This document shows positions 1-64,000 of a stretch of 64,000 bases of DNA, in pieces (within the stretch, counting starts at the first letter, position 1; each line of letters starts with the position of its first letter). Where the stretch lies: positions 39,869 through 103,868 of the IMG/VR virus record IMGVR_UViG_3300008050_000024; one strand, given 5' to 3'. Below the pieces are notes generated by a model. It was not told where the DNA came from. It was given only the letters and a program-made list of their open reading frames with translations, and searched no databases. This stretch comes from a virus. The translations under genes and the position numbers were made by a program.

Positions 1-705
1 TGCTATAGTGGTGGGATTGACAGTTTCACAGCATTCCACTTCTTACGAGATCGGTACGGTGTTGAGCGTCTCCGTCTTGTTTGGTTTGATCTCAAATCTC
101 GCTATAGTGAACGGGAGTGGGAATGGATTCAACGACAGGATCTGCGTTCCAATATTTCCATACAAGTAGATCGCAGTTTAGACTTGAGTGATCGGGAAGT
201 CGGAGAAAAGGCATACATACCTTTTCGCAATATGTTAATTGCTGCCCAAGCTGTCAAATACGGGGACATCGTATGTATGGCGGGAGTCTTGGACGATGTT
301 GTAGCCGATAAAAACAAGCCCATTTTTGAAGAAATGTCGCATGTGCTCAGTATGATGGAAAAACGGCCCCTTCGGGTTTGGAGTCCGTTTTGGGGATTAA
401 GGAAGCACGAAGTCGTTGCCTGGTTCCTAAACAACACGGAACATCCCAGAAACATTCTTGATACTATTTCCTGCTATTCCGGGCATTGCGACAGTAACTA
501 CTGCGGAGAGTGTCCCTGCTGTTTTCGAAAGTGGGTTGCTTTGCGGGCCAATGATGTGATCATAGATTTTATAAATATGAAATTATTGGAAGAATACTAT
601 ACACTGTGTCGTGACGGACATTACGATACAGAGAGGAATAGAAGCACTATTGAAGTTATCGATGAATATCGGCGTGAACTAAAGTTCCGAAAGGAAAGTG
701 AATAA
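1..705 (+). CDS. queC: QueC-like 7-cyano-7-deazaguanine synthase (5' end cut by window edge)
   Basis: The reading frame is open from base 1, so the start codon lies outside the window; probably only a few residues are missing if this is a plain QueC. The visible protein begins with the PP-loop ATP-binding motif SGGIDS. It continues with YIPFRN, matching the Y-[IV]-P-x-R-N element of QueC, and ends with a zinc site shaped SCY..HC..NYCGECPCCFRKW, as in QueC. QueC converts carboxy-deazaguanine to preQ0 using ATP and ammonia. A DpdA-like gene lies two genes downstream, so the likely role is supplying a 7-deazaguanine for phage DNA modification rather than tRNA queuosine. A longer N-terminal amidotransferase fusion (Gat-QueC) cannot be excluded, because the upstream sequence is missing. 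Confidence 0.85.
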   Translation, partial: CYSGGIDSFTAFHFLRDRYGVERLRLVWFDLKSRYSEREWEWIQRQDLRSNISIQVDRSLDLSDREVGEKAYIPFRNMLIAAQAVKYGDIVCMAGVLDDVVADKNKPIFEEMSHVLSMMEKRPLRVWSPFWGLRKHEVVAWFLNNTEHPRNILDTISCYSGHCDSNYCGECPCCFRKWVALRANDVIIDFINMKLLEEYYTLCRDGHYDTERNRSTIEVIDEYRRELKFRKESE

Positions 706-706
706 C

Positions 707-1021
707 ATGAGAATCGCAGTTGACATTGACGGTGTCTTGACTTTGGAAACGGAAGGTCATGACTATACAAACCGAACACCGAATAAAGAAAACATCGAAA
801 AAGTAAATGAACTAGATGCGGCAGGACACACTATCATTCTGCACACAGCAAGATGGGAACAGGACCGTGGGGTTACCAAGGCGTGGTTAGATGCTCACGG
901 TCTTGTTGCTTGTGAATTGCTCATGGGCAAAGTGCTTTGTGATCTGTACATTGACGACAAAGCATCCACAACCATCCCGACGCCGCATGATCTCTATATG
1001 GCCCAGGAGGTATTCTCATGA
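707..1021 (+). CDS. Small HAD-superfamily phosphatase-like protein
   Basis: A 104-residue protein that opens with MRIAVDIDGVLT, the HAD motif I (DxDGVxT). It then has ILHTAR, a motif II-like threonine, and ends in YIDDKA, a motif IV-like acidic pair. This is the compact, cap-less form seen in phage and capsule-gene phosphatases. ATG 707 is preferred over the in-frame GTG at 698 because AAGGA (691-695) lies upstream. It starts 1 base after the queC stop and overlaps dpdA by 4 bases, so the three are probably one operon. A substrate cannot be read from the sequence; a part in deazaguanine metabolism is only suggested by position. Confidence 0.7.
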   Translation: MRIAVDIDGVLTLETEGHDYTNRTPNKENIEKVNELDAAGHTIILHTARWEQDRGVTKAWLDAHGLVACELLMGKVLCDLYIDDKASTTIPTPHDLYMAQEVFS

Positions 1022-2094
1022 TTGTATGGTTTGCCGGCACGGTAGGGAACAGAATTGAAGTTGAAAACTTTTGCAAATATCGCTTGCATTCGTATCACAG
1101 CATCCAAGATGGCGCAGCTACTCGCAATGTCATGCAAAACGAGGAACGGACGTACACTCTGTTCCTAGATAGTGGTGCTTTTTCCGCTTGGAACCTAGGC
1201 AAACCCATCCAAGTCCAAGACTATATCGATTACGTCAAAAATAACTTGTCTAAAATCGATTATTATGTGGTACTGGACGTAATTACCCAAGTCCAAGCTT
1301 CGTGGGAAAATCAGTGCGCTATGGAGGCCCAGGGACTTAAACCCCTTCCAGTCTACCATACGGAAGATCCGTTTCCATACTTGGATCGCTGTTTACACTA
1401 TGATTATTTCTGTTTAGGCGGGATGGCAAAAGGGTTTACGACAAAACAGCGTCGGGACTTTTTAGATGCCTGCTGGGAAAGAATGACAGACGCCGACGGG
1501 GCGCCTCTCACCAAGGTACACGGACTGGGAATGACATCCATCGACTTAATGATGCGTTATCCCTGGTACTCGGTTGACAGCACGTCTTGGCTATTAGCCA
1601 GTGCCATGGGAAATATCCTACTCCCCCGGTTGACCGAGTCCGGACCTGTATTTGATCAAAAGCCGTTGGTGCTGTCATCCTCCTCTCGGTCGCCTCAACA
1701 GGGTGATGACACAAAACACATACTAGCTATGAAAGGAAAAGAACGGGATCGTGTCTTTGGGTACTTGGCAGAATTGGGCGTCCCCTTGGGTGTATCGGAA
1801 TTTGTCAAGTATGAAGGACAGGAGATTTTAGAAGGACAAAAGAAATGCAAAGACGGGAAGGGACAGGAGATTTTAGAAACCATCAAGGAAGAGGGTGTAG
1901 CAAACAGTCGATACAGTCGATTTATCGTCAATGCGACATTCTTCAAACGATTAGCAGCTGGGTTGGGCAACTGGCGGGAACGTAGATTTGAACAAAAAAG
2001 AAAAGCCAAAAAAGGGTTCTTTTCAAAGAACGTATTTGTACAGCCTCCAGTAAAACGAGCGAAAGGAAAAGTGGATCATGATAAAAACAAATAG
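1018..2094 (+). CDS. dpdA: DpdA-like DNA transglycosylase (TGT family), 7-deazaguanine insertion
   Basis: A 358-residue protein related to tRNA-guanine transglycosylases of the phage DpdA type. Visible hallmarks are FLDSGAFSAW with its early aspartate (residues 50-60), VVLDVI, CLGGMAKG, the run VHGLGM and YPWYSVDSTSWL near the middle. DpdA enzymes exchange guanine in DNA for a 7-deazaguanine such as preQ0. The upstream QueC-like gene would supply that base. Residues near 267-288 contain a short in-frame duplication (GQEILE twice). It overlaps the preceding gene by ATGA and the following clamp gene by 17 bases. The family assignment is strong. Which base is inserted depends on genes not visible here. 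Confidence 0.85.
   Translation: MIVWFAGTVGNRIEVENFCKYRLHSYHSIQDGAATRNVMQNEERTYTLFLDSGAFSAWNLGKPIQVQDYIDYVKNNLSKIDYYVVLDVITQVQASWENQCAMEAQGLKPLPVYHTEDPFPYLDRCLHYDYFCLGGMAKGFTTKQRRDFLDACWERMTDADGAPLTKVHGLGMTSIDLMMRYPWYSVDSTSWLLASAMGNILLPRLTESGPVFDQKPLVLSSSSRSPQQGDDTKHILAMKGKERDRVFGYLAELGVPLGVSEFVKYEGQEILEGQKKCKDGKGQEILETIKEEGVANSRYSRFIVNATFFKRLAAGLGNWRERRFEQKRKAKKGFFSKNVFVQPPVKRAKGKVDHDKNK
1816..1878 (+). repeat. Direct 18-bp repeat inside dpdA
   Basis: An 18-bp sequence beginning GGACAGGAGATT occurs at 1816-1833 and again, identical, at 1861-1878. The 45-base period keeps the reading frame and duplicates GQEILE in the protein. It looks like a recent in-frame tandem duplication, or slippage, in a charged surface loop. 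Confidence 0.8.
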
Positions 2095-3121
2095 GGAATA
2101 CCTTTTAGACCTGCTCCGGCTATTGAAGCCGGGATTGTCTGAAAAGGATTTAGTAGAGGAATTCGGCGCATTGCGCATTTGTCAAGGCACACTCGTCACC
2201 TACAACGACAAAATATCCGTCCAAGTACCTGCGCCACCCGGCTTAGAGGCACTTAACGGCATTGCAGTGAGGGTTCAGCCCCTTTATGAAATCCTATCAA
2301 AAATGGATGATACCGATATTGCATTATTGGCAGGAGAAGACAACCTTGAAATACGAGGAGCCCGAAACAAAGCCGAGCTTAAACTTCAAATCGTACAGGA
2401 AGAAATTCCCATTTGGAACGACATCGCCGCCCTAGAACAGCACGGAGGCTGGAGTGAGTTTCCCAAAGAATGCATTGACGCTATTCAAATGTGTCTATTC
2501 TGTTGTTCTAAAAACATGATGGACGGTGTGTTGACGTGCCTACACTTTACAGATTCAATGGTTGAGGGTTGTGATAACTATCGACTAGTCCGATATGCCT
2601 GGCCCGTACCGCTGCCCTCCTTTGGCGGACACATTATGATCCCGGGAGGTGCACTGTCCACATTGAGCCAGTATCCCATTTCAGAGATTGGATTGACCGA
2701 TGCCTGGATACACTTCAGAACAGAGCAGGGCGTGGTGTATTCATGTCGTACGTTTGCCGGCGAATACCCAGACACGGCTGGGTTTCTTGAGGTAACAGGA
2801 GACGCAATTAAACTCCCTTCACAGATCACAGATGTGATGGAGCGTGCCGCTGTGTTTTGCGACGACAAGTTTGAAGACGAGCAACTTGTAGATATTGAAT
2901 TACAGGGCCAGGGCAAGGTTTTGATCTCCTCCAAAGGATCCGACGGCTCATTCATGGAACAGCGGGTTCTTCGGTACGCAGGTCCGCCCAGGAAGTTCCA
3001 AGTGCATCCTGAATTTATCTCGGGAGTAATGTCAATCACGGATGACGCCATTATCGGCGAGGCTAGCCTCAAACTGGAAAAGGGCCCACTAGTTCATGTC
3101 GTACTATTGAGTGACGAGTAG
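2078..3121 (+). CDS. DNA sliding clamp (DNA polymerase III beta-like)
   Basis: A 347-residue protein with the layout of a bacterial beta clamp. An N-terminal strand-rich domain contains LRICQGTLVTYNDK, a middle domain contains GCDNYRLVRY (the beta-clamp D-x-x-R-L pattern), and a third domain contains IPGGALSTLSQ. The clamp encircles DNA and tethers the polymerase encoded just downstream; the clamp-loader gene follows at 6267. It overlaps the end of dpdA by 17 bases, which suggests translational coupling. T4-type phages use a gp45 clamp, so a DnaN-like clamp beside a family A polymerase is a distinct combination. Confidence rests on domain layout rather than on a single diagnostic motif. Confidence 0.75.
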   Translation: MIKTNREYLLDLLRLLKPGLSEKDLVEEFGALRICQGTLVTYNDKISVQVPAPPGLEALNGIAVRVQPLYEILSKMDDTDIALLAGEDNLEIRGARNKAELKLQIVQEEIPIWNDIAALEQHGGWSEFPKECIDAIQMCLFCCSKNMMDGVLTCLHFTDSMVEGCDNYRLVRYAWPVPLPSFGGHIMIPGGALSTLSQYPISEIGLTDAWIHFRTEQGVVYSCRTFAGEYPDTAGFLEVTGDAIKLPSQITDVMERAAVFCDDKFEDEQLVDIELQGQGKVLISSKGSDGSFMEQRVLRYAGPPRKFQVHPEFISGVMSITDDAIIGEASLKLEKGPLVHVVLLSDE

Positions 3122-3130
3122 AAAGAGCTT

Positions 3131-5857
3131 ATGAAATCTTTTTTTAGTAAGTCAGATCCCCTTTTAAAGCAAAAGGGATATTCGGGGAGTTGCCATACTT
3201 GCCGGCTGTATCTAACTTGCCAGAGCCCTAAAATGGTAGCATCTGGGATGGGTAATCGTAGAATCCTTCTAATAGGTGAAGCGCCAGGAGAAGCAGAAGA
3301 CGCCAGAGGGGAAGCAATGGTTGGGCCCTCTGGTCAGTTCCTGGAACAGACACTCCGGGCTAATGGTATTCTAATGTATGAGGACTGCTGGAAAACCTAC
3401 GCACTCCAATGCCGTCCTCCTAAAGGAAAGCAGATAACCGATGAGAGTTTATCTGCTTGTAGGACTCGAGTCATAAAAGAAATAGAAACACTCAAACCCC
3501 ATCTAATCATTTTGCTAGGAAAAACGCCTTTGTCCAACGTGCTGTTAGAAGAGTTAGATTCCGAGTTTACTGGAGCCATTGCCTCTTGGCGAGGTAGAGT
3601 GATTCCCTTTTATAAGTGGAATTGCTGGGTGGCTGTGGTATCTAATCCGGCATTCGTCCTAAAATCAGACACTAAGAAGGATTGCAATGCGCTACTTTTT
3701 AAGCAAGATATAGCAAAGAGCATCCAATACATAAATAAACCCCTTCCGGCGCCTATAGAGGAGCGTAGACACGTGCTCGGAACTCGGGAGGCTGTGGCCT
3801 TCTTGTCTAAATTGATCGTACGACCACCTGGAAACCGTGTCGCATACGATTATGAAGGAACAGGACTAAAGCCTCACGCAAAGGGACATGGCATTGTCTG
3901 TGTAGGATTAGCCGTAAATGAATCAGACGTGTACTCATTTCTTCTACCCCACATTGATCCTAAATGGACTGATGCTGAAATGCAGGAACATCTCCAACCT
4001 GAAGAGTTTCAGCTTATCTGTCTTTGGCGGCGATTCCTAGCAAGTGAACTGGTAAAGAAAACAGCACATCATTTGAAATTTGAACACAGCTGGTCTAAAG
4101 AGATCTACGGAACTGAGGTGAGGGGGTGGGAGTGGTGTTCAATGGAAGCTGCTCACATCTTGGACAATACGGAAGGAACAAACGGATTGAAATTCCTTGT
4201 GTTTGTTGAGTTTGGCATCACGGACTATAACGCCGATGTGTCGCAATACTTAAAATCCAGCAAAAAGGAAGAAAAGAGAGTAGGCAAAAACGCCATAAAC
4301 CGAATCCATCAGTGTAGCAAGCAACTGCTACTCGAATACGTAGGTGGCGATGCCTTGTACCAATGGCATCTAGGAGAACGACAAAGACAGCAGATGGAAA
4401 CGCATAAGTTTCGATATCCTCCTAATGTTCTCACAATACATGACGCATACGACTTGTTTCACGAAGGTGCTATTGTCCTGGCCGAGATTGAAGCCCACGG
4501 AGTAGCCATTGATACAAAGTATTCGACGCAGACCATGCAGGAACTCAATGGCCAGATTGAGGGGATCAAAAACGACCTAAAGGAAACCGAGGTGTACAAA
4601 GCATGGTATCAAAAATACGGATTCAATACCAATGTAGAATCCGGGGCCCAGCTAGCCGATGTGCTCTATAACATCCTGGGTCTTACTCCCACCAAAATGT
4701 CTGAAAGTGGAGAACAGGGGTCAACAGACCACGAAGCCGTAGCCGGTCTCATCGGAACCGTACAAGGAATTGAAGAAATAGCCCGCATAGGCAAATTAAG
4801 GAAAATATCAAGCACATACCTAGGCGGATACTTGAGGGAAAGCGTTGACGGTATCATACACCCCTTCTTTCATTTGCACATTCCCAGGACATTCCGATCC
4901 TGTAGCCGTAACCCTAACTTTCAAAACGTCCCGAAACGGGACTATGAGAGTATGTCAATCACACGTCGATCCATTATACCCCGCCCTGGACACGTTCTTG
5001 TCGAGATTGACTTCTCAAATATCGAAGTTCGCATCAGCGCCTGCTATCACAATGACAAGCAGATGATCATCTACATCAAAGATCCCACTACGGACATGCA
5101 CAGAGACCAAGCCATTGAAGTATTCAAAATGCAGCCTTCTTGGTGGCACGGATTAACTAAGCCCCAAGAGAAGAAAATGAAGCCTATCCGACATACAGCA
5201 AAGAACAAATTTGTATTCCCTCAATTTTACGGAGACTACTTTGTTAGTTGCGCCCAGGCTATGTGGCAGGAAGCCGCTGAACATACGCTTTTCAATGATG
5301 TTCCACTACTTGAACACATGAGATCTCAAGGCATTGGTACCTTAGAATCCTTCACTCAGCACATGAAAGAGGTCGAACACAGGTTTTGGCATGAACGCTT
5401 CCCAGAGTACACAGCTTGGAAGGAACAGTGGTATAAGGATTACATTGCCCGGGGTTGGTTTATAATGAAAACCGGGTTCAAATCAGAAGGGCTGTTTACC
5501 AGAAATGAAGTAATCAATCACCCTGTACAAGGACCAGCATTTCATTGCCTTTTATGGAGTGTCATTCAAATGCACAAGGAATTAAAAGCCCAAAACAGCC
5601 AGTCACGTATTTGTGCACAGATTCACGATTCCATGTTTTTAGATGCAGACCCGGATGATTTAGACTTTATTTTCGAGAAATCTACAGAGATAATGACACA
5701 GCGGTTGGTAGACGAATGGAAGTGGATCACAGTCCCATTGGCGATAGAACACGATGTCAGCAGGGTAGACGGGACTTGGCAAGAACAGACGACATTACCG
5801 TGGGATAAGTTAAAGAACAGACAAGAGGATATCCGTACGTTTTTAGCGAGTATATAG
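3131..5857 (+). CDS. Family A DNA polymerase with N-terminal uracil-DNA-glycosylase-like domain
   Basis: A 908-residue fusion. Residues 15-200 resemble family 4 UDG: four putative [4Fe-4S] cysteines (C21, C24, C94, C110), motif GEAPGEAEDARG (49-60), and a second motif that reads SNPAF (171-175) where active enzymes usually have HPS or HPA. Next is a 3'-5' exonuclease domain with DYEGTG (exo I) and YVGGDALY (exo III). The polymerase domain follows, with motif A (DFSNIEVR), motif B (RHTAKNKFVFPQFYG) and motif C (QIHDSMF, HDS instead of the common HDE). UDG-polymerase fusions are known in SPO1-type phages. This is the replicative polymerase. Loss of the motif 2 histidine suggests uracil sensing rather than base excision. 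Confidence 0.9.
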   Translation: MKSFFSKSDPLLKQKGYSGSCHTCRLYLTCQSPKMVASGMGNRRILLIGEAPGEAEDARGEAMVGPSGQFLEQTLRANGILMYEDCWKTYALQCRPPKGKQITDESLSACRTRVIKEIETLKPHLIILLGKTPLSNVLLEELDSEFTGAIASWRGRVIPFYKWNCWVAVVSNPAFVLKSDTKKDCNALLFKQDIAKSIQYINKPLPAPIEERRHVLGTREAVAFLSKLIVRPPGNRVAYDYEGTGLKPHAKGHGIVCVGLAVNESDVYSFLLPHIDPKWTDAEMQEHLQPEEFQLICLWRRFLASELVKKTAHHLKFEHSWSKEIYGTEVRGWEWCSMEAAHILDNTEGTNGLKFLVFVEFGITDYNADVSQYLKSSKKEEKRVGKNAINRIHQCSKQLLLEYVGGDALYQWHLGERQRQQMETHKFRYPPNVLTIHDAYDLFHEGAIVLAEIEAHGVAIDTKYSTQTMQELNGQIEGIKNDLKETEVYKAWYQKYGFNTNVESGAQLADVLYNILGLTPTKMSESGEQGSTDHEAVAGLIGTVQGIEEIARIGKLRKISSTYLGGYLRESVDGIIHPFFHLHIPRTFRSCSRNPNFQNVPKRDYESMSITRRSIIPRPGHVLVEIDFSNIEVRISACYHNDKQMIIYIKDPTTDMHRDQAIEVFKMQPSWWHGLTKPQEKKMKPIRHTAKNKFVFPQFYGDYFVSCAQAMWQEAAEHTLFNDVPLLEHMRSQGIGTLESFTQHMKEVEHRFWHERFPEYTAWKEQWYKDYIARGWFIMKTGFKSEGLFTRNEVINHPVQGPAFHCLLWSVIQMHKELKAQNSQSRICAQIHDSMFLDADPDDLDFIFEKSTEIMTQRLVDEWKWITVPLAIEHDVSRVDGTWQEQTTLPWDKLKNRQEDIRTFLASI

Positions 5858-5878
5858 ATTTAGTTGTTTATATAAGTC

Positions 5879-5908
5879 TTTACTTCGTATATAAAAGTAT
5901 GTTATACT
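5879..5908 (+). promoter_or_regulatory. Sigma70-like promoter upstream of the clamp-loader operon
   Basis: A TTTACT -35 box (5879-5884), an 18-base spacer and a TATACT -10 box (5903-5908), in AT-rich non-coding DNA. A strong Shine-Dalgarno sequence, AAGGAGG (5932-5938), and ATG 5948 follow. GTTATACTC recurs in the promoter candidate at 26446-26474. Confidence 0.6.
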
Positions 5909-5947
5909 CTATTATTCGTATGAGAGTTTTTAAGGAGGTTTGTATAG

Positions 5948-6304
5948 ATGGAGCGAACAATGCCTATCTCAGGAACTAACTCCTGTTCCGATAACGCACC
6001 ACCAAAGATGACCCGGACATCGTTTCCTGGTCATACGGTTACAAAGGGCTACTATCGAATGTTCGTGGATAATCGTACCATGAAGAATATAGTAGGCGGC
6101 ATGAGGACTGTGTTCATTCACAGAAAAAGAAAATGGGTCAGGATTTACGACCCGTTCACTTCTTCAGGATCTGCCCAACTATCTAAAGGCATGTTTGACA
6201 CGATGACGGTAGAGCTCCTGACGCCAAAGCAACAGGCGTATGCGCAAAAGAAAGACAGGAGATTACGTGGGTTTATACCAGAAGCATCGTCCCTCGACCT
6301 TTGA
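5948..6304 (+). CDS. Hypothetical protein, first gene after a promoter
   Basis: A 118-residue protein that I do not recognise. It has an excellent ribosome binding site (AAGGAGG, 9 bases before the ATG) and is the first gene behind the candidate promoter at 5879-5908. Its middle part is basic (IHRKRKWVRIYD), and no catalytic motif stands out. Its 3' end overlaps the clamp-loader gene by 38 bases, which suggests co-translation. Confidence 0.65.
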   Translation: MERTMPISGTNSCSDNAPPKMTRTSFPGHTVTKGYYRMFVDNRTMKNIVGGMRTVFIHRKRKWVRIYDPFTSSGSAQLSKGMFDTMTVELLTPKQQAYAQKKDRRLRGFIPEASSLDL

Positions 6305-7196
6305 CGGGGTCATAGGGAACAAGGAAGTAGTAGCGTCGCTTAAGACAATCTTAGCTAGGCCTAAAGAGCACATTCCAAAGGCCTTTCTTTTATCAGGACC
6401 TAGTGGCTGTGGCAAAACTACGATTGCCCGCATTATACGGGACGTGCTAGGCTGTGCCATTTTTGATTTTAAGGAAGTTGATACCGCAGACATGCGAGGT
6501 ATTGACATGGTGCGGGAACTCAACCGTATCGCTCATTACAAGACCACAGGAGGTTCCTGCCGGGTTATCCTTTTGGACGAATGCCACAAGATGACCAACG
6601 ATGCCCAGAACGCCTTACTCAAGTTGCTGGAAGATCCTCCACCCAATGTCTTTTTCATACTGGCCACAACAGATCCCCAGAAACTAATCAAAACAATCAT
6701 TACTCGTTGCACGTCCTTTGAACTGAAACCCCTACCCCAAAATGAGTTATGCTTACTACTGATGAAAGTAGCCCGTGCCGAGGGCAAACTCATAAAGCCG
6801 ACGTCACTCCAAAAGATAACCGAAGGAGCCAACGGCAGTCCTCGAGGCGCTCTCCAGATTCTAGAAAAAGTAATAGACTACCCCATTGATCAACTAGAAG
6901 AATTGATTACCAATATGGAGAGTTTTGATGCACGTGGTATCGATTTAGCACGTGCCTTAATAAAACGGGCGCACTGGAGTGAGATCCTCAAGATTTTAGC
7001 CGGTCTAACCGAGCCAGAAGAGTCCATTAGACGCTGTATCTTAGGATATAGCACGACTGTATTATCAAACCCCAAGACGTCAACAGCAGATCAAGCTCGG
7101 GCATACGTATTGTTGACCTGTTTCGAACGCCCGTACTACGATACAGGAAGAGCGGGGCTTATCATGTCCTGCTATGAAGCAAAGGCAACCAAATGA
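6267..7196 (+). CDS. Clamp loader subunit (DnaX/RFC-like AAA+ ATPase)
   Basis: A 309-residue AAA+ protein that loads the sliding clamp. It begins LYQKHRPSTFDGVIG, the usual DnaX opening. It then shows Walker A GPSGCGKT, Walker B ILLDECHKM (DExx box), sensor 1 FILATTDP and TRC (the SRC box). The four-cysteine zinc module of bacterial DnaX is not seen. I chose GTG 6267 because AGGAG (6257-6261) sits five bases before it and the protein then starts as DnaX proteins do. An in-frame ATG at 6240 would add nine residues without a good ribosome binding site. It overlaps the next gene by ATGA. Confidence 0.85.
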   Translation: MGLYQKHRPSTFDGVIGNKEVVASLKTILARPKEHIPKAFLLSGPSGCGKTTIARIIRDVLGCAIFDFKEVDTADMRGIDMVRELNRIAHYKTTGGSCRVILLDECHKMTNDAQNALLKLLEDPPPNVFFILATTDPQKLIKTIITRCTSFELKPLPQNELCLLLMKVARAEGKLIKPTSLQKITEGANGSPRGALQILEKVIDYPIDQLEELITNMESFDARGIDLARALIKRAHWSEILKILAGLTEPEESIRRCILGYSTTVLSNPKTSTADQARAYVLLTCFERPYYDTGRAGLIMSCYEAKATK

Positions 7197-7747
7197 CAAC
7201 AGTTATAATTGAATCAGAAGAAGATTTCAAACATCGCATACGGCTTAATATGGGTGAGCTTGAGGAATTGTTTTTTGAGCATCCCGCAATCGTAGCCGAA
7301 TATGGCGAACTTGCTGCGAAAGCTGAGCGTGCCTACAATCTCGCTCACGAAACAGCACGGGAAACCCTTTTTGGTATTATGAACGATGCTAGAAAGAGTC
7401 CCACAGACTATGGGATCGTGTCGGCCCGTTCAGCTCCTCCCGAAGGCGCTATAGAGAGCACGGCACGGTCCGAACAAAGTGTAATTGACGCCCGCAGGGC
7501 AGAAGTAGAGGCACAGTCCATTTGGAATATAACCAAAGGACGAATGCAAGCTCTACACCACAGGAAAAAAATCATAGAGTCACTTGTAAACCTAACGCAC
7601 ATGGGGTTTTTTGCTGCTCCTAAAGATGCGCCTGGGGCACGATTGACTCCAACTAAGGAAAAGTCACAAGCTATCAATGAATCAGTGGACGCCGCAATCC
7701 GGCGATCACGCAATTTACCACATCCATTGGAGGGAACACATGAATAG
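7193..7747 (+). CDS. UvsY-like recombination mediator (tentative)
   Basis: A 184-residue, mostly helical charged protein. The stretch RRAEVEAQSIWNITKGRMQA (about residues 100-119), followed by a second helical segment and GFFAA, resembles phage UvsY mediators. These help load the UvsX recombinase onto single-strand DNA coated by the binding protein. Supporting context: the single-strand-binding protein gene follows with an 8-base overlap, and the RecA/UvsX gene lies at 9747. The motif match is by eye and weak, so the call leans on gene order. The start ATG lies in an ATGA overlap with the clamp-loader stop. Confidence 0.45.
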   Translation: MTTVIIESEEDFKHRIRLNMGELEELFFEHPAIVAEYGELAAKAERAYNLAHETARETLFGIMNDARKSPTDYGIVSARSAPPEGAIESTARSEQSVIDARRAEVEAQSIWNITKGRMQALHHRKKIIESLVNLTHMGFFAAPKDAPGARLTPTKEKSQAINESVDAAIRRSRNLPHPLEGTHE

Positions 7748-9353
7748 ATCGGAACGAGCACAGGCACAGAGGGACAGGATCAAACAAGATGCTGTTGCCT
7801 CTCAATCAAAAGGAGCGGATTACTTAGGAAATTCCAAGTTTCCTATAAAGACGCTCAACCTCAAAACAGGCACCCATTTTTTGGATTTCATGCCCTATGA
7901 TGTTACTATGGAGGGATCTCCTCACAAGGTAATACCGGGCGACATTTGGTACAGGAGGAGTATCCTACTTCACCGAAACATCGGTTCAGAAAACATCAAA
8001 CTGGTTTGTCCCAAAACCTTTGGGAAAGATAAACCCTGCCCCATTTGTGCCCATCGTAACTATCTACAAGGGCTCGGAGATCCTTCCATGGACGCTCTTA
8101 TCAGCTCGATTAAGCACCATGAACGTACTTTGTTTAATGTGGTGGATCTTAATAATTCGTCCGTGGGTACTCAAATACTGGATGCCGGGGATTTCCTGTT
8201 TACTAACTTAATGATGAAGGAAGTTAATGAGAATGATGATTTCCTCTACTTCACTGAGTTGGAGGGTGGGTATCAAGTCAAAATCCGAATGGATGAGAGT
8301 AGTTTCCAGGGACGCAGTTTTCCAAAGGCTGGTCGATTCGATTTCATACCCAGGGATTACACGTACCCAGAAGCCGCTATGCAGGCTGTTCATGATTTGG
8401 ATGCCATCATCATCGTGCAACCCTATGAAGAAATCAAAGAGTTGTTTTTTGAAGGAGAAGAGCCTCCTGTTGCTGGGGCAACCACTGTTTCTGTTCCTGG
8501 TGCCGTAGCCGGCGCAGCTCCCGCTGCTAATTCTGTTGCGAGTTTTATGCCAGCCGGTGCTGTTCCTTCAGGGACTGCTCCAGGTGCTGCCGCTGTTAGT
8601 CCTCCAGCTTTAGCCACAACGCAACCCGCCGCTCCTCCCGCATCAGTACCAGCGGCGCAACAAGCCGCACCGGGACCAGTAGCTCAACAAGCAGTACCGG
8701 CGCCAGCAGCTCAACAGGCCGCCGCTCCTGCGCCGGCTACTCCTGGAGTAATAACAAGAGACCCCATGCCAGAACAAAAGGCGAATGAGGCTCCCACGCA
8801 AACAGCTCCTCTAGCCACGGCACCTCAACGCACAAACCCTCCCGGGACTGTAGCTGCTCAAGCCCCTCCCGCTGCTCCTCCTGCTGGGATACAGAGAAGT
8901 GCCCCTGCCGGAGCGGCAATCACTCAACCTACCGAAATACCAACTCCCCCAAAAAAGGCGCCTCCTGGTCCTACCGGATATGAGCCTTGTATTGCCTGCC
9001 AAGAAACAGGCGTACCCTCAAATGGAATTGGTGACTGTTTCCCTTGCAAAGGATTTGGTTGGTTGACTGTGCAGGCCCCCCCTGCACAGCAACCACCCGC
9101 CCAGCCTCCTGCGGTTTCCCCTCAAGCTGTTGCACCCCCAGCAGCGACTCCCCCGCAGGAGGCTCCAGTAAATCAAGTTCCCGCCCCAGCAGCACAAGTG
9201 CCCGTGCAACAACAGGCCGCTACTCCGGGAGGAACGTGTCCAGATCCCGCTGGTACCTTTGGTGTTTCTACAAACGACATTCCCGCCTGTACAGCCTGCC
9301 CCTTATGGGAAGCTTGTGCGGATCGTAAGTTCGGAGACACCGTCCCATTCTAG
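7740..9353 (+). CDS. Single-stranded DNA-binding protein (T4 gp32-like) with long Pro/Ala-rich tail
   Basis: A 537-residue protein. The first 230 residues look like a gp32-type core: a basic N terminus (NRSERAQAQRDRIKQ) and a zinc-site candidate, CPKTFGKDKPCPICAHR. A proline/alanine/glutamine-rich linker follows, interrupted near 415-437 by CIACQE...CFPC and ending with CTACPLWEAC in the last 40 residues. Typical gp32 is about 300 residues with a short acidic tail, so two extra cysteine clusters on a disordered linker are unusual. Start ATG 7740 has GGAGGG (7729-7734) upstream. The expected role is coating single strands during replication and recombination. Confidence 0.7.
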   Translation: MNRSERAQAQRDRIKQDAVASQSKGADYLGNSKFPIKTLNLKTGTHFLDFMPYDVTMEGSPHKVIPGDIWYRRSILLHRNIGSENIKLVCPKTFGKDKPCPICAHRNYLQGLGDPSMDALISSIKHHERTLFNVVDLNNSSVGTQILDAGDFLFTNLMMKEVNENDDFLYFTELEGGYQVKIRMDESSFQGRSFPKAGRFDFIPRDYTYPEAAMQAVHDLDAIIIVQPYEEIKELFFEGEEPPVAGATTVSVPGAVAGAAPAANSVASFMPAGAVPSGTAPGAAAVSPPALATTQPAAPPASVPAAQQAAPGPVAQQAVPAPAAQQAAAPAPATPGVITRDPMPEQKANEAPTQTAPLATAPQRTNPPGTVAAQAPPAAPPAGIQRSAPAGAAITQPTEIPTPPKKAPPGPTGYEPCIACQETGVPSNGIGDCFPCKGFGWLTVQAPPAQQPPAQPPAVSPQAVAPPAATPPQEAPVNQVPAPAAQVPVQQQAATPGGTCPDPAGTFGVSTNDIPACTACPLWEACADRKFGDTVPF

Positions 9354-9388
9354 ATTGCAAAGGGATTGGAACGGAAAGGAAAATAGTT

Positions 9389-9802
9389 GTGAATGAGTTA
9401 GATGAAAACCTATTAGAAGACCCGCCAACAAAGAAGAGTTCCAAGTATTTTGCTGCTTGGACTAAGCCGGAGATTGTGGATCGTTTGGATTTAGCATGGG
9501 CAAGTACAGGCGCTCGTAGCCGGGCCCATTGCTTGAAAGCACTGGTTAATGATTTTATTAACCAAGCCAGTAATTCTGAGGATCGATGCATTACACGGAT
9601 GGCGGAGGAAATGGCGAACGTCTGGCTAACTCGCACGTTTCAATCCCTCCCCGGTTTTTTAGACGAAGTGCGTCTAAAGTACACAAAGATGAAACTACCA
9701 ACAAAGTACATTGAACAGGTATGTGAAAAGATAAAGGTTATAATCAATGAAAAGAACGAACACGCCCGACGAGCAAACTTCGGAACCCCCGAAAATAAGT
9801 AG
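9389..9802 (+). CDS. Hypothetical protein, possible ribbon-helix-helix-like
   Basis: A 137-residue protein with GTG start (9389) after AAGGAAA. Residues 20-57 (FAAWTKPEIVDRLDLAWAST, then SRAHCLKALVNDFI) have the strand-helix-helix look of small ribbon-helix-helix DNA-binding proteins. The C-terminal half is helical and charged. It overlaps the recombinase gene by 56 bases, so the two are probably expressed together. The family call is weak. Confidence 0.55.
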   Translation: MNELDENLLEDPPTKKSSKYFAAWTKPEIVDRLDLAWASTGARSRAHCLKALVNDFINQASNSEDRCITRMAEEMANVWLTRTFQSLPGFLDEVRLKYTKMKLPTKYIEQVCEKIKVIINEKNEHARRANFGTPENK

Positions 9803-11009
9803 AACGCCGATAGCAGCAGGACCGCCTGTTGCTGCTGTTCCAGCCCTTGTTCAGGATGTTGCGCCGGTTATGCAAAGAATCCCCGGGACTGTACCAGCCG
9901 CTGCTCCCGTCCAAAGAGAAGCCCCTGGCGCATCGATGTGCGGAGCAGTTCTTCCTGACAACTATATCGTATTTCCTACAGGATCATCACTTCTTAATAC
10001 ATACATGGCCCGTGATACGGGTTTGGGAGGATTTGCCTCTGGAACGATTTCGAACGTGGTAGGAGATTCTGGTGGAGGCAAAACATTGCTGGCATTATCG
10101 TGTTTTGCCGAAATGGCTAAAAACCCGAAATTCAATGATTATCGATTTATCTTCGATGACGCTGAGCACGCCCTTGCCTTCGATTTAGAAACCATGTTTG
10201 GAGCAGAAGTAGCTCGGCGCATAGAACCTCCTAGAGAACCCAGAGATGCCAATGATAACGGCAGTTCGGCTACTGTTGAAGAATGGATGGATAACATGCA
10301 TGCTGCAGGGGCGGACGGTCGTCCTTTCTTTTACGTGTTAGATTCTTTAGATGCATTGCCGAGCGAAGACGAGCTTGATCAGATTGAAGACGAAAGAAAA
10401 GCAAGGCAAGGCGGTAAAGAAACTTCTGGGTCATACGGTACGGCTAAGGCTAAGCGAGTAGGACAGGCCATACGTACGAGCTTAAAGCTAACAGACAACA
10501 CAAGTTCCCATATAATGATTCTCTCGCAGACTAGGGATAAAATTGGAGGATACGGGGGTAAGGGACGCAGTGGCGGGAAGGGTTTACAGTTCTTCTCCTC
10601 CCATGTCCTCTGGGTGTCCATTAAAGCGTCAATAAAACGCACTGTCAATAAAATGGAATTTGAGGTAGGGCGCACGATTGAAGTGCTTTTAGACAAGAAC
10701 AAAACAGGGGGCATTCGCCGTAAATTCCTAGTCAATATTTTAGACCACTACGGAATTGACGATTTGCTTAGTATGTTGCAATACCTGGAAGCATGTGGTT
10801 GCATAGGACACGAAATAGACCCAAAGACTAAAAAGCCAAAGAAAAGCAGTCTACACTTTGAGGAACTGGGTTTAACCGGTGTTCCCGATACCATCATAAA
10901 AAGAATAGAAGAAAATGGATGGGAGTCTCGGGTTCAATCGATTCTAGTTCGTTGGGTAGCCAAAGTTGAAAAAAGTGTGTTAAAAGGAAGGAAGCCCCGG
11001 TACGCATGA
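9747..11009 (+). CDS. RecA/UvsX-like recombinase
   Basis: A 420-residue RecA-fold ATPase that would pair and exchange strands in recombination-dependent replication. Walker A is GDSGGGKT, Walker B lies in FFYVLDSLDALPSEDE, and MILSQTRDKIGGYGGKGRSG matches the DNA-binding loop region of the family. The first 65 residues are a proline/alanine-rich extension (IAAGPPVAAVPAL) similar in composition to the linker of the single-strand-binding protein. The gene overlaps its upstream neighbour by 56 bases and the downstream exonuclease by 4. UvsX and RecA subtypes cannot be separated by eye. Confidence 0.85.
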   Translation: MKRTNTPDEQTSEPPKISRTPIAAGPPVAAVPALVQDVAPVMQRIPGTVPAAAPVQREAPGASMCGAVLPDNYIVFPTGSSLLNTYMARDTGLGGFASGTISNVVGDSGGGKTLLALSCFAEMAKNPKFNDYRFIFDDAEHALAFDLETMFGAEVARRIEPPREPRDANDNGSSATVEEWMDNMHAAGADGRPFFYVLDSLDALPSEDELDQIEDERKARQGGKETSGSYGTAKAKRVGQAIRTSLKLTDNTSSHIMILSQTRDKIGGYGGKGRSGGKGLQFFSSHVLWVSIKASIKRTVNKMEFEVGRTIEVLLDKNKTGGIRRKFLVNILDHYGIDDLLSMLQYLEACGCIGHEIDPKTKKPKKSSLHFEELGLTGVPDTIIKRIEENGWESRVQSILVRWVAKVEKSVLKGRKPRYA

Positions 11010-11908
11010 TTTTGTTCGTTGATTGTAGTAATCTCTGCCACGCCGCCGCACACACGACGGGTGATCTAGAATTGGAAGGAAAAAAAGTAGGGGTCATATT
11101 CGGATTCTTACAGAAGTTCCTATCCATTCTAAGGGAACGCCCGCAACCACCCTCCGCAATCGTGTTTACTTGGGATACTAGACGTCATGAGAATTACAGG
11201 AGGCGCATATATCCCAAGTATAAGGCCCAGAGACAGGCAGAACCGGGCAAAGAGATTGATTATGATCAATTTACCCAGTTGCGTACTGAAGTTCTTCCCA
11301 ATATGGGATTTGCTAATCAGTGGCACCAAAAAGGATATGAAGCCGATGACTTAATGGCTCAGGGCGTCCTATGCTATCCACAGGAACATCATACCATAAT
11401 TTCTACTGATACAGACTTGTACCAACTACTTCGACCGAGCGTAGATATCATCAAACCAAAAACCCGTTTGAAGTTTACGTTGAAAGATTTTGAAGAACTG
11501 TTCGGAACAACGGATATGTCCCTGTTTATACAGGCAAAAAGCCTTGCCGGAGACAATTCAGACAACATCACAGGAATTGACGGTATCGGCGTACCCACCG
11601 CTATGAAATTTCTAACAGGGAAACTATTCAAAGGCAAAAAATACGATGCTTTGGTGGATCCACAATACACACATCAAACATCCTTAAATTCACGTTTAAT
11701 CTGTTTGCCCTACAAACAAGCAGAAGATCCAATCAAGATTCCGCACATCCAAGGAGATCCCATAGATTGGCCCACTATTTCTGCAGTATTAAAATCATTC
11801 AAATTTGAACGAATACTGATGCAAAACAGAGGGCATTACGCTGGAAAAACCGTAGATGAAAAAATGAGAAGAGTAGGAATAGCAAGGAAAGGATTTTTTA
11901 ATGACTAG
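11006..11908 (+). CDS. 5'-3' exonuclease / flap endonuclease (FEN/RNase H-like)
   Basis: A 300-residue protein with the metal-binding motifs of the FEN family: ILFVDCSNLCHAA, FTWDTRRHENYRRRIYPKYK, GYEADDLMAQG, IISTDTDLYQLL and AGDNSDNITGIDGIG. The last includes the helix-hairpin-helix that grips DNA. It would remove RNA primers and flaps behind the phage polymerase, whose own protein lacks this domain. It overlaps the recombinase gene by 4 bases and the next gene by 8. Confidence 0.9.
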   Translation: MILFVDCSNLCHAAAHTTGDLELEGKKVGVIFGFLQKFLSILRERPQPPSAIVFTWDTRRHENYRRRIYPKYKAQRQAEPGKEIDYDQFTQLRTEVLPNMGFANQWHQKGYEADDLMAQGVLCYPQEHHTIISTDTDLYQLLRPSVDIIKPKTRLKFTLKDFEELFGTTDMSLFIQAKSLAGDNSDNITGIDGIGVPTAMKFLTGKLFKGKKYDALVDPQYTHQTSLNSRLICLPYKQAEDPIKIPHIQGDPIDWPTISAVLKSFKFERILMQNRGHYAGKTVDEKMRRVGIARKGFFND

Positions 11909-12512
11909 TGGTAGTAGAAAAGGTTCGGGGGAAGAAAGAACTATATGCAAAATATTATCTCTTTGGTGGTCAGACGGGGAAGACGACAACGTATTTTATC
12001 GAACCGATGGATCAGGTGGAAGGGCTACTCGAAGAGCACAAAGAGGACAAAGCACTGCGGGCGCTTACGGCGATGTCGGCGCCACAAGTCCTACTGGCCA
12101 GCCCCTTTTAGATCGCACCGTAATAGAAATAAAAACAGGGTACAAGGGATGGAACATACAGGACTTGATCGACAGTCCCATGCGGAAAGGCGTACGCTCA
12201 GAGCAAACATACGAGCGTTTCCTGTTACAATGTATGCAAGACCGTCAGTTGGCTGTTGCGGCAGGGCTTCCTATTATCGGATGCACCGTCATAGCCAAAA
12301 GAAACGGAAGAAGGCGTACCATCTCTATTGAAGCACCTCTATACAATCATATCCAGGAAATGCAAGGTCCCTGGCCTGAATTTACTCGAATGATACTCAA
12401 GGCTTTCACTCCTGTTACCTGGACGGTCCCGCTTCCACATGATTCGATTATGATGGACTTTGAGGACTTCTTAAAATGGGTACAACCCTCGTCACTTGGA
12501 GGACAGGAATGA
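11901..12512 (+). CDS. PD-(D/E)XK nuclease, Holliday-junction-resolvase-like
   Basis: A 203-residue protein. The N terminus RKGSGEERTICKILSLWW carries an early glutamate. FYRTDGSGGRATRRA and STAGAYGDVGA follow, and a later VIEIKTGY completes the D...ExK metal site of PD-(D/E)XK nucleases. Similar phage proteins are annotated as Holliday junction resolvases or endonucleases. Its place between the flap nuclease and the Rad50/Mre11 genes supports a recombination or packaging role. Overlaps are 8 bases upstream and ATGA downstream. Confidence 0.65.
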   Translation: MTSGSRKGSGEERTICKILSLWWSDGEDDNVFYRTDGSGGRATRRAQRGQSTAGAYGDVGATSPTGQPLLDRTVIEIKTGYKGWNIQDLIDSPMRKGVRSEQTYERFLLQCMQDRQLAVAAGLPIIGCTVIAKRNGRRRTISIEAPLYNHIQEMQGPWPEFTRMILKAFTPVTWTVPLPHDSIMMDFEDFLKWVQPSSLGGQE

Positions 12513-13774
12513 GCCAACCGCCCTCCGGACATATGATGGGCTTTGGCGGTAAAAACTGGCAGGCCCATTCGGACACGCAAATAGAACTGCATCATGGAAT
12601 CAATGTATTTACCGGGATATCTAATAATGGGAAATCGACTCTATTGCGTATTCTTTATTGGTTGCTTTTTAATGAGTACCGAGGAGATTGGTACCGATCA
12701 TGGTGGGGAGGGGACACAGAGGCTTATGCCCTGTTTGAAGGAAGAACACGCATTTCCCGGGTAAAGACAAACTCCGACGACGTGTATCGGATACAGACTT
12801 TAGCCGGAATAAATGAATTTCGAGCCTTTAGCCGCTCTGTTCCTACAGAGATTGAGTCTTTCATCAATATGTCCGAATGTAATATCCAAAAGCAACTCGG
12901 AAAGCATTTCATGTTAGCTGATCGTCCTGTAGACGTAGCCAAGTACCTAAATAGGCTAGTCAAATTAGATGACATGGAACTGGCGTTGCATAACATATCT
13001 AAAATGCTTACCCGGGAAAAATCAAGCAGATCTCACGAAAAAGAAAACCTAAAAAGACTTGAAGCAGGTTTTGCCGAGTTCCTGGGATTGGATGTTGTTG
13101 AGGCTGCTGTAGCCAAACTAGAAAATATGGACAAGATGCGTGTCCAGATGATTAACGAAAGGACGCAAATAGAAGGGCTTGTATCACAAGCAGAGAGCGT
13201 CCAAAAATCCATTGATAAGAATCAACATCTACTTACCGTGGAAAAGGAATTGCAAGGAGTATTAGAACTAGTAAGACAGCACAAAGAGTGTCAGCAAGAG
13301 ATACTCACTTTGAAAAACGTATCTACGGATATAACTACTCGAGAAAAGCTAGTATCAGAACAAATAGACCGAAATAACGTACTGGCACAAATCCTTAAAG
13401 ATCTAGAAAGTCTTTTGGCTCAAACGAAACAACTCGACAAAGTGCGAGCCGAAAGATCTGAGTTAATCTTGATGGTTAGTGATGTTGAAGCGAAACGCAC
13501 TCTTCTGGAAACCAACGTCCACATGCAGTCCTTTTGGACAGAGCGGGCGGAGGCACTGTTGGGTCTCCAAAAACTAACAGTAGAATTAGAAGCCGTCCAG
13601 ACAGAACACGCCGCTCTAACTGTTGCCGTAAACAATTGCACAAAGACACAAGCAAACATCACAGAAACTCAGACAAGGCTGAGTTCTTTAGAGAAACATC
13701 GAGATGAAATCTTTCCTGATATTTGTCCCCTCTGTAACCAAGTCGTCCATAAGGAGTCCGCCGCATGTCAGTAG
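12509..13774 (+). CDS. Rad50/SbcC (gp46)-like protein, N-terminal half ending at a zinc hook
   Basis: A 421-residue protein with Walker A GISNNGKST, a Q-loop-like segment (SECNIQKQLGKHFML) and about 250 residues of coiled coil. It stops just after CPLC, a zinc-hook motif, only 12 residues from its end. Full Rad50/SbcC proteins continue after the hook through a second coiled coil to the signature motif and Walker B; those parts are missing here and appear at 15034. I chose ATG 12509 because GGAGG (12498-12502) precedes it and it forms ATGA with the upstream stop. The nuclease partner gene overlaps by 10 bases. Confidence 0.8.
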   Translation: MSQPPSGHMMGFGGKNWQAHSDTQIELHHGINVFTGISNNGKSTLLRILYWLLFNEYRGDWYRSWWGGDTEAYALFEGRTRISRVKTNSDDVYRIQTLAGINEFRAFSRSVPTEIESFINMSECNIQKQLGKHFMLADRPVDVAKYLNRLVKLDDMELALHNISKMLTREKSSRSHEKENLKRLEAGFAEFLGLDVVEAAVAKLENMDKMRVQMINERTQIEGLVSQAESVQKSIDKNQHLLTVEKELQGVLELVRQHKECQQEILTLKNVSTDITTREKLVSEQIDRNNVLAQILKDLESLLAQTKQLDKVRAERSELILMVSDVEAKRTLLETNVHMQSFWTERAEALLGLQKLTVELEAVQTEHAALTVAVNNCTKTQANITETQTRLSSLEKHRDEIFPDICPLCNQVVHKESAACQ

Positions 13775-14730
13775 ATGGAATTATAGCCAGTGATGTTCAC
13801 ATCCGGGAAGATAGACCATACTGCCGGGTGGACAATTATCAGGCAACACAATGGGATAAGATTGCGCAGATAATGCAAATTCAAGCGCAATTCAAAATTC
13901 CTGTATTTTACGGCGGAGATGTATTTAATGCCTGTAAAAGCTCTCCGGAACTTCTAGCAAAAGCAATGAGACGAATGCCTACAGGGTATATGGTCCCGGG
14001 CCAACACGATCTACCCAACCATAACATGAACTTGATGTATAAAAGCAATTTAGAAGTGATGATGGCGCACGGGACCATGGAATGCGTTTGCAGTAAAGGC
14101 GTTATGGTCACCTACGCTGAATACGCCGGAATAACACGTCCGTATGCCGTATACGGTTTGCCTTGGCGGTATCTGGAAGAGCACGACGAAGTGACCCCAG
14201 AATCCTTTCCTATGCAATACCAAATTGGATCAGAACCCCCTTCTCGCAAAGTACTCATCCTCCACAAATTTGTATATGAAGGAGCCCTTCCCTGGCCAGG
14301 ATGCGAAGAATGTCAACCCGAAGATTTCTTCAAAAAGATTAAAGGCTTTGACCTTATCGTCACAGGGGATCATCATACTCCCATAGTGGCTGAATCGGGA
14401 GACGGTGTTATACTGTGTAATCCAGGGCCGCTAATGAGAATGAAGGCGAATGAAGCGGACTACAAACCCCGTGTCTATTTATGGGATGCCGAGGCTAATC
14501 AAGTAAAGCCGCATTTCTTAACAATAGACGCAGAGGCAGTGTCAAGAGAGCACCTAGACACACAGAAAGAAAAAGATCAACGCATGAACGCCTTTATAGA
14601 TTCATTGCAAGAAGATTTGGAATTGAGTTTAGACTTTCGTGAAAATATGCATAAAGAGATTAGAGAATCAAAAATATCCGAGCCCGTCACGCAGCTCATA
14701 CACAGGTCAATGGAAGAGAGGATTAAGTAA
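13765..14730 (+). CDS. Mre11/SbcD (gp47)-like nuclease
   Basis: A 321-residue calcineurin-type metallophosphoesterase. Motifs in order are SDVHIRE (D-x-H), FYGGDVFN (GD), VPGQHDLPNHN (a GNHD variant with Q), ILHKFV and IVTGDHHTP. It is the nuclease partner of the Rad50-like ATPase and would trim DNA ends for recombination. It lies between the two halves of that ATPase, overlapping the first by 10 bases and the next gene by one. A proper capping domain seems to be reduced to the last 90 residues. Confidence 0.85.
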   Translation: MSVDGIIASDVHIREDRPYCRVDNYQATQWDKIAQIMQIQAQFKIPVFYGGDVFNACKSSPELLAKAMRRMPTGYMVPGQHDLPNHNMNLMYKSNLEVMMAHGTMECVCSKGVMVTYAEYAGITRPYAVYGLPWRYLEEHDEVTPESFPMQYQIGSEPPSRKVLILHKFVYEGALPWPGCEECQPEDFFKKIKGFDLIVTGDHHTPIVAESGDGVILCNPGPLMRMKANEADYKPRVYLWDAEANQVKPHFLTIDAEAVSREHLDTQKEKDQRMNAFIDSLQEDLELSLDFRENMHKEIRESKISEPVTQLIHRSMEERIK

Positions 14731-15032
14731 TGACTGAAATTAACAGCCAGCAACTAGAGAAAGAGATTCTAGAGCTAAATGAAAAGATAGGAACCGCCCG
14801 GGATACGGTAGCTCGGGAAACTGGTGTTTTAGGGCAGTTGAATAAAAACCTAAGCGAACTAGGCTGCAGCTCAGTAGCAGAAGCCGCCGAGAAGATAAAG
14901 GTCTTGGAACAACGGGAAGTGACACTGACTAAAAAAATTCAAGAACAGTACGCAGACATACAGACTAAACTGCTAACCCCTTCTCCTGACGCACATCCGG
15001 CGCCCCTAGCACCCCCGGGGCTTGGACAGTAA
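14730..15032 (+). CDS. Small coiled-coil protein between Mre11-like and Rad50 C-half genes
   Basis: A 100-residue protein, almost entirely heptad-like (QLEKEILELNEKIGTARDTV, then LEQREVTLTKKIQEQ), with a proline-rich end (APLAPPGLGQ). Its start overlaps the Mre11-like stop by one base. It could supply part of the coiled coil missing from the split Rad50, but no hook cysteines are present, so this is inference from position and composition. Confidence 0.6.
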   Translation: MTEINSQQLEKEILELNEKIGTARDTVARETGVLGQLNKNLSELGCSSVAEAAEKIKVLEQREVTLTKKIQEQYADIQTKLLTPSPDAHPAPLAPPGLGQ

Positions 15033-15033
15033 C

Positions 15034-15678
15034 ATGGATGCTATTTCTCAAGGCATATCGGGCATACGCACGGCACTCGATAAGACTATTGGTCGTCGAG
15101 AGCAGCTCATGGCTACTGTACAAGCCAGCAGGACGCGTATCGAGGAATTAGAACAGAGCGTCAAAGATCACGAAGAAGCCTGTGCGACAATCAAACACGT
15201 AGCCCAGAAGACACAGGATCAACTGCGGTTCCATGTCACAAACATACCGACAATCGCCCTGGAAACAGTCTTCCCAGAAGAAGACCTCTCAGTCAATCTA
15301 ACATTCGATCAAAAGAGAAATACCACCGAGGCCCTTATCGAGTTTCTAGATTCGAAAATACACCTAGTTGATCCACAAGAAGCCTGTGGAGGCGGGGTAG
15401 GCGATGTGGGATCCTTCGGTTTGCGTATGTCCTCCTGGAAACTAGCCACACCAGCAACACGACCCATTCTAATCCTAGATGAGCCTTTCAAGTTTTTGGA
15501 TAAAACCAAAATAGGACTAGGAGCCCAGATGATCAAAGAACTGAGTGATAAAATGGGAATCCAAATTATTATGGTCACACACTTGACAGAGATGGAAGAT
15601 GTGGCGGATCGTGTTTATGCGGTAAACAAGACTAAGCAAGGCGATTGGCGTGTCGCTAAGGCTGAGAGGAAATTCTAG
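15034..15678 (+). CDS. Rad50/SbcC-like ATPase, C-terminal half (signature motif, Walker B)
   Basis: A 214-residue protein with an N-terminal coiled coil (residues 1-65), then a glycine-rich signature-like segment (CGGGVGDVGSFGLRMSSWKL), Walker B ILILDEPFKFLD with its D-loop, and IIMVTHLTEMEDVADRVYAV with the H-loop histidine. No Walker A is present, so it needs a partner. The protein at 12509 has exactly the missing part. Stand-alone ATPases with this glycine-rich signature occur in other phages, so this may be an established two-gene form. ATG 15034 is chosen; a TTG at 15022 is also in frame. Confidence 0.75.
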   Translation: MDAISQGISGIRTALDKTIGRREQLMATVQASRTRIEELEQSVKDHEEACATIKHVAQKTQDQLRFHVTNIPTIALETVFPEEDLSVNLTFDQKRNTTEALIEFLDSKIHLVDPQEACGGGVGDVGSFGLRMSSWKLATPATRPILILDEPFKFLDKTKIGLGAQMIKELSDKMGIQIIMVTHLTEMEDVADRVYAVNKTKQGDWRVAKAERKF

Positions 15679-16127
15679 TGGCTGATTTAGTAGTTACTTT
15701 GCCTCAGATTTCCAAAATATTCAATATTCCTGTATCCAAGCTAAAGCAGTGGCAATTCAGTGGTGTGTTCAATTCTACTACACAATACGCCGATAATTTC
15801 TGTTTCCGGGATATCATCCCTTTGAAGTTATATCTTTGGCTTACGAAAAGCATGCACCCTTCCATTGTAATTGGGATGATATTGCCCCATCTTCAAAAAA
15901 ACTACGATCTAGAAAAACTGCATATCATAAAAGTAGGAAACAATATTATTCCAATAATGACAGACACGGTTGCACAGGTGGGCATGACGGCGCAAGTCCC
16001 CAGAAAAGAAAACGACGACCTCAAAACTTTTGATACTTCAAATCTGTCTATTCCTCACTTCCATATACAGTTTATGAAACAGTTCGAAAAGCTAGCACCT
16101 ATATGGACCAGCCCAGGAGATCAATGA
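15678..16127 (+). CDS. MerR-like winged-helix protein
   Basis: A 149-residue protein with GTG start. Its first 55 residues (VTLPQISKIFNIPVSKLKQW, then a DNFCFRDIIPLKLY segment) match the helix-turn-helix plus wing layout of MerR-family DNA-binding domains. The rest is not recognisable and lacks an effector motif. It begins at the last base of the Rad50-half stop and overlaps the next gene by ATGA. It could be a transcription regulator or a DNA-recognition adaptor. Confidence 0.5.
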   Translation: MADLVVTLPQISKIFNIPVSKLKQWQFSGVFNSTTQYADNFCFRDIIPLKLYLWLTKSMHPSIVIGMILPHLQKNYDLEKLHIIKVGNNIIPIMTDTVAQVGMTAQVPRKENDDLKTFDTSNLSIPHFHIQFMKQFEKLAPIWTSPGDQ

Positions 16128-16375
16128 AACGACTAATTCCAAACAAACCTATTCGAATATCGGAACAAGACATGGCCAAGGCTATCGGTGTCCCTACCGA
16201 TGTTCTAGAAAATATAGCAAATGTACTCATCTCTTTGCGCCCGGAAGACAGCGTGAATTTAGGCAAAGTCTGTATGACTAAAAAATCAAATAATTGCATA
16301 GAAGTCGTATTGCCCAGACCAATACAATCTCAAGTGATTTACAGGGAGTTAATGGACGCTATTGACAGCCACTAG
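16124..16375 (+). CDS. Hypothetical small protein, possible helix-turn-helix
   Basis: An 83-residue protein. ATG 16124 is chosen because AGGAG (16115-16119) precedes it and it forms ATGA with the upstream stop. RISEQDMAKAIGVPTDVLEN resembles the front of a helix-turn-helix. The C-terminal part is not recognised. Confidence 0.55.
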   Translation: MKRLIPNKPIRISEQDMAKAIGVPTDVLENIANVLISLRPEDSVNLGKVCMTKKSNNCIEVVLPRPIQSQVIYRELMDAIDSH

Positions 16376-16409
16376 GACTAAGTAGCCAAACTACGATTCA
16401 TCTAAAAAT

Positions 16410-17645
16410 ATGACAGAAACAACGCACGGTACCCAGCCAATAAAAGCCAGTTCTAAAGTGTATGACAAAGCAGCATCCATTTCCGTACTTGTAGACAAGT
16501 ACCGAGAAGATCCTGATAATAATGGTCAAAGCCTTTTAGATGCATATCTGGCAATTCAAGCAGTTGCACAAAACATCATCCTCAAGGAATCGCCCACCGA
16601 TGCTTGGACTACCTTAGAAGAGGTCAAGATGTGTGCGGAGGAATACGCCGCCTACCTGGTAGAACAGATTATACGCCGGGACGAGTTAATCTTTGAAGGC
16701 GGATCTGCTTATAATTACATCAAGAAAAGCATAATGAAGGTCCTGTCAGAATTTCTTAATCGAAACCAGACTATCGAAGATGTGTACGGAATTGACGAAG
16801 TAACATCATCTCACGGTGAGCCCGACAGTAAGCCCCCTCGAGTCACTTCCAGCTACGTACTACAGCATACCCAAAACTGTGAAGAAACGGCACTTCGTCG
16901 TATTATCCTATCCGAGACAATAGAAAGCGTGATGCTCATCCTGGAACAAGAAGATGTCCCATTGTTTTTCTCTTGGATTATGGGCCGGATTACTAACATC
17001 CGATGTCTGTTGAGTAGACCCCGCCGTATCAAATTCCAAGTATGCAAAAGTTTACTTGTGCATCGAGGGCGCGTGATACTCCAACCAGAAATGGAAGAAC
17101 GGTTGAGTGAAGATTCTCTTGTGTCTTTGGTGTTTATGACCTATCTAACAAAAAGTGATCCAGCCTTAATGTATTTGCCTATGCTAGTTGGCGAAAACAA
17201 TTTTATCAAAATGCTCTGGGCGTTAGCGGGATCGAATATCCGATTCCCCGACAAAGAAGCATTAGAAAATATACACCGCCAGGCATTACAGGTCAGACAC
17301 AGCTCCATTGGTAACTTTTTCATAGGAGAGCATATACTAGCTCATTTAGCCGATAACATTAAACACCTGAAAAATCATACAATAAATCCAGCAAAAGTGA
17401 TAAATGTAACAAATTCTGATCCCCTGGACTTGACACATCATATGGTTTTCACGTACTTTTTAACAGTGTTCAACCGGACACACGATATATCAAAAAAAAT
17501 ACAAGAGAGAATCGACCGAGCCAGCCCAGACGATTTAGAACCTATCGTCAATTTAATGCCCGATTTTATTCGATTGACTACAAATTTAGCGCATCTAATG
17601 AAAGAACTAAACGAACATCTTAATCCACGACAGGAGCTAGCATGA
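16410..17645 (+). CDS. Hypothetical protein, possible divergent sigma-like (gp55 position)
   Basis: A 411-residue, mostly helical protein that I do not firmly recognise. Residues 40-125 (LLDAYLAIQAVAQNIIL, then a tryptophan-containing helix, FEGGSAYNYIKKSIMKVLSE) are reminiscent of sigma region 2 as in the T4 late sigma factor gp55. In T4-type genomes gp55 also sits beside gp46/gp47, as here. Against this, it is more than twice as long as gp55, and the C-terminal 250 residues have no visible sigma region 4. The true nature is open. It starts after a 34-base gap and overlaps the next gene by ATGA. Confidence 0.6.
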   Translation: MTETTHGTQPIKASSKVYDKAASISVLVDKYREDPDNNGQSLLDAYLAIQAVAQNIILKESPTDAWTTLEEVKMCAEEYAAYLVEQIIRRDELIFEGGSAYNYIKKSIMKVLSEFLNRNQTIEDVYGIDEVTSSHGEPDSKPPRVTSSYVLQHTQNCEETALRRIILSETIESVMLILEQEDVPLFFSWIMGRITNIRCLLSRPRRIKFQVCKSLLVHRGRVILQPEMEERLSEDSLVSLVFMTYLTKSDPALMYLPMLVGENNFIKMLWALAGSNIRFPDKEALENIHRQALQVRHSSIGNFFIGEHILAHLADNIKHLKNHTINPAKVINVTNSDPLDLTHHMVFTYFLTVFNRTHDISKKIQERIDRASPDDLEPIVNLMPDFIRLTTNLAHLMKELNEHLNPRQELA

Positions 17646-17830
17646 GCAATGATCCTTTAATCAAAAATTGCGACTCTGTTGAGGAGGCCCTCAACTTCAT
17701 AGCCCAGCATCAACACAAGTATCAAAGTGCCTCCCAGACGCCATTACAGGGAGGCCGAGTGAGGGCAACACTATCTGGAAGAAAGCCTGACAAAGATCCA
17801 GACCTAATTCCTCTATGGGAACAGACGTGA
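17642..17830 (+). CDS. Hypothetical small protein
   Basis: A 62-residue protein with no recognised motif. It is supported by ATGA overlap with the upstream gene and TGATG overlap with the downstream one. The first half is a short helix (SVEEALNFIAQHQHKY); the C-terminal half is basic and probably disordered. Confidence 0.55.
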   Translation: MSNDPLIKNCDSVEEALNFIAQHQHKYQSASQTPLQGGRVRATLSGRKPDKDPDLIPLWEQT

Positions 17831-18321
17831 TGGGAAGTGAAACGAAGGTTCCACCGCCCTCCGGGGCAATGCATAAAGCATTCCGTGATTTCTTTTCTGA
17901 AAACCCAGAAATGAAGGACATAAAATCTACGGACATTATCACGACGGCAATGAACCTCCCATCCAATCGCTGGGACTTAGCCTTAGAACTACTTAGGCGA
18001 GAACGGGACAAACAAGAAAGAGAAGACGCTGAACTAGAAAACACGTTCAAACTCCTGGAAAATTATGCAAAAAACCACGACAGGGGTTGCTACCTCTTCA
18101 ACTATACAGCTTGGAACGCTGTAAAGTATTTACAAAAAACGAAGGAAGAGCCTATTGCTCATCCTTTTGGAATGGGGGCTGTATTTCTCCCGGACGAATT
18201 TGATGCTCTATTCACAGTAGAGTACATGCTTGAAAGTTATTTTATTGAAACGCCCTGTAGTTTACACCCAGGGGTTAAGTTAGTATCACTGTCCTCAAAA
18301 GGACATGCTTGGGCCAGATAA
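17830..18321 (+). CDS. Hypothetical protein
   Basis: A 163-residue protein, not recognised. ATG 17830 shares its A with the upstream TGA stop and has GGGA nine bases upstream; ATG 17815 is an in-frame alternative. A charged helix lies at residues 50-80 (LLRRERDKQEREDAELEN). No catalytic motif is seen. It sits in a run of unknown genes between the recombination genes and the ribonucleotide reductase. Confidence 0.6.
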   Translation: MGSETKVPPPSGAMHKAFRDFFSENPEMKDIKSTDIITTAMNLPSNRWDLALELLRRERDKQEREDAELENTFKLLENYAKNHDRGCYLFNYTAWNAVKYLQKTKEEPIAHPFGMGAVFLPDEFDALFTVEYMLESYFIETPCSLHPGVKLVSLSSKGHAWAR

Positions 18322-18335
18322 GGAGGATCCAACAA

Positions 18336-19076
18336 ATGGAAAGAGCTAAAGAAAAAGGCACAGAACAAACCAAAGAGGCACCAAAAGTTCCGGAAGGGGA
18401 AAGAGAGATAACGCTATCAGAAGGTTACTCCTTAATGGAAACGGGTAATGCGATGATGCTCCACTATGCCGGAGGCGCATTCTTATCCGCTATACCTAAA
18501 GGCGAAGTGCCTGAAGGCTTCGAAACCCGGGAACACTTTGTAGAGGCTACGAAAAGAAAAGCTAAGATGACACAAATAATCATGGATCATCTGGAAAGTC
18601 TTACCAAGCAAATCATCGGCGTAGTACACAGAACCAAAATTACCATCCCAGGAGAGCCCGAACAGGTGTCCATTGCACAGGCTACATCTTTAATGGATTC
18701 TAAGTCCTGGGCGCAGAAACTCTACACTTCTTTGGAAAACCAGAGAGAGCAAACCAAAAAAGCGGGAGTGGAAGCCCAGGAAGAAATTCTTAAAGGGTTT
18801 GAAACCGCAGTTAAGGACTGGAGAAAAGGAGAATCGGGCGGTGACCCTAAAGTAGCAACAGCGCTTGGAGAACTCCGAAAGACGTACCAAAACCAGTACC
18901 AGATAGACGTACTGGACCCAGCAGGCGTTGATGCTTGGAAAGATCGCTTGAAGACAGTGTTTGTTTCTCACATTGTTCCAGTCAGCCGCGCCCTACAGGA
19001 CTCAAAGGAAAACACGAAATTGCAGATCAGTGAGCTGACATACAATCTCCTCAAGGGCCTGATTTTACCAGCGTAA
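18336..19076 (+). CDS. Hypothetical helical protein
   Basis: A 246-residue protein, not recognised, rich in charged helices and with few cysteines. ATG 18336 is preferred over 18309 because AAGGAGG (18320-18326) lies nine bases before it. It is the last gene before the ribonucleotide reductase, from which it is separated by 26 bases. Confidence 0.65.
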   Translation: MERAKEKGTEQTKEAPKVPEGEREITLSEGYSLMETGNAMMLHYAGGAFLSAIPKGEVPEGFETREHFVEATKRKAKMTQIIMDHLESLTKQIIGVVHRTKITIPGEPEQVSIAQATSLMDSKSWAQKLYTSLENQREQTKKAGVEAQEEILKGFETAVKDWRKGESGGDPKVATALGELRKTYQNQYQIDVLDPAGVDAWKDRLKTVFVSHIVPVSRALQDSKENTKLQISELTYNLLKGLILPA

Positions 19077-19102
19077 TTTTTCATCTTTAAAAAAGGACAT
19101 AC

Positions 19103-21142
19103 ATGATAAACGACACACCTTGGTTATCGTTCAAACTCGACGATAGCTTTATCGCACAGTATACAGACATAAATCCCGATCTGGGATTTGACGGGCTTGG
19201 CGCTTTTGTTTTTGCCCGGACCTACAGCAGATTAAAAGAAGACGGATCCAAGGAGTCGTTTGTCGATGTAATCCGAAGATGCGCGGAAGGAAGCTACTCC
19301 CTCCAAAAAGACCACATCATAAGCAACTGCTTAGGGTGGAACGAGGAAAAAGCACAGTTGAGTGCCCAGGTCATGTTTGATCATATGTACAATTTACGAT
19401 TCCTGCCAGCAGGAAGAGGGTTGTGGATGATGGGAACTGAGTACGCACATACTCGGAATCCTATGGGGCTATTCAACTGTGCTTTTGTCTCTACCGAAGA
19501 AATTGAGATTGAATCAATCCGCCCATTCACTTTCCTGATGGATGTGTCGATGGTCGGCGTTGGTTGTGGGTTTGATACAAAAGGTGCAAACAAAATGAAA
19601 ATGCACAAAGTGCAGAAGGACACTCCTCGAGGCACTTTTGTAATACCCGATTGCCGGGAAGGGTGGATTGATTCTTTAGCGCTTACAATGCGCCCCTATT
19701 TCACGGGCAATGATGCCACTTATGCTTTCGACTATTCTAAAATAAGAAAGAAAGGAGAGCTTATTAAAGGGTTTGGCGGGATTGCTGGAGGGCACGAACC
19801 CTTAGAACAAATGCACAAGGACATTAAGGAGGTATTAGATCGCCGTAGCCTGTCCGAAAATCCACTTTTAACTTCCCGGGACATCGTAGACATCATGAAT
19901 ATGATAGGTTCCTGTGTAGTCGCCGGTTCAGTACGCAGAACAGCCGAGATTGCTATCGGGGATCCCGACGATGAAGTTTTCCTAAATCTCAAAAATTATG
20001 ACATAAACCCTGATCGCCAAAACTACGGTCGATTCAGCAATAATTCCGTGTTTTCCACAGTCGGCATGAATTACTCGAAACTCGTCCCACGTACACTGGT
20101 CAACGGGGAACCGGGATACATTTGGTTAGACAACGTGCAGGCCTACGGTCGAATGTGTGATCCTCCGGACTACCGAGATAGAAATGCCCGGGGTTGTAAT
20201 CCCTGCGGAGAGCAATCACTCGAAAGCTGGGAAGTATGCAACCTTGTAGAAATCTTCCCACCAAATGTAGAGGATGAAGAGACGTTCATCGATGTTATCA
20301 AATATGCCTATCTTTACGGGAAGACAGTAACCCTGACCAAAACGCACATAGAGGAGACCAACCGAGTCCAGCACAAGAACAGAAGGATCGGTGTAGGCTT
20401 ATCTGGCTTAGCTATTTTCCGAGAACAGCACGGCATCGACGCTATGGTACATTGGATGACCCGAGGCTACGGACGCATTAAGTATTATGATGACGTATAT
20501 TCCAAATGGCTCGGGATCCCCTCATCCATAAAAACAACAACGATCAAGCCCTCTGGAACTGTGTCACTGGTTGCCGGCGTATCCGCAGGGATACACTACC
20601 CTCTATCCCCCTTTTACACAAAAAATATCCGGATGTCCGATAACAACCCTTTGACACAATGGGCTAAGGATAGTGGCTTTAAAATTGAACCCGAGATCAC
20701 ACATGAGCAAAACGAAGAAGGAGATTGGGTCCCTACAGGGAAAAGCAAAGATACCGTAGTTATTTCTTTTCCTGTTAAGATGCCCAATACAAAAAACATG
20801 AGAGGACGTGGTGAAGTTTCAGTATGGGAACAATTCAAATTGGTTGACCTCGCCCAACGCTATTGGAGTGATAATCAAGTCTCCTGTACAGTGTCCTTCC
20901 TAGACTCCGAAGAAGACGATGTTTTGCGAGCCCTGGAAATGTATGATCGAGACTTAAAGACAATCAGCTTTCTACGGTTTGATGCCGGGATATCTCCACA
21001 AATGCCGGAACAAGGGATATCCGAACAAGAGTACGATACAATGATTAAAGATATCACCCTTAGACCCCTGTATGATTATGAACTAAAAGATGCAGAAGGC
21101 GAATTGGGATGCACTAAAGACACCTGCTCTTTGGATAACTAG
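19103..21142 (+). CDS. nrdJ: Adenosylcobalamin-dependent (class II) ribonucleotide reductase
   Basis: A 679-residue enzyme that makes deoxyribonucleotides using B12 to form the radical, so it works with or without oxygen. It carries GLFNCAF (first redox cysteine), RGCNPCGEQSLES...CNLVEIFP (thiyl-radical cysteine and redox partner), KPSGTVSLVAGVSAGIHY, and a C-terminal CTKDTC pair that reloads the active site. Length and motif order resemble the monomeric RTPR of Lactobacillus leichmannii, slightly shorter. The dUTPase and thyX genes in the same block extend the pathway to dTTP. The start is ATG 19103 with AAAGGAC upstream. Confidence 0.92.
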   Translation: MINDTPWLSFKLDDSFIAQYTDINPDLGFDGLGAFVFARTYSRLKEDGSKESFVDVIRRCAEGSYSLQKDHIISNCLGWNEEKAQLSAQVMFDHMYNLRFLPAGRGLWMMGTEYAHTRNPMGLFNCAFVSTEEIEIESIRPFTFLMDVSMVGVGCGFDTKGANKMKMHKVQKDTPRGTFVIPDCREGWIDSLALTMRPYFTGNDATYAFDYSKIRKKGELIKGFGGIAGGHEPLEQMHKDIKEVLDRRSLSENPLLTSRDIVDIMNMIGSCVVAGSVRRTAEIAIGDPDDEVFLNLKNYDINPDRQNYGRFSNNSVFSTVGMNYSKLVPRTLVNGEPGYIWLDNVQAYGRMCDPPDYRDRNARGCNPCGEQSLESWEVCNLVEIFPPNVEDEETFIDVIKYAYLYGKTVTLTKTHIEETNRVQHKNRRIGVGLSGLAIFREQHGIDAMVHWMTRGYGRIKYYDDVYSKWLGIPSSIKTTTIKPSGTVSLVAGVSAGIHYPLSPFYTKNIRMSDNNPLTQWAKDSGFKIEPEITHEQNEEGDWVPTGKSKDTVVISFPVKMPNTKNMRGRGEVSVWEQFKLVDLAQRYWSDNQVSCTVSFLDSEEDDVLRALEMYDRDLKTISFLRFDAGISPQMPEQGISEQEYDTMIKDITLRPLYDYELKDAEGELGCTKDTCSLDN

Positions 21143-21214
21143 ATTTCTATTAAATGTATTGACCCAGCACACGACCTACATTTAACATTAGTACAAAGTA
21201 CAAAGGTTAATATA

Positions 21215-21604
21215 GTGTCTAATCATTTTAAACCACAGTCCGATAGCATTGACCGCAAAAGGGTTACCATATTCCTTTCCGACGAAGGCATTCGAGATTT
21301 AATGGAAAGGCGAGCGGCCGAGGAAGGCGTGGAATTAAATGTCTGGATTCGTGAAGTCTTAAAAAGTGCAACAGGAAAAGAAACACAAAACACCAACGAC
21401 ATCACACGGAACTCGGCTGTATGGCAAGAAGTGATGACTAATGTGCTTACGGGTTCCTTTGATAAAATGCTATTCACAGATGTGCTGTGTAAAATGCTTA
21501 TGGTACACTGTGATCCTGACCTGTGGAGTAAATGTGTGTCCCTGTCATTAAAAACAATGATGACTAATAAAAAAGAAGGAGACGGCTGTGGTAAAGACTC
21601 TTGA
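21215..21604 (+). CDS. Ribbon-helix-helix DNA-binding protein (probable)
   Basis: A 129-residue protein with GTG start. Residues 14-52 (DRKRVTIFLSDEGIRDLMER, then GVELNVWIREVLKSA) follow the strand-helix-helix pattern of Arc/CopG-type repressors, with the strand VTIFLS. The C-terminal part is helical and not recognised. It is the first gene after a 72-base gap behind nrdJ, so it may regulate or mark a new transcription unit. Confidence 0.6.
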   Translation: MSNHFKPQSDSIDRKRVTIFLSDEGIRDLMERRAAEEGVELNVWIREVLKSATGKETQNTNDITRNSAVWQEVMTNVLTGSFDKMLFTDVLCKMLMVHCDPDLWSKCVSLSLKTMMTNKKEGDGCGKDS

Positions 21605-21866
21605 TGGCTTGTTGAAGAACAAGGAATTGTTCACTGCTCCCGACAATCGGAAGAACCGCAGGAAAAAGCAACAAAAACTAAAAGCATCGCAACAAAAATT
21701 AAATGACCAAGCCCATCGAATCAATTTATTCGTACAACGGCGTGGAAAAGATCTACCAACTAATCTTGACGCAGGAGATAACAAAGATGACGAAAACAAC
21801 CCCGATAGAGATTCACTACCGAGACCTGGAAGTGAAGAAGATGTACATCGAAAACGGCGGAATTAA
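21588..21866 (+). CDS. Hypothetical small basic protein overlapping the dUTPase start
   Basis: A 92-residue protein, lysine/arginine-rich in its middle (NRKNRRKKQQKLKASQQKL). GTG 21588 has AAGGAG six bases upstream. The last 80 bases overlap the dUTPase gene in another frame, and there the protein becomes low-complexity (DNKDDENNPDRD). The good ribosome binding site favours a real gene; its function is unknown. Confidence 0.5.
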   Translation: MVKTLDGLLKNKELFTAPDNRKNRRKKQQKLKASQQKLNDQAHRINLFVQRRGKDLPTNLDAGDNKDDENNPDRDSLPRPGSEEDVHRKRRN

Positions 21867-22323
21867 AACAGACGGATCAACCGGATTTGACCTCTTGCTT
21901 GAAAAAGACGTTCGTTTGCTGGGAACATCCGCACTACTCCCTCCCACTTGGCGTCCCTTGCGATTCATGGCGGAATTCGGTGTTGTAGTTCGAGTACCCA
22001 GAGACACCACCCTCTTGCTTATGCCTCGTTCCTCTACGTTTAATCGTTACAATTTAATGCAGGGCAATTCCCTGGGATTGATTGATAACGACTACTGCGG
22101 AGAAGGCGACTTCCTAAAAACTACCTGCATTTGGTTTCCTCATATAGGAGAAGTGGGCGAGCAGGATGGCTTCCGAGAAATGCACAATCCAGAGAACCTC
22201 ACAATTCCCAAAGGGACTGCCATGTTCCAATTGTTTTGTGTCAAAAAGTGCATGATCGAACTGATAGGCGATTTTACTCCCGACAATAAATCCCGGGGTG
22301 GTTTTGGGTCTACTGGAGTTTAA
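21787..22323 (+). CDS. dUTP diphosphatase (dUTPase)
   Basis: A 178-residue enzyme that hydrolyses dUTP to dUMP, keeping uracil out of DNA and feeding ThyX. All trimeric dUTPase motifs are visible: GFDLLL (I), MPRSST (II), GLIDNDYCGE (III), KGTAMFQLF (IV) and RGGFGSTGV (V). ATG 21787 is chosen because AGGAG (21773-21777) precedes it and motif I then falls at the usual distance; ATG 21703 has no ribosome binding site. A uracil-glycosylase-like domain on the phage polymerase also hints at attention to uracil. Confidence 0.9.
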   Translation: MTKTTPIEIHYRDLEVKKMYIENGGIKTDGSTGFDLLLEKDVRLLGTSALLPPTWRPLRFMAEFGVVVRVPRDTTLLLMPRSSTFNRYNLMQGNSLGLIDNDYCGEGDFLKTTCIWFPHIGEVGEQDGFREMHNPENLTIPKGTAMFQLFCVKKCMIELIGDFTPDNKSRGGFGSTGV

Positions 22324-22327
22324 TCAT

Positions 22328-22990
22328 ATGAATTTGCGCCGAACCTGCTATGAAGCAATGCACGACATCATTACCACGTTGGTGCGGTACGATGTGCACA
22401 AAGCACACGACATAGCCGAACCCTATCGTAAAAGCCTACAAAGTATGCCCATACTCGACAACACATACGACGGCAATCTGCTTATCCTTACTCTGTACTG
22501 GTCTTGGATCCCTGCCTTATGTTTTGACGAAGTATGTGCTAATAAAGCCATTGAGAAGTTAAGCCTAAAAAGAGGACGACTTTCTTTTAATATGCTAGAA
22601 GAAATGGCACAAGCCCAAGACATCGAAGAGCCTCCAAACCCCGAACAACAAAAAACAATAGAAGAAATGATGTGCCATCGTTGGGATGTTCAACACTATT
22701 TAAGAAGATCCGCTATGGGATTGCTTGAACAGTCGACTCGTGCACTTATCATAGGACTGACAGAACCCAGCAAGAGGATGCAAGCCTGGGTGCACAGACC
22801 TATGATGTTGGACAATGCGATATTCCTAGCAAATACGTATAATTTCACCATAATGTCCCGCCTGGGATCACTGTGTGAACTAGGATCAAATCACATCATA
22901 CAAAATAACAAGCGATACACTAAGGAAAAACTGCACACCAGATTAGAAAGCACAGTAGAAGAAAATGAAGCAAAGGAGTGTGCGAAATGA
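22328..22990 (+). CDS. Hypothetical protein
   Basis: A 220-residue helical protein, not recognised. ATG 22328 has GGAG (22315-22318) nine bases upstream and lies 4 bases after the dUTPase stop. The segment DAMILAN-like is absent and no catalytic pattern is visible. It overlaps the next gene by ATGA. Confidence 0.6.
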   Translation: MNLRRTCYEAMHDIITTLVRYDVHKAHDIAEPYRKSLQSMPILDNTYDGNLLILTLYWSWIPALCFDEVCANKAIEKLSLKRGRLSFNMLEEMAQAQDIEEPPNPEQQKTIEEMMCHRWDVQHYLRRSAMGLLEQSTRALIIGLTEPSKRMQAWVHRPMMLDNAIFLANTYNFTIMSRLGSLCELGSNHIIQNNKRYTKEKLHTRLESTVEENEAKECAK

Positions 22991-23217
22991 CGACACCTAC
23001 AATAGACAACAAAGTGAAACTGCCCGTAGCTATTTTCTGCGATTCTGGGACAATGGCTAAATTCCGAAAGATTTGCAGAAAGAATAGATTTTCGTATTCT
23101 TTCATGTTGTACAAACTGATGATGATGTTCTGTTCAATGTCACAGGAGGACATAGATAAACTCATCCTTTTAAAGGCCGAAAATTCGGACGATCCGACTC
23201 CAGACACTACTACGTAA
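22987..23217 (+). CDS. Hypothetical small protein, possible DNA-binding
   Basis: A 76-residue protein. ATG 22987 has AAGGAG (22973-22978) eight bases upstream. VKLPVAIFCDSGTMAKFRKI followed by a second helix looks like a ribbon-helix-helix fold. The acidic C-terminal tail (ENSDDPTPDTTT) is probably disordered. The family call is weak. Confidence 0.5.
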   Translation: MTTPTIDNKVKLPVAIFCDSGTMAKFRKICRKNRFSYSFMLYKLMMMFCSMSQEDIDKLILLKAENSDDPTPDTTT

Positions 23218-23293
23218 GCAATTTAAGGATTCTTCACAAAATAAGACAGCCATGTTTGACACAAAGCCTACATACCACAAAGGAACGTATCCC

Positions 23294-23929
23294 ATGGACA
23301 GAATAACAGAACTTTTTCAACAAGTAATGGGCAAAGGCTACTCAGATCAACTGTTTCCCGATGGATCTACTCCGTATCTTCACCTGGAACTCCAAATGAA
23401 AATGTTTCAAGATACTCTAATCTACGGGTTAGATTACATCTCATATCAAGCTATCCCTTCTCTAGCCCGCTTTTGTGGTTACATGGAAGGGATCATGGCC
23501 TGTGAACCTCCCAAAGAAGACACTGAGGCCATCATCTATACAGTCAAAAAATACGCTCAAGTCTATCTACAACCTAACGAGTTAGCTACTTTTCAAAAGT
23601 ATCAAACAGAAATAGCCCTCTGGTGTTCAACTGAGCCTCCGCCTGTTCCTGCCACAATAAACACCGACAGTGAACTCGTCCCATGGCTAAACTGGTTCTG
23701 CTCCCACATCACAACCATGTATGAAGATGCCCTAAAAAGAACGGGATATCCACCAGCGACTGTGGAACTTGTCATTCTAAGAGATTTTGTCAATGCACTT
23801 GTTTTTGGTCTTACTTCCAATACACTGTGCTGGTTAGAAGCTACCCCGTCTCTAGACCCGGCCGAGTTACAAGAACTATCGAACAGCCTCCAAACACCCA
23901 AAGAAACGAATGTCAGCATTGTAAACTAA
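23294..23929 (+). CDS. Hypothetical protein
   Basis: A 211-residue protein, not recognised. ATG 23294 is preferred because AAGGA lies nine bases upstream; an in-frame ATG at 23252 would add 14 residues without a ribosome binding site. It is rich in aromatic residues (YGLDYISYQ; WLNWFCSH), suggesting a compact globular fold. It lies between small DNA-binding genes. Confidence 0.6.
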   Translation: MDRITELFQQVMGKGYSDQLFPDGSTPYLHLELQMKMFQDTLIYGLDYISYQAIPSLARFCGYMEGIMACEPPKEDTEAIIYTVKKYAQVYLQPNELATFQKYQTEIALWCSTEPPPVPATINTDSELVPWLNWFCSHITTMYEDALKRTGYPPATVELVILRDFVNALVFGLTSNTLCWLEATPSLDPAELQELSNSLQTPKETNVSIVN

Positions 23930-23939
23930 AGGACATCGC

Positions 23940-24179
23940 ATGCCTACCAGAGAATACCTCAAAAGAGAAGGAAAACTGACTACAGAACAACGTGTGCTCG
24001 CTAATCTAAGCACTGTTACCTACATTGCTACAGACACATTAGCAAAACGAGTCCACAAAAGCGAACCCAGTGTCTTTGGTGTGCTGCAAAGACTATTAGC
24101 AGAAGGTAGAATAGAAAAGAAAAAAGAAGGAAAGTCCTATTGGCGATTAATCAAAAAACAGGAGGAACAAAAGTGTTAG
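23940..24179 (+). CDS. Small winged-helix DNA-binding protein
   Basis: A 79-residue protein with a classic winged-helix core: LTTEQRVLANLS, then TDTLAKRVHKSEPSVFGVLQ (helix-turn-helix), then LAEGRIEKKKEGKSYWRL (wing). Ribosome binding site AAAGGA precedes ATG 23940. A role in transcription control is likely; no target is visible. It overlaps thyX by 7 bases. Confidence 0.65.
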   Translation: MPTREYLKREGKLTTEQRVLANLSTVTYIATDTLAKRVHKSEPSVFGVLQRLLAEGRIEKKKEGKSYWRLIKKQEEQKC

Positions 24180-25144
24180 AAAAAAGCATACAGGAGTTGA
24201 AAGGAAAAATTATCCCCGTACTAGACGACGGGCACATCGTCGTTAAAGAAGTGATGGGGGATTTGCAACTTATCGTAGATGCAGCCCGACAATCATACGG
24301 ACAAGGCACCACAAAAATAAGTGACGATGTCAACCTCATGCGGTATCTCCTGCGCCATCGACACACCACACCCTTTGAAATGCCAACAATTGTCCTCCAC
24401 TTCCGGATACCCATGGATGCTTGGCGCCAACTAATCCGACACAGAACCGCCTCTGTTAATGAATACTCTACCCGATACTCCATTGCCATCGATTCTGCCC
24501 AGACAACAGCAGCAGGCGATTGGCGTATGCAAAGTCAAAGCAATAAACAAGGGAGTGCCCTAGAGTTCCTTCCCAAAGAGCAAGGAGAACAACTATCAAA
24601 ACAGGAAGCAAGGCTACAAGCCTTTGCTCGAGAAGTGTACCAAGAACGTATTGATGCCGGAGTAGCCCGAGAACAGGCACGCAAGGATCTTCCATTGAGT
24701 ACGTACACTGAAGCAATGTGGAAAATGGACTTGCACAATCTACTCCATTTCTTAGGTCTCCGTATGGACTTGCATGCACAATGGGAAATCAGGCAGTATG
24801 CTAACATTATTGGCGAGATCGTGGCACTATGGGTCCCGGAAGTCTGGGAGGCGTTTGTAGACTATCGCCTGTGCGCCACGTCAGTGTCTAAAAGGGCCCA
24901 AAATACTATTTCCAGTATGTACGAAATGCAAGAAGCCGAAAGAGGAATAATGAAATCGGCCATGATCGAAGGAATCATGAAAAACCTCATTGAGTGGAAA
25001 TGGTGGAGTGTCAAGAATCACCGTCCTTCAAAAAAGAGCCGGGAGTATTTGGAATTTTTAGAATTAGCTAAATCGATGGGACTAGCTTCAATGGTAGAGT
25101 CAGGCATGGAGATCCTGCGAACACAGCTCAGAAAGCATTGGTAA
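24173..25144 (+). CDS. thyX: Flavin-dependent thymidylate synthase ThyX
   Basis: A 323-residue enzyme that methylates dUMP to dTMP using FAD and methylenetetrahydrofolate. The signature RHRTASVNEYSTRYS matches the ThyX motif RHRxxSxNExSxRY. LRHRHTTPFEMP and NLLHFLGLRMDLHAQWEIRQ are further family blocks. GTG 24173 is chosen because AGGAGG (24160-24165) sits seven bases upstream; the frame also opens at TTG 24140. It works downstream of the dUTPase and ribonucleotide reductase. At 323 residues it is longer than the usual 220-250, with an extra helical C terminus. Confidence 0.93.
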   Translation: MLEKSIQELKGKIIPVLDDGHIVVKEVMGDLQLIVDAARQSYGQGTTKISDDVNLMRYLLRHRHTTPFEMPTIVLHFRIPMDAWRQLIRHRTASVNEYSTRYSIAIDSAQTTAAGDWRMQSQSNKQGSALEFLPKEQGEQLSKQEARLQAFAREVYQERIDAGVAREQARKDLPLSTYTEAMWKMDLHNLLHFLGLRMDLHAQWEIRQYANIIGEIVALWVPEVWEAFVDYRLCATSVSKRAQNTISSMYEMQEAERGIMKSAMIEGIMKNLIEWKWWSVKNHRPSKKSREYLEFLELAKSMGLASMVESGMEILRTQLRKHW

Positions 25145-25147
25145 AAA

Positions 25148-25483
25148 ATGAGCAACCAACAAAAGAAACGACAAAAGAAAAGAACTCTACGGCAACAGGC
25201 GTTCCTTGCTGTAGGTGGTAGACGGATCCAGCGCCACATCGATGTTTTGACTGATCAAAACAAGACCAAAGAAGCGCACGAACTAACACTCGCATTGGAT
25301 ATTAAGATCAAAACGTGGATAACCAATCACGGACACAAAACCCAGAATGACATAAAGAAAGAACACAGCGAATACCATAAAGGACATCAACTTGCGGTGT
25401 TTCTTTGTTTTGTTGGTGGGGTAGGGGTCATTGCGGTAGGAATATATCTTCTGCAGCTTATTAACACTAAGACACTATACTAA
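25148..25483 (+). CDS. Hypothetical protein with C-terminal membrane segment
   Basis: A 111-residue protein with a very basic N terminus (QQKKRQKKRTLRQQ) and one hydrophobic segment near the C terminus (LAVFLCFVGGVGVIAVGIYL), so probably a tail-anchored inner-membrane protein. It starts 3 bases after the thyX stop, without a clear ribosome binding site, and is probably coupled. No function can be given. Confidence 0.6.
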   Translation: MSNQQKKRQKKRTLRQQAFLAVGGRRIQRHIDVLTDQNKTKEAHELTLALDIKIKTWITNHGHKTQNDIKKEHSEYHKGHQLAVFLCFVGGVGVIAVGIYLLQLINTKTLY

Positions 25484-25492
25484 GGAACTGAA

Positions 25493-25978
25493 ATGAATTT
25501 TAAGACACGTGACTACATTTTAGCCGATTTCAGTAGTACAGTTCCGAATTTGACAATAAGACAAATACAACATCTGCGAAAAACTGGATTGATCATTGGG
25601 GAGTGTACGGGAAAAACAGATGCGCTACAGTATACACTGCTAGATGCCCTTGTTTGTCATCTAGTTTCTCAACTCCGAGTCAAAGGATTTTCCTTACAGA
25701 AGATCCGCCCCTGGATTGTAAAGATTCGAGCCTCACTTAAACGCAGAGTAGAAGAACCTCTTTTTCGAGAAGACTCGATAACTGTAATAATAGGAGGAGG
25801 CCATCTTTGTCTTTTCATATCAGATGGATTTGAATCCCTGGTCGATTCTCCCGTTTTAGAGTTTGCTCACATCCCATCCATTAGACAAATGCGAAAAGAT
25901 TTACTGCGCCAAGTAGCAGCTCGAAGAAAGTCATATCGTAAAGGAACGGAGCCTGTATATAATGTGCCTGCCTGGTAG
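25493..25978 (+). CDS. MerR-like helix-turn-helix protein
   Basis: A 161-residue protein. Residues 15-75 (VPNLTIRQIQHLRKTGLIIG, then YTLLDALVCHLVSQLRVKG and FSLQKIRPWI) follow the helix-turn-helix, wing and helix layout of MerR DNA-binding domains. It is similar in type to the protein at 15678. Ribosome binding site AAGGAA precedes ATG 25493. A regulatory role is likely; no ligand domain is seen. Confidence 0.55.
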   Translation: MNFKTRDYILADFSSTVPNLTIRQIQHLRKTGLIIGECTGKTDALQYTLLDALVCHLVSQLRVKGFSLQKIRPWIVKIRASLKRRVEEPLFREDSITVIIGGGHLCLFISDGFESLVDSPVLEFAHIPSIRQMRKDLLRQVAARRKSYRKGTEPVYNVPAW

Positions 25979-26396
25979 ACCATATCCCGACCGTGCAAAA
26001 ACCATAGAAGAAGCAGCTAAACGCATCGTACTAGGAGCGCGCCATCTACGATCCTTTCCTACTTGGGTTTTTACTATGGTGATTCCCTTAGTGTCTGATA
26101 TACGGAAAGAAGATATGGGTCCCTGTACCGATTTTGCTTGGAATCGAGGAAAGGCTGTTGTGTTATTACACTGGCTAGAACAATGCGCCAGTGATCTTCT
26201 ACTGGCTAAAACACTTATAGGAACTTTTAATGATGTTCCTAGTATGACTCGAGAACAAGCTGTTTCCTTTTTAGCTAGTCGATTGGATCTACGCCACCGC
26301 AAAGAACACAACCACGATAAAAAGTGGGACTTGTCTCAAGATGAACTCCTGTGGCTCTTCACTCAACTAGAGTCCAAAGCAAATAACGACAGTTAA
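25962..26396 (+). CDS. Hypothetical protein
   Basis: A 144-residue helical protein, not recognised, overlapping the upstream gene by 17 bases. It is the last gene before a non-coding gap of 125 bases with a promoter candidate, so a transcription unit may end here. No motif stands out. Confidence 0.55.
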   Translation: MCLPGRPYPDRAKTIEEAAKRIVLGARHLRSFPTWVFTMVIPLVSDIRKEDMGPCTDFAWNRGKAVVLLHWLEQCASDLLLAKTLIGTFNDVPSMTREQAVSFLASRLDLRHRKEHNHDKKWDLSQDELLWLFTQLESKANNDS

Positions 26397-26445
26397 GTCC
26401 TTCCTCTACTTTTTCAAATGATTTAAAATATATTTCCTTACCCTA

Positions 26446-26474
26446 TTGTAGATTGAAGAAATACCCGTTATACT
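26446..26474 (+). promoter_or_regulatory. Sigma70-like promoter
   Basis: A TTGTAG -35 box (26446-26451), a 17-base spacer and a TATACT -10 box (26469-26474), in the 125-base gap before the gene at 26522. The -10 region GTTATACTC is identical to that of the promoter at 5879-5908. Confidence 0.6.
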
Positions 26475-26521
26475 CAAGACATGGGTACGAATAACAATCA
26501 CACACAGCGGAAGGAAACAAA

Positions 26522-26761
26522 ATGAAAAAAGTGGGAAAAGTTTTGGTAAAAAATATTACAGGCTCCTCAAACGATGGAGTTTTATTTATGATGGAGTCTA
26601 ACGACTCCCGTATAGGAAACTCTTACGCGGTGCTGTCAGGCGGTTTACATTCACTGAAAAAGGGACTATTCACTGCCAACGGTACTACGTATAAGGTTCT
26701 TCCCGACTGGTCATTAAAAGAGTATGGCGCATACAAAGAATGGATAAAGGGGCTAGAATAG
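26522..26761 (+). CDS. Hypothetical small protein
   Basis: A 79-residue protein with ribosome binding site GGAAGGAAA before ATG 26522, first behind the promoter at 26446-26474. It looks like a small beta-rich fold (KVGKVLVKNITGSS...VLFMMES). Not recognised. Being first after its own promoter suggests an early host-takeover or regulatory protein, but that is inference. Confidence 0.6.
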   Translation: MKKVGKVLVKNITGSSNDGVLFMMESNDSRIGNSYAVLSGGLHSLKKGLFTANGTTYKVLPDWSLKEYGAYKEWIKGLE

Positions 26762-26778
26762 GACGCAGAGGAGAGGAT

Positions 26779-27513
26779 ATGTCAGAACATTCGTTTTGCA
26801 GATTGTTACTAAAAACCACGATGACTGACGTTCGGAAACGGACGTCAGTACAGGAACGGAAACAATCGTGGGCGTACCGGTATGATGGAAGTTGTAGTGA
26901 TGCTGAATTCCACGGACCGCATGGCTTCTACGATCATTTTCGCGCCTGTTGCTTATACCACGCACGTGCCAAGGGTTGGATTGAATACATAAGTTGGTTA
27001 CACGACACAGAAAAAAATCCCATGATAAGATCAAGTCACCCCAGAACCGCCCCCAACGGATTGAAATGGGCTGGCAGTTCTTTCAAGAAACACGACTTTA
27101 CTGAAAAGATTACAGAAGGCCGGCTAATCATATACCTGGAACAAGAATACTCAAGTAATCATCCCCGAGGATACCACGCTAGTCTCGGCTTGGGTTTCCT
27201 CAATATCACTAGCGTACAAACCAATACAGACACGGGAGAAATCGCATACAAGTCCGTAGTCACTCCTGTCGGGGAATGCCGTTCAGATGCAATTAGGGTT
27301 CGAAACTTCGTACCCCTTGATCGTACCCAAAAATTTGATGAGAAAGTGATTAGTCACTGGCTCAAGCAAGAGTATCTGAACTACATACTTCTTGAACTAG
27401 TTCAAAAAATTGAAGGGAAAAAGTGTACGCTATACAGCGGGCAAGTCTTCTTCATAAAAAACGAAGAGCACGTCAAACAAATCAATCAAATGTTTATAAA
27501 AGCACCGAGTTAA
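26779..27513 (+). CDS. Hypothetical protein
   Basis: A 244-residue protein, not recognised. ATG 26779 is preferred because of the purine-rich AGAGGAGAGG directly upstream. Basic N-terminal half with several histidines and cysteines (GFYDHFRACCLYHARAKGW). It lies in the small operon behind the 26446 promoter. Confidence 0.6.
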   Translation: MSEHSFCRLLLKTTMTDVRKRTSVQERKQSWAYRYDGSCSDAEFHGPHGFYDHFRACCLYHARAKGWIEYISWLHDTEKNPMIRSSHPRTAPNGLKWAGSSFKKHDFTEKITEGRLIIYLEQEYSSNHPRGYHASLGLGFLNITSVQTNTDTGEIAYKSVVTPVGECRSDAIRVRNFVPLDRTQKFDEKVISHWLKQEYLNYILLELVQKIEGKKCTLYSGQVFFIKNEEHVKQINQMFIKAPS

Positions 27514-27531
27514 CCAAAGGAGAAAAACAGC

Positions 27532-28086
27532 ATGCTAACCGAACAAGTATTTCTAACATTGACTTCGGGCAGCCCCGAAGAGAATAACTGGTGTATGCCT
27601 TTACTTTACAAACCCCTTTCCATCCCATTGCGTATTCTACAGGCTCAGATCGCAATCAAAAAATATAAAACGATAAAAAGCGCTCTTCAAGATCGGATCT
27701 GGCGTCTTTTCCCAAACGGACGTGACGATCTACCTATCATGGGATTTTCATTTACTCTGGATAAACAGGACAGAGTATGCTCTGAAATCTTAGAATTGAA
27801 TTGTTGGGCTATCGGTGATTTGGATAGCATGATGAAAAAGCAACTAGCGGAACGGCCCACTTGGAATTCATTTTCGGTCATAATTTATTTCCATGATCTC
27901 TTAATACTAGCCCCGCACTTTGATGATAACACTTCGTTTCTAGAAATGAGTGCAGTAGGGCTAATCGAACATCAAGCACAAGAAAACACCGATGCGTCAG
28001 AATTGCTGCTGAGTGAGATCAGAGATCGAACCAATGGCATCAATAATTGGGCAAAACAAAGGCTTTTGGAAATAAAACGGAAATAA
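27532..28086 (+). CDS. Hypothetical protein, last gene of the plus-strand block
   Basis: A 184-residue protein, not recognised, with AAGGAG before ATG 27532. It ends 6 bases before a hairpin terminator and is the last plus-strand gene seen. Beyond it all genes are on the minus strand. Confidence 0.6.
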   Translation: MLTEQVFLTLTSGSPEENNWCMPLLYKPLSIPLRILQAQIAIKKYKTIKSALQDRIWRLFPNGRDDLPIMGFSFTLDKQDRVCSEILELNCWAIGDLDSMMKKQLAERPTWNSFSVIIYFHDLLILAPHFDDNTSFLEMSAVGLIEHQAQENTDASELLLSEIRDRTNGINNWAKQRLLEIKRK

Positions 28087-28092
28087 GCGGAT

Positions 28093-28116
28093 TGACAGTG
28101 TTTTTCTGTCAGTTTT
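28093..28116 (+). terminator. Hairpin terminator at the end of the plus-strand block
   Basis: TGACAG (28093-28098) and CTGTCA (28106-28111) form a 6-bp stem with a seven-base T-rich loop, followed by GTTTT. It lies 6 bases after the last plus-strand stop codon. The stem is short, so efficiency may be moderate. A second short inverted repeat (GAGTGT/ACACTC, 28172-28194) lies in the same convergent gap. Confidence 0.5.
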
Positions 28117-28144
28117 AAGCGTCTAGTTTTCCGTTTTTAGGAGG
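28113..28144 (+). promoter_or_regulatory. Conserved leader element, copy 1, ending in a Shine-Dalgarno
   Basis: TTTTAAGCGTCTA, then a purine and TTTTC, then six bases later AGGAGG (28139-28144). A copy with 19 of 21 matching bases lies on the minus strand at 41051-41071, also just ahead of a GGAG. Here the only frame behind it (ATG 28156) encodes 13 residues. See the findings. Confidence 0.45.
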
Positions 28145-28216
28145 ACGGACAGTCTATGTGTCCAGGGAGGGGAGTGTCGTTAAAATGCACACTCTAAAAG
28201 GATTAGATGGACTTGG

Positions 28217-28381
28217 TTAATTTATCCAAAACTTGTCCATATATTTAGCGTATAATGCGGTTAAATTGGGGTCTGCGATCCGTGTAGTCACATCATCTAA
28301 AGGTCTTAGCAGTATATCTGCTGTGTACCGTTTAGTCTCGAACTCGTTGACATATTGGTTCCACAATTCGGTGATCGTCAT
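28217..28381 (-). CDS. Hypothetical small protein, last gene of the minus-strand block
   Basis: A 54-residue protein (MTITELWNQYVNEFE...), starting 14 bases after the stop of the upstream gene. The frame is open further upstream, but that part lies antiparallel to nothing and inside the neighbouring gene, with a lysine/serine-rich shadow composition, so I use ATG 28381. Not recognised; the ribosome binding site is weak. Confidence 0.5.
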   Translation of the reverse strand: MTITELWNQYVNEFETKRYTADILLRPLDDVTTRIADPNLTALYAKYMDKFWIN

Positions 28382-28394
28382 TTGGACGAATTCA

Positions 28395-28868
28395 CTATTT
28401 GACGAGGGAGTATATTTTGGCACCGGCGAGCAGGCCAAGTGCTTTTCCGATATTGTCGAAGATTCTGTTTCGGTGTGCTCTTGCAAGTTCCCGTTTGCCT
28501 GCGGCCACTTCGTTCTCTGTAAGCTTGACTCTTTCTTTCCAGAAGGCGATTTTTTCTTCGAACAACGCTTTTCGTTCTTCTTCGATGGCGAGTCGTTCTT
28601 GCCATTGTTCGAGAAGTTTGTTCTGCGTATTTTTAAGGACTTTGATGACATCGGTTAGCTCTTCAGTTTTATGGACAAGTCCGAGTTTCTCCGCTTTTAA
28701 TGCTACATCTTCGGCAACATGAGTTTGGAAATTTTCTTCAGTTAAGTACACACCGGGAGACAGTGTAACCTCTGCTCCCTTGACTACGGCTTTAAAGGGT
28801 TCTTGTATCCGCTGAAACTTGACAGAATGACAAGTATAAACGAAAATGATAAATAAAATGAGTCTCAT
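28395..28868 (-). CDS. Exported coiled-coil protein, possible outer spanin-like partner
   Basis: A 157-residue protein with a hydrophobic signal-like N terminus (MRLILFIIFVYTC) ending in a cysteine at a near-lipobox position, although Tyr-Thr before Cys is not ideal. The middle is helical and coiled-coil (residues 60-130), and the C terminus is mildly hydrophobic. It overlaps the upstream membrane-anchored coiled-coil gene by ATGA. Two adjacent exported coiled-coil proteins, one membrane-anchored and one possibly lipidated, resemble Rz/Rz1 spanins. It is longer than most outer spanins, so a virion role is the alternative. Confidence 0.55.
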   Translation of the reverse strand: MRLILFIIFVYTCHSVKFQRIQEPFKAVVKGAEVTLSPGVYLTEENFQTHVAEDVALKAEKLGLVHKTEELTDVIKVLKNTQNKLLEQWQERLAIEEERKALFEEKIAFWKERVKLTENEVAAGKRELARAHRNRIFDNIGKALGLLAGAKIYSLVK

Positions 28869-29239
28869 GCTTCTTCAAACCCTGCCATCTCTTCGGCCTT
28901 AGCCGTATTACCTTCTGCCAATGCTTTTTCTACAACAGCAATGGCTTCCTCTAATTGATCATCTTTGATTTTGGTTCTCTTTTTGATTTCTTCTAAAGCT
29001 GTCTTCTGATCTTCCAGGGCATCATCCCATTTCATTTTATTGGCTACTTCTTTGACTTCTATTTTTGCAGCCTCAATGTCCTTTTTGTAGATGTCCTCTA
29101 GATTCTTTTTCTTTGCCTTCCGTATCTGTTCCACGACTTTAGAGTAGTCGCCTCCCAAGTATCTACGAACAAAAAGAAAAGCCAGAATAGCCACAAGAGC
29201 GTATCCGGCATACACCATATATTCTTTGAATTTATTCAT
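28865..29239 (-). CDS. Membrane-anchored coiled-coil protein, possible inner spanin
   Basis: A 124-residue protein with one N-terminal transmembrane segment (YAGYALVAILAFLFVRRYL) followed by about 90 residues of highly charged coiled coil. That is the layout of an inner-membrane spanin (Rz-like), which fuses inner and outer membranes at lysis. The next gene is a second exported coiled-coil protein with ATGA overlap. Sequence alone cannot separate this from other tail-fibre-associated membrane proteins. Confidence 0.55.
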   Translation of the reverse strand: MNKFKEYMVYAGYALVAILAFLFVRRYLGGDYSKVVEQIRKAKKKNLEDIYKKDIEAAKIEVKEVANKMKWDDALEDQKTALEEIKKRTKIKDDQLEEAIAVVEKALAEGNTAKAEEMAGFEEA

Positions 29240-29589
29240 GCGCTTGCTGTAGGTAGAACCTCAATCTCAAACTGGGTTAATTCATTCGTCCCTGTAGATC
29301 CTGAAGGAAAGTCTAGTAAGAAATTAAACAACCAAGAACCAACCTCATTCAAATCTGTGTAAGCCGCAATGGCTTTAAATGAAATAGCAATAAAGTCATC
29401 ATCAGTATCTACGGTAATGCCCACGTCACTGCACGCTATGGCTGTAGTTACTCCGGCGGGTGTCTTTACATAAATGAAAGAAGAAGCCTTAACAAGCGTA
29501 GCCAACACAATGGTATCGCCTGTATCGGGATCCGCGAACGTAAACTCTAAGACAGGTTTAGTTCCTTGCGTATATCTTAAATTGCTCAT
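29236..29589 (-). CDS. Small beta-rich structural protein (baseplate/fibre accessory, tentative)
   Basis: A 117-residue beta-rich protein (TKPVLEFTFADPDTGDTIVL; GVTTAIACSDVGITVDTDDD) resembling Ig-like or upper-baseplate N-terminal modules of tail proteins. It lies in the fibre/adhesin block with ATGA overlaps on both sides. No closer family is recognised. Confidence 0.55.
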   Translation of the reverse strand: MSNLRYTQGTKPVLEFTFADPDTGDTIVLATLVKASSFIYVKTPAGVTTAIACSDVGITVDTDDDFIAISFKAIAAYTDLNEVGSWLFNFLLDFPSGSTGTNELTQFEIEVLPTASA

Positions 29590-29690
29590 GGTAGAACGAT
29601 TATCTCCTTGCGCACCTTAACTGGAGGAATATCCAGACCGGTGCGTTTGGTGACTGGAGGAACTGATATTGTTTGGCGAATCGGTGTCAT
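29586..29690 (-). CDS. 34-residue proline-rich peptide
   Basis: A 34-residue frame (MTPIRQTISVPPVTKRTGLD...) whose ATG overlaps the upstream stop as ATGA and whose TGA overlaps the next gene's ATG in the same way. Filling the gap with overlaps at both ends is good evidence for a translated gene in this densely packed block. Two similar PPV segments (VPPVTK, IPPVKV) form a small repeat. Confidence 0.55.
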   Translation of the reverse strand: MTPIRQTISVPPVTKRTGLDIPPVKVRKEIIVLP

Positions 29691-30163
29691 AGCAAATAAG
29701 CGGATGACTGTAAAGTATTGAAAAGGATACGGTCATCATCCGGGGCTACACCTACTTGGAAAACAAATCCTGTAGTCGGAGCAGTATTCGACAAGGCTGA
29801 GCCATTGATAAAAATAGGTGCTCCTACAGTGAACCCGTGCCCTTTTAGATAGATCTCATGGTACTGTGCTACCGTGATAATCTCACCAACAGCACCTCCA
29901 TCTAGAGAAACACCAAACACAATGGAAGCATGTCCGACAGTGGTTGAATTTGCTAGCTCAGCTTTGTCGTCCGAATTCTTGATTACGGGCTTATACAGGC
30001 CGATAACCGAATCAAGTACGATCCTCTGGATAACACTCGAGACCGAAGATCCTTCTCCCCTGTTACTGACCAGTTCTTGTTTTTCCTCGTCGGTAAGTAC
30101 CTGGGGAAGGTTGTTAGATCCCAGTCCGTGCACTTTTGCAAAACTTCCACTAAATCCAGCCAT
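29687..30163 (-). CDS. Structural protein, tail-associated (tentative)
   Basis: A 158-residue protein, beta-rich in its second half (HASIVFGVSLDGGAVGEIIT; GAPIFING), similar in style to small phage tail or head decoration proteins. It lies in the adhesin block. Not firmly recognised. Confidence 0.55.
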   Translation of the reverse strand: MAGFSGSFAKVHGLGSNNLPQVLTDEEKQELVSNRGEGSSVSSVIQRIVLDSVIGLYKPVIKNSDDKAELANSTTVGHASIVFGVSLDGGAVGEIITVAQYHEIYLKGHGFTVGAPIFINGSALSNTAPTTGFVFQVGVAPDDDRILFNTLQSSAYLL

Positions 30164-30173
30164 TATTCTTTCC

Positions 30174-30566
30174 TCACTTTAATCGTTCGTCGGTTCCAAC
30201 TAATCGTCCAAAATTGGGCTTAGCCATCCGTCGCTGTATCCCTACAAAAAGCTTACCTTTGTTTTTTTCAAAATACACACGACGTTCGTAGCAATCTCTC
30301 GTTGTATGGATTTGACCGGCGTCATCTTTTACTTTTCGAAAAGACTTAAATTGACGGTAGGTCCAACAAGTGACGGCAACCCCGGGCCCTAGGTGTTTCT
30401 CAAGATTAACTTTTTGCTTTTTTTCCAAAATAAGTAACCGCCCAGGTTCCATTTTTTCGCCATTGTTATACCTGTCTTTAGTATTAGAGTGTTTGAACTT
30501 CTTCTTAGAAAAACGAAAATCTAAATACGAAAAAAGTTCTTGTATTGTTTTTGCTTTTCTAGCCAT
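30174..30566 (-). CDS. Hypothetical basic protein
   Basis: A 130-residue lysine/arginine-rich protein, not recognised. Its ATG overlaps the stop of the large glycine-rich protein upstream as TAATG, so the two are coupled. Such small genes directly behind phage adhesin genes are sometimes adhesin chaperones; here that is only a positional guess. Confidence 0.55.
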   Translation of the reverse strand: MARKAKTIQELFSYLDFRFSKKKFKHSNTKDRYNNGEKMEPGRLLILEKKQKVNLEKHLGPGVAVTCWTYRQFKSFRKVKDDAGQIHTTRDCYERRVYFEKNKGKLFVGIQRRMAKPNFGRLVGTDERLK

Positions 30567-32056
30567 TATACAAACCTGTTAAGAAACTTCTTAGCTTCAT
30601 CTCCAGTGACAATAATGTACTTTCCTGTAATGGTTCCGGAGTATGAATTGGTGTTTGAGATCATGACAACCAACCCTGCAGCGCCTCCGCCATTGCCACC
30701 GTGCCCACCGTCTCCTCCGGCAGAGGAGTTTGGATCGTTTCCACTTACGCCAGTACCACCAGCACCGCCGTTCCCTGCACCTAGTCCAGATACAAAGGCT
30801 GTTATTCCTGCAGCTCCTGTTCCGGCAGTTCCGTCAGTTCCGTTAGCCGTGGCGGGATCGTCGGGAGCGCCATCAGGTGTTCGTGTTTTTCCTGCGGCTC
30901 CTGTTCCCCCTCCACCGCCTCCCTGTCCTCCAGGTAGTCCAGCATAGGGAGAGCTAGAAGAGAGATGGTACCAATAACTAGAACCATTAGCACCATTGCC
31001 CCCATTACCAGAAGCACCGTCAGTGACATAGCCACCGCCCCCACCCCCACCAGAACCAAACCCACCGCCGTTACCGCCGTTACCAGCTTCTGTTTTAGCT
31101 GCGCCACCGCCGCCTCCTCCACCGCCTCCTCCGGATCCAGCAGATCCAGCAGAAGTACCAGTTCCCGCAGTAGCCGACGATCCTGATGGGATTATTTGTG
31201 GGGGTAGGTATACTCGGTCAATTCGTGTAAGGAGTAAAAGAGCATCGCCCGCTCCTCCATTTTTTCCTATAGTAGGGGAATCGGGAGGGGGACCAACATC
31301 GGCCCCGGCATTGTCTAAAGAACCGCCTCCACCACCTAACCAGGAATTAGATTGACCGCCTCGGCCGACCCCGGATACAGAGGCTACTTCGGAGTATAAT
31401 CCGTTTCCTCCGTGCCCCCCTCCATTGGGTGATACCTTATCGGCGCCACCGCCTCCGCCACAACCAGGAATGCCGCAGTGTCCACCAGGCTCGCCGCTGT
31501 AGCCAGTCCCACCGGCATTTGCTGCAGCACTGGAACCACCGACGCCACCAGATACGTCAATATTTCCAGATCCACCAATGTCTCCTTCGGATACTAATAC
31601 AATCAGACCGCCTCCACCCCCGCCTGATGTAGTGTTTTCAGCCACACCAACAGCAGAGAGGTTGCCTATTACTGATATATTTCCTTTGGATAGTATTTGT
31701 GTCCAGCCACCGGAAGAGGCTTGAGAATTGCCTCCCTCTCGCTCTAATGGAGGAATAAATTTAGTTCCTAGCGTATCATACACAATTCCTAGAGGAGGTC
31801 CGGGATGACCGTAGAACTGTGTGACAACTCGGGCAATGCCCGCCTGTTGTCCTACCGTTAAATTATGGGAGATGGTTACTGCGCCCGTGGCTCGGTATAT
31901 TTTGCCTGAATTAACAGAATTATTGCCGTCTGTCGCAAGCGTAGTGGCTTCCAGGTCAGTATTACCAAAACCCGCCGTAATGGCGCCATCGGATTCATCG
32001 CCGTATATTCCTAGGGAGGGAGTATTATTTAATTTTGCAGATTTTAATTTTGACAT
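30566..32056 (-). CDS. Glycine-rich tail adhesin-like protein, copy 2
   Basis: A 496-residue protein. The first 110 residues form a globular domain (MSKLKSAKLNNTPSLGIYGD...), followed by a segment TSGGGGGGLIVLV and then about 300 residues in which short glycine runs alternate with loops. This resembles the polyglycine-II helix sandwiches of T-even adhesins such as gp38 of Salmonella phage S16, which bind the host receptor. It is a paralogue of the gene just upstream (32065-33504), with the same N terminus and block order. It lies at the end of the tail-fibre genes, where receptor-binding tips are expected. Confidence 0.65.
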   Translation of the reverse strand: MSKLKSAKLNNTPSLGIYGDESDGAITAGFGNTDLEATTLATDGNNSVNSGKIYRATGAVTISHNLTVGQQAGIARVVTQFYGHPGPPLGIVYDTLGTKFIPPLEREGGNSQASSGGWTQILSKGNISVIGNLSAVGVAENTTSGGGGGGLIVLVSEGDIGGSGNIDVSGGVGGSSAAANAGGTGYSGEPGGHCGIPGCGGGGGADKVSPNGGGHGGNGLYSEVASVSGVGRGGQSNSWLGGGGGSLDNAGADVGPPPDSPTIGKNGGAGDALLLLTRIDRVYLPPQIIPSGSSATAGTGTSAGSAGSGGGGGGGGGGAAKTEAGNGGNGGGFGSGGGGGGGYVTDGASGNGGNGANGSSYWYHLSSSSPYAGLPGGQGGGGGGTGAAGKTRTPDGAPDDPATANGTDGTAGTGAAGITAFVSGLGAGNGGAGGTGVSGNDPNSSAGGDGGHGGNGGGAAGLVVMISNTNSYSGTITGKYIIVTGDEAKKFLNRFV

Positions 32057-32064
32057 GAAAACCC

Positions 32065-33504
32065 TTAAATGAATTGAGAAAGTATCTTTTTGGGATCGTC
32101 CCCGGTAAGAATGATGTATCGACCTACAACAGATCCAAGAAAAGAGTTAGTTTGAGAAATGAAAACAACCAACCCGGCTGCTCCTCCACCGTTTCCTCCG
32201 TCGCCTCCCTGTCCTCCAGCGCCTCCAGATCCGTTTGATCCAGTTTTACCAACACCGCCAGATCCAGCACCTACACCGGCTACAAAAGGAGTAATTCCAG
32301 CAGCTCCAGTACCACCATTTCCGGGTGTGCCGTTGGTGAGGCCACCATTATATTCATTGCCCATACAGGCACCGCCACCACCTCCGCCCCCTTGACCGCC
32401 AGGAAGTCCAGCATAAATGGATTTGGAAGAGAGTGAGTATAAGCCTGTATCTCCAATCCCGCCGTCACCGCCATCTCCGGAAGTTCCGCCACCAACTTCA
32501 TATCCAGAACCACCGCCACCCCCAGAACCAGCTTGTCCACCGTCACCTCCGTCGTTAGCAGATGATGTTTCCCAATGAGCTCCACCTCCGCCTCCGCCAT
32601 GTGCTCCCCCCGCTCCACCGTTAGTGCCTGCTCCAGCTGCTCCAGATGAGTTAGTGCCCCGAACAGGACCAAAAGTAAACAATTGTTCAGTTGGTGCGTA
32701 ATTGGAAAGATAGGAATCTCCCGCTCCTCCCGCTCCTCCATTACTAGCATCTGAATCTATACCGGCGTTATCTAAGGATCCTCCCCCACCTGCTGACTCA
32801 GTTCCCGCTTGAAGCATTGTACCACCAGCAGTACCGTTTAAAAGGCCGCTCCCCGCTGCTCCAGCTCCTGCAGTGCCGTTTATATTAGAACCTTCGCCTC
32901 CCCCTGAACCCCCAAAGCCTGCGTGTCCTCCGGGCTCATTACTATAGCCTCCAGCACCGCCATTTGCGGCTCCTGTGGCGCCTCCAGTACCTCCAGACAC
33001 ATCTACAGTGCCGGTTCCAGAAATATCTCCATTAGCGACGATAATAATAAGTCCGCCACCCCCGCCACCAGATGTAGCACTTCCAGCTACTCCTACCGCG
33101 GATATATCTCCCACGATGGAGATGTCTCCTCCGGATATGATCTGTACTGTACCTCCACAGGAAGTCGTTGATCCACCGCCTTCACGCATGGGAGCTGGTA
33201 ACGATTTAGTACCAACAGCTCGGGTTATACTCCCCAAGTCAATGCCGTGTCCTCCCAAATACGAAGGAAAGCCGGACCGAGGAAGGCCGACTTGTTTGCC
33301 TATGGCTAAATCGTGGTCTATTACAATATCACCTGAGGCCCGGTAGATGTAGTCAGTATTGACTGAATCATTAGCGTCTGTTCCGATTGTAGTTGCATTT
33401 AGATCCGCATTCCCAAAACCAGTAGAAACTGCCCCATCCGATTCATCTCCGTAGGCTCCCGCAGATGGAGTGTTATCTAGTTTTGCGTGTTTTAATTTTG
33501 ACAT
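32065..33504 (-). CDS. Glycine-rich tail adhesin-like protein, copy 1
   Basis: A 479-residue paralogue of the next gene. The N terminus MSKLKHAKLDNTPSAGAYGD and the block TSGGGGGGLIIIV are shared, and the glycine-run region has different loop sequences. Such repeated glycine-rich tips with variable loops fit a receptor-binding adhesin of the polyglycine-II type. Ribosome binding site GGTGGAGG lies before the ATG at 33504. A strong terminator lies just upstream, so it needs its own promoter or read-through. Confidence 0.65.
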   Translation of the reverse strand: MSKLKHAKLDNTPSAGAYGDESDGAVSTGFGNADLNATTIGTDANDSVNTDYIYRASGDIVIDHDLAIGKQVGLPRSGFPSYLGGHGIDLGSITRAVGTKSLPAPMREGGGSTTSCGGTVQIISGGDISIVGDISAVGVAGSATSGGGGGGLIIIVANGDISGTGTVDVSGGTGGATGAANGGAGGYSNEPGGHAGFGGSGGGEGSNINGTAGAGAAGSGLLNGTAGGTMLQAGTESAGGGGSLDNAGIDSDASNGGAGGAGDSYLSNYAPTEQLFTFGPVRGTNSSGAAGAGTNGGAGGAHGGGGGGAHWETSSANDGGDGGQAGSGGGGGSGYEVGGGTSGDGGDGGIGDTGLYSLSSKSIYAGLPGGQGGGGGGGACMGNEYNGGLTNGTPGNGGTGAAGITPFVAGVGAGSGGVGKTGSNGSGGAGGQGGDGGNGGGAAGLVVFISQTNSFLGSVVGRYIILTGDDPKKILSQFI

Positions 33505-33532
33505 CCTCCACCTCTATTTCACAATGTAATTG

Positions 33533-33563
33533 ATAAAAGAAAAGAGGGGACCGAAGCCCCCTC
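33533..33563 (-). terminator. Strong UUCG-loop terminator after the repeat-rich fibre gene
   Basis: On the minus strand the RNA folds into an 8-bp, GC-rich stem with a UUCG tetraloop (33563 to 33544), followed by a U-rich tract (33543 to about 33534). It lies between the stop at 33592 and the next start at 33504. Confidence 0.85.
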
Positions 33564-33591
33564 CCTCTACTTTATTCCTCAACAACCTTTA

Positions 33592-35223
33592 TTAGGCTGC
33601 GGAATTTGACTGGCAAATGACGATAAGGTCATCACCGGTAGATAAACTTGTACCTACTCCTGCAGTGTGATCTGCAGCTTCTCCGTTGTTCTCATCCGAA
33701 TCAGCGATGAACAAACGGTTAGCGTTAGCATCACCCATAACAAAGTCGGCAGTCTGTCCAGTGTCCAGTCCGTCTTTGTTAAGTTGAGGAGATCCACCAA
33801 CATCCAGGACGATAACATCATCGTCCGCTCCAGGAGTAAACGGTAAGGAAATGAATCCCTGTCCCGATCCCGTGCCTGTATGAGTGGAGGTGAGGCGGTA
33901 CTGCTTGACTCTCAAACCAAGACCAAACTCATTTCGTAATTGAGCTGGTGTGATGTTAGTAATAGAGCCTGAAGGGCGTCGACCAACAACGGTTGTTGCA
34001 GTAACAGCCAATGGAGTAATGTTGCCCCCACCAACACGACCAACGAGTGATTCATCACTCATTTGCACACCCTCAACCGCATTACCATTGATACGAGCAA
34101 CAAAACTCTGAGCCGCAATTGTGATGGCCTCATACCCGGTCCCAGAAGACCCGATAATATTACCAGCAGCGCCGGTATCATCATCAATGGCAGTGCCCGT
34201 CCAATTATTGGCATCATCGGCGGTTCCAGTTAAATCACCAGTAACATCCCCGGTGACATTCCCGGTGACATCCCCGGTGACGGTTCCAGTTAAGTCCCCT
34301 TCGAATGTACCAGCAACCATGGTTCCTGCGGTAAATCCAGCACCACCGACACTAACAATGGTGCCAGGCTTTTCAGTTAAGTCATCGAAGATCTTGAACT
34401 TGCCGTCAGTCGCATCGAAAAATGCTCCACGGTATTTGGTTGTGCTCGATTCTCGATATGGAGAAAAGAATCCAGTATCCAGTGCGTCTTCATCTGCTCC
34501 GGAAGTCTGATCCTTAGCCATTTCGAAAAGGGAATCTTCGTACTGTACAACAGCACCCGACACAGTAGTAGGTCCTGCAGTGACAATTAAACCACTACAA
34601 GTAACCTGGGCGAACTCTACATTATCGCCCGTATCCAGTCCAATGGACGTCCTTGCTTGCGCAGGTGTCTTGAGTACCAGATTAGATGCATTGCCGGCAA
34701 CAAAGTTATCGGCAGTGACACCTAATGCAGCAATATCTGCAAGGCGAGCATGGTACGCTTGTACATTGGTCCCAATGGCCAGTCCCAAGGTAGTTCGCTG
34801 CGCACTTGCGTCAGCGTCATCCAAAAGGGCTAATCCAGCCGCTGTCAGGTCAAACGTAGCAGCAGTAGAAGCAGAATCAAAGTAGATTCCCTTATCCTGC
34901 GCTTGGGTCAAACCCGCAATGTCCGTCAGGATGGCATTGTCGGAAGCACCTGATACGTTCTTCCAAACAGCCGCTCCAGTACCAGCATCGGTACAAAACC
35001 AAATAGCACCTGCCGTAGTGGTCCAAATAGACCCCATCCCGTAGGTCTCGGTATTGTCATTACTGACACCAGGATCTGATCCTGCGCCAAAATTTGACTT
35101 TTTGTTGTTAATCGTGGTAAGGTCTACCCCGTTGATTTGTCCCCCTGTTAAAAGGGCGTTGGACAAAGTTAATGCAACGGAAGATGACCCGGCCACGAGT
35201 TTTTCGGGTTTTAATCCGCTCAT
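33592..35223 (-). CDS. Tail fibre-like structural protein with repeats
   Basis: A 543-residue protein, rich in Thr, Gly, Ala and Asp with almost no cysteine, as in phage fibres. A region near residues 300-335 repeats the unit V/L-TG-D/N-x (TGTVTGDVTGNVTGDVTGDL), a pattern common in trimeric beta-helical fibre shafts. LGLAIGTNVQAYHARLADIAAL is also a typical phage fibre block, as is RTTLGL. Its start follows a 12-bp inverted repeat that ends at the Shine-Dalgarno sequence. It probably forms part of a side or long tail fibre. Confidence 0.7.
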   Translation of the reverse strand: MSGLKPEKLVAGSSSVALTLSNALLTGGQINGVDLTTINNKKSNFGAGSDPGVSNDNTETYGMGSIWTTTAGAIWFCTDAGTGAAVWKNVSGASDNAILTDIAGLTQAQDKGIYFDSASTAATFDLTAAGLALLDDADASAQRTTLGLAIGTNVQAYHARLADIAALGVTADNFVAGNASNLVLKTPAQARTSIGLDTGDNVEFAQVTCSGLIVTAGPTTVSGAVVQYEDSLFEMAKDQTSGADEDALDTGFFSPYRESSTTKYRGAFFDATDGKFKIFDDLTEKPGTIVSVGGAGFTAGTMVAGTFEGDLTGTVTGDVTGNVTGDVTGDLTGTADDANNWTGTAIDDDTGAAGNIIGSSGTGYEAITIAAQSFVARINGNAVEGVQMSDESLVGRVGGGNITPLAVTATTVVGRRPSGSITNITPAQLRNEFGLGLRVKQYRLTSTHTGTGSGQGFISLPFTPGADDDVIVLDVGGSPQLNKDGLDTGQTADFVMGDANANRLFIADSDENNGEAADHTAGVGTSLSTGDDLIVICQSNSAA

Positions 35224-35230
35224 GGTATAG

Positions 35231-35300
35231 TCTCCTTCTTCAAAAAGAAATTAAAAGTACATTGTAACGCGTTAAAAAGTGCTTACTGTTTTTGAAGAAG
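35231..35300 (-). promoter_or_regulatory. Long inverted repeat ending at the fibre gene's ribosome binding site
   Basis: CTTCTTCAAAAA (35235-35246) and TTTTTGAAGAAG (35289-35300) are perfect 12-bp inverted copies 42 bases apart. On the minus-strand transcript the 3' arm runs straight into GGAG (Shine-Dalgarno AAGGAG, about 35232-35237) before ATG 35223. It is not followed by a U-tract, so a terminator is unlikely; control of translation is possible. Confidence 0.6.
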
Positions 35301-35339
35301 ATCCCGGACCATTACTCTCGGAATCTTAAATTCATTTTT

Positions 35340-36188
35340 TTAGTTTGTAGCGTATGAATACGTCATACACAAGGTGTCGCCTTCTATGAAATCCTCTGAT
35401 AGGTTTTCATGCAATTCCGTACCGGCGCCGTCATGATCGGCCAATCGGTCACGGATGTATATTCTTCTGGGGACATTTGCATCGGCCTCAAAATCAGGCG
35501 ACGGAGATCCAGACTTGGCTGTAATTGCTTTTTTGTTCGTCTGCGGTCCCCCCATGTCATCATGCATTTGGATATGTACAGCATTGATTGGTGTAAAGTC
35601 CAAAACAAAGTAGCCATCTGTCAATACCTGCGCAGTGACTTCTATGTATTCCTGCCAAGGAATTGCTCCAGAAATGCCTTGCTCTAAAGCGTCTATCTGA
35701 TCTTGCAGTATTTTAGCTCCTGCAAGGTTCAATGCTATATCTGTGGCAGTACTGTTAAGAAGAGACGAAAGTTCAGTTTCTAATATCTGAACGTCCAAAC
35801 TGCTGAGATGGGTGAACGAGGCTGAATTTGCTGCCCAGTCTCCTGCATCGACATCTGCCGTGCAGCGGTACATCGTAGTATTCCCACCGTAATTCGAATC
35901 GGCGGTTACAATGTACTTCTTATCCGTACTGTCGTCTTCAGCAATCGCATCTACGACCATGACCTCTTCATCGGCTACAATCTCAAAAGCAAGTAGCTCT
36001 AATAATTTTTTGAGCTGAACGCCTTGATTAGCAGCAAGGGGCTTTAACGAATCACTGGTTGTGAGATTATCAATGAGATCGGCTACAGTCAATAGTGCAT
36101 TACCGTCTCCATCAATAAGAGTACTACCAGAAGGAGCGTTTCCTAAAAGGCCTTCTGTTCTTAATACTGCTGGTTTAATGGTTGGCAT
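35340..36188 (-). CDS. Tail fibre-like protein
   Basis: A 282-residue protein. The block LIDNLTTSDSLKPLAANQGV followed by LKKLLE is a common linker in phage tail fibres and collar proteins, preceding a coiled coil. The C-terminal third is beta-rich (VLTDGYFVLDFTPINAVHI). Located between the PAAR protein and the repeat-rich fibre. Confidence 0.65.
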   Translation of the reverse strand: MPTIKPAVLRTEGLLGNAPSGSTLIDGDGNALLTVADLIDNLTTSDSLKPLAANQGVQLKKLLELLAFEIVADEEVMVVDAIAEDDSTDKKYIVTADSNYGGNTTMYRCTADVDAGDWAANSASFTHLSSLDVQILETELSSLLNSTATDIALNLAGAKILQDQIDALEQGISGAIPWQEYIEVTAQVLTDGYFVLDFTPINAVHIQMHDDMGGPQTNKKAITAKSGSPSPDFEADANVPRRIYIRDRLADHDGAGTELHENLSEDFIEGDTLCMTYSYATN

Positions 36189-36201
36189 ATTGTATCCTCA
36201 C

Positions 36202-36501
36202 TCATTCCGTATCGGATTCCACATTTTCACTAGCCCCTACAATTGTTCCTCTGCAACAGCCTGAAATGGTGTCACCTATTCTCGCAAGTCCCTTACTTTC
36301 TCCTAGAACAGTAGCCGACGCTCTAACTACAATGCCCCGATGTCCGCACCGACCCACTACGACACTATGTAAGCGAGCCGCGCCCTTCCCGTTGATCACT
36401 ATAGAGGGGGCTCCAGTAACAATGATTCCTGACATCGGAATGGGACTCTCATGACAGACACAAGTGCCTGACCATGTATCAGTTATACGAGCTACTCTCA
36501 T
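36202..36501 (-). CDS. PAAR-domain spike tip protein
   Basis: A 99-residue protein with the repeating pattern of PAAR proteins: ARITDTWSGTCVCHESPIP, IIVTGAPSIVINGKGAARL, GRCGHRGIVVRAS and ARIGDTISG. PAAR proteins fold into a metal-bound cone that sharpens the tip of the central spike of contractile tails. The spike gene itself is 11 kb away at 47068, so the tip is encoded apart, among the fibre genes. It overlaps the upstream gene by 4 bases. Confidence 0.8.
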   Translation of the reverse strand: MRVARITDTWSGTCVCHESPIPMSGIIVTGAPSIVINGKGAARLHSVVVGRCGHRGIVVRASATVLGESKGLARIGDTISGCCRGTIVGASENVESDTE

Positions 36502-37229
36502 GAGAAAAAAGTATTAAGAGATGATAGATTTCCTGTAATAGTGGTCATCGTAGTGTCTATCCCTGTTTGAGTCTTTCCTAAAATAAGAAGTTCATCGTAT
36601 ATTTCATTTGACGTCTTTGATAGATCTTGCAATTCTTTAACCTTAGATGCGATGCCATGAAAATTTGCATTCCGTGGCTGTAACTGTGGAAAAGAGTTTT
36701 GTAAACAATTGACAAGATATGGAGGGTAAGCGGATCCCGTACCGGCGTCTGCTAAGATATTGCCCGCAGTGTTTAACGCCGTAGATACGGAACCTATTTC
36801 CGTCTGAACCTCTAGTACCTTGGTGCTTTTTTCTAAAATGTCCACTTGTAAATTATTGATTTCTGTTGCTAACTGACTAAAAGTAATAACAGCTTCCATC
36901 TGGGATATGTACCCATCTAGGTAGTCTCCTGCTTCCATTTTTGGAAATAAGGACCACATCCCACATGAAGTGCCTGTTATTTGTTGTTCGGTTAAAACGT
37001 CGGTCCCCGCCACAAGAAAAGCTATCATGTCATTAGACGCACTAGTTGCTCCTGCATCTAACACGCTCAGCGTATCTGTTTCGATTGCGGTTGCTTTAGC
37101 TTCAATGTCGTCTACTGCAGCTTCAACAGCTGCATTTCCTGGAGAACCCAATTCTGTAGAAAAATCAGTACGCCAACGGGCTATCTCTACTCGAACCGCT
37201 GCTATTTTATCTTCAATGGCGTAGGGCAT
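36498..37229 (-). CDS. Hypothetical helical protein in the fibre block
   Basis: A 243-residue, largely alpha-helical protein with long heptad-like stretches (IEDKIAAVRVEIARW; LATEINNLQVDILEKSTKVL), rich in Thr, Ser and Ala. It may be a fibre shaft or a chaperone-like tail protein. Not recognised. It overlaps both neighbours by 1-4 bases. Confidence 0.6.
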   Translation of the reverse strand: MPYAIEDKIAAVRVEIARWRTDFSTELGSPGNAAVEAAVDDIEAKATAIETDTLSVLDAGATSASNDMIAFLVAGTDVLTEQQITGTSCGMWSLFPKMEAGDYLDGYISQMEAVITFSQLATEINNLQVDILEKSTKVLEVQTEIGSVSTALNTAGNILADAGTGSAYPPYLVNCLQNSFPQLQPRNANFHGIASKVKELQDLSKTSNEIYDELLILGKTQTGIDTTMTTITGNLSSLNTFFS

Positions 37230-37960
37230 TATTTTCCGGGTATCCCCAACTCGTACGATACACCGTCAATGAAAACAGTATTACTTCCTTTTGAGATTGA
37301 ATACCCGCTTTTTTCTTTCTTCGCTGCTTTCAATTCTTTTGCTGTGTAGATGTCGTACTTGGGATTGTCATTTATTTTCTTAGCCGCTTCGTCAGGATCT
37401 ACACCCTCCATGACTAAATCAAAAAAATCACAGGAAAGTAATACGGCTGATCCCCTTCTACGGCCACCTTCTGTTCGTATCCTCAATAAGCCGTCACATA
37501 GAACAGATTTTGTCTCAAACACCTGTCGTATCAAAATACGTATGTGTCCTTTAGGAATGACATTCCGGTTGCTACCGTATCCGTATGAAATGGAAAAGTC
37601 ATAATTATGTGGATTGTACTTAAACCCTTCCGGAACAGTATTCGATTGCTCTTCATCTTCTTTCTGATAAAGTATGGCTCGCTCTAAAAGGGCTACCTCA
37701 TGTTCTTCCCAGACTACATCAAAATCAGGAGAGTCTGAACTGGTGCTTTCGTTTATTTTTAAGAAAGGAACCTTTCCTTCTAAAAATAACTGACGAAACT
37801 TTCTTGCCCGGTAATCATTCCCAAGCTGAGCACGCCTGCCGGCTTTACGGGACTTTACTCTTTTGTCTTTCGATTCCTTTACTTTGCCCTTTGGCATCTC
37901 ATCCGAAATCGGTGGAAAGACCAAGCCTGCGCTGTTTATGTAAGAAATATCCGTGTCCAT
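37229..37960 (-). CDS. Hypothetical protein
   Basis: A 243-residue protein, not recognised. The frame also opens at ATG 37987, but that codon lies inside the stem of a terminator; I therefore use ATG 37960. The N-terminal part is very basic (KVKESKDKRVKSRKAGRRAQ), and the middle is beta-rich (NYDFSISYGYGSNRNVIPKG). It may be a tail-associated or virion-internal protein. Confidence 0.6.
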   Translation of the reverse strand: MDTDISYINSAGLVFPPISDEMPKGKVKESKDKRVKSRKAGRRAQLGNDYRARKFRQLFLEGKVPFLKINESTSSDSPDFDVVWEEHEVALLERAILYQKEDEEQSNTVPEGFKYNPHNYDFSISYGYGSNRNVIPKGHIRILIRQVFETKSVLCDGLLRIRTEGGRRRGSAVLLSCDFFDLVMEGVDPDEAAKKINDNPKYDIYTAKELKAAKKEKSGYSISKGSNTVFIDGVSYELGIPGK

Positions 37961-37973
37961 GCCACTAGAACCC

Positions 37974-38006
37974 AAAAAACCCCCCATAAAAGAAAAATAT
38001 GGAGGG
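37974..38006 (-). terminator. Terminator downstream of the gene at 38027
   Basis: Minus-strand RNA: a 9-bp stem (38006-37998 with 37988-37980, CCCTCCATA against TATGGGGGG, one G-U pair) and a nine-base loop, followed by six U (37979-37974). It lies 20 bases after the stop at 38027. Confidence 0.8.
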
Positions 38007-38026
38007 TATTAAGAACTTGTTACCAT

Positions 38027-38344
38027 TTATCGTAGAAATTTAATCTTATACCGATCTTCTAGTCTCTTCTTATCAAAACCATTATTTCGATAGATGTCAG
38101 ATGTTATGAATTCTCGGGGAACAGTATCCAAATAATAGTACGAATGTTCTGAATACATTTTACCTTGAGTCAAAAGATTGAGGACTTCGGTATACACCTC
38201 GGTATCCATATCACTTTTATTTTTGCTAAGATAATTGGTTAAGAAAGATATTGCTTTCTTTATTGCTTTTTTGTCCCCGGGATGGATGTCATCTGTCCCT
38301 GTTATGCCTTCTCGCAGTTTCTGTAATTTTTGGATAGCCTTCAT
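38027..38344 (-). CDS. Hypothetical small protein
   Basis: A 105-residue helical, charged protein, not recognised. It is the last gene before a terminator and starts 1 base after the stop of the upstream gene, so it closes the operon that begins near 41.0 kb. Confidence 0.6.
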   Translation of the reverse strand: MKAIQKLQKLREGITGTDDIHPGDKKAIKKAISFLTNYLSKNKSDMDTEVYTEVLNLLTQGKMYSEHSYYYLDTVPREFITSDIYRNNGFDKKRLEDRYKIKFLR

Positions 38345-38345
38345 T

Positions 38346-38888
38346 CTAGCTCCTGGTTATCTTTCCCGTTTCAAACGCCTCATTGACATTTGGTGTATCT
38401 GGATTATCTCCGATAAATTTACCGTTTTCATCTCTAGCTCGCTGATCAGTTTGAAAACATTTACGGACATCTAACAATCGAAGTTCGTCCAAACCAGCAA
38501 CCTCCATAATAGATTCCTCAATGTCATTACTTAATGCCCTTAGAGCATCAATTATTCGAAAACAGTCATGCTTAGAGTTTTCACGCAATAGATTCATTTG
38601 TTTGTACAAAGGGTACACCGTTTCAATCAATTCTGAACATACAGTTTTGCACTCCGCAATCTTACGTGCTTTATGCGCAGTCAAGCGTAGTTTATCAAAC
38701 TTTTTTGCCTCCGAGAGTACCGTCCACTTTTTTTTCTTAATAGACCATTTGCACAAACTTGCCCGATGAGGTAGGGGGTGCTCCTTAATGGGGATATGTG
38801 TTTTGTAGTCAACCAGACTCTCATCCTCTATCGGGACTTTCTGCTCCTGCACAACACCTTTCCAATTAACAATATTGCATAAAATCAT
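38346..38888 (-). CDS. Hypothetical protein
   Basis: A 180-residue protein, not recognised. The N-terminal third looks like the small beta modules found behind tail fibres (MILCNIVNWKGVVQEQKVPI, then CKWSIKKKKWTVLSE), and a long helical region with several cysteines follows. It could be a fibre assembly protein; position is the only hint. Confidence 0.55.
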   Translation of the reverse strand: MILCNIVNWKGVVQEQKVPIEDESLVDYKTHIPIKEHPLPHRASLCKWSIKKKKWTVLSEAKKFDKLRLTAHKARKIAECKTVCSELIETVYPLYKQMNLLRENSKHDCFRIIDALRALSNDIEESIMEVAGLDELRLLDVRKCFQTDQRARDENGKFIGDNPDTPNVNEAFETGKITRS

Positions 38889-38900
38889 AAAATTAAACCT

Positions 38901-40718
38901 TTACAAAAATTCAAAAAGCTTATTACTTACATATATATTATTATACCCAGTATACATATTTTCAAAAGGATTTCCATTAGGTGTAGGATTACCACTCGGA
39001 AGTCCTACAGGATCGATATGATATACACTAGCCTTGACCGCGGCTGCCCAAATATTAATATTCGAATCCTCCCGAGGAAACTCTAAAATACCCGTAATAT
39101 CTGTTTCTACCCAAAAACCATTGCTGCCCAAAGCAGAAAAATCAAAAGAAGTAGTAGAAGTCAAAGGAAGGTACACACCATGTCCTGAAAGAAAAACTTC
39201 AGGCAAACTATTAGGAAATCCTGTAGGTGTGGTAGCTAGCGAGTTTTCATGGTTGATTATATGCACCCTTGCCTTCGAAACATTGGCACCGCCACCATCC
39301 ATCCAGTACTGACCTAAAACAACAATAGTTGCTCGAACCGTACGATGGGACGTTCGAGGATGGGTATGGAGGTTATAGTAAGATAGAGCTTCATGCATGT
39401 ATGTGATATATAAATCAATTACAAAGCTCTTGGCACGCGGCGTCACCCCTGTTTCAATCTTAAAAATATCAACAGGAGGGGCATCTACCACAGGAGGAGT
39501 CATGCCACTAACATAGTGTGAAAACATCTTATGATGCCCCATCATACTCATTCCCGCCACAGGAATCGCACCAGTTATCATCCCCAACATTGGAGGCCCC
39601 GTAATATTATCCCGATGAATACTATTACTAGCAGGAATTATAGGGGGTACAGTATTTGGGTAAACGTGAGTCGAATATCCACCTGGGTAATCACGATTAG
39701 ACACGGCATAATCGGTATATCGATTATAATAATCGTCATGTACGTGGACGGGCACTCCTAGCTCGAACGTGCCATCTGTTTTGGTACGAACACCTTGACC
39801 AGACGCATACGAAGTATCCTGAAAAAACCACCATTCACCTACGTTGGTTCCTCCCGTTCTACCATCCCCATTAGAATGCGTGGCCAGTAACATATGACGC
39901 ACTTGAATAGGAGATGGAAAAACCTGCGATGCATCAATCGTTGGATCAATCGATGGATCACCCATAGGAATGTCATACAAAAAAATCCAATCCGATCCCG
40001 GAGGGTTGCCATCATTGGGGGGTGGCGTTGGATTTTCCTTAATCGAATAATACACTGCGGCCACTGATCCATCCGGATCGGTTTGATAATTATGCGGATA
40101 TATATGATGATCTAGCTGAAAACCAGTAAGAGTTACCACTCCCGAAAAATCCGCCTGTATCCAACCCCAATCATCATCGTCTGGAGCCCCTTGATTAGCT
40201 GACCATATTGTGTAAGCCGCAGCACCATATGTAAAACCATCAGACATCCTACCATCATTAACATCAGGGAAACCGGCTTCACTACTAGCAGAATATACAG
40301 CTGGAACAGTACTCGTCGCTGCTGACTGGGGGGCAGGAAGAGCGGGAACCGACGGACCAGAATTATTTACTTCCCATATGATAGGATCTTTGGATGTCAA
40401 TAAATATTGTTTCCAAACGCCCTCACCCGTATTCAGAACATGAACAAGGGTGTTGACTGTTAACGATGCTACAAGCGCATCCCGTTCTACAATTGTATTT
40501 ACCGTTACCAACGAACTTTTTGCGGCGATTTGTTCGTTGTTATGCTTGGTATTCCCCCACAAATCAAACAAGGAATGACAAATCGATGAGAATCCCAGAT
40601 CAGGCGTGTTATTGATAGCCGTCCGATTCGCAAAAATGGAAGTGGTTACTCGGGAACCGTGGGCAACTGCACCTTCTGTCGGATATGTAATTTGAAAATA
40701 ATCTTTAAAGTCGGTCAT
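38901..40718 (-). CDS. Tail fibre / receptor-binding protein with a discoidin-like domain
   Basis: A 605-residue protein. The N-terminal 100 residues resemble phage fibre attachment modules (VTVNTIVERDALVASL, then VHVLNTGEGVWKQYLL). Residues about 170-320 look like an F5/8 type C (discoidin) carbohydrate-binding fold: WGWIQADFSGVVTLTGFQLD near its start and VRHMLLATHSNGDGRTGG before its end. The C-terminal part is beta-rich with many His and Tyr. The likely role is host-surface glycan binding. It overlaps no neighbour but sits 1-12 bases from both. Confidence 0.65.
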   Translation of the reverse strand: MTDFKDYFQITYPTEGAVAHGSRVTTSIFANRTAINNTPDLGFSSICHSLFDLWGNTKHNNEQIAAKSSLVTVNTIVERDALVASLTVNTLVHVLNTGEGVWKQYLLTSKDPIIWEVNNSGPSVPALPAPQSAATSTVPAVYSASSEAGFPDVNDGRMSDGFTYGAAAYTIWSANQGAPDDDDWGWIQADFSGVVTLTGFQLDHHIYPHNYQTDPDGSVAAVYYSIKENPTPPPNDGNPPGSDWIFLYDIPMGDPSIDPTIDASQVFPSPIQVRHMLLATHSNGDGRTGGTNVGEWWFFQDTSYASGQGVRTKTDGTFELGVPVHVHDDYYNRYTDYAVSNRDYPGGYSTHVYPNTVPPIIPASNSIHRDNITGPPMLGMITGAIPVAGMSMMGHHKMFSHYVSGMTPPVVDAPPVDIFKIETGVTPRAKSFVIDLYITYMHEALSYYNLHTHPRTSHRTVRATIVVLGQYWMDGGGANVSKARVHIINHENSLATTPTGFPNSLPEVFLSGHGVYLPLTSTTSFDFSALGSNGFWVETDITGILEFPREDSNINIWAAAVKASVYHIDPVGLPSGNPTPNGNPFENMYTGYNNIYVSNKLFEFL

Positions 40719-40719
40719 G

Positions 40720-41028
40720 CTAACCTCGTCCTACTGTTTTCCAATCAAAGTTTTCTGCAAAATTGTCCAAACATTCGTTCAACCAATTAAGTGTGTTATT
40801 GCATTCCCTTTGCATTCGAATTTGTCTTTGGTCAAAAACTTTTCTTTCATGATAAGATGCAATGCAACTATTTCTAATTCGTCCCAGCTTATCATGGATG
40901 GGAATGGCGGTGGGATTGTAGTCCACTATATACGTACCATCGGGCTGGTAAAATCCCCGACTAAGAGTGCGATCGATTGCTCGTAAAAGTTTAGGGTTAT
41001 TTGTATCTGTTGTACGTTCCGGTCTCAT
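40720..41028 (-). CDS. Hypothetical small protein, first gene of the fibre operon
   Basis: A 102-residue protein, not recognised. ATG 41028 is preferred over GTG 41040 because GGAG lies 11 bases before it. It contains GFYQPDGTYIVDYNPTAIPI and a charged helix. It is the first gene behind the conserved leader element at 41051-41071, so it may be the first gene of a separate fibre transcription unit. Confidence 0.55.
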   Translation of the reverse strand: MRPERTTDTNNPKLLRAIDRTLSRGFYQPDGTYIVDYNPTAIPIHDKLGRIRNSCIASYHERKVFDQRQIRMQRECNNTLNWLNECLDNFAENFDWKTVGRG

Positions 41029-41050
41029 TGTATGTCCCACTCCGTAATAT

Positions 41051-41071
41051 CCGAAAATTAGACGCTTAAAA
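41051..41071 (-). promoter_or_regulatory. Conserved leader element, copy 2
   Basis: On the minus strand: TTTTAAGCGTCTA, then A, TTTTC and GG; seven bases later GGAG serves the start at 41028. It matches copy 1 at 28113-28133 at 19 of 21 positions and has the same spacing to a Shine-Dalgarno. A TATAAT lies about 15 bases further upstream (around 41092-41087) without a good -35 box. Confidence 0.5.
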
Positions 41072-41095
41072 TAGACGATATCTTGATATTATAGC

Positions 41096-41791
41096 CTATT
41101 CTCGTAACCAATCGGGACAGGGATCAAAGTCATCAGGAGTTTTATACGTTTTTATACCCTCATCCCCCCGGTATTCTTCTATCCGTCTTTCCTGTGCAAA
41201 TTTCATAACACAGTCAAATCGGCGTTGGGTATCCCGCACTCCTTCTGGTTTTGCGTACCAGGGTAGCGTTTTCTTAAACTCCATAAACTGGTGAATAGAA
41301 AAATGTTGAAGGGTTTCTAGCCAATCGTGGCAAGTCCCCTCTACACTGATGTGGAATTGGGTGTGGTAATCGAGTAAAAACAAAAGGTCTAGAGTACGTA
41401 ACTCTAAATGCCCTATGCCCGCCAGATCGTTGATCCGGTAGAGCCCTTTGTCAATGTAAGCCTGACTAGCCTCATCCATAATGCGAAAGGCTAAAGGCGT
41501 CGACATAATACTGTTGACTCGGGCGATAACGGGTAAAAGCTGTTCGTCGTCCCGTGGTAGATTATTGAGGAACTTAATGTCCTGCGGAGTAACGCCACAA
41601 TCCATAAGCATTTCCCGGCCTTGTCTGTTTTTCGAGATGTCAAATTGTACTCGACCAATGGACCAACCAGAATCTCCTATTTTTGCATGGTAGAGTCTGG
41701 TCCACTTTTCTCTGTTGTTTCCCGTTTCACTGAAAGTAACGGCCTCCAGGCATAGCTTTCTAAGGGTTTTTTCTATCTTTAGGTTTCCCAT
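41096..41791 (-). CDS. Putative muramidase (endolysin or tail lysozyme)
   Basis: A 231-residue protein. The N-terminal helix ends in FSETGN with a glutamate at position 22, followed 17 residues on by IGDSGWSIGRVQFD. A glutamate on a helix followed by a G-D-x-G-x-S-x-G-x-x-Q loop is the look of lysozyme/transglycosylase-fold muramidases. No signal peptide is visible. Its start has AGGAG and overlaps the upstream receiver-domain protein by 32 bases. It may be the endolysin or a virion lysozyme, because it follows the baseplate genes. The fold call is by eye only. Confidence 0.5.
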   Translation of the reverse strand: MGNLKIEKTLRKLCLEAVTFSETGNNREKWTRLYHAKIGDSGWSIGRVQFDISKNRQGREMLMDCGVTPQDIKFLNNLPRDDEQLLPVIARVNSIMSTPLAFRIMDEASQAYIDKGLYRINDLAGIGHLELRTLDLLFLLDYHTQFHISVEGTCHDWLETLQHFSIHQFMEFKKTLPWYAKPEGVRDTQRRFDCVMKFAQERRIEEYRGDEGIKTYKTPDDFDPCPDWLRE

Positions 41792-42710
41792 TGGTTTGCT
41801 CCTGTTTTTGCGTATCTACACTGTTTACCGCCTCGGCAAGAAGAGGCAGGCCTTTCCATAAAAGAATTGATGTTATGAAACAAATCAAAAAAGCAATTAC
41901 AGTAAAGGACTTCCAAGTCAATTTAGCCAAAACCTCAACAAGCCAGAGAAGAACTTTTAACTTCTTCTCCTCGCCCATTGCATGTAATTCGTTAAATCGA
42001 CTTTCTGTTTCTGTTATATTCGGCTGAAGCTCGTCTGTTTTCTTTGTTGTACACAAAGCCGGATCTAATGGACATGCTTCTAGTCGTTTATCCATAAGCA
42101 CAACCGACACTGATTCCATAATGCGTTCTACCGCATTATCTGACCAATCTTGAAGATCATCTTTCGTTACTATTTTTTCTGACATGCCCCGTATGCCTTT
42201 CTTTAAATCCTTTTGTTCATGCAGTACGTGTTCTAATTTGTTTTCTACCGCATTCCAACGGATAATCTTTTCTACATGACGAGCAAACTCACGAGCTTCT
42301 GTCCAGTTTCCAGGAGTCGGTTTACGAAAGATTCCCAAGTCATCGATTCCATGCGTACCGGTGATAGTCTCCGGGGCTATAGACATAATGAGAATGGGGC
42401 ACATGATGCAGGCTTTCCGTAAAGCAAAATAGACATCAACACCTTTCTCACCCCGGGCTAAATTTTGATCAATGATAATAGCATCGTAATTGTTCTCTTC
42501 ATCAATTTCTTTTAGCGCCTGCTTACCACTTAACCAAGGGGTAATATGAACGGTTCGCTGCAAGTGTTCTGATAGAGCGGCTCGAGTGTTATCTAATTCA
42601 AAATCACTATCATCAATAATCCCTATTCGATAAAGACCTGATTTGTGACGAGGCTCTTGCAAACAAATCGGTCCGCCTTTTACTTCTGGAGAAATAGCCA
42701 GTGCGCACAT
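41760..42710 (-). CDS. Receiver-domain (response-regulator-like) protein with C-terminal membrane anchor
   Basis: A 316-residue protein. Residues 27-150 form a CheY-like receiver domain with all key residues: the acidic pair D33-D34 (IGIIDDSD), the phospho-acceptor D81 (AIIIDQNLARG), S110 (LIMS) and K130-P131 (FRKP). A helical, coiled-coil-like linker follows (140-260), then one membrane segment (about 269-286, FTVIAFLICFITSILLW) and a 30-residue polar tail. No output DNA-binding domain is present. It lies between a baseplate-type gene and a putative muramidase, which it overlaps by 32 bases. The domain assignment is firm; the function is unknown. Confidence 0.8.
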   Translation of the reverse strand: MCALAISPEVKGGPICLQEPRHKSGLYRIGIIDDSDFELDNTRAALSEHLQRTVHITPWLSGKQALKEIDEENNYDAIIIDQNLARGEKGVDVYFALRKACIMCPILIMSIAPETITGTHGIDDLGIFRKPTPGNWTEAREFARHVEKIIRWNAVENKLEHVLHEQKDLKKGIRGMSEKIVTKDDLQDWSDNAVERIMESVSVVLMDKRLEACPLDPALCTTKKTDELQPNITETESRFNELHAMGEEKKLKVLLWLVEVLAKLTWKSFTVIAFLICFITSILLWKGLPLLAEAVNSVDTQKQEQTNGKPKDRKNP

Positions 42711-42711
42711 A

Positions 42712-43191
42712 TTATGAAAATCCCAACGTAATAATCCAAACTACCCTGTATGATACCGTACTGTTTTTGGTTTGAGCAGGATAAGTTACTCGGGCCAACG
42801 TTCTTCGATGTGTTGCGTTTGTGCATAAAATGCATTCAGTTAATTCTGTAGTACCGGCGCCGTTTCCTTCGGCGTTTGCTAGAACTCCACTAATCTTGAA
42901 TTGACTAACTGTAGGGTTAGTGACAGAAATGCTATCTTTTAAAAAAACAAGATCATCCAATTCTGTATCAGTTTCTACTTCCGCCGTCGTCCCTTTACCA
43001 AAACCAAGGCAAGACACGATATGATCGGCAATATCGACAGGACCATGAATACAATGGACAAGGGATTCTAACAGCCCGTCCACTACGACATTATGATCAT
43101 CGACAACGCAAAACTCAGGGATTCCAACCGATTTTTTAAAAAGTTGAAAATGTCCTTTTCGAGAAATTCTTATTTTATCTTCAAATTCCAT
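42712..43191 (-). CDS. Putative tail/baseplate protein
   Basis: A 159-residue protein with a layout common to small phage tail proteins: HNVVVDGLLESLVHCI, then FGKGTTAEVETDTELDDLV, then TECILC and a final beta strand YRVVWIITLGF. Such proteins sit at the baseplate or fibre-attachment end of tail operons, as here after the gp6/J, I and gp53-like genes. Its stop is separated by one base from the next ATG (TAATATG). The family call is tentative. Confidence 0.55.
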   Translation of the reverse strand: MEFEDKIRISRKGHFQLFKKSVGIPEFCVVDDHNVVVDGLLESLVHCIHGPVDIADHIVSCLGFGKGTTAEVETDTELDDLVFLKDSISVTNPTVSQFKISGVLANAEGNGAGTTELTECILCTNATHRRTLARVTYPAQTKNSTVSYRVVWIITLGFS

Positions 43192-43200
43192 TTCATCCTT

Positions 43201-43536
43201 CTAGAATACATTTAACGTAGCGGAATGTTGAAACAAAAGAGCTTCCAGATTCTGCGCCGATGGATAGAATAGTTTATCGCCGGGCTCTAGGGAAAAAACA
43301 TCAAGAAGCCTGTTGTACTCTTGGACGATCCAGTACATCTCATCGTCCCCGTAGATGTCCTTAACAATAAGGTCAAAGGCGTGGCGGTTTGCCTCGGTAA
43401 CTTCGACGTGCCCCTGAGAGGGTAATGTCTTTAAATCTCGGACAAAAGGAGAATCTAAGGAATCAAAGTCCTTTATAGTGGCATTCCATTTGTAGAACCG
43501 GCCCCGGTCCCATTTTCGGGTAACTTTAGAAGCCAC
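43201..43536 (-). CDS. Baseplate wedge protein, gp53/LysM-like
   Basis: A 111-residue protein. FDLIVKDIYGDDEMYWIVQE is close to the IYG...YW pattern of T4 gp53. The following LLDVFSLEPGDKLFYPS resembles a LysM repeat end (peptidoglycan binding). GTG 43536 is preferred because it shares a base with the upstream stop (TAGTG) and AGGTGG precedes it; ATG 43569 would add 11 arginine/glycine residues without a ribosome binding site. It would join the baseplate wedge. Confidence 0.6.
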   Translation of the reverse strand: MASKVTRKWDRGRFYKWNATIKDFDSLDSPFVRDLKTLPSQGHVEVTEANRHAFDLIVKDIYGDDEMYWIVQEYNRLLDVFSLEPGDKLFYPSAQNLEALLFQHSATLNVF

Positions 43537-44567
43537 TATACCACCTGATCCTCGTCTGCGCCCCCCCATTTATGGAAGCCCATAATAAATGACCCCCATC
43601 GGGCTTCGGATGTTCTGTACATAGAAAAGTCATCGGATCGTGTGAGCGTCCTGGAATCGGAAAAGGTACGAGTAAAGATCCAGCGGTACACTTGTAGGTA
43701 CCAAGGAAACAGATACTCGCCTACGCTAGTCCAGCGAGCCTGTAGCACGCCTAAATCACCGTTAAATTCATCCGGATCTATATGGATATCGATAAACCCT
43801 CTTAGGCTTTCTACATCCCCTCCAGGCATTAAAGGTAAGAACGCTGCATCATACCAATTTACGATTTTTGTGCTTTCTGGTTTGAGATCGGTATTTATGG
43901 GAGCTCCTCCAGAATACAGCGCATACCAGAGCGCTAAATTCGTACCTCTAATCCGAAGAAAAGTTTTAATAGAGGCTACGATACCCCTTGTAATGTCATC
44001 TATGGCAGCATCGCCTTTTATAGCCGCTACCATATCTGCAATTCCGAGCTGCCCCATAAGTCGTTCTAGGGCGGGGTTTGTATCTTGGTCCCAGAATTTC
44101 AAGGCCTCTTGCAGTTTAGCCTCTCCATATTTTTCTAAAACGTACTGATGCGTTTCTAGGAGTTTGACATTAAGAGGGTACTTGAGCAACACGACCGGAA
44201 AATAATTCTTACCGTTAACAGCCAATAAACGAAGACCAAAAGCAGTAGCTATAATATTCGCCGGATTGTCCATCACTTCGTATTCCGGTGTCAACTGCGT
44301 ATCCCCTATTTTGACGACTAACAAAAGCGAGTCATTCTTAGTAATACGGATATCGACTGTTTTCTGATAAGTACCGTCTGTTGCTGCTCCTAGTCCTAAT
44401 TCGGTTAGAAGAGCTAAGCCTACGGCTGTGGTTAGATTGATCGTCGTTTTGTGCAAGTAAACACTTCGACAAGCCAACCGCAATTCTGTTTCAGAATCAG
44501 AGATGGTACAGGATAGCGTCTCTCCTAAGAATTTTTCAAAGGCATTTAGCCCTACAAGTGTCGCCAT
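43536..44567 (-). CDS. Baseplate protein in the gpI position (tentative)
   Basis: A 343-residue protein, not recognised by motif. The gene order spike, gp25-like, gp6/J-like, then this protein matches the V-W-J-I order of P2-type phages, so it may be the I-equivalent baseplate protein. It contains helical and beta regions and the segment PWYLQVYRWIFTRTF. It starts 1 base after the J-like stop. Confidence 0.5.
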   Translation of the reverse strand: MATLVGLNAFEKFLGETLSCTISDSETELRLACRSVYLHKTTINLTTAVGLALLTELGLGAATDGTYQKTVDIRITKNDSLLLVVKIGDTQLTPEYEVMDNPANIIATAFGLRLLAVNGKNYFPVVLLKYPLNVKLLETHQYVLEKYGEAKLQEALKFWDQDTNPALERLMGQLGIADMVAAIKGDAAIDDITRGIVASIKTFLRIRGTNLALWYALYSGGAPINTDLKPESTKIVNWYDAAFLPLMPGGDVESLRGFIDIHIDPDEFNGDLGVLQARWTSVGEYLFPWYLQVYRWIFTRTFSDSRTLTRSDDFSMYRTSEARWGSFIMGFHKWGGADEDQVV

Positions 44568-44568
44568 T

Positions 44569-46305
44569 TTATAAGTATCCCTTATTCAAGGGATCGCTGT
44601 CACCTTTGTATTCTAAGAGCATGGTAGCATCGGTGTAGAATGTGATGCTATCATTTCGCCTCTTAAAGTACTCACCAAAGGCCAATGTCTTATCCTCATA
44701 TGGGTAGTCGATGTACACCCGGGTCACGCCTGTTATGGCTAGTATCGTTTTGTGTAATGACCCTACGAAAAGACTTCCACCTAGTTTAAGGAAAATATCG
44801 TCAATGGCGGCCCGTATGGCTATTAGAATTGTAGCAGAAGCAGAAGAGGTTGTATGAATGACTGTCATACTAAAGTCTACTTCTTTTCGAGTAGGTGCCA
44901 TCAAATTATTTTTTGTAGCAGCCATTGCATGTTTTGCTACAAAGAACCCCTCAAAGGCCTCAGTTTCACTGCCCACACCAGTCGTCAATTGATGCTCAAC
45001 CCCTCCATCGTCCTCAGGATCCATTAAATAGACTATATCAAGTTCACACACCTTGCCCGGTGTTCGTCGTGTCTTAGTATCTTGGAATTGGGCAAATCGA
45101 GCTGTAATGACATCACAGTTCTTTAGAGTAACACCCTGTTTCTGTGAAGCCCAATGCCGGGGGGCCAGGGAAGCTACTTTCTTTGTGGCTTCTTGGTTTG
45201 TTCCCGTGGTAAGCATATCCCCAGCCGCAATGGGTTGGATGTTGGTTATTTTTGCCTGGCTTGATGTGAAGGAAGTGCTCAAGTCAATCACGTTTAGCAC
45301 TTGTCCCGGGGTAGCTAGCGCCTTTACTGTGACTATATGATTTTGTCCCGGTTTAGCCCCCAAGATGCCATCTCCGAATTGAAGACGTACGTCACCATCA
45401 AAATGCGTTGTGACGAGCACTGATGTAGGTGTGATCATTTCTTCAGTATCTTGTATGACTGTTTGAGCTGTTACTGTTGCCCCATCATCGATGTCAATAA
45501 ACACATACTTCAAATTGCCATTTGAATCGATGTCCGAGGAAATTTCAAAGTTAGTAGAATTGAGCAAGTACCATTCAAAATCAACAGAATTCAAAATTGT
45601 CTTGGTATAGGTTTTCCAAGTACCAAGTACGACCGTGACAGCTCGACCTAACGCAGCCAAAACTGACCCCGGGAGCAGCACTTCCGCCGTATCAAAGTCT
45701 TCGTTGATTTCGACCTTGTCAGCAGTAACCGAGAATACGGTATACGTAGCATCGTTTGCTAAAGTATTTGCCCCTGTCAGTTTAATTTCTTGATCAACAC
45801 TCACACCGGCAAAAGGCGAATTTACCAAGTCTTCAAAATAGGCTTTATTGCCTCCAGCAGCTTTTACTAGGTTGGTGTCGACTCCGACAGTCAACGCAGC
45901 ATTCGCTATTGCCTTTTTAATTAAAGTGTTATCATTTATCACAGAAACATCGTAGGTACTAAGCGTAGCTAGTATATCCGTACGATCTAATGTGACATCC
46001 TCAGACACATCCATTCTGATCGAGAATGAGGGGGCAGTTTTACGATGAGGCACATACCCTAAGGCTAAGGCTATCAGGTAGATGCTCGTCTGTAATTGGG
46101 CCTCTGTAATATAGCCTTCTCTTCGCATTGTATCGATACGAGTGTTATACATCGTACCAATACCCGCCATAAACTCCAACATCGTCTGACCTGTACTGGA
46201 TTCGAAAAAATCAATCCAAGAACGGTAATCGTCTAGACCTTGAAGATACGTTTGAAGATCTGCTAATACAGCATCGAAAGATAAGTAACTAGAATTCTGA
46301 ATCAT
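44569..46305 (-). CDS. Baseplate wedge protein, gp6/gpJ-like
   Basis: A 578-residue protein. Its N terminus, with WIDFFESSTGQTMLEFMAGI followed by TRIDTMRREGYITEAQL and LGYVPHRKTAP, is the typical start of gp6/J baseplate proteins, which form the inner ring that triggers sheath contraction. VRLQFGDGILGAKPG is a further conserved block (FGDG..G). It is positioned directly after the gp25-like gene, as expected. The start ATG 46305 lacks a clear ribosome binding site. Confidence 0.8.
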   Translation of the reverse strand: MIQNSSYLSFDAVLADLQTYLQGLDDYRSWIDFFESSTGQTMLEFMAGIGTMYNTRIDTMRREGYITEAQLQTSIYLIALALGYVPHRKTAPSFSIRMDVSEDVTLDRTDILATLSTYDVSVINDNTLIKKAIANAALTVGVDTNLVKAAGGNKAYFEDLVNSPFAGVSVDQEIKLTGANTLANDATYTVFSVTADKVEINEDFDTAEVLLPGSVLAALGRAVTVVLGTWKTYTKTILNSVDFEWYLLNSTNFEISSDIDSNGNLKYVFIDIDDGATVTAQTVIQDTEEMITPTSVLVTTHFDGDVRLQFGDGILGAKPGQNHIVTVKALATPGQVLNVIDLSTSFTSSQAKITNIQPIAAGDMLTTGTNQEATKKVASLAPRHWASQKQGVTLKNCDVITARFAQFQDTKTRRTPGKVCELDIVYLMDPEDDGGVEHQLTTGVGSETEAFEGFFVAKHAMAATKNNLMAPTRKEVDFSMTVIHTTSSASATILIAIRAAIDDIFLKLGGSLFVGSLHKTILAITGVTRVYIDYPYEDKTLAFGEYFKRRNDSITFYTDATMLLEYKGDSDPLNKGYL

Positions 46306-46323
46306 AATGAATGGGTGTAGGGT

Positions 46324-46656
46324 TTAAATCCCGGCTCGCTTCTTTACCTTGTTTGATTTAGCCAAGGCCTTTTTGATGTGAGCCTTTTGAGTAGCGGACA
46401 TAGGTCCTCTTCTCTTGTGTGGTTTCTTTTTCAGTATCTTGCGATGCTTCTTTTCCTTGGTTAAATCAGTAGAAGAAACATTAACGACTTCGCCGCCTCG
46501 AACCACTCGAACTTCATCCAGTCCTTCTGGGATTTGATCAACAGGGTACACGATGCCTTCTGAATCCCAACAAAGGTCTTCTAGAAGCTGTGCTCCTTCG
46601 GGCAGATACTCTTCGCCCTCTAATGTTGATTGTAACTTCTCACAAAGAGTAGCCAT
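46324..46656 (-). CDS. Small protein between gp25-like and gp6-like genes
   Basis: A 110-residue protein with a strong ribosome binding site (AGGAGG) before ATG 46656. It starts MATLCEKLQSTLEG, an opening shared with the otherwise different protein at 58037 (KKTLCEELQETITE). The C-terminal half is very basic (KKHRKILKKKPHKRRG), suggesting nucleic-acid contact. Not recognised. Confidence 0.6.
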   Translation of the reverse strand: MATLCEKLQSTLEGEEYLPEGAQLLEDLCWDSEGIVYPVDQIPEGLDEVRVVRGGEVVNVSSTDLTKEKKHRKILKKKPHKRRGPMSATQKAHIKKALAKSNKVKKRAGI

Positions 46657-46667
46657 CCTATTCCTCC

Positions 46668-47066
46668 TTATTTTTTCACAGGAATTGAAAAACTAAATTC
46701 CTGGATTTGATTACTTCGAATTATTCTGTATACAACAAGAATGTCATACATTCTAGATGTTGTATTTACGTCCACCGTGCTTTGATTAGTAAGCACATCG
46801 ATTCGCTTAATAAACTGTTCTAGGATTCTTGAAATTTCGTCTAATAAATCAAGCGCATTGTTTTCAGTCAACTCGTCAAATAAGATGGGTTTGAGATCTG
46901 ATCCCACATCACGGTTCCTGACCCGCTCTCCCACATCTGTTTGCAGGATGTTTCGAATGGACCAGTTAATGGCCTCAATTTCACTCGTGAGGACAGGGCG
47001 TACATCCCGTACAGGATCGTATCCTTCGTTAATGTCGAAGGCTCTATCTTCAATAGGTATTCCCAT
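46668..47066 (-). CDS. Baseplate wedge protein, gp25/gpW-like
   Basis: A 132-residue protein of the gp25 (lysozyme-like fold) family. It contains AINWSIRNILQTDVGERVRN, matching the conserved ..I..iL.T..GeR.m.p..G segment, then DVGSDLKPILFDE. This protein nucleates sheath assembly at the baseplate. It lies between the spike and J-like genes, its normal place. Confidence 0.85.
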   Translation of the reverse strand: MGIPIEDRAFDINEGYDPVRDVRPVLTSEIEAINWSIRNILQTDVGERVRNRDVGSDLKPILFDELTENNALDLLDEISRILEQFIKRIDVLTNQSTVDVNTTSRMYDILVVYRIIRSNQIQEFSFSIPVKK

Positions 47067-47067
47067 A

Positions 47068-47877
47068 TCAGTTCAACTTAATCAATGTTCCCTTGACCGT
47101 GACTTCCCCGTTGGTTTCTATATCAATTTTTCCTGTTCCAAAAAGTTTAAAGTCGCCATCAGAGTTGAGTGTAACTTTAGCTTTCCCGTGGACCGTAATA
47201 TCACCATCGCCTGTCACATCAATTTTTGCTTTTCCTGTAATTGCAATATCCTTAGTGACAGTAGCTGTGAGCTTGTCTTCACACGTAACGGTTGCCTCTT
47301 TCGTAACGGTGGCCGTCAGTGTATCCTCACACACTACAGTAGCCGCTTTCTTGGCAATAAGGTCTAATTTCTTTTCAGCCAAAACATACATATCATCCTT
47401 AGCAATAATGCTGACTTTACCGTCTTTATCTATGTTAATCTGACATAGAGATGAATGGGTAAACGAGGCTGACTCTTCCTCTTTATCAATAATGATCTTG
47501 TTTCCGGTAGAATCAATCCAGCCGTATCGTTTGGGATAGTTTGTATCAAACGTCTCAACTCGCCCCGGAGTCGACATAGGACGGGCTTTATATACCCCTG
47601 TATAGATATTGTCGTCCAAGAACTCCACAGTAACATGATCATCCTCTTCTGGGATATAAAAAAAGAACCCAGACTCAAACCCCGCCCGCAATTGTACCCA
47701 GGGAAGGTCTGTATCTGGGATATCCTTCGATGTTCCGTGCAACTCTTCAATTCTAACCCGGACACGTCCGAGTTTCTTAGGGTCGTCATTCTTTTCAACT
47801 ACACCAACGAACTCTTTATTTTTTATCTTACGTTCACGGTATATTGGTATGTGTCTACCATAGTCTACTAATGCCAT
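47068..47877 (-). CDS. Central tail spike protein, gp5/gpV-like
   Basis: A 269-residue protein. The N terminus is an OB-fold (FVGVVEKNDDPKKLGRVRVR, then DLPWVQLRAG and VTVEFLDDN), as in gp5 and gpV. The C-terminal 120 residues alternate short strands with KxTxTVTxD-like repeats (TLTATVTKEATVTCEDKLTA), forming the beta-helical needle. No lysozyme domain is inserted, unlike T4 gp5. The tip is probably the PAAR protein at 36202. Confidence 0.85.
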   Translation of the reverse strand: MALVDYGRHIPIYRERKIKNKEFVGVVEKNDDPKKLGRVRVRIEELHGTSKDIPDTDLPWVQLRAGFESGFFFYIPEEDDHVTVEFLDDNIYTGVYKARPMSTPGRVETFDTNYPKRYGWIDSTGNKIIIDKEEESASFTHSSLCQINIDKDGKVSIIAKDDMYVLAEKKLDLIAKKAATVVCEDTLTATVTKEATVTCEDKLTATVTKDIAITGKAKIDVTGDGDITVHGKAKVTLNSDGDFKLFGTGKIDIETNGEVTVKGTLIKLN

Positions 47878-47879
47878 GA

Positions 47880-48098
47880 CTAATTCAATCCATCGGCATG
47901 TACAAACTCAGCCAATGCGTTTAGATCACCCGAAGACGCAAACCCCCAGGCTACAATAGCCTTCTTGACTTCTTCTACATTTGTTTCAAAGGGAAGCTGA
48001 CTAGCCTCATACGAATGAAGAAAGAGGTATGTGTCCTTTAATAGAGGATCTTCTAAAAAGGACATGCTTTCTTTTAATCTGTCAATTGCTTTACTCAT
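47880..48098 (-). CDS. Hypothetical small protein
   Basis: A 72-residue helical protein between hub and spike genes, not recognised. It starts directly after the hub gene stop and ends 2 bases before the spike ATG. Its place suggests a baseplate or hub assembly role. Confidence 0.55.
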   Translation of the reverse strand: MSKAIDRLKESMSFLEDPLLKDTYLFLHSYEASQLPFETNVEEVKKAIVAWGFASSGDLNALAEFVHADGLN

Positions 48099-49265
48099 TT
48101 AAGCTACCTGTCCAAATCCGTCTCTGCAAAAATAAATCCGTTCGTAATAAGAGGAATCACCATAGGCCCTTGATATTTTTGTAACGATGTAGTCCCCAGA
48201 AAAGAAGGTATCAGATTGATTCGACTTCCCCCCTTCTGATTCTGGATTCTCTAGTAGGAATGTGACCTTGTCTAAAAGGCTGATGCTTCTCTTTGTATCT
48301 CCTACTGTTATCTGGTTTGGAAGCATTACGTTTCCACCGACCTGACTGAACCGAGCTAGGTTGGTTTGATTTTGCAGGTACGCGACATTGAAATTTTCGT
48401 GCACGTTGTCCTTATCTAGATGTCGTAGGGGAAACCGGCGTTGATACGGCGATATCGTCGGAACACGCTGTGCTGTTGCTGTCCCTGCTGTAATTTGTTG
48501 TTTCGTATGTGTCTGTCCCGTAAGGTCCCATTCTCCTACGCTCCTACCCGCTCCTGCGTATGCTCCAAGGAAGCCGGTACTCTCATTAAGCATGGGCGAG
48601 GTGTACTCGAACGTTCTGCTATCCTTCGTACCTCCATGCGCATACGTCAAAATAGCGTTTGACCGTCCTGCATTTAATCGCCAAATCACATCTGTGTAAA
48701 TAATGAAATTACTCAAGTCAATGGCAGGTACAAACAAAGACGTTGCGTCCTTGTACCCATGTATCCAAAGATGATCTACAAATTCCCGAAAAGACATTGC
48801 CGGGTTGATCCAAGTCATTGAATCTTTTGACGCATGGGAGAGTGTCGCACTCTTTCCAAACACCCAGGAACATATTTCATCTATCACTTCGGTAGACACA
48901 GTATCTGCATATGACTTGATCCAAGTATCATAATAATATTTTCGATACCCTTTGCGGATTCCCGATAACTTAACCAAATGTTCATTTTTAGCCCGCAGTG
49001 CCGGAATATCAGGCAAGTCTACAATTTCAAAAGCATACTGGAATGAGGTTTGTGACGACGGTCCTAGCCGGATAACCACGTCGGAATCGGCGTGCAGTTT
49101 ATTCTTGAGTATGTCCAACCCCCGAATGGAAGCGGTCAACTCAAATGTAGGACACATATTTCCACTTTCTTCTACCACGATCAAACTCGTCACAGCTTCG
49201 AAATCCAGGGAAATTCCGCCTATGCTAACATCTACGAACCATTGTCCTTTTATTTCTGCTGGCAC
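48099..49265 (-). CDS. Baseplate hub protein, gp27/gpD-like (tentative)
   Basis: A 388-residue protein. Position just upstream of the spike gene, and beta-rich content with segments such as FVDVSIGGISLDFEAVTSLI and FSGDYIVTKISRAYGDSSYY (a typical C-terminal hub strand), suggest the gp27/gpD hub. That hub forms a trimeric ring linking tube and spike. The start is GTG 49265, sharing a base with the upstream TAG stop. Confidence 0.65.
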   Translation of the reverse strand: MPAEIKGQWFVDVSIGGISLDFEAVTSLIVVEESGNMCPTFELTASIRGLDILKNKLHADSDVVIRLGPSSQTSFQYAFEIVDLPDIPALRAKNEHLVKLSGIRKGYRKYYYDTWIKSYADTVSTEVIDEICSWVFGKSATLSHASKDSMTWINPAMSFREFVDHLWIHGYKDATSLFVPAIDLSNFIIYTDVIWRLNAGRSNAILTYAHGGTKDSRTFEYTSPMLNESTGFLGAYAGAGRSVGEWDLTGQTHTKQQITAGTATAQRVPTISPYQRRFPLRHLDKDNVHENFNVAYLQNQTNLARFSQVGGNVMLPNQITVGDTKRSISLLDKVTFLLENPESEGGKSNQSDTFFSGDYIVTKISRAYGDSSYYERIYFCRDGFGQVA

Positions 49266-50092
49266 TAGGTACTCTCTGTGAACTTACGGTCAGTTGAAAG
49301 TGTCGAAGAATCCTTTGGAGCGGGAAGAGACGGTCCCGTACTCCTCACGACTTTAAGACCGGGAGATCCCTGCTGACCACTGAACCACTCTGCTATAATG
49401 TCCGCATCGGGAACTTGATAAGTCATTAACTGGCATTGCACCCTTGACATGACGGGAACGCCATCGGCATTTACCGTCCGGCTATATGTGTACGTAGCCG
49501 AGGGCATTACAAAGTAATTCAAAATCCCTAACCATCTTCCAATATGGACAGAAAGCAGTCCCGATTTCTGAGAAGGTAGCATTCCTAATGGAGGAGAAAA
49601 AGTGTAGTCTCCGGTAGTCGAGCTTTTGCGGGGATACACTGCTCTAAGAATTTCTTGTACAGGAAGCATAACGTCTTTTCTGGCTGTTTCCCGGGACTTC
49701 GCTATAAAGGTTAGATTAATCGGCAAAACCATGTGTCCCGCATTTGTCCATTTGACTTGGGACATGACTTGGGACTTTAGAGAAAAGGGATCAAAGTTAG
49801 CCTTGACCTGCTCTCCCGCCGTCCCCGCACTTAGTCCTGTCATCTTTCCTGCGGCGTTAATAGCGTCTGCTCCGAAGCCCACCAACATCTGACCAAGTCC
49901 TACAAAGTCTTCTCCCGCTTGCATTGCCTGGGATGATATTTGAAAAGCACTCGCCCACTCTGATTGAAGGGAAGAACTAACATCGTGCTCAAGTATTCCT
50001 TGGACCCTAATCTTAGGCTGATTCCCGCCCCGAATAATGACACGATAATTAGGATTGTCTAACCTAGATATGTAATAATCAAAGTCTTTCAT
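49265..50092 (-). CDS. Baseplate/tube-adaptor protein (tentative)
   Basis: A 275-residue protein directly after the tape measure gene. WASAFQISSQAMQAGEDFVG, then a beta-rich core (GHMVLPINLTFIAKSR; GRWLGILNYFVMPSATYTYS), fit tube-initiator or tube-adaptor proteins such as gp48/gp54. The exact family is not recognised. It starts 1 base from the tape measure stop. Confidence 0.55.
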   Translation of the reverse strand: MKDFDYYISRLDNPNYRVIIRGGNQPKIRVQGILEHDVSSSLQSEWASAFQISSQAMQAGEDFVGLGQMLVGFGADAINAAGKMTGLSAGTAGEQVKANFDPFSLKSQVMSQVKWTNAGHMVLPINLTFIAKSRETARKDVMLPVQEILRAVYPRKSSTTGDYTFSPPLGMLPSQKSGLLSVHIGRWLGILNYFVMPSATYTYSRTVNADGVPVMSRVQCQLMTYQVPDADIIAEWFSGQQGSPGLKVVRSTGPSLPAPKDSSTLSTDRKFTEST

Positions 50093-52129
50093 TTAATCCA
50101 TTCCCATGTTCGTATTCAAGGTTTGAATAGAGCCTACGTCATCCCGCGTCGCTCCAACAGGTCTACGGCCACCGCCTCCTCCACCGCCTCCTCCGCCCCC
50201 GCCCCCGCCTTGACTACCCATTCCGGAAGCCATCATAAAAGCGAGAGTAGCAGCACTGGCGTTCTTTTCACTCAATTTAAGGAAGTTTTCGGGATCAACA
50301 GTAAGACCGTCTGCCGATGCTTTACCTTTTGTTTTGACGAGCATCATCCCCCCGCCTAATCGAGTTCCCTTTTTATCCTGTGTTGCTGAATCCCCCAACA
50401 CAAGTCTTCCGTCTTTTGTCTGTTTTAATGCGCCCTCTGCGATAAGTTTTGCTTTCTTTTGAGGGTTGTCTGATAAATATTCTGCAAAATTCTGTTCTTT
50501 TATTACTTTCTTATCAATGTTTTGCCCCCGGTAACTTCCCGGCGAAAACTGACTTTGACTGGCTGCTTGAATATCTCTTTCTATTGCCGTGTACCTTATG
50601 GTAGAACTGCTCAGATCACCTAGTTGACCTTTGGCTAGAGCTTCTCTTTGGTCGGTGGCCGCAGCGGCTTGTTCAAAAATCTCTTTTCGATGTTTTTGAT
50701 CTCGTTTGCCTTTACCCAGTTCGTCAAACAGTTCTATCAGTTTTTTACCAGTAAAGCCCGCAGCAATGGCTACGCCTACAGCGGGACCACCCGCTCGAAG
50801 TGCCGTCAGTATGCTCCCACCAACAGTTGCAGCAGCTGTTCCCAGTCCAGCACCCATAACACCGGTTAATGCGCCTCCTCCTCGACCGCCTCTTCTTCCT
50901 CGACCGCCTTTTTGCAAGTCCTCAATGGAATCGTCGTGGATTTTAATGCCGTCATTAGTAGTGGCCTCGGTAAACTTTTCCATGGTTTCTTGAGCGGCAC
51001 CCGATGTTTTTGCTGTATCTTCCTGAGCATCGGACAATCTCTCTACGTTATCAGCCGTTTCGGCTTGAGTAGAGCCCTCTACCTGCGCTGCTGCCTCTAT
51101 AGCCTCTGTCTGTGTAGCTAGTGACTCCTTAGCGGCGGCCTGTTGCGCTATTTTAGATTCTGCTACCGACTCTTTAATTGCTTCATTATCTTCTTTTGTC
51201 TTTTGGCGCAATTCAGCAAAGGATCCTGTGATGGACTCTATTCCGATTGCCCCTAGCATCTCCTTGGCAACTAGCCCTCCCGGAACAGCTCCAAGCAAGC
51301 CTGTCAAGAGCCCTTCAGACACTCCCGACTTAACTAGTCGGTCTTGGAAGGCCGACCCCACATCACCACCAAAAGAAGTACGTTGACCTATTCTGGATAA
51401 TAGTTGTTCCTCATTTGTAGACACAGTATTGAACGCACTAGTCATATCCTGCAAAGTCATTTTAAGAGGCTGTGCTCCTGCAAAGCTTTTAGACATGGAG
51501 GTCATCGTGCCTAAGATTTTCTTCTTTTCCCCGGGACTAAAATCAGAGAGTTTTGCTTGGGGATCCGTTAATGGAGATTTTCCCAATCTATCCATCAGGG
51601 TGTTAAAATCTTGGAGGGCGTCGTTTTGTGCTTCGGCGGAACGTCCTGTGGCGGCTGTTTCAGAAAAGCGCTCCATGGCCTTGCCTACATCTAGTTCAAT
51701 ATTGGCATCGGCTATTTTGGATATAGCATTTGTTGCCGTTTTTTGAAGGTCAACAAATTCTTTTCGTTCGGACGTTGTAAGGTCGGTGGCTTTTTTGTTT
51801 CCCAACGCTATAGCTCGCTCTGTTGTTTTGAAAAACTCTTTAGAGTTAATGCCTTGCTTCTTTAGCACAGCCAGTACCGAGCTTTGGTTGCTATTGAGGA
51901 TTTCAACAGTATTACGAAACTCAGAGGATTGTCGAGCTAGGATGCCGTCAACCCTCTTTTGTTCTTGTTGTCGCAATTTTGCAGCAGTTGCGTTCTTTTC
52001 TGATGCGTCAGTGACTACTTCGTACAGGGAATGCCCGATGCCAGTAAAATCAACCGTTTTGGCAACAGATGTGGACAGGGAGTCAATCAACGCTCTTCCA
52101 GTCTCTGTCAAAAACTCAACGGCTGCCAT
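50093..52129 (-). CDS. Tail tape measure protein
   Basis: A 678-residue, largely helical protein placed between the assembly chaperone and the baseplate genes, the normal tape measure position. It has long charged helices, a hydrophobic stretch of about 45 residues (ALTGVMGAGLGTAAATVGGS, then VGVAIAAGFTGKKLIEL) that may be the membrane-active part, and a C-terminal run of 14 glycines before RRPVGATRDD. If it is the only length ruler, at roughly 1.5 angstrom per residue, the tail would be about 100 nm. Start ATG 52129 has AAAGGA upstream. Confidence 0.75.
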   Translation of the reverse strand: MAAVEFLTETGRALIDSLSTSVAKTVDFTGIGHSLYEVVTDASEKNATAAKLRQQEQKRVDGILARQSSEFRNTVEILNSNQSSVLAVLKKQGINSKEFFKTTERAIALGNKKATDLTTSERKEFVDLQKTATNAISKIADANIELDVGKAMERFSETAATGRSAEAQNDALQDFNTLMDRLGKSPLTDPQAKLSDFSPGEKKKILGTMTSMSKSFAGAQPLKMTLQDMTSAFNTVSTNEEQLLSRIGQRTSFGGDVGSAFQDRLVKSGVSEGLLTGLLGAVPGGLVAKEMLGAIGIESITGSFAELRQKTKEDNEAIKESVAESKIAQQAAAKESLATQTEAIEAAAQVEGSTQAETADNVERLSDAQEDTAKTSGAAQETMEKFTEATTNDGIKIHDDSIEDLQKGGRGRRGGRGGGALTGVMGAGLGTAAATVGGSILTALRAGGPAVGVAIAAGFTGKKLIELFDELGKGKRDQKHRKEIFEQAAAATDQREALAKGQLGDLSSSTIRYTAIERDIQAASQSQFSPGSYRGQNIDKKVIKEQNFAEYLSDNPQKKAKLIAEGALKQTKDGRLVLGDSATQDKKGTRLGGGMMLVKTKGKASADGLTVDPENFLKLSEKNASAATLAFMMASGMGSQGGGGGGGGGGGGGGRRPVGATRDDVGSIQTLNTNMGMD

Positions 52130-52259
52130 CTGGTATTCCTTTAGTATCGTGATACTTCTGAACTAAGCATCTGTTATACAAGGCCATGACCTTGTTAAAC
52201 GCTTTATCCCCGACGGAGATATGGGCAACATTACCCAAAACGAACTCTATTTCGATCAA
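52116..52259 (-). CDS. Possible 47-residue overlapping protein between chaperone and tape measure genes
   Basis: A frame that starts at TTG 52259 inside the 3' end of the gp26-like gene (GGAAGAG just upstream) and ends 14 bases inside the tape measure gene. It fills the 101-base gap without a stop. The peptide (IEIEFVLGNVAHISVGDKAF, then KVMALYNRCLVQKYHD) has normal protein composition. It could be a small assembly gene or, via a +1 shift, an extension of the upstream protein. Confidence 0.4.
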   Translation of the reverse strand: MIEIEFVLGNVAHISVGDKAFNKVMALYNRCLVQKYHDTKGIPDGSR

Positions 52260-53112
52260 TCTCTTCCAGTTTACGAAACGGAAGCAGGTCGACTACACCC
52301 AAATCGACACGATACGAAAATTGATATTCGCACGGTACGGGTTTACCATCCCCTTCTTTCTGACTGTCCTCAAGTAGTATTTGAGTAATATCAGGATTAT
52401 TACAAACTGCCATTTTCTTTTTCATGCCGTGTTGCATGGCTTTCTCTACTGATAGAATAGCCTGTCCCACTTCAATGTCTTCAATCCCACAAACAATTTC
52501 ATACGCCCGTTCATAATCCTTAATATTGCGGATCATACAGGCTAGAACTGCCTTATGGAAATCCTTACCCTTCCCATGCTCCATAATGGTACGCAAGTCC
52601 TTGACTCGGAATACATCGAACTCGATCTCATCCTTGTCATTGACTTTAATGTACGCAGGCAAATTAGGAACGCCCATATCATGAAAATCGACTTCCAAGG
52701 GTTTGAAACAAACCGTATTCGTTTCCTTACATCGAGGGCACTCTAAATTGTGTGACCATACCTTGTTAGGCGTAGTCTGTGCCGTGACGAAAAGTAAAAC
52801 CCAGAGAAAGTCGTTATATGATAATTCGTCTACATCAAAATCTATTGCGGGGCGTATAAGCTCCACATAGTCCAACTCAGTCATTCCTACTTGATTGAGT
52901 CTTTCTATTTCCGAAAAAGTTAACGGTCGATACGACAATGACTTTTTCTTATAAGGTATAAACTTTGATGGAAGAGTTCGTATCTTATTCCATAAATGTC
53001 CGTCCTTCTTTACTGGAATGAGGGAAGGAATGTCCCCTTGTTCTGAGGCGCCTGACAATGATTTTAACCCATTGTTAGCTTCAAGCTCCTCCGCTGTTAG
53101 AACGTGAACCAT
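52231..53112 (-). CDS. T4 gp26-like baseplate/tail assembly protein
   Basis: A 293-residue protein that resembles the T4 baseplate protein family (gp26-like): LPSKFIPYKKKSLSYRPLTF in the N-terminal third, then DELSYNDFLWVLLFVTAQTT, then a CPRC zinc-type pair. It lies just upstream of the tape measure gene, where tail assembly chaperones are usually found. ATG 53112 has AGGAGG and overlaps the upstream gene by 32 bases. Confidence 0.5.
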   Translation of the reverse strand: MVHVLTAEELEANNGLKSLSGASEQGDIPSLIPVKKDGHLWNKIRTLPSKFIPYKKKSLSYRPLTFSEIERLNQVGMTELDYVELIRPAIDFDVDELSYNDFLWVLLFVTAQTTPNKVWSHNLECPRCKETNTVCFKPLEVDFHDMGVPNLPAYIKVNDKDEIEFDVFRVKDLRTIMEHGKGKDFHKAVLACMIRNIKDYERAYEIVCGIEDIEVGQAILSVEKAMQHGMKKKMAVCNNPDITQILLEDSQKEGDGKPVPCEYQFSYRVDLGVVDLLPFRKLEEIDRNRVRFG

Positions 53113-53635
53113 CTGATCCTCCTAAAGAGTCTCCCACCACGGCAAAAGTAACAGGCAAAATGAAATGCTCATTACCGGCCATGCTGAGAGTTTGGGGCAA
53201 CCCTCCAAAGGGAAATACGAAGTAGCGGTCAACGTCAGATGCCCGCATCCCGTCTTTGTATTTCGTAACATGGAGTTCTCGCGCAACATCAAAAAGACAT
53301 CCCGCGGTCATGCTGTTTTTATCCATAACGACATTATTCATCCAGTATTCAAAAAACCTCTTGATATGATAGTCTACTGAATCCAGAAAATTCATCGACA
53401 TTTGACTTAGGTCAAAGCCGTAAGGAATGGCGAAGGGGGCTACCCCTTCAATCCCTCGAGTGGCCACATTGCCTACAGGAGGATCGACATCCTGTACGGG
53501 CAACCACTTGTTCCAATCAAAACCTGGACCTTGTAAAAGTTTCCTTTCGTTTCCAGGTAAGATAAACTTCGCTTGATAATTAAATTGAACGGCAAGGTCA
53601 AGGTAAAGCAAATCTTCTTGCAGTACCCCAGCCAT
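53081..53635 (-). CDS. Second tail tube-like protein
   Basis: A 184-residue protein of similar size to the tube protein just upstream and with a comparable layout: an N-terminal YQAKFILPG, then FLDSVDYHIKRFFEYWMNNV (the conserved middle helix region of tube proteins) and a final beta strand, HFILPVTFAVV. It may be a tube paralogue, a tube terminator or an adaptor. ATG 53635 has AGGAGG. The call is tentative. Confidence 0.5.
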   Translation of the reverse strand: MAGVLQEDLLYLDLAVQFNYQAKFILPGNERKLLQGPGFDWNKWLPVQDVDPPVGNVATRGIEGVAPFAIPYGFDLSQMSMNFLDSVDYHIKRFFEYWMNNVVMDKNSMTAGCLFDVARELHVTKYKDGMRASDVDRYFVFPFGGLPQTLSMAGNEHFILPVTFAVVGDSLGGSDGSRSNSGGA

Positions 53636-53638
53636 ATT

Positions 53639-54181
53639 CTAACCTCCTGTAGCGGATCCGCCTTTTTTGTGTGTATAGTACAACCAGTTCAAATTGAAAT
53701 CCGGTCGATACACATCGTTGGCTTCTCCGGACATGCCTGCTCCTGGGAGATTTTGTGGAAAACACCCTCGAAGTAACCATGACTGAGTTGGATTTTTATT
53801 ACCATCCAGCATTTGAAGAGTCACGTCTAGCATGTACTCTTTCTTGAGTTTGAGTTGCCCGGTAACGGGATCAAACAAGAGATCGCCCCAACGCTCCACG
53901 AAGTTGACTACTTTGCCATCTGTAGTTTCTACAAACTGCATTGGAGTCACATGGGAATATTCGGGATATCCTGATGTATGACCTGGCATACCTTTAATCC
54001 GAAAAAGGATGGGCGTAAATGTTTTGTCCGGGGTTGTAAATCCCAGACACTGTGAGTCAAGCTGTCTACCGGCTTGTCCTATATCTACCCCTGGAATTGT
54101 ACCATGAATCAATAGCTTGTACAAAAACAGATGCTGATAGTCAGGATGCCCGAGAATGTCTTCTTGCGTCATTTTCGGCAT
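53639..54181 (-). CDS. Tail tube protein (gp19-like)
   Basis: A 180-residue protein directly after the sheath gene, the standard place for the tube. It contains FRIKGMPGHTSGYPEYSHVT, VNFVERWGDLLFDPVTGQLK, and an end with beta-rich YMLDVTLQMLDGN and WLLRGCFPQNL, as in gp19-like proteins (…W.l.ga.P). It would stack as hexameric rings inside the sheath. Confidence 0.7.
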   Translation of the reverse strand: MPKMTQEDILGHPDYQHLFLYKLLIHGTIPGVDIGQAGRQLDSQCLGFTTPDKTFTPILFRIKGMPGHTSGYPEYSHVTPMQFVETTDGKVVNFVERWGDLLFDPVTGQLKLKKEYMLDVTLQMLDGNKNPTQSWLLRGCFPQNLPGAGMSGEANDVYRPDFNLNWLYYTHKKGGSATGG

Positions 54182-54221
54182 TTAATACCTCTCTTTAATG
54201 TTATCCCGAAAAAGCTTCGGT

Positions 54222-55829
54222 TTAGGAAAAGTTCTCTTCGTCAAACCGAAGACCAAAATCAGTGCTGATTATTCCGAATTTTAAGTGTTCAGCTCCTCTT
54301 CCGGCATCGATGTATGCGTCTACACGAAATTCACGGTTTGCCAGGGACTCATTGGTGTTATTCCCACCAATATCCGCTTCAACATCAAAAAACCGTATAC
54401 CCCCCTCACTCTTAATGCCCCGGAGGACACGGCGTGTATCATCTGCAAAATCATCCAACTCATCCTGGGTGACTTCTTCAAACGCCTGAGTAAGAAGTGA
54501 ATCGTACATAATCCTCTTGAGATAGTTGTACAATTTGCGCACGTGCTGACGGGAAGTACGAGCGGCTTCATTTCCATATAGGGTTCGCTGCTCCCAAAGG
54601 ATAGTCCCGTGGGTTGTCGTTGGCAAGTAATAGTTGATGTCGTTTGCCGCTAACAGTTCGTGATCTGCTGCATCAAACCTACGAAGGGGTTCAAGCATTC
54701 TGATCTGTCCACGGTTAGCCCCTGTAGGTATCTTCCATGGATTGATTGCGTGTGACCGAGCGTGTACTTGAGCAACGCCTCCGTCAATAGACATGAGTGC
54801 CCTTTGATCTCCGTTCCAGGGATCTAGTCCGTACAACCAACTGGAATGAAGACCCACGTAGCTGCCCAAGTCACCTACAAGGCCTCCGGAAGTACCCAAA
54901 GCCGTTCGATGTGCAATGAGATCGTTAATGTCATTGCTTATTTCAATACTTTGAGGAATTCCTATAATCCCGAAGGAATTATAGTCCCGACAGAATGTAG
55001 CCATGGCAGCCTCGAACGCATAGTTACCTGCTGTCGCCAATGACCCTCCAAGAATCAGATGAGCCAGTGGCTGATACTTAGAAGTACCCGCCTTCTGTAG
55101 GACCGTGAACATATCCGCCCAATCCGATCCAACCAAAGCAGCGGAATCGGCTGCCGCACTTAGTACGGTGGCGACCGTTGTAGCCTTTGGCATTACGTCT
55201 TTATCAATGGCTGCATTGTCATATACAAAAATGTGCTTAGACAATGTATTGATGACATTGAGAATATAGATAGACTTGCCGGCGGCATCAAGTGCTTCTG
55301 GTTGTCGAGAAATGCCTGCCCAGGCTTCAACTTGCACATCATTCTGTAGTACAAGGATTCGAAATGTTTTACCCGTGGCATCAATCTGGTCGACTGTGAT
55401 TTTTAAGTCAGTACCGTGTGCGCCTGCTGATCGAGCACGTACAACTAAACAACGATCGGTATCAACCCCAAACACAGCCGTATCCGCTATGCCCGCTACC
55501 GACTCTGCAATTGCCGCTGCCGTCGAAGTAGCCGCGCCCGCCGTTGAAATGTTCAAGTTCAACGCCGCAATAGTTGCTCCCTTATGGACTCGAACGAAGT
55601 GTACTCGACGTCCTGTATGAGCAGCGCCCAGAGCGGAATACATGGTTGAGGAGTATCGGGGATCAGGTTTGCCAAACTCTTCAATAGCCTGCTTTGCTCC
55701 ATTTTTAGTTATAGGAGCGAACGACCTCCCCTTCTTAGCAAAAACAGGAACAGCAATGTCAAAGTCCTTGTCAGGAAGAGTAGGAAAGGCTTGTTGTCCT
55801 TCAGTAAATTCTACACCGGATGCTTTCAT
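54222..55829 (-). CDS. Tail sheath protein
   Basis: A 535-residue contractile sheath protein. The C-terminal block is diagnostic: LYNYLKRIMYDSLLTQAF, then ADIGGNNTNESLANREFRVD and AEHLKFGIISTDFG. Upstream, GILGVLD-like insertion regions are replaced by a variable middle domain. This proves a myovirus-type tail. ATG 55829 overlaps the upstream stop as ATGA, with AAGGAG upstream. Confidence 0.9.
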   Translation of the reverse strand: MKASGVEFTEGQQAFPTLPDKDFDIAVPVFAKKGRSFAPITKNGAKQAIEEFGKPDPRYSSTMYSALGAAHTGRRVHFVRVHKGATIAALNLNISTAGAATSTAAAIAESVAGIADTAVFGVDTDRCLVVRARSAGAHGTDLKITVDQIDATGKTFRILVLQNDVQVEAWAGISRQPEALDAAGKSIYILNVINTLSKHIFVYDNAAIDKDVMPKATTVATVLSAAADSAALVGSDWADMFTVLQKAGTSKYQPLAHLILGGSLATAGNYAFEAAMATFCRDYNSFGIIGIPQSIEISNDINDLIAHRTALGTSGGLVGDLGSYVGLHSSWLYGLDPWNGDQRALMSIDGGVAQVHARSHAINPWKIPTGANRGQIRMLEPLRRFDAADHELLAANDINYYLPTTTHGTILWEQRTLYGNEAARTSRQHVRKLYNYLKRIMYDSLLTQAFEEVTQDELDDFADDTRRVLRGIKSEGGIRFFDVEADIGGNNTNESLANREFRVDAYIDAGRGAEHLKFGIISTDFGLRFDEENFS

Positions 55830-56095
55830 TTTTCTTCTTCTCCTTCGAAGACTAGTGCCGGCTCTGTTTCACAATGCGCTTTGAGGGCATCGAACTGAGC
55901 TTTAGACAGTCCTTCATGTCTGTTGTTCCCCCCCATTTGAATACCACACCCTTCCGAACTCTTGCCATCTGCACTAAGTACAGGATAGCCCAAAGAAATA
56001 CGGGAATGATTATTGCTAACCTTTGCCTTGTACGTCTTTGTGCTGCTAGTTCTAACAGGTTTGGGATCGGGAGTTGTATTTTCTTCTTCACTCAT
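55826..56095 (-). CDS. Hypothetical small protein upstream of the sheath gene
   Basis: An 89-residue protein with polar, proline-rich N terminus (NTTPDPKPVRTSSTKTYK) and GGAGG eight bases before ATG 56095. Not recognised. ATGA overlap with the sheath gene suggests coupled synthesis. Confidence 0.6.
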   Translation of the reverse strand: MSEEENTTPDPKPVRTSSTKTYKAKVSNNHSRISLGYPVLSADGKSSEGCGIQMGGNNRHEGLSKAQFDALKAHCETEPALVFEGEEEK

Positions 56096-56110
56096 ATCAA
56101 ATGCCTCCGA

Positions 56111-56797
56111 CTATTTTTCTAGCGTAGCAATAAGTTTATCCTTAAACACTTCATCTTCTGTCCAAGGCGTGTTGCGTTCAAATAGACTCAAAATTACTTT
56201 GTCTACTGTGACCACTTCTTTGCTTAACGGCGAATACACGATGCCTGTCAGATTGACATCCCATCCTACCATATGAAGCCGTCCTGTCTCTCCTACTTGT
56301 TCGATGTTGTCTTCCTGTATTAGATCCGGCTCATACATCAAACCCAGTTTATAGTTATAAGCATTGCCATCTAAAAGGATACTGGCGTCAACATTCATAA
56401 GAGAACTGCCGTCTACAAAATGCCATTGAGCAATAGTATCAGCAAATATACGGCTATTCGTAACAAAACGAACTTGAACAGGAAAAGTGCCTGGGCGCTG
56501 TTCTCGAACAGTGCCTTGAACACCTGTTGTCCCTGTTCGTACTTCCCTTGCCCTCCCTGTATGTGCTATAGGATTTCGCAAAGGGCCTCGCGCATAAAAA
56601 AGAATGGACCACTTATCTAATGGAGATGTGCTTATTTCGCTCTCTATAAGTTTTTTGACTTTGAAGCCGGCATCAACCGCTTCTGTGAAATCCAAATCTT
56701 TTACATGGAAGTCTTTCGCTGCGAGTCCTACCGCTAGCGCTGTGATTTTTGTACGAAGCGCTACTATGTAGGATTTGAAATACAAAGATAGATACAT
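56111..56797 (-). CDS. Neck/tail terminator-type protein (tentative)
   Basis: A 228-residue protein in the neck gene group. It has a helical N terminus (YFKSYIVALRTKITALAVGL), then beta-rich blocks (TFPVQVRFVTNSRIFADTIA; AYNYKLGLMYEPDLI). Such size and place just before the sheath fit a tail terminator or completion protein (gp15 role), but no motif confirms this. Confidence 0.5.
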   Translation of the reverse strand: MYLSLYFKSYIVALRTKITALAVGLAAKDFHVKDLDFTEAVDAGFKVKKLIESEISTSPLDKWSILFYARGPLRNPIAHTGRAREVRTGTTGVQGTVREQRPGTFPVQVRFVTNSRIFADTIAQWHFVDGSSLMNVDASILLDGNAYNYKLGLMYEPDLIQEDNIEQVGETGRLHMVGWDVNLTGIVYSPLSKEVVTVDKVILSLFERNTPWTEDEVFKDKLIATLEK

Positions 56798-56813
56798 GAA
56801 TCTTTTTTACCCT

Positions 56814-57029
56814 TTAGGAGTAGTTTTGCATCACCTCTGACAAGGTCGACGCCTCTTCTAATCCTAGCCGTTTTTTTGTGATTGAAGTAACCAGCGGCCA
56901 ATACTTCCGGTCATTGGTTGTACCTAGTTTTTCTAAGGCGATCTCCTGCGCCTTGTTCCATTCTGTTTCTACTTGGATTATTGTCTTGCCTGTTCGTTGC
57001 GCTAGTGTGTTTACCAACTGTGCTGGCAT
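56814..57029 (-). CDS. Hypothetical small helical protein
   Basis: A 71-residue protein, helical (LVNTLAQRTGKTIIQVETEW, then KAQEIALEKLG). Similar small proteins with an L.....G....E..W.KA pattern occur in other phage head-tail regions without known function. ATG 57029 is one base after the upstream TAA (TAATATG). Confidence 0.6.
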   Translation of the reverse strand: MPAQLVNTLAQRTGKTIIQVETEWNKAQEIALEKLGTTNDRKYWPLVTSITKKRLGLEEASTLSEVMQNYS

Positions 57030-57030
57030 A

Positions 57031-57558
57031 TTATGAAACCTTAATCACCCCACTCCTAATCAATTCCCGTACAACACCAAAAACATGCTTGCAGAAAGTA
57101 GGGACTTGTCTCGGATTCCTTATGTTAGGAGGGGGTTTGATTCTCGATTTTGGCTTGCCCAAGTGTGATCCATGTTTCCATAACACATGAGCTAGCCAAA
57201 AGTTGAACGCCGGACAGTCGCATTTAACTTCTACAGGTAAATTCGTTCTGAGTCTTTCTCCAGGCTTATTGCGCAATACGCGCATGCTTACCCTGTATTG
57301 GACATTTCTATTGATAGACCGTACTTGAAACCTAAACAGTACGAATCGATCTTTTAGATTAGGTTCTTTTAATTCCGTAATCTCATTCCGTGCTATGGGA
57401 ATGGATCGAGGGAATACAGTTTCGAAGTTATCAGCTAAAGATTTGAGTGATAACTTGGGACGCGGTTTGTCGTCATCTAAGACGTCACTCCCTGACTTAA
57501 CCTTGCCTTGCAGGTTAAGTAATCTAATAATGCGATCAACTTGAGATTCCTCTGCCAT
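57031..57558 (-). CDS. SWIM zinc-finger-like protein
   Basis: A 175-residue protein with the pattern C-x-C...C-x-H: VKCDCPAFNFWLAHV around residue 115 and FCKHVFGVVRELI around residue 158. This is the SWIM zinc-finger layout, with a 35-40 residue insert containing prolines. SWIM domains bind DNA or proteins. Finding one between the capsid and sheath genes is unusual; it may be a neck or DNA-retention protein, which is inference. Confidence 0.65.
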   Translation of the reverse strand: MAEESQVDRIIRLLNLQGKVKSGSDVLDDDKPRPKLSLKSLADNFETVFPRSIPIARNEITELKEPNLKDRFVLFRFQVRSINRNVQYRVSMRVLRNKPGERLRTNLPVEVKCDCPAFNFWLAHVLWKHGSHLGKPKSRIKPPPNIRNPRQVPTFCKHVFGVVRELIRSGVIKVS

Positions 57559-57577
57559 TTTGTTTACTTGATAGCTC

Positions 57578-58027
57578 CTAGCCGTATCGATACGGCTCTA
57601 TTTTTAATCGCTGGATTACCACTTCCTTAATACCCTCTATTTTCTCGATATCTGCTATACGCCAGTAATAGAATCGTTCTCTAGATATCTTCGGAAATTT
57701 AAAGCGGCAAACCGCGCCAATTGACAGTGTCTTGGGTACCTTCTTGGGATACATATAGTAATCCCCGCCCGGATCTGGATTCTTGGTATAATTCTTAATA
57801 CCACGCAAACCATACAAGGGCAAAAGAAGTACAGTCAAACTACCATCAGCAGCTACAGTTAAATCATAAGAAAGATTCAACGTATCCTGTTCATCCAAAA
57901 AATGAGCGCCTGCCGGTACGTCTATAGAATTGAAAAAATCGCACCGAACACCCCAGAACTTGAAAAGAGGGTTTAGCCTTGCCGGTCGAGATAATACTTT
58001 TTCAACGACCTCTTGAACGCTTCCCAT
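57578..58027 (-). CDS. Hypothetical head-completion-region protein
   Basis: A 149-residue beta-rich protein with AAGGAAGGG before ATG 58027. Segments SYDLTVAADGSLTVLLLPLY and RFYYWRIADIEKIEGIKEVV are seen; no family is recognised. Its position between capsid and sheath suggests a neck or head-closure role. Confidence 0.55.
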   Translation of the reverse strand: MGSVQEVVEKVLSRPARLNPLFKFWGVRCDFFNSIDVPAGAHFLDEQDTLNLSYDLTVAADGSLTVLLLPLYGLRGIKNYTKNPDPGGDYYMYPKKVPKTLSIGAVCRFKFPKISRERFYYWRIADIEKIEGIKEVVIQRLKIEPYRYG

Positions 58028-58036
58028 ACCCTTCCT

Positions 58037-58279
58037 TTACTTTGGAGTCTTAATATTTCTACTCTTTAGAGTTGCTTGGATCTTTGATTTTGTTTCATCG
58101 TTTAGTGTAGAACGCGCATTTGTTGCTACTGTTCCCGGGAACAAGAAAATCTCCCCAGTCTCAGGCAGATAGGACCCCATGACATCGAACTTAATTCCCG
58201 ACTGCATAAAAGCATCTTCCTGAATGGAAGTGGATTCGGTGATTGTTTCCTGTAGTTCTTCACATAGGGTCTTTTTCAC
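58037..58279 (-). CDS. Hypothetical small protein, TLCE-type N terminus
   Basis: An 80-residue protein with GTG start and AGGAG upstream. Its opening (KKTLCEELQETITE) resembles that of the protein at 46324 (ATLCEKLQSTLEG). The rest (GEIFLFPGTVATNARSTLND) looks like a small beta/alpha fold. Function unknown. Confidence 0.55.
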   Translation of the reverse strand: MKKTLCEELQETITESTSIQEDAFMQSGIKFDVMGSYLPETGEIFLFPGTVATNARSTLNDETKSKIQATLKSRNIKTPK

Positions 58280-58287
58280 GTATACTC

Positions 58288-58824
58288 CTAGGCTAAATCA
58301 GTGTGCTCGGCTATCTCTTCCCGGGCTTTATCGTACTTTTCTTTACAGTCATTCAAAATGGATTCAGTGTCGATACTAATTTCTAGTTCTAACTGTCCCA
58401 GATTCAACACATTGTGAATAGCTTGTCCGTACTGACCAAACATTAAATCACTTAATGGTGTTGGTAGATCTGCGTGTGTTTTAAAATCGGCCAGTGTGGT
58501 TTTGGCGGACTGTATCTTGACTAAGAAACTGCCCGGATACATATCGGACAAAACGGGAGAATCGTAACAATATTCTTTATAGTAGTCTTCTCCGTCTTTA
58601 TCAAAAATCCAAATGATCTGGTCAGGGGCTTCTACCGCCGCAAAAGTATGAGACACGCCGGTCACTTCCAGTTCAATAGTCGTGCCCGTTCCACTTGACT
58701 TATTGTACCGGTTCCAGTAATTGAGGCTCTCTTGTATTATGCCGTCTATTTCGACAAGAGCCTCTTCTAAGTCCCGTACTCCTAGTCTAGAATTAAATAT
58801 TTTGATTAGTTCTTGTTTACGCAC
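58288..58824 (-). CDS. Head-completion/connector protein (tentative)
   Basis: A 178-residue protein with GTG start. The helical opening (KQELIKIFNSRLGVRDLEEA) and end resemble head-tail connector proteins in size and place, but no diagnostic motif is seen. It overlaps a small membrane protein gene by 8 bases and ends 9 bases before the next start. Confidence 0.5.
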   Translation of the reverse strand: MRKQELIKIFNSRLGVRDLEEALVEIDGIIQESLNYWNRYNKSSGTGTTIELEVTGVSHTFAAVEAPDQIIWIFDKDGEDYYKEYCYDSPVLSDMYPGSFLVKIQSAKTTLADFKTHADLPTPLSDLMFGQYGQAIHNVLNLGQLELEISIDTESILNDCKEKYDKAREEIAEHTDLA

Positions 58825-58942
58825 TGTTTACGCCCATCGATCGTACTATGAGATGCAAAAGACCCGAACAGACAAAGATGATCAAAATTGACGTAAAAAA
58901 GGAACGCCAGTCTTGATCACTATGTCTAGGATCAAAAGTCAT
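58817..58942 (-). CDS. Small membrane peptide of 41 residues
   Basis: A 41-residue frame beginning 6 bases after the upstream stop. It has a charged opening (MTFDPRHSDQDW) and one hydrophobic segment (SILIIFVCSGLLHLIV). It fills a gap between structural genes and overlaps the next start by 8 bases. The ribosome binding site is weak. It could be a small membrane or virion peptide. Confidence 0.5.
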   Translation of the reverse strand: MTFDPRHSDQDWRSFFTSILIIFVCSGLLHLIVRSMGVNSA

Positions 58943-58948
58943 TTTGTA

Positions 58949-59719
58949 CTACTTCGCAGTTGATTTTGTTCGGGTCAACGCAGGCTTGGCTGCGTCTTTT
59001 TTCTTGGTTGCTCGTTTTCGTGTTACCGTCGTCGTTCTTTTAGGAGGTTCGAAAGAGACAGTAGCATCAAGGACTTCAGCGGCACTTACCGTATTGTCTA
59101 CAGCGTCAGCGTCTATAGCTGCTTCCTGTGCTTCCACATCTAGCAGGGTCGTTTCCCCGGGAGGAATTAAGACATACTCTTCTACATCTAAAGAAGGCGC
59201 TACCGCATCCGGTGGAATCAATGTCTGTTCTACTACAGCGCCACCCGGATCGGTATCGGTAAAAGAGTCGGCCGTAATAACAGCCATATCACTGGCAGTA
59301 ATTGTTTGAGACTCGCCTTCGACAATTACCGGATCTACGAGCAACACATTACCTGTAGCCGTTTCATCCTGGGGAGGAACGGTAGCAATAGCGGGCGCTG
59401 CTGGGACAAAATCCCCAACCGCAGGAAAGCTATTATCAAATCGATTAGCTTCCAGGGCTGAAACAGGTTCTCCTCTATGGACGATCTCGTCGCCATTCTC
59501 ATCTACTTCTGGAGCAAATTGCTTAGGAACGGAATCCCCTGCCTGTACATCCCAGGCCTCTGGCACGGGTAGAACACGATTCTGCGCCAGTTCTCCCATA
59601 TTCGCAATGGGAAGGTCCGTGTAGGGAAGTTCTGTGATTATTTGCGCATTAAATTGATAGACAATACCGTGAATGCGAACACCTGTGGCCCCTTTTGGAG
59701 CCGCGTTGTAAACTAACAT
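58949..59719 (-). CDS. Hypothetical virion-region protein with basic tail
   Basis: A 256-residue protein just after the capsid gene and its terminator. The N terminus looks like a small beta module (GVRIHGIVYQFNAQIITELP). The middle is acidic and repeat-like (VDPVIVEGES; DADAVDNTVS), and the last 35 residues are strongly basic (TRKRATKKKDAAK). An acidic middle with a basic tail could bridge capsid and DNA. Not recognised. AGAGGTG lies before ATG 59719. Confidence 0.6.
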   Translation of the reverse strand: MLVYNAAPKGATGVRIHGIVYQFNAQIITELPYTDLPIANMGELAQNRVLPVPEAWDVQAGDSVPKQFAPEVDENGDEIVHRGEPVSALEANRFDNSFPAVGDFVPAAPAIATVPPQDETATGNVLLVDPVIVEGESQTITASDMAVITADSFTDTDPGGAVVEQTLIPPDAVAPSLDVEEYVLIPPGETTLLDVEAQEAAIDADAVDNTVSAAEVLDATVSFEPPKRTTTVTRKRATKKKDAAKPALTRTKSTAK

Positions 59720-59763
59720 CTTTCACCTCTGTTTTTGTCAACTGTTTGGTTAGAACTGTTTTA

Positions 59764-59823
59764 ATAAAAAAAGAAGGCGGCGAACACCCGAGAAAAACAG
59801 CAAAAATCCCAAGTGCTGCCGCC
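59764..59823 (-). terminator. Strong terminator after the major capsid gene
   Basis: Minus-strand RNA: GGCGGC (59823-59818) pairs with GCCGCC (59781-59776) around a 36-base, partly paired loop, followed by UUCUUUUUUU (59775-59766). It lies 24 bases after the capsid stop. On the plus strand a T-run also follows the stem, so it may act in both directions. Confidence 0.8.
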
Positions 59824-59846
59824 AGTTCCTTTTTTGCGACTAGTTT

Positions 59847-61349
59847 TTAGGCACCAGTCAAATCAACCTTGTGGGTGTAACGGGGAACGAGTCCACCATA
59901 TCCAGCCCATTCAGCTGCGTCTCTCTGCTTCTGCAGGGAGTTCTTCCCGTAGGAAGTCAAGTCAGTGATAAGCAGTCCCATGTAGGATGCTTTATAACCA
60001 GCAGACTTGAAAGGACTCTTTGGTGAGTTGTAAGCACACAGCGCTTGGTCATCACCAATTTGTCCCGGAGCATAAATGACTACAATGGAGTCATCGAGCA
60101 CACCCAGGATGGAAGGACCGTATTCTTCGGACATTCCAGCAGGCTTGAACCCGTCAAGGTCTTGAATGAAGTCGGCCATGTTCATCCCGCACACAATACG
60201 GTTAATGAATCCGTCTCCGGATCGGCGCTTCATATCAAGGTTAGCAGATCGAATGCGGGACATCAGTCCTTGCTTGTATCGAATTTCTTCGATAGTTCCA
60301 GCATTGGCATTCGTCCGAACGAAAGTTTTCCCAACCAGACCAGTATTTGCTGCCAGAGAAGCTTTCAAGGCCTCAATTGCTCGATAGCTGGAGATAGCAG
60401 CCATAAGCTGTGTAAGCTCAGTTGCGTTTTCCTGATCGATCAAAGACCCGAAGCGGCGGCGCATTTGATACTGCTTCAACAGTCCAACGGTGGTTCCGAT
60501 GGCGTTGATGTCGGCTGTGACCTGCTTGGTACGGTACGAGGTGTCGACCTTGGGAATCTCATCGAGTTTCTCCATGTCGATCTCGGCGGACCAGGTAATG
60601 GCATGAGTAGCAGCGGGATCGGCAGTGAGGTTAAGGACAACAGCCCCTGTCACATAGTTTACCGTTCCACCCCCAGCAGACCCTACGAGGTTCCCTTCTC
60701 CGTCGTCCGAGAAATTCAGGGCAAGTCCAGCAATGTGGATTTTTACCCGACCCTTTCTCAAATTGGCGGAAGTAGGAACAGCGTATGCTCCAAGGTTTCC
60801 ACTAGCAGTAGAAACACCGGAAGTCTGGTTAGCCAAAAGGGATGCTGAATAACCAGCCAGCTTGGAGTGGAAATCATCCGCCAGACCTTCATCTGCTTTC
60901 ATGAAGGCTGCTCCAGCAGTGGTTCCATTCCTGGCCTGGTTGAACATGAGGTCCTTGAAGTAGACATTACCAGTCTCTTCGTCTAAGAATTGATGGGACA
61001 CCGTAATTGGTGCAATACCAAGACCGTAAGAAGCGGTGATAACGTCATAAGCAACAACGGGAAGAGATCCCAAGTCACTGATAGACCCCTGCTCCATGAG
61101 GACATCCTCACAAAACATTTCGAATTGCTCAAGCAGGCTGCCTACATAGTAAGCGTCATGCTCATTAAAACTCTTTCCAGCAAGCCTGAAAATGTCCGAG
61201 CTGCGCAGATCATCAAGATAAGGACCGTATACTTCGGCCTCATCATAATAGTTAGCACGATTGGACACCTGCTTGGCGTACTGCTCTTCAGTAAGTGAAC
61301 GGGCGGGACGCCTGGATGGGGCCCTTCCCTGGTTTTTTCTCAAATGCAT
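59847..61349 (-). CDS. Major capsid protein (gp23-like)
   Basis: A 500-residue protein with an HK97-fold capsid look: LTQLMAAISSYRAIEALKAS, FINRIVCGMNMADFIQDLDG and LITDLTSYGKNSLQKQRDAA. The N terminus is arginine-rich (RKNQGRAPSRRPARSLTEE) and contains LTE (residues 19-21), matching the L/I-x-E cleavage consensus of T4-type prohead proteases; about 21 residues may be removed. ATG 61349 has GGAGG upstream and the frame's more distant start is rejected. It follows the protease-scaffold gene and precedes a strong terminator, as fits the most abundant product. Confidence 0.88.
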   Translation of the reverse strand: MHLRKNQGRAPSRRPARSLTEEQYAKQVSNRANYYDEAEVYGPYLDDLRSSDIFRLAGKSFNEHDAYYVGSLLEQFEMFCEDVLMEQGSISDLGSLPVVAYDVITASYGLGIAPITVSHQFLDEETGNVYFKDLMFNQARNGTTAGAAFMKADEGLADDFHSKLAGYSASLLANQTSGVSTASGNLGAYAVPTSANLRKGRVKIHIAGLALNFSDDGEGNLVGSAGGGTVNYVTGAVVLNLTADPAATHAITWSAEIDMEKLDEIPKVDTSYRTKQVTADINAIGTTVGLLKQYQMRRRFGSLIDQENATELTQLMAAISSYRAIEALKASLAANTGLVGKTFVRTNANAGTIEEIRYKQGLMSRIRSANLDMKRRSGDGFINRIVCGMNMADFIQDLDGFKPAGMSEEYGPSILGVLDDSIVVIYAPGQIGDDQALCAYNSPKSPFKSAGYKASYMGLLITDLTSYGKNSLQKQRDAAEWAGYGGLVPRYTHKVDLTGA

Positions 61350-61489
61350 AATAGTTTCCTCCGTAGAAGACGTTTTTAATTGAAACAACGTCACGCTTCC
61401 AATCAGGTCCGAGATGACGTGACCGGAGGAAGGTAGTTGACTACTGTCGCAAAAAGTTGATTAAAAGTATTGCGGAAACGGTGTTTTAA

Positions 61490-62479
61490 TTACCGTCGAT
61501 TATCTCGGTTGGTGCTGGCGACCAGTGTAGAATTACCAGTTACCATAGACTCAACAAGGCTCTTCTTGCGAGGGCGTCCACCCCGGCCTTCATCCTTGTC
61601 AGCGTCTTTCTTCTTAGGAGGAGCTTCATCTTCCTCTCCACCTTTGTCGTCCTCTTCTTCGCGGAACTTACCACGTCCGCCTTGAGGCATGTCACCCATA
61701 ATGCCGTCTTCGCGCTCTTCCCTTAACTTGTTAAGGCGTTCGCGAAGTCGCTGAGGTGCGGCGTGTCCGGAAGGGGACTGTCGGGAATTACGATCTTCGT
61801 CCATTCCTGCTCGACCCCCACGGCCTGGCATATAAGGGGCATTGAAGGAATCAGATCCTTCATTAACTTTCTTGTGTCCCATGGACTCGATTACCGATAC
61901 AAGCTTGTCAGGGGATACACCGGACTCAATAAGACCAATAACAGCGGCCTCTTCCAAGTCGTAGTCCTCAGCAGCTTTAATAACTGCATCAGCGGTTCGG
62001 TCCTCTTCGATCTTCTCAAAAGCAGAAGCGGCTTCTTCAATCTCTTGAAGGGCTTCCTGGGGACTGTCAGCGATTTGATTCCAAGCCTCAAGTTTCGTTT
62101 GAGCTTCGGAAATGGTAGTTCGAATTTGTTCCGGGGTGCCCACTTCTTCAAAGAACTTAGTGCTCTCATCAAGCTTGGCAACGGATGCATCGATTACCGC
62201 CTTAACATCCTCTGCGGATTCGCCCAGGTCTCTCCATCCGTCTACTTCTTTTTTCAGTTCAACAGCTTCACCCATGGGGGTGTAACTTTCCAGAACTTTG
62301 GAAGTATTCTGAGAAGCACTCTTGGCTTCCTGCAGAGCTTGTTGGGTTTCTTCGAGGTTGCCGTCTTGTGCTTCCTTCAATGTGCGGAGAGTGGTATGCT
62401 CTTCTGACAGCTTGGTATGTGCTGTATTGAGCTTATCAAACTTCTCGCTCATTTCGCGATATAACTTTTCCCATTCCAT
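61490..62479 (-). CDS. Nested scaffold protein, internal in-frame start of the protease-scaffold gene
   Basis: ATG 62479 (MEWEKLYREMSEKFDKLNTA) is in frame with the fusion gene and preceded by AAGGAG (62490-62485) at a five-base distance. It falls exactly where the protease domain and linker end and the coiled coil begins. Translation there would give a 329-residue free scaffold, as lambda C/Nu3 does. This is a prediction from the ribosome binding site and domain border. Confidence 0.6.
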   Translation of the reverse strand: MEWEKLYREMSEKFDKLNTAHTKLSEEHTTLRTLKEAQDGNLEETQQALQEAKSASQNTSKVLESYTPMGEAVELKKEVDGWRDLGESAEDVKAVIDASVAKLDESTKFFEEVGTPEQIRTTISEAQTKLEAWNQIADSPQEALQEIEEAASAFEKIEEDRTADAVIKAAEDYDLEEAAVIGLIESGVSPDKLVSVIESMGHKKVNEGSDSFNAPYMPGRGGRAGMDEDRNSRQSPSGHAAPQRLRERLNKLREEREDGIMGDMPQGGRGKFREEEDDKGGEEDEAPPKKKDADKDEGRGGRPRKKSLVESMVTGNSTLVASTNRDNRR

Positions 62480-63301
62480 ATCCTCTCCTTTGGTGAGGTC
62501 TAGGTTTTCTTCCTTCTTAGACTTTTTCTTGTCGTCCGAAGGCTTACCAGTGTTTACTACCGAAAAATCAATGGCGTCGTCGTACCTCGAAGATGACGTA
62601 GGTTGATCGCCTTCATTCTGAGAATCTTCGTACAATACCATATCTTTAGGCATTGTAACCATACTCTCGAACAATTGAATTTGGTCGCCGGACAAACTCT
62701 CGGCTACTCTTTCGTAATTGGGTTGAGCCTGTAAAAAGCCCGGCTTAGATACAACGTCAAACCTTTCAAACACATACTTATCAGGATCCACTATGGGGAT
62801 GTGCTGTCCTGTAGTTTCATCATAGAACTTTTCGTTCGATCTGAACTTACCATCTGCTCTAGAACTAAAGTAAAGATGAACGCCCCCCGCCCACATAGCG
62901 TGAAGTGTTCGGCCTACTTCTGTATCTAGTACATAGGACTCTGCATACCCTTGCAGTGTTCCGGATCTCCGGATGATCTGCATCTCTCTTGTATAGTGAG
63001 ATACTTTTCCTTCCCGGATCTCTACGTCTGTGATTTCCAGGTCATGTCCAATCGTACCCATAACCTGACCTAATAGCTGTCGTTGGATGATAGCTGGATT
63101 TTTAACTACCTTAATCCACAGTTCTTCTTCGTACTTCCTTACATTTCTAGAAATGCCTTCCGGGACAAAATGATCGCCCTTCAAAATTCCTAAAATCTTT
63201 AACCCTTTGGCTACGCCTTCTTGTACTTTAAGGTCTTCGCCTTCCGGGATGGGGAAGTATTGATACCGAACTGGACTGATTAGGCCAAATATCTTACTCA
63301 T
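61490..63301 (-). CDS. Prohead protease fused to scaffold (gp21-gp22-like)
   Basis: A 603-residue protein. Residues 70-215 match the T4 gp21-type serine protease: GTIGHDLEITD with H86, GYAESYVLDTEVGRTLHAMW, LYFSSRADGKF with S146/S147, and FERFDVVSKPGF. After a lysine-rich linker (KKKSKKEENLDLTKGED) the rest is long coiled coil and an acidic, glycine/arginine-rich end, as in scaffold proteins. The capsid gene follows, so a T4-like gp21-gp22-gp23 order has become a fusion. ATG 63301 has AGGAG upstream. A nested start for the scaffold part is visible at 62479. Confidence 0.8.
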   Translation of the reverse strand: MSKIFGLISPVRYQYFPIPEGEDLKVQEGVAKGLKILGILKGDHFVPEGISRNVRKYEEELWIKVVKNPAIIQRQLLGQVMGTIGHDLEITDVEIREGKVSHYTREMQIIRRSGTLQGYAESYVLDTEVGRTLHAMWAGGVHLYFSSRADGKFRSNEKFYDETTGQHIPIVDPDKYVFERFDVVSKPGFLQAQPNYERVAESLSGDQIQLFESMVTMPKDMVLYEDSQNEGDQPTSSSRYDDAIDFSVVNTGKPSDDKKKSKKEENLDLTKGEDMEWEKLYREMSEKFDKLNTAHTKLSEEHTTLRTLKEAQDGNLEETQQALQEAKSASQNTSKVLESYTPMGEAVELKKEVDGWRDLGESAEDVKAVIDASVAKLDESTKFFEEVGTPEQIRTTISEAQTKLEAWNQIADSPQEALQEIEEAASAFEKIEEDRTADAVIKAAEDYDLEEAAVIGLIESGVSPDKLVSVIESMGHKKVNEGSDSFNAPYMPGRGGRAGMDEDRNSRQSPSGHAAPQRLRERLNKLREEREDGIMGDMPQGGRGKFREEEDDKGGEEDEAPPKKKDADKDEGRGGRPRKKSLVESMVTGNSTLVASTNRDNRR

Positions 63302-63890
63302 CAAAAACTCCTAGAGCTTCTGTGCAAAGTTCGACAAATTTTATGTTTTCTAAATTTTGTTCTTTCATTTCTTCAATGATCTTAGGGTTAAGTAGGGTTA
63401 AGATCATAACCATTGAATCTTCGTCTAACGCTCCACCTTGTTCCAGCGAATACAGTATTTCTGTCATACGAGGATCACAATCCTCATACATCAAATCCCA
63501 TTCCGCTTGTCCCATTGGAGTTGGTACGATATACTGGTCACAAATGGACAGATGGCTTTTCATCCTAAGGAATTCTAATTTAGGAATGACGCCTTCGTCT
63601 TTGCGAGCCCTTGTCGCCACATAACGACCTAATGTACGATGAAAACGCTTACCCTCCGTAGAAGCATGAAAGCGTTTAATTCCTTTTTTGTAGGTCTGTT
63701 TATTTTGACGGAAGTTTCGTTTCTGTTGCCTTGACTTCTTTCGGTCTTTAATGTGGTCAATGCTTGATTGCCTGCGAAGCACCATTTCTTGCATATGGTG
63801 TGCCTCGCTAAAGTCGACGTCAAGGTCGTACTCTTCTTTAGCTTCAAACCGAAGCAGTTTTAAATCACTTTCCCAAAAACTCTTAGACAT
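63294..63890 (-). CDS. Hypothetical protein upstream of the prohead protease
   Basis: A 198-residue protein with a highly basic middle (DRKKSRQQKRNFRQNKQTYK), not recognised. It overlaps the protease gene by 8 bases. In T4-type gene orders the portal and small core proteins lie upstream of the protease, so it may be a prohead core protein. The ribosome binding site is weak. Confidence 0.6.
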   Translation of the reverse strand: MSKSFWESDLKLLRFEAKEEYDLDVDFSEAHHMQEMVLRRQSSIDHIKDRKKSRQQKRNFRQNKQTYKKGIKRFHASTEGKRFHRTLGRYVATRARKDEGVIPKLEFLRMKSHLSICDQYIVPTPMGQAEWDLMYEDCDPRMTEILYSLEQGGALDEDSMVMILTLLNPKIIEEMKEQNLENIKFVELCTEALGVFDE

Positions 63891-63916
63891 GCCGTTTTTT
63901 GAATAACGCCGAAGGT

Positions 63917-63958
63917 ATTATAGGTCTGAGTATAGCACTATAGGTTTTGATGGCGTTT
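63917..63958 (-). promoter_or_regulatory. Promoter-like region upstream of the structural block
   Basis: Minus strand contains TATACTC (63934-63928) and, 17 bases on, TATAAT (63922-63917 region). No good -35 box is seen. TATACTC is also part of the plus-strand promoters at 5903 and 26469. No gene was seen in 63891-64000. Confidence 0.3.
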
Positions 63959-64000
63959 CCTACTCCTTCCACTGTGCAGCTAGTACAATACAATTCGAAC

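Follow-up and report, generated by a model that had tools for sequence, protein, structure and literature searches.

Two overlapping genes of an uncultured tailed phage code for a probable receiver domain fixed to a C-terminal membrane span and for a predicted endolysin of an undescribed family. The window analyzed here is a stretch of 64,000 nucleotides, which corresponds to bases 39,869-103,868 of a 103,868-base record that may be incomplete. A role in lysis is favored for the receiver protein because of its position, the gene overlap, and its membrane span. We assign a probability of roughly 35% to the reading that it is a membrane protein of a lysis unit whose receiver modulates timing. 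If so, host signals could influence when the cell bursts through a receiver-anchor protein, of which this is a single example.

Both open reading frames are on the minus strand, and the features of the locus (window coordinates) are as follows.

43201-46305, minus strand: baseplate genes directly upstream of 42712-43191, including 43536-44567
44569-46305, minus strand: large baseplate protein
43201-43569, minus strand: baseplate wedge (phrog_7145)
42712-43191, minus strand: upstream gene, 159 aa, phrog_5417, of unknown function
41760-42710, minus strand: receiver-membrane protein, 316 aa, with a probable receiver (residues ~27-135), helical linker (136-263), span (~266-289), and charged tail (290-316)
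42321-42632, minus strand: probable receiver domain, about residues 27-130, from PF00072, a residue check, and alignment with eight bacterial receivers
41844-41915, minus strand: single membrane span, residues ~266-289, from hydropathy and charge distribution
41760-41791, minus strand: overlap of the receiver and endolysin genes, 32 bases, with the endolysin AGGAG just upstream, inside the receiver gene
41096-41791, minus strand: predicted lysozyme-superfamily endolysin, 231 aa, from relatives, a 14-sequence alignment, an AlphaFold (AF2) model, Foldseek, and a holin neighbor in relative L008
40720-41040, minus strand: gene downstream of the endolysin, 106 aa, without a family in Pfam or PHROGs
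38901-40718: tail-fibre-type gene on the downstream side

The genes are tightly spaced. The stop codon of 42712-43191 lies one base ahead of the receiver gene start, and the 32 bases shared by the receiver and endolysin genes agree with the overlap described in the first-pass annotation. A good ribosome site for the endolysin ATG (AGGAG, -6.6 kcal/mol with the anti-SD) is located within the receiver gene. The sheath, tube, and head genes are on the same strand, farther upstream than the baseplate genes.

The receiver domain and its membrane anchor

The 316-aa protein matches PF00072 with 29.5 bits (E 8.7e-7), which is just below the curated cut-off of 30.2, and a six-frame search gives 31.3 bits (E 1.5e-8), which is above it. 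The same six-frame search recovers one receiver only in the whole 103,868-base record. Judged by sequence, the match is not due to chance and the receiver is genuine. The first-pass annotation held that every receiver residue is kept. D33, D34, D81, S110, and K130 are all present, and the acidic pair D33/D34, the acceptor D81, and S110 are in register with eight bacterial receivers aligned by MAFFT. K130 is placed only by the motif GIFRKP, and the MAFFT alignment is shifted at the conserved Lys. It is likely that the full set of residues is retained, with the last of them resting on this motif.

The profile covers residues 30-117, and the HMM alignment ends at S110/I111, at profile position 84-85 of 111. 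The alpha4-beta5 region usually carries the phosphorylation switch of a receiver. The phage domain has a shortened version of this region, in which the switch aromatic would be displaced to K-2 (F128), with I127 at K-3. Because K130 is placed by motif and the switch region is shortened and shifted, we consider the domain a probable working receiver whose full completeness falls short of proof. With other PF00072 receivers the phage protein shares the two adjacent acidic residues, the acceptor Asp, the Ser, and a KP motif near beta5, but it differs from them in its shortened alpha4-beta5 region, its C-terminal anchor, its lack of a known output, and its location in a phage late operon.

The remainder of the protein contains one hydrophobic span (Kyte-Doolittle maximum 2.1) and, after it, a charged tail of 27 residues. 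Searches of Pfam, NCBIfam, and PHROGs reveal no output domain, DNA-binding or otherwise. Thus, both the single terminal membrane segment and the missing DNA-binding output proposed earlier are borne out. The C-terminal 171 residues have no match to a holin family in Pfam, and a single-sequence structure model of the whole protein (pLDDT 40) is too poor for use. Two further candidate features of this protein were rejected. A dual start, as in holin/antiholin genes, was considered, but the internal ATGs have weak ribosome sites and only TTG264 has a fair one. Kinship of the C-terminal half to small Cys-containing single-span proteins encoded upstream of the endolysin in two relatives (L007 and L012) amounts to a visual resemblance.

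A phage-encoded two-component system would include a partner, either a histidine kinase or an Hpt protein, encoded by the phage itself. The 103,868-base, possibly incomplete, record has no match to the PF02518 kinase ATPase or to PF01627 (Hpt), and any phosphate for the receiver would therefore be derived from the host. Receiver-fold domains encoded by phages have precedent in the cREC domains of jumbo phages, which are described as associated with NAD+/ADP-ribose enzymes but in no case with histidine kinase systems (PMC7824862). The 316-aa protein differs from these in combining a PF00072 match with a membrane span and in being encoded next to an endolysin gene.

An undescribed family of predicted endolysins and its distribution

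The 231-aa protein has no match to a Pfam or PHROG family. By iterated searches, relatives were recovered from 13 viral contigs as well as from a single metagenome bin of Deltaproteobacteria. Fourteen enzyme sequences were aligned, and a fifteenth member (L010, assuming a start at the ATG at 7905) was examined only by eye. Residues E22, S41, G42, S44, G46, Q49, and D51 are invariant among the 14, as are D141-Y-H, Q145-F, W178, D187, and R190-R191. The alignment and model place the predicted catalytic E22 at the end of a helix (8-23), followed by the hairpin S41-G-W-S-I-G-R-V-Q49 with a strand at 43-45. Members of the lysozyme superfamily have in common a helix Glu and, after it, a hairpin containing Gly and Gln (PMC2976769), and the 231-aa enzyme carries both elements.

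An AF2 model built from the 14-sequence alignment (pLDDT 84.1, pTM 0.81) has the common fold of this superfamily (GH19/22/23/24/46), with modest Foldseek E-values of 0.009 or worse. Its best match is a GH46 chitosanase (6lwu_A, TM 0.56, E 0.009). After the GH46 chitosanases come pesticin and T4 lysozyme (TM, normalized by target length, up to 0.57), and the nearest viral model is a GH46 phage protein. The enzyme therefore resembles GH46 chitosanases and GH24 T4-type lysozymes in predicted fold and in its invariant helix-end Glu and Gly/Gln hairpin, but has no sequence match to any Pfam family.

The gene neighborhoods of the relatives point to lysis. In 9 of 14 relative loci, a predicted membrane protein is encoded directly upstream or downstream of the enzyme, and a single-span protein gene is directly upstream in L007, L010, L012, and L016. 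In L008, the two genes after the enzyme are Holin_LLH (above cut-off) and Phage_holin_4_1 (PF05105, E 2.3e-35). Because holin and membrane-protein genes adjoin these copies, the most plausible function of the enzyme is that of an endolysin. The muramidase-like character noticed in the first pass thus gains from the alignment, the predicted fold, and the relative beside a PF05105 holin, and assignment as a muramidase-like endolysin, with peptidoglycan as its putative substrate, is well supported. The family is undescribed and represents new sequence space without a Pfam entry, with a predicted lysozyme-superfamily fold.

The family signature can be written as NELGG...SDPDG..GKSGWSFGxCQFD...DYHNQFYMS and is found in diverse phages (window 41096-41791, L003 7998-8684, and L004-L016). 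In both L011 and L015, the endolysin start shares 4 bases with a gene (7801-8013) whose 70-aa product has a motif of four cysteines.

The receiver does not share this distribution. The first-pass annotation had counted absence of the gene pair from all relatives against its proposal, and absence is largely what we observe. No receiver is encoded in any of the 13 viral records in which a related endolysin occurs (0/13); the Deltaproteobacteria bin has many, as expected. Searches with baseplate, sheath, and head proteins found a single sister contig with a largely co-linear gene order (L003/G001, 35.8 kb; identities of 43% for the sheath, 47% for the head protein, and 58% for a baseplate protein), along with two weak sheath relatives, both without receivers. 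The sister endolysin (46% identity) has no receiver beside it and is encoded next to a homolog of 57031-57558, upstream of the sheath gene rather than after the baseplate genes. The sister contig ends near a baseplate gene, and it is possible that a receiver gene lies beyond it.

Homologs of the 316-aa protein were likewise absent from the records of endolysin relatives, from plasmids, from 59 genomes of one bacterial phylum, and from INPHARED with either the whole protein or its C-terminal part as query. None was found in IMG/VR by a scan that needs short exact peptides, which distant relatives could escape. A generic receiver is matched by 232 deposited 'phage' records. However, many of the listed matches are short contigs that lack annotation or records that include ordinary regulators of the host (CheA, OmpR, RstA), and for this reason we did not use them to estimate frequency. 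We found no literature that joins phage lysis cassettes with receivers. By these sequence comparisons, the receiver-span architecture is unusual, a single example, and not a conserved module. Its absence in relatives argues against a conserved module but not against a function in this phage.

A possible role in lysis and competing explanations

Beyond the receiver, the span, the overlap, and the endolysin, we infer each component of the following model. The two genes would form a small lysis unit of the late operon, with the endolysin as the downstream product. The 316-aa protein would replace the small single-span protein that precedes the endolysin in some relatives, with a host-type receiver added in front. 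In the predicted N-in/C-out topology, the C-terminal span would anchor a cytoplasmic receiver to the inner membrane. A host histidine kinase or a small phosphodonor might phosphorylate D81 and thereby alter self-association of the protein, which in turn might change the timing or efficiency of endolysin release. We consider it unlikely that host phosphorylation of D81 controls lysis such that timing is wired into the host phosphorelay.

Phage lysis timing is set by holin accumulation and, in T4, also by superinfection sensing. The T4 proteins rI and rIII are antiholins that sense superinfection; they act by direct antiholin binding and have no phosphorylatable receiver. The phage receiver would be a second tie of lysis timing to cell state, and a true lysis model would establish a direct physical link from host two-component signaling to lysis timing that does not pass through transcription. 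The protein resembles class III single-span holins (T4 T) and single-span proteins of other lysis cassettes in having one span, in being encoded directly upstream of an endolysin with which its gene overlaps, and in its likely N-in orientation. It differs in lacking a holin-family match and in carrying a 260-residue cytoplasmic part with a receiver, and any holin activity is putative. The only other small proteins with a clear span among the late genes of the record are encoded by 28865-29239 (spanin-like) and by 58817-58942 (a 41-aa ORF).

Several observations favor the lysis model, including the significant receiver match with its acidic pair, acceptor Asp, and Ser, the one clear span with no other output domain, the 32-base overlap with its internal AGGAG, and the holins and membrane proteins that adjoin the endolysin family in relatives. 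Against it stand the single example, the lack of homologs and of receivers in the 13 viral records and beside the sister endolysin, the missing sequence relation to holin families, and the altered switch region. The last of these fits a pseudo-receiver, in which the fold would serve as an interaction or dimerization module of a lysis-operon membrane protein and would not be phosphorylated. The truncated Pfam match, the shortened alpha4-beta5 region, the imperfect alignment of K130, and a score close to the curated cut-off all agree with this explanation, but retention of the acidic pair, acceptor Asp, Ser, and KP dipeptide would be unexpected if catalysis had been lost, and we regard it as rather doubtful. 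The protein might instead be a membrane-tethered phosphate sink or decoy that drains host sensor kinases and damps an envelope-stress or other response, such that its endolysin neighborhood reflects late expression only. Some CheY-like proteins are known phosphate sinks, and a lone receiver without an output has the expected shape of one. Moreover, the tether would put the receiver beside sensor kinases, and no phage kinase is found in the record. If true, the protein would give the phage a compact means of counteracting envelope-stress signaling. However, host take-over genes are usually early, whereas this gene has a late position and is tightly packed with the endolysin in a structural/lysis operon, which leaves the sink doubtful.

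The placement of the gene among tail genes also weighs against the lysis model and permits a virion role. Both genes lie between the baseplate genes (43201-46305) and the tail-fibre-type gene (38901-40718), as might be expected if the 316-aa protein is a virion or tail-assembly protein that acts with the lysozyme-like enzyme to help puncture the inner membrane as DNA enters. We find this improbable, given that the enzyme in relatives adjoins holins and membrane-protein genes and is not fused to tail proteins, that the sister enzyme gene is away from the baseplate block, and that a receiver has no obvious use in a virion. Still less probable is that the phage acquired a host gene segment only recently and joined it to one of its membrane proteins, so that the product would so far have little selected function, if any. 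The lack of homologs in any search and the absence of the gene beside the sister endolysin are in keeping with a recent arrival, but the protein has kept its active-site residues, its gene is closely flanked on both sides, and the G+C content of 0.41 is within the range of the neighboring genes (0.40-0.47).

Other features of the window and sister contig

Where the late genes end, a minus-strand gene (28865-29239) codes for a 124-aa protein with an N-terminal span and a helical remainder, which weakly matches phrog_20026, an Rz-like spanin (E 0.0011). The gene overlaps another on the same strand (28395-28868), whose 157-aa product contains a Cys and has a hydrophobic, signal-like N-terminus. 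From sequence, these two genes may be a spanin pair, located about 12 kb away from the endolysin gene.

In the tail-fibre region, adjacent minus-strand genes (30566-32056 and 32065-33504) code for similar glycine-rich proteins of 496 and 479 aa that are apparently a tandem duplication. The large baseplate gene of sister contig L028 (663-2627) has an apparent internal repeat, wherein a segment matching residues 135-219 lies between those matching 2-435 and 438-578. This could be an artefact of assembly or a real duplication.

On the plus strand of the window, a gene at 3131-5857 encodes a 908-aa protein in which a uracil-DNA glycosylase domain (E 1.5e-17) is combined with a family A DNA polymerase (E 9.8e-41). 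Another plus-strand gene (19103-21142) encodes a B12-dependent (class II) ribonucleotide reductase with an alpha domain and an insertion domain.
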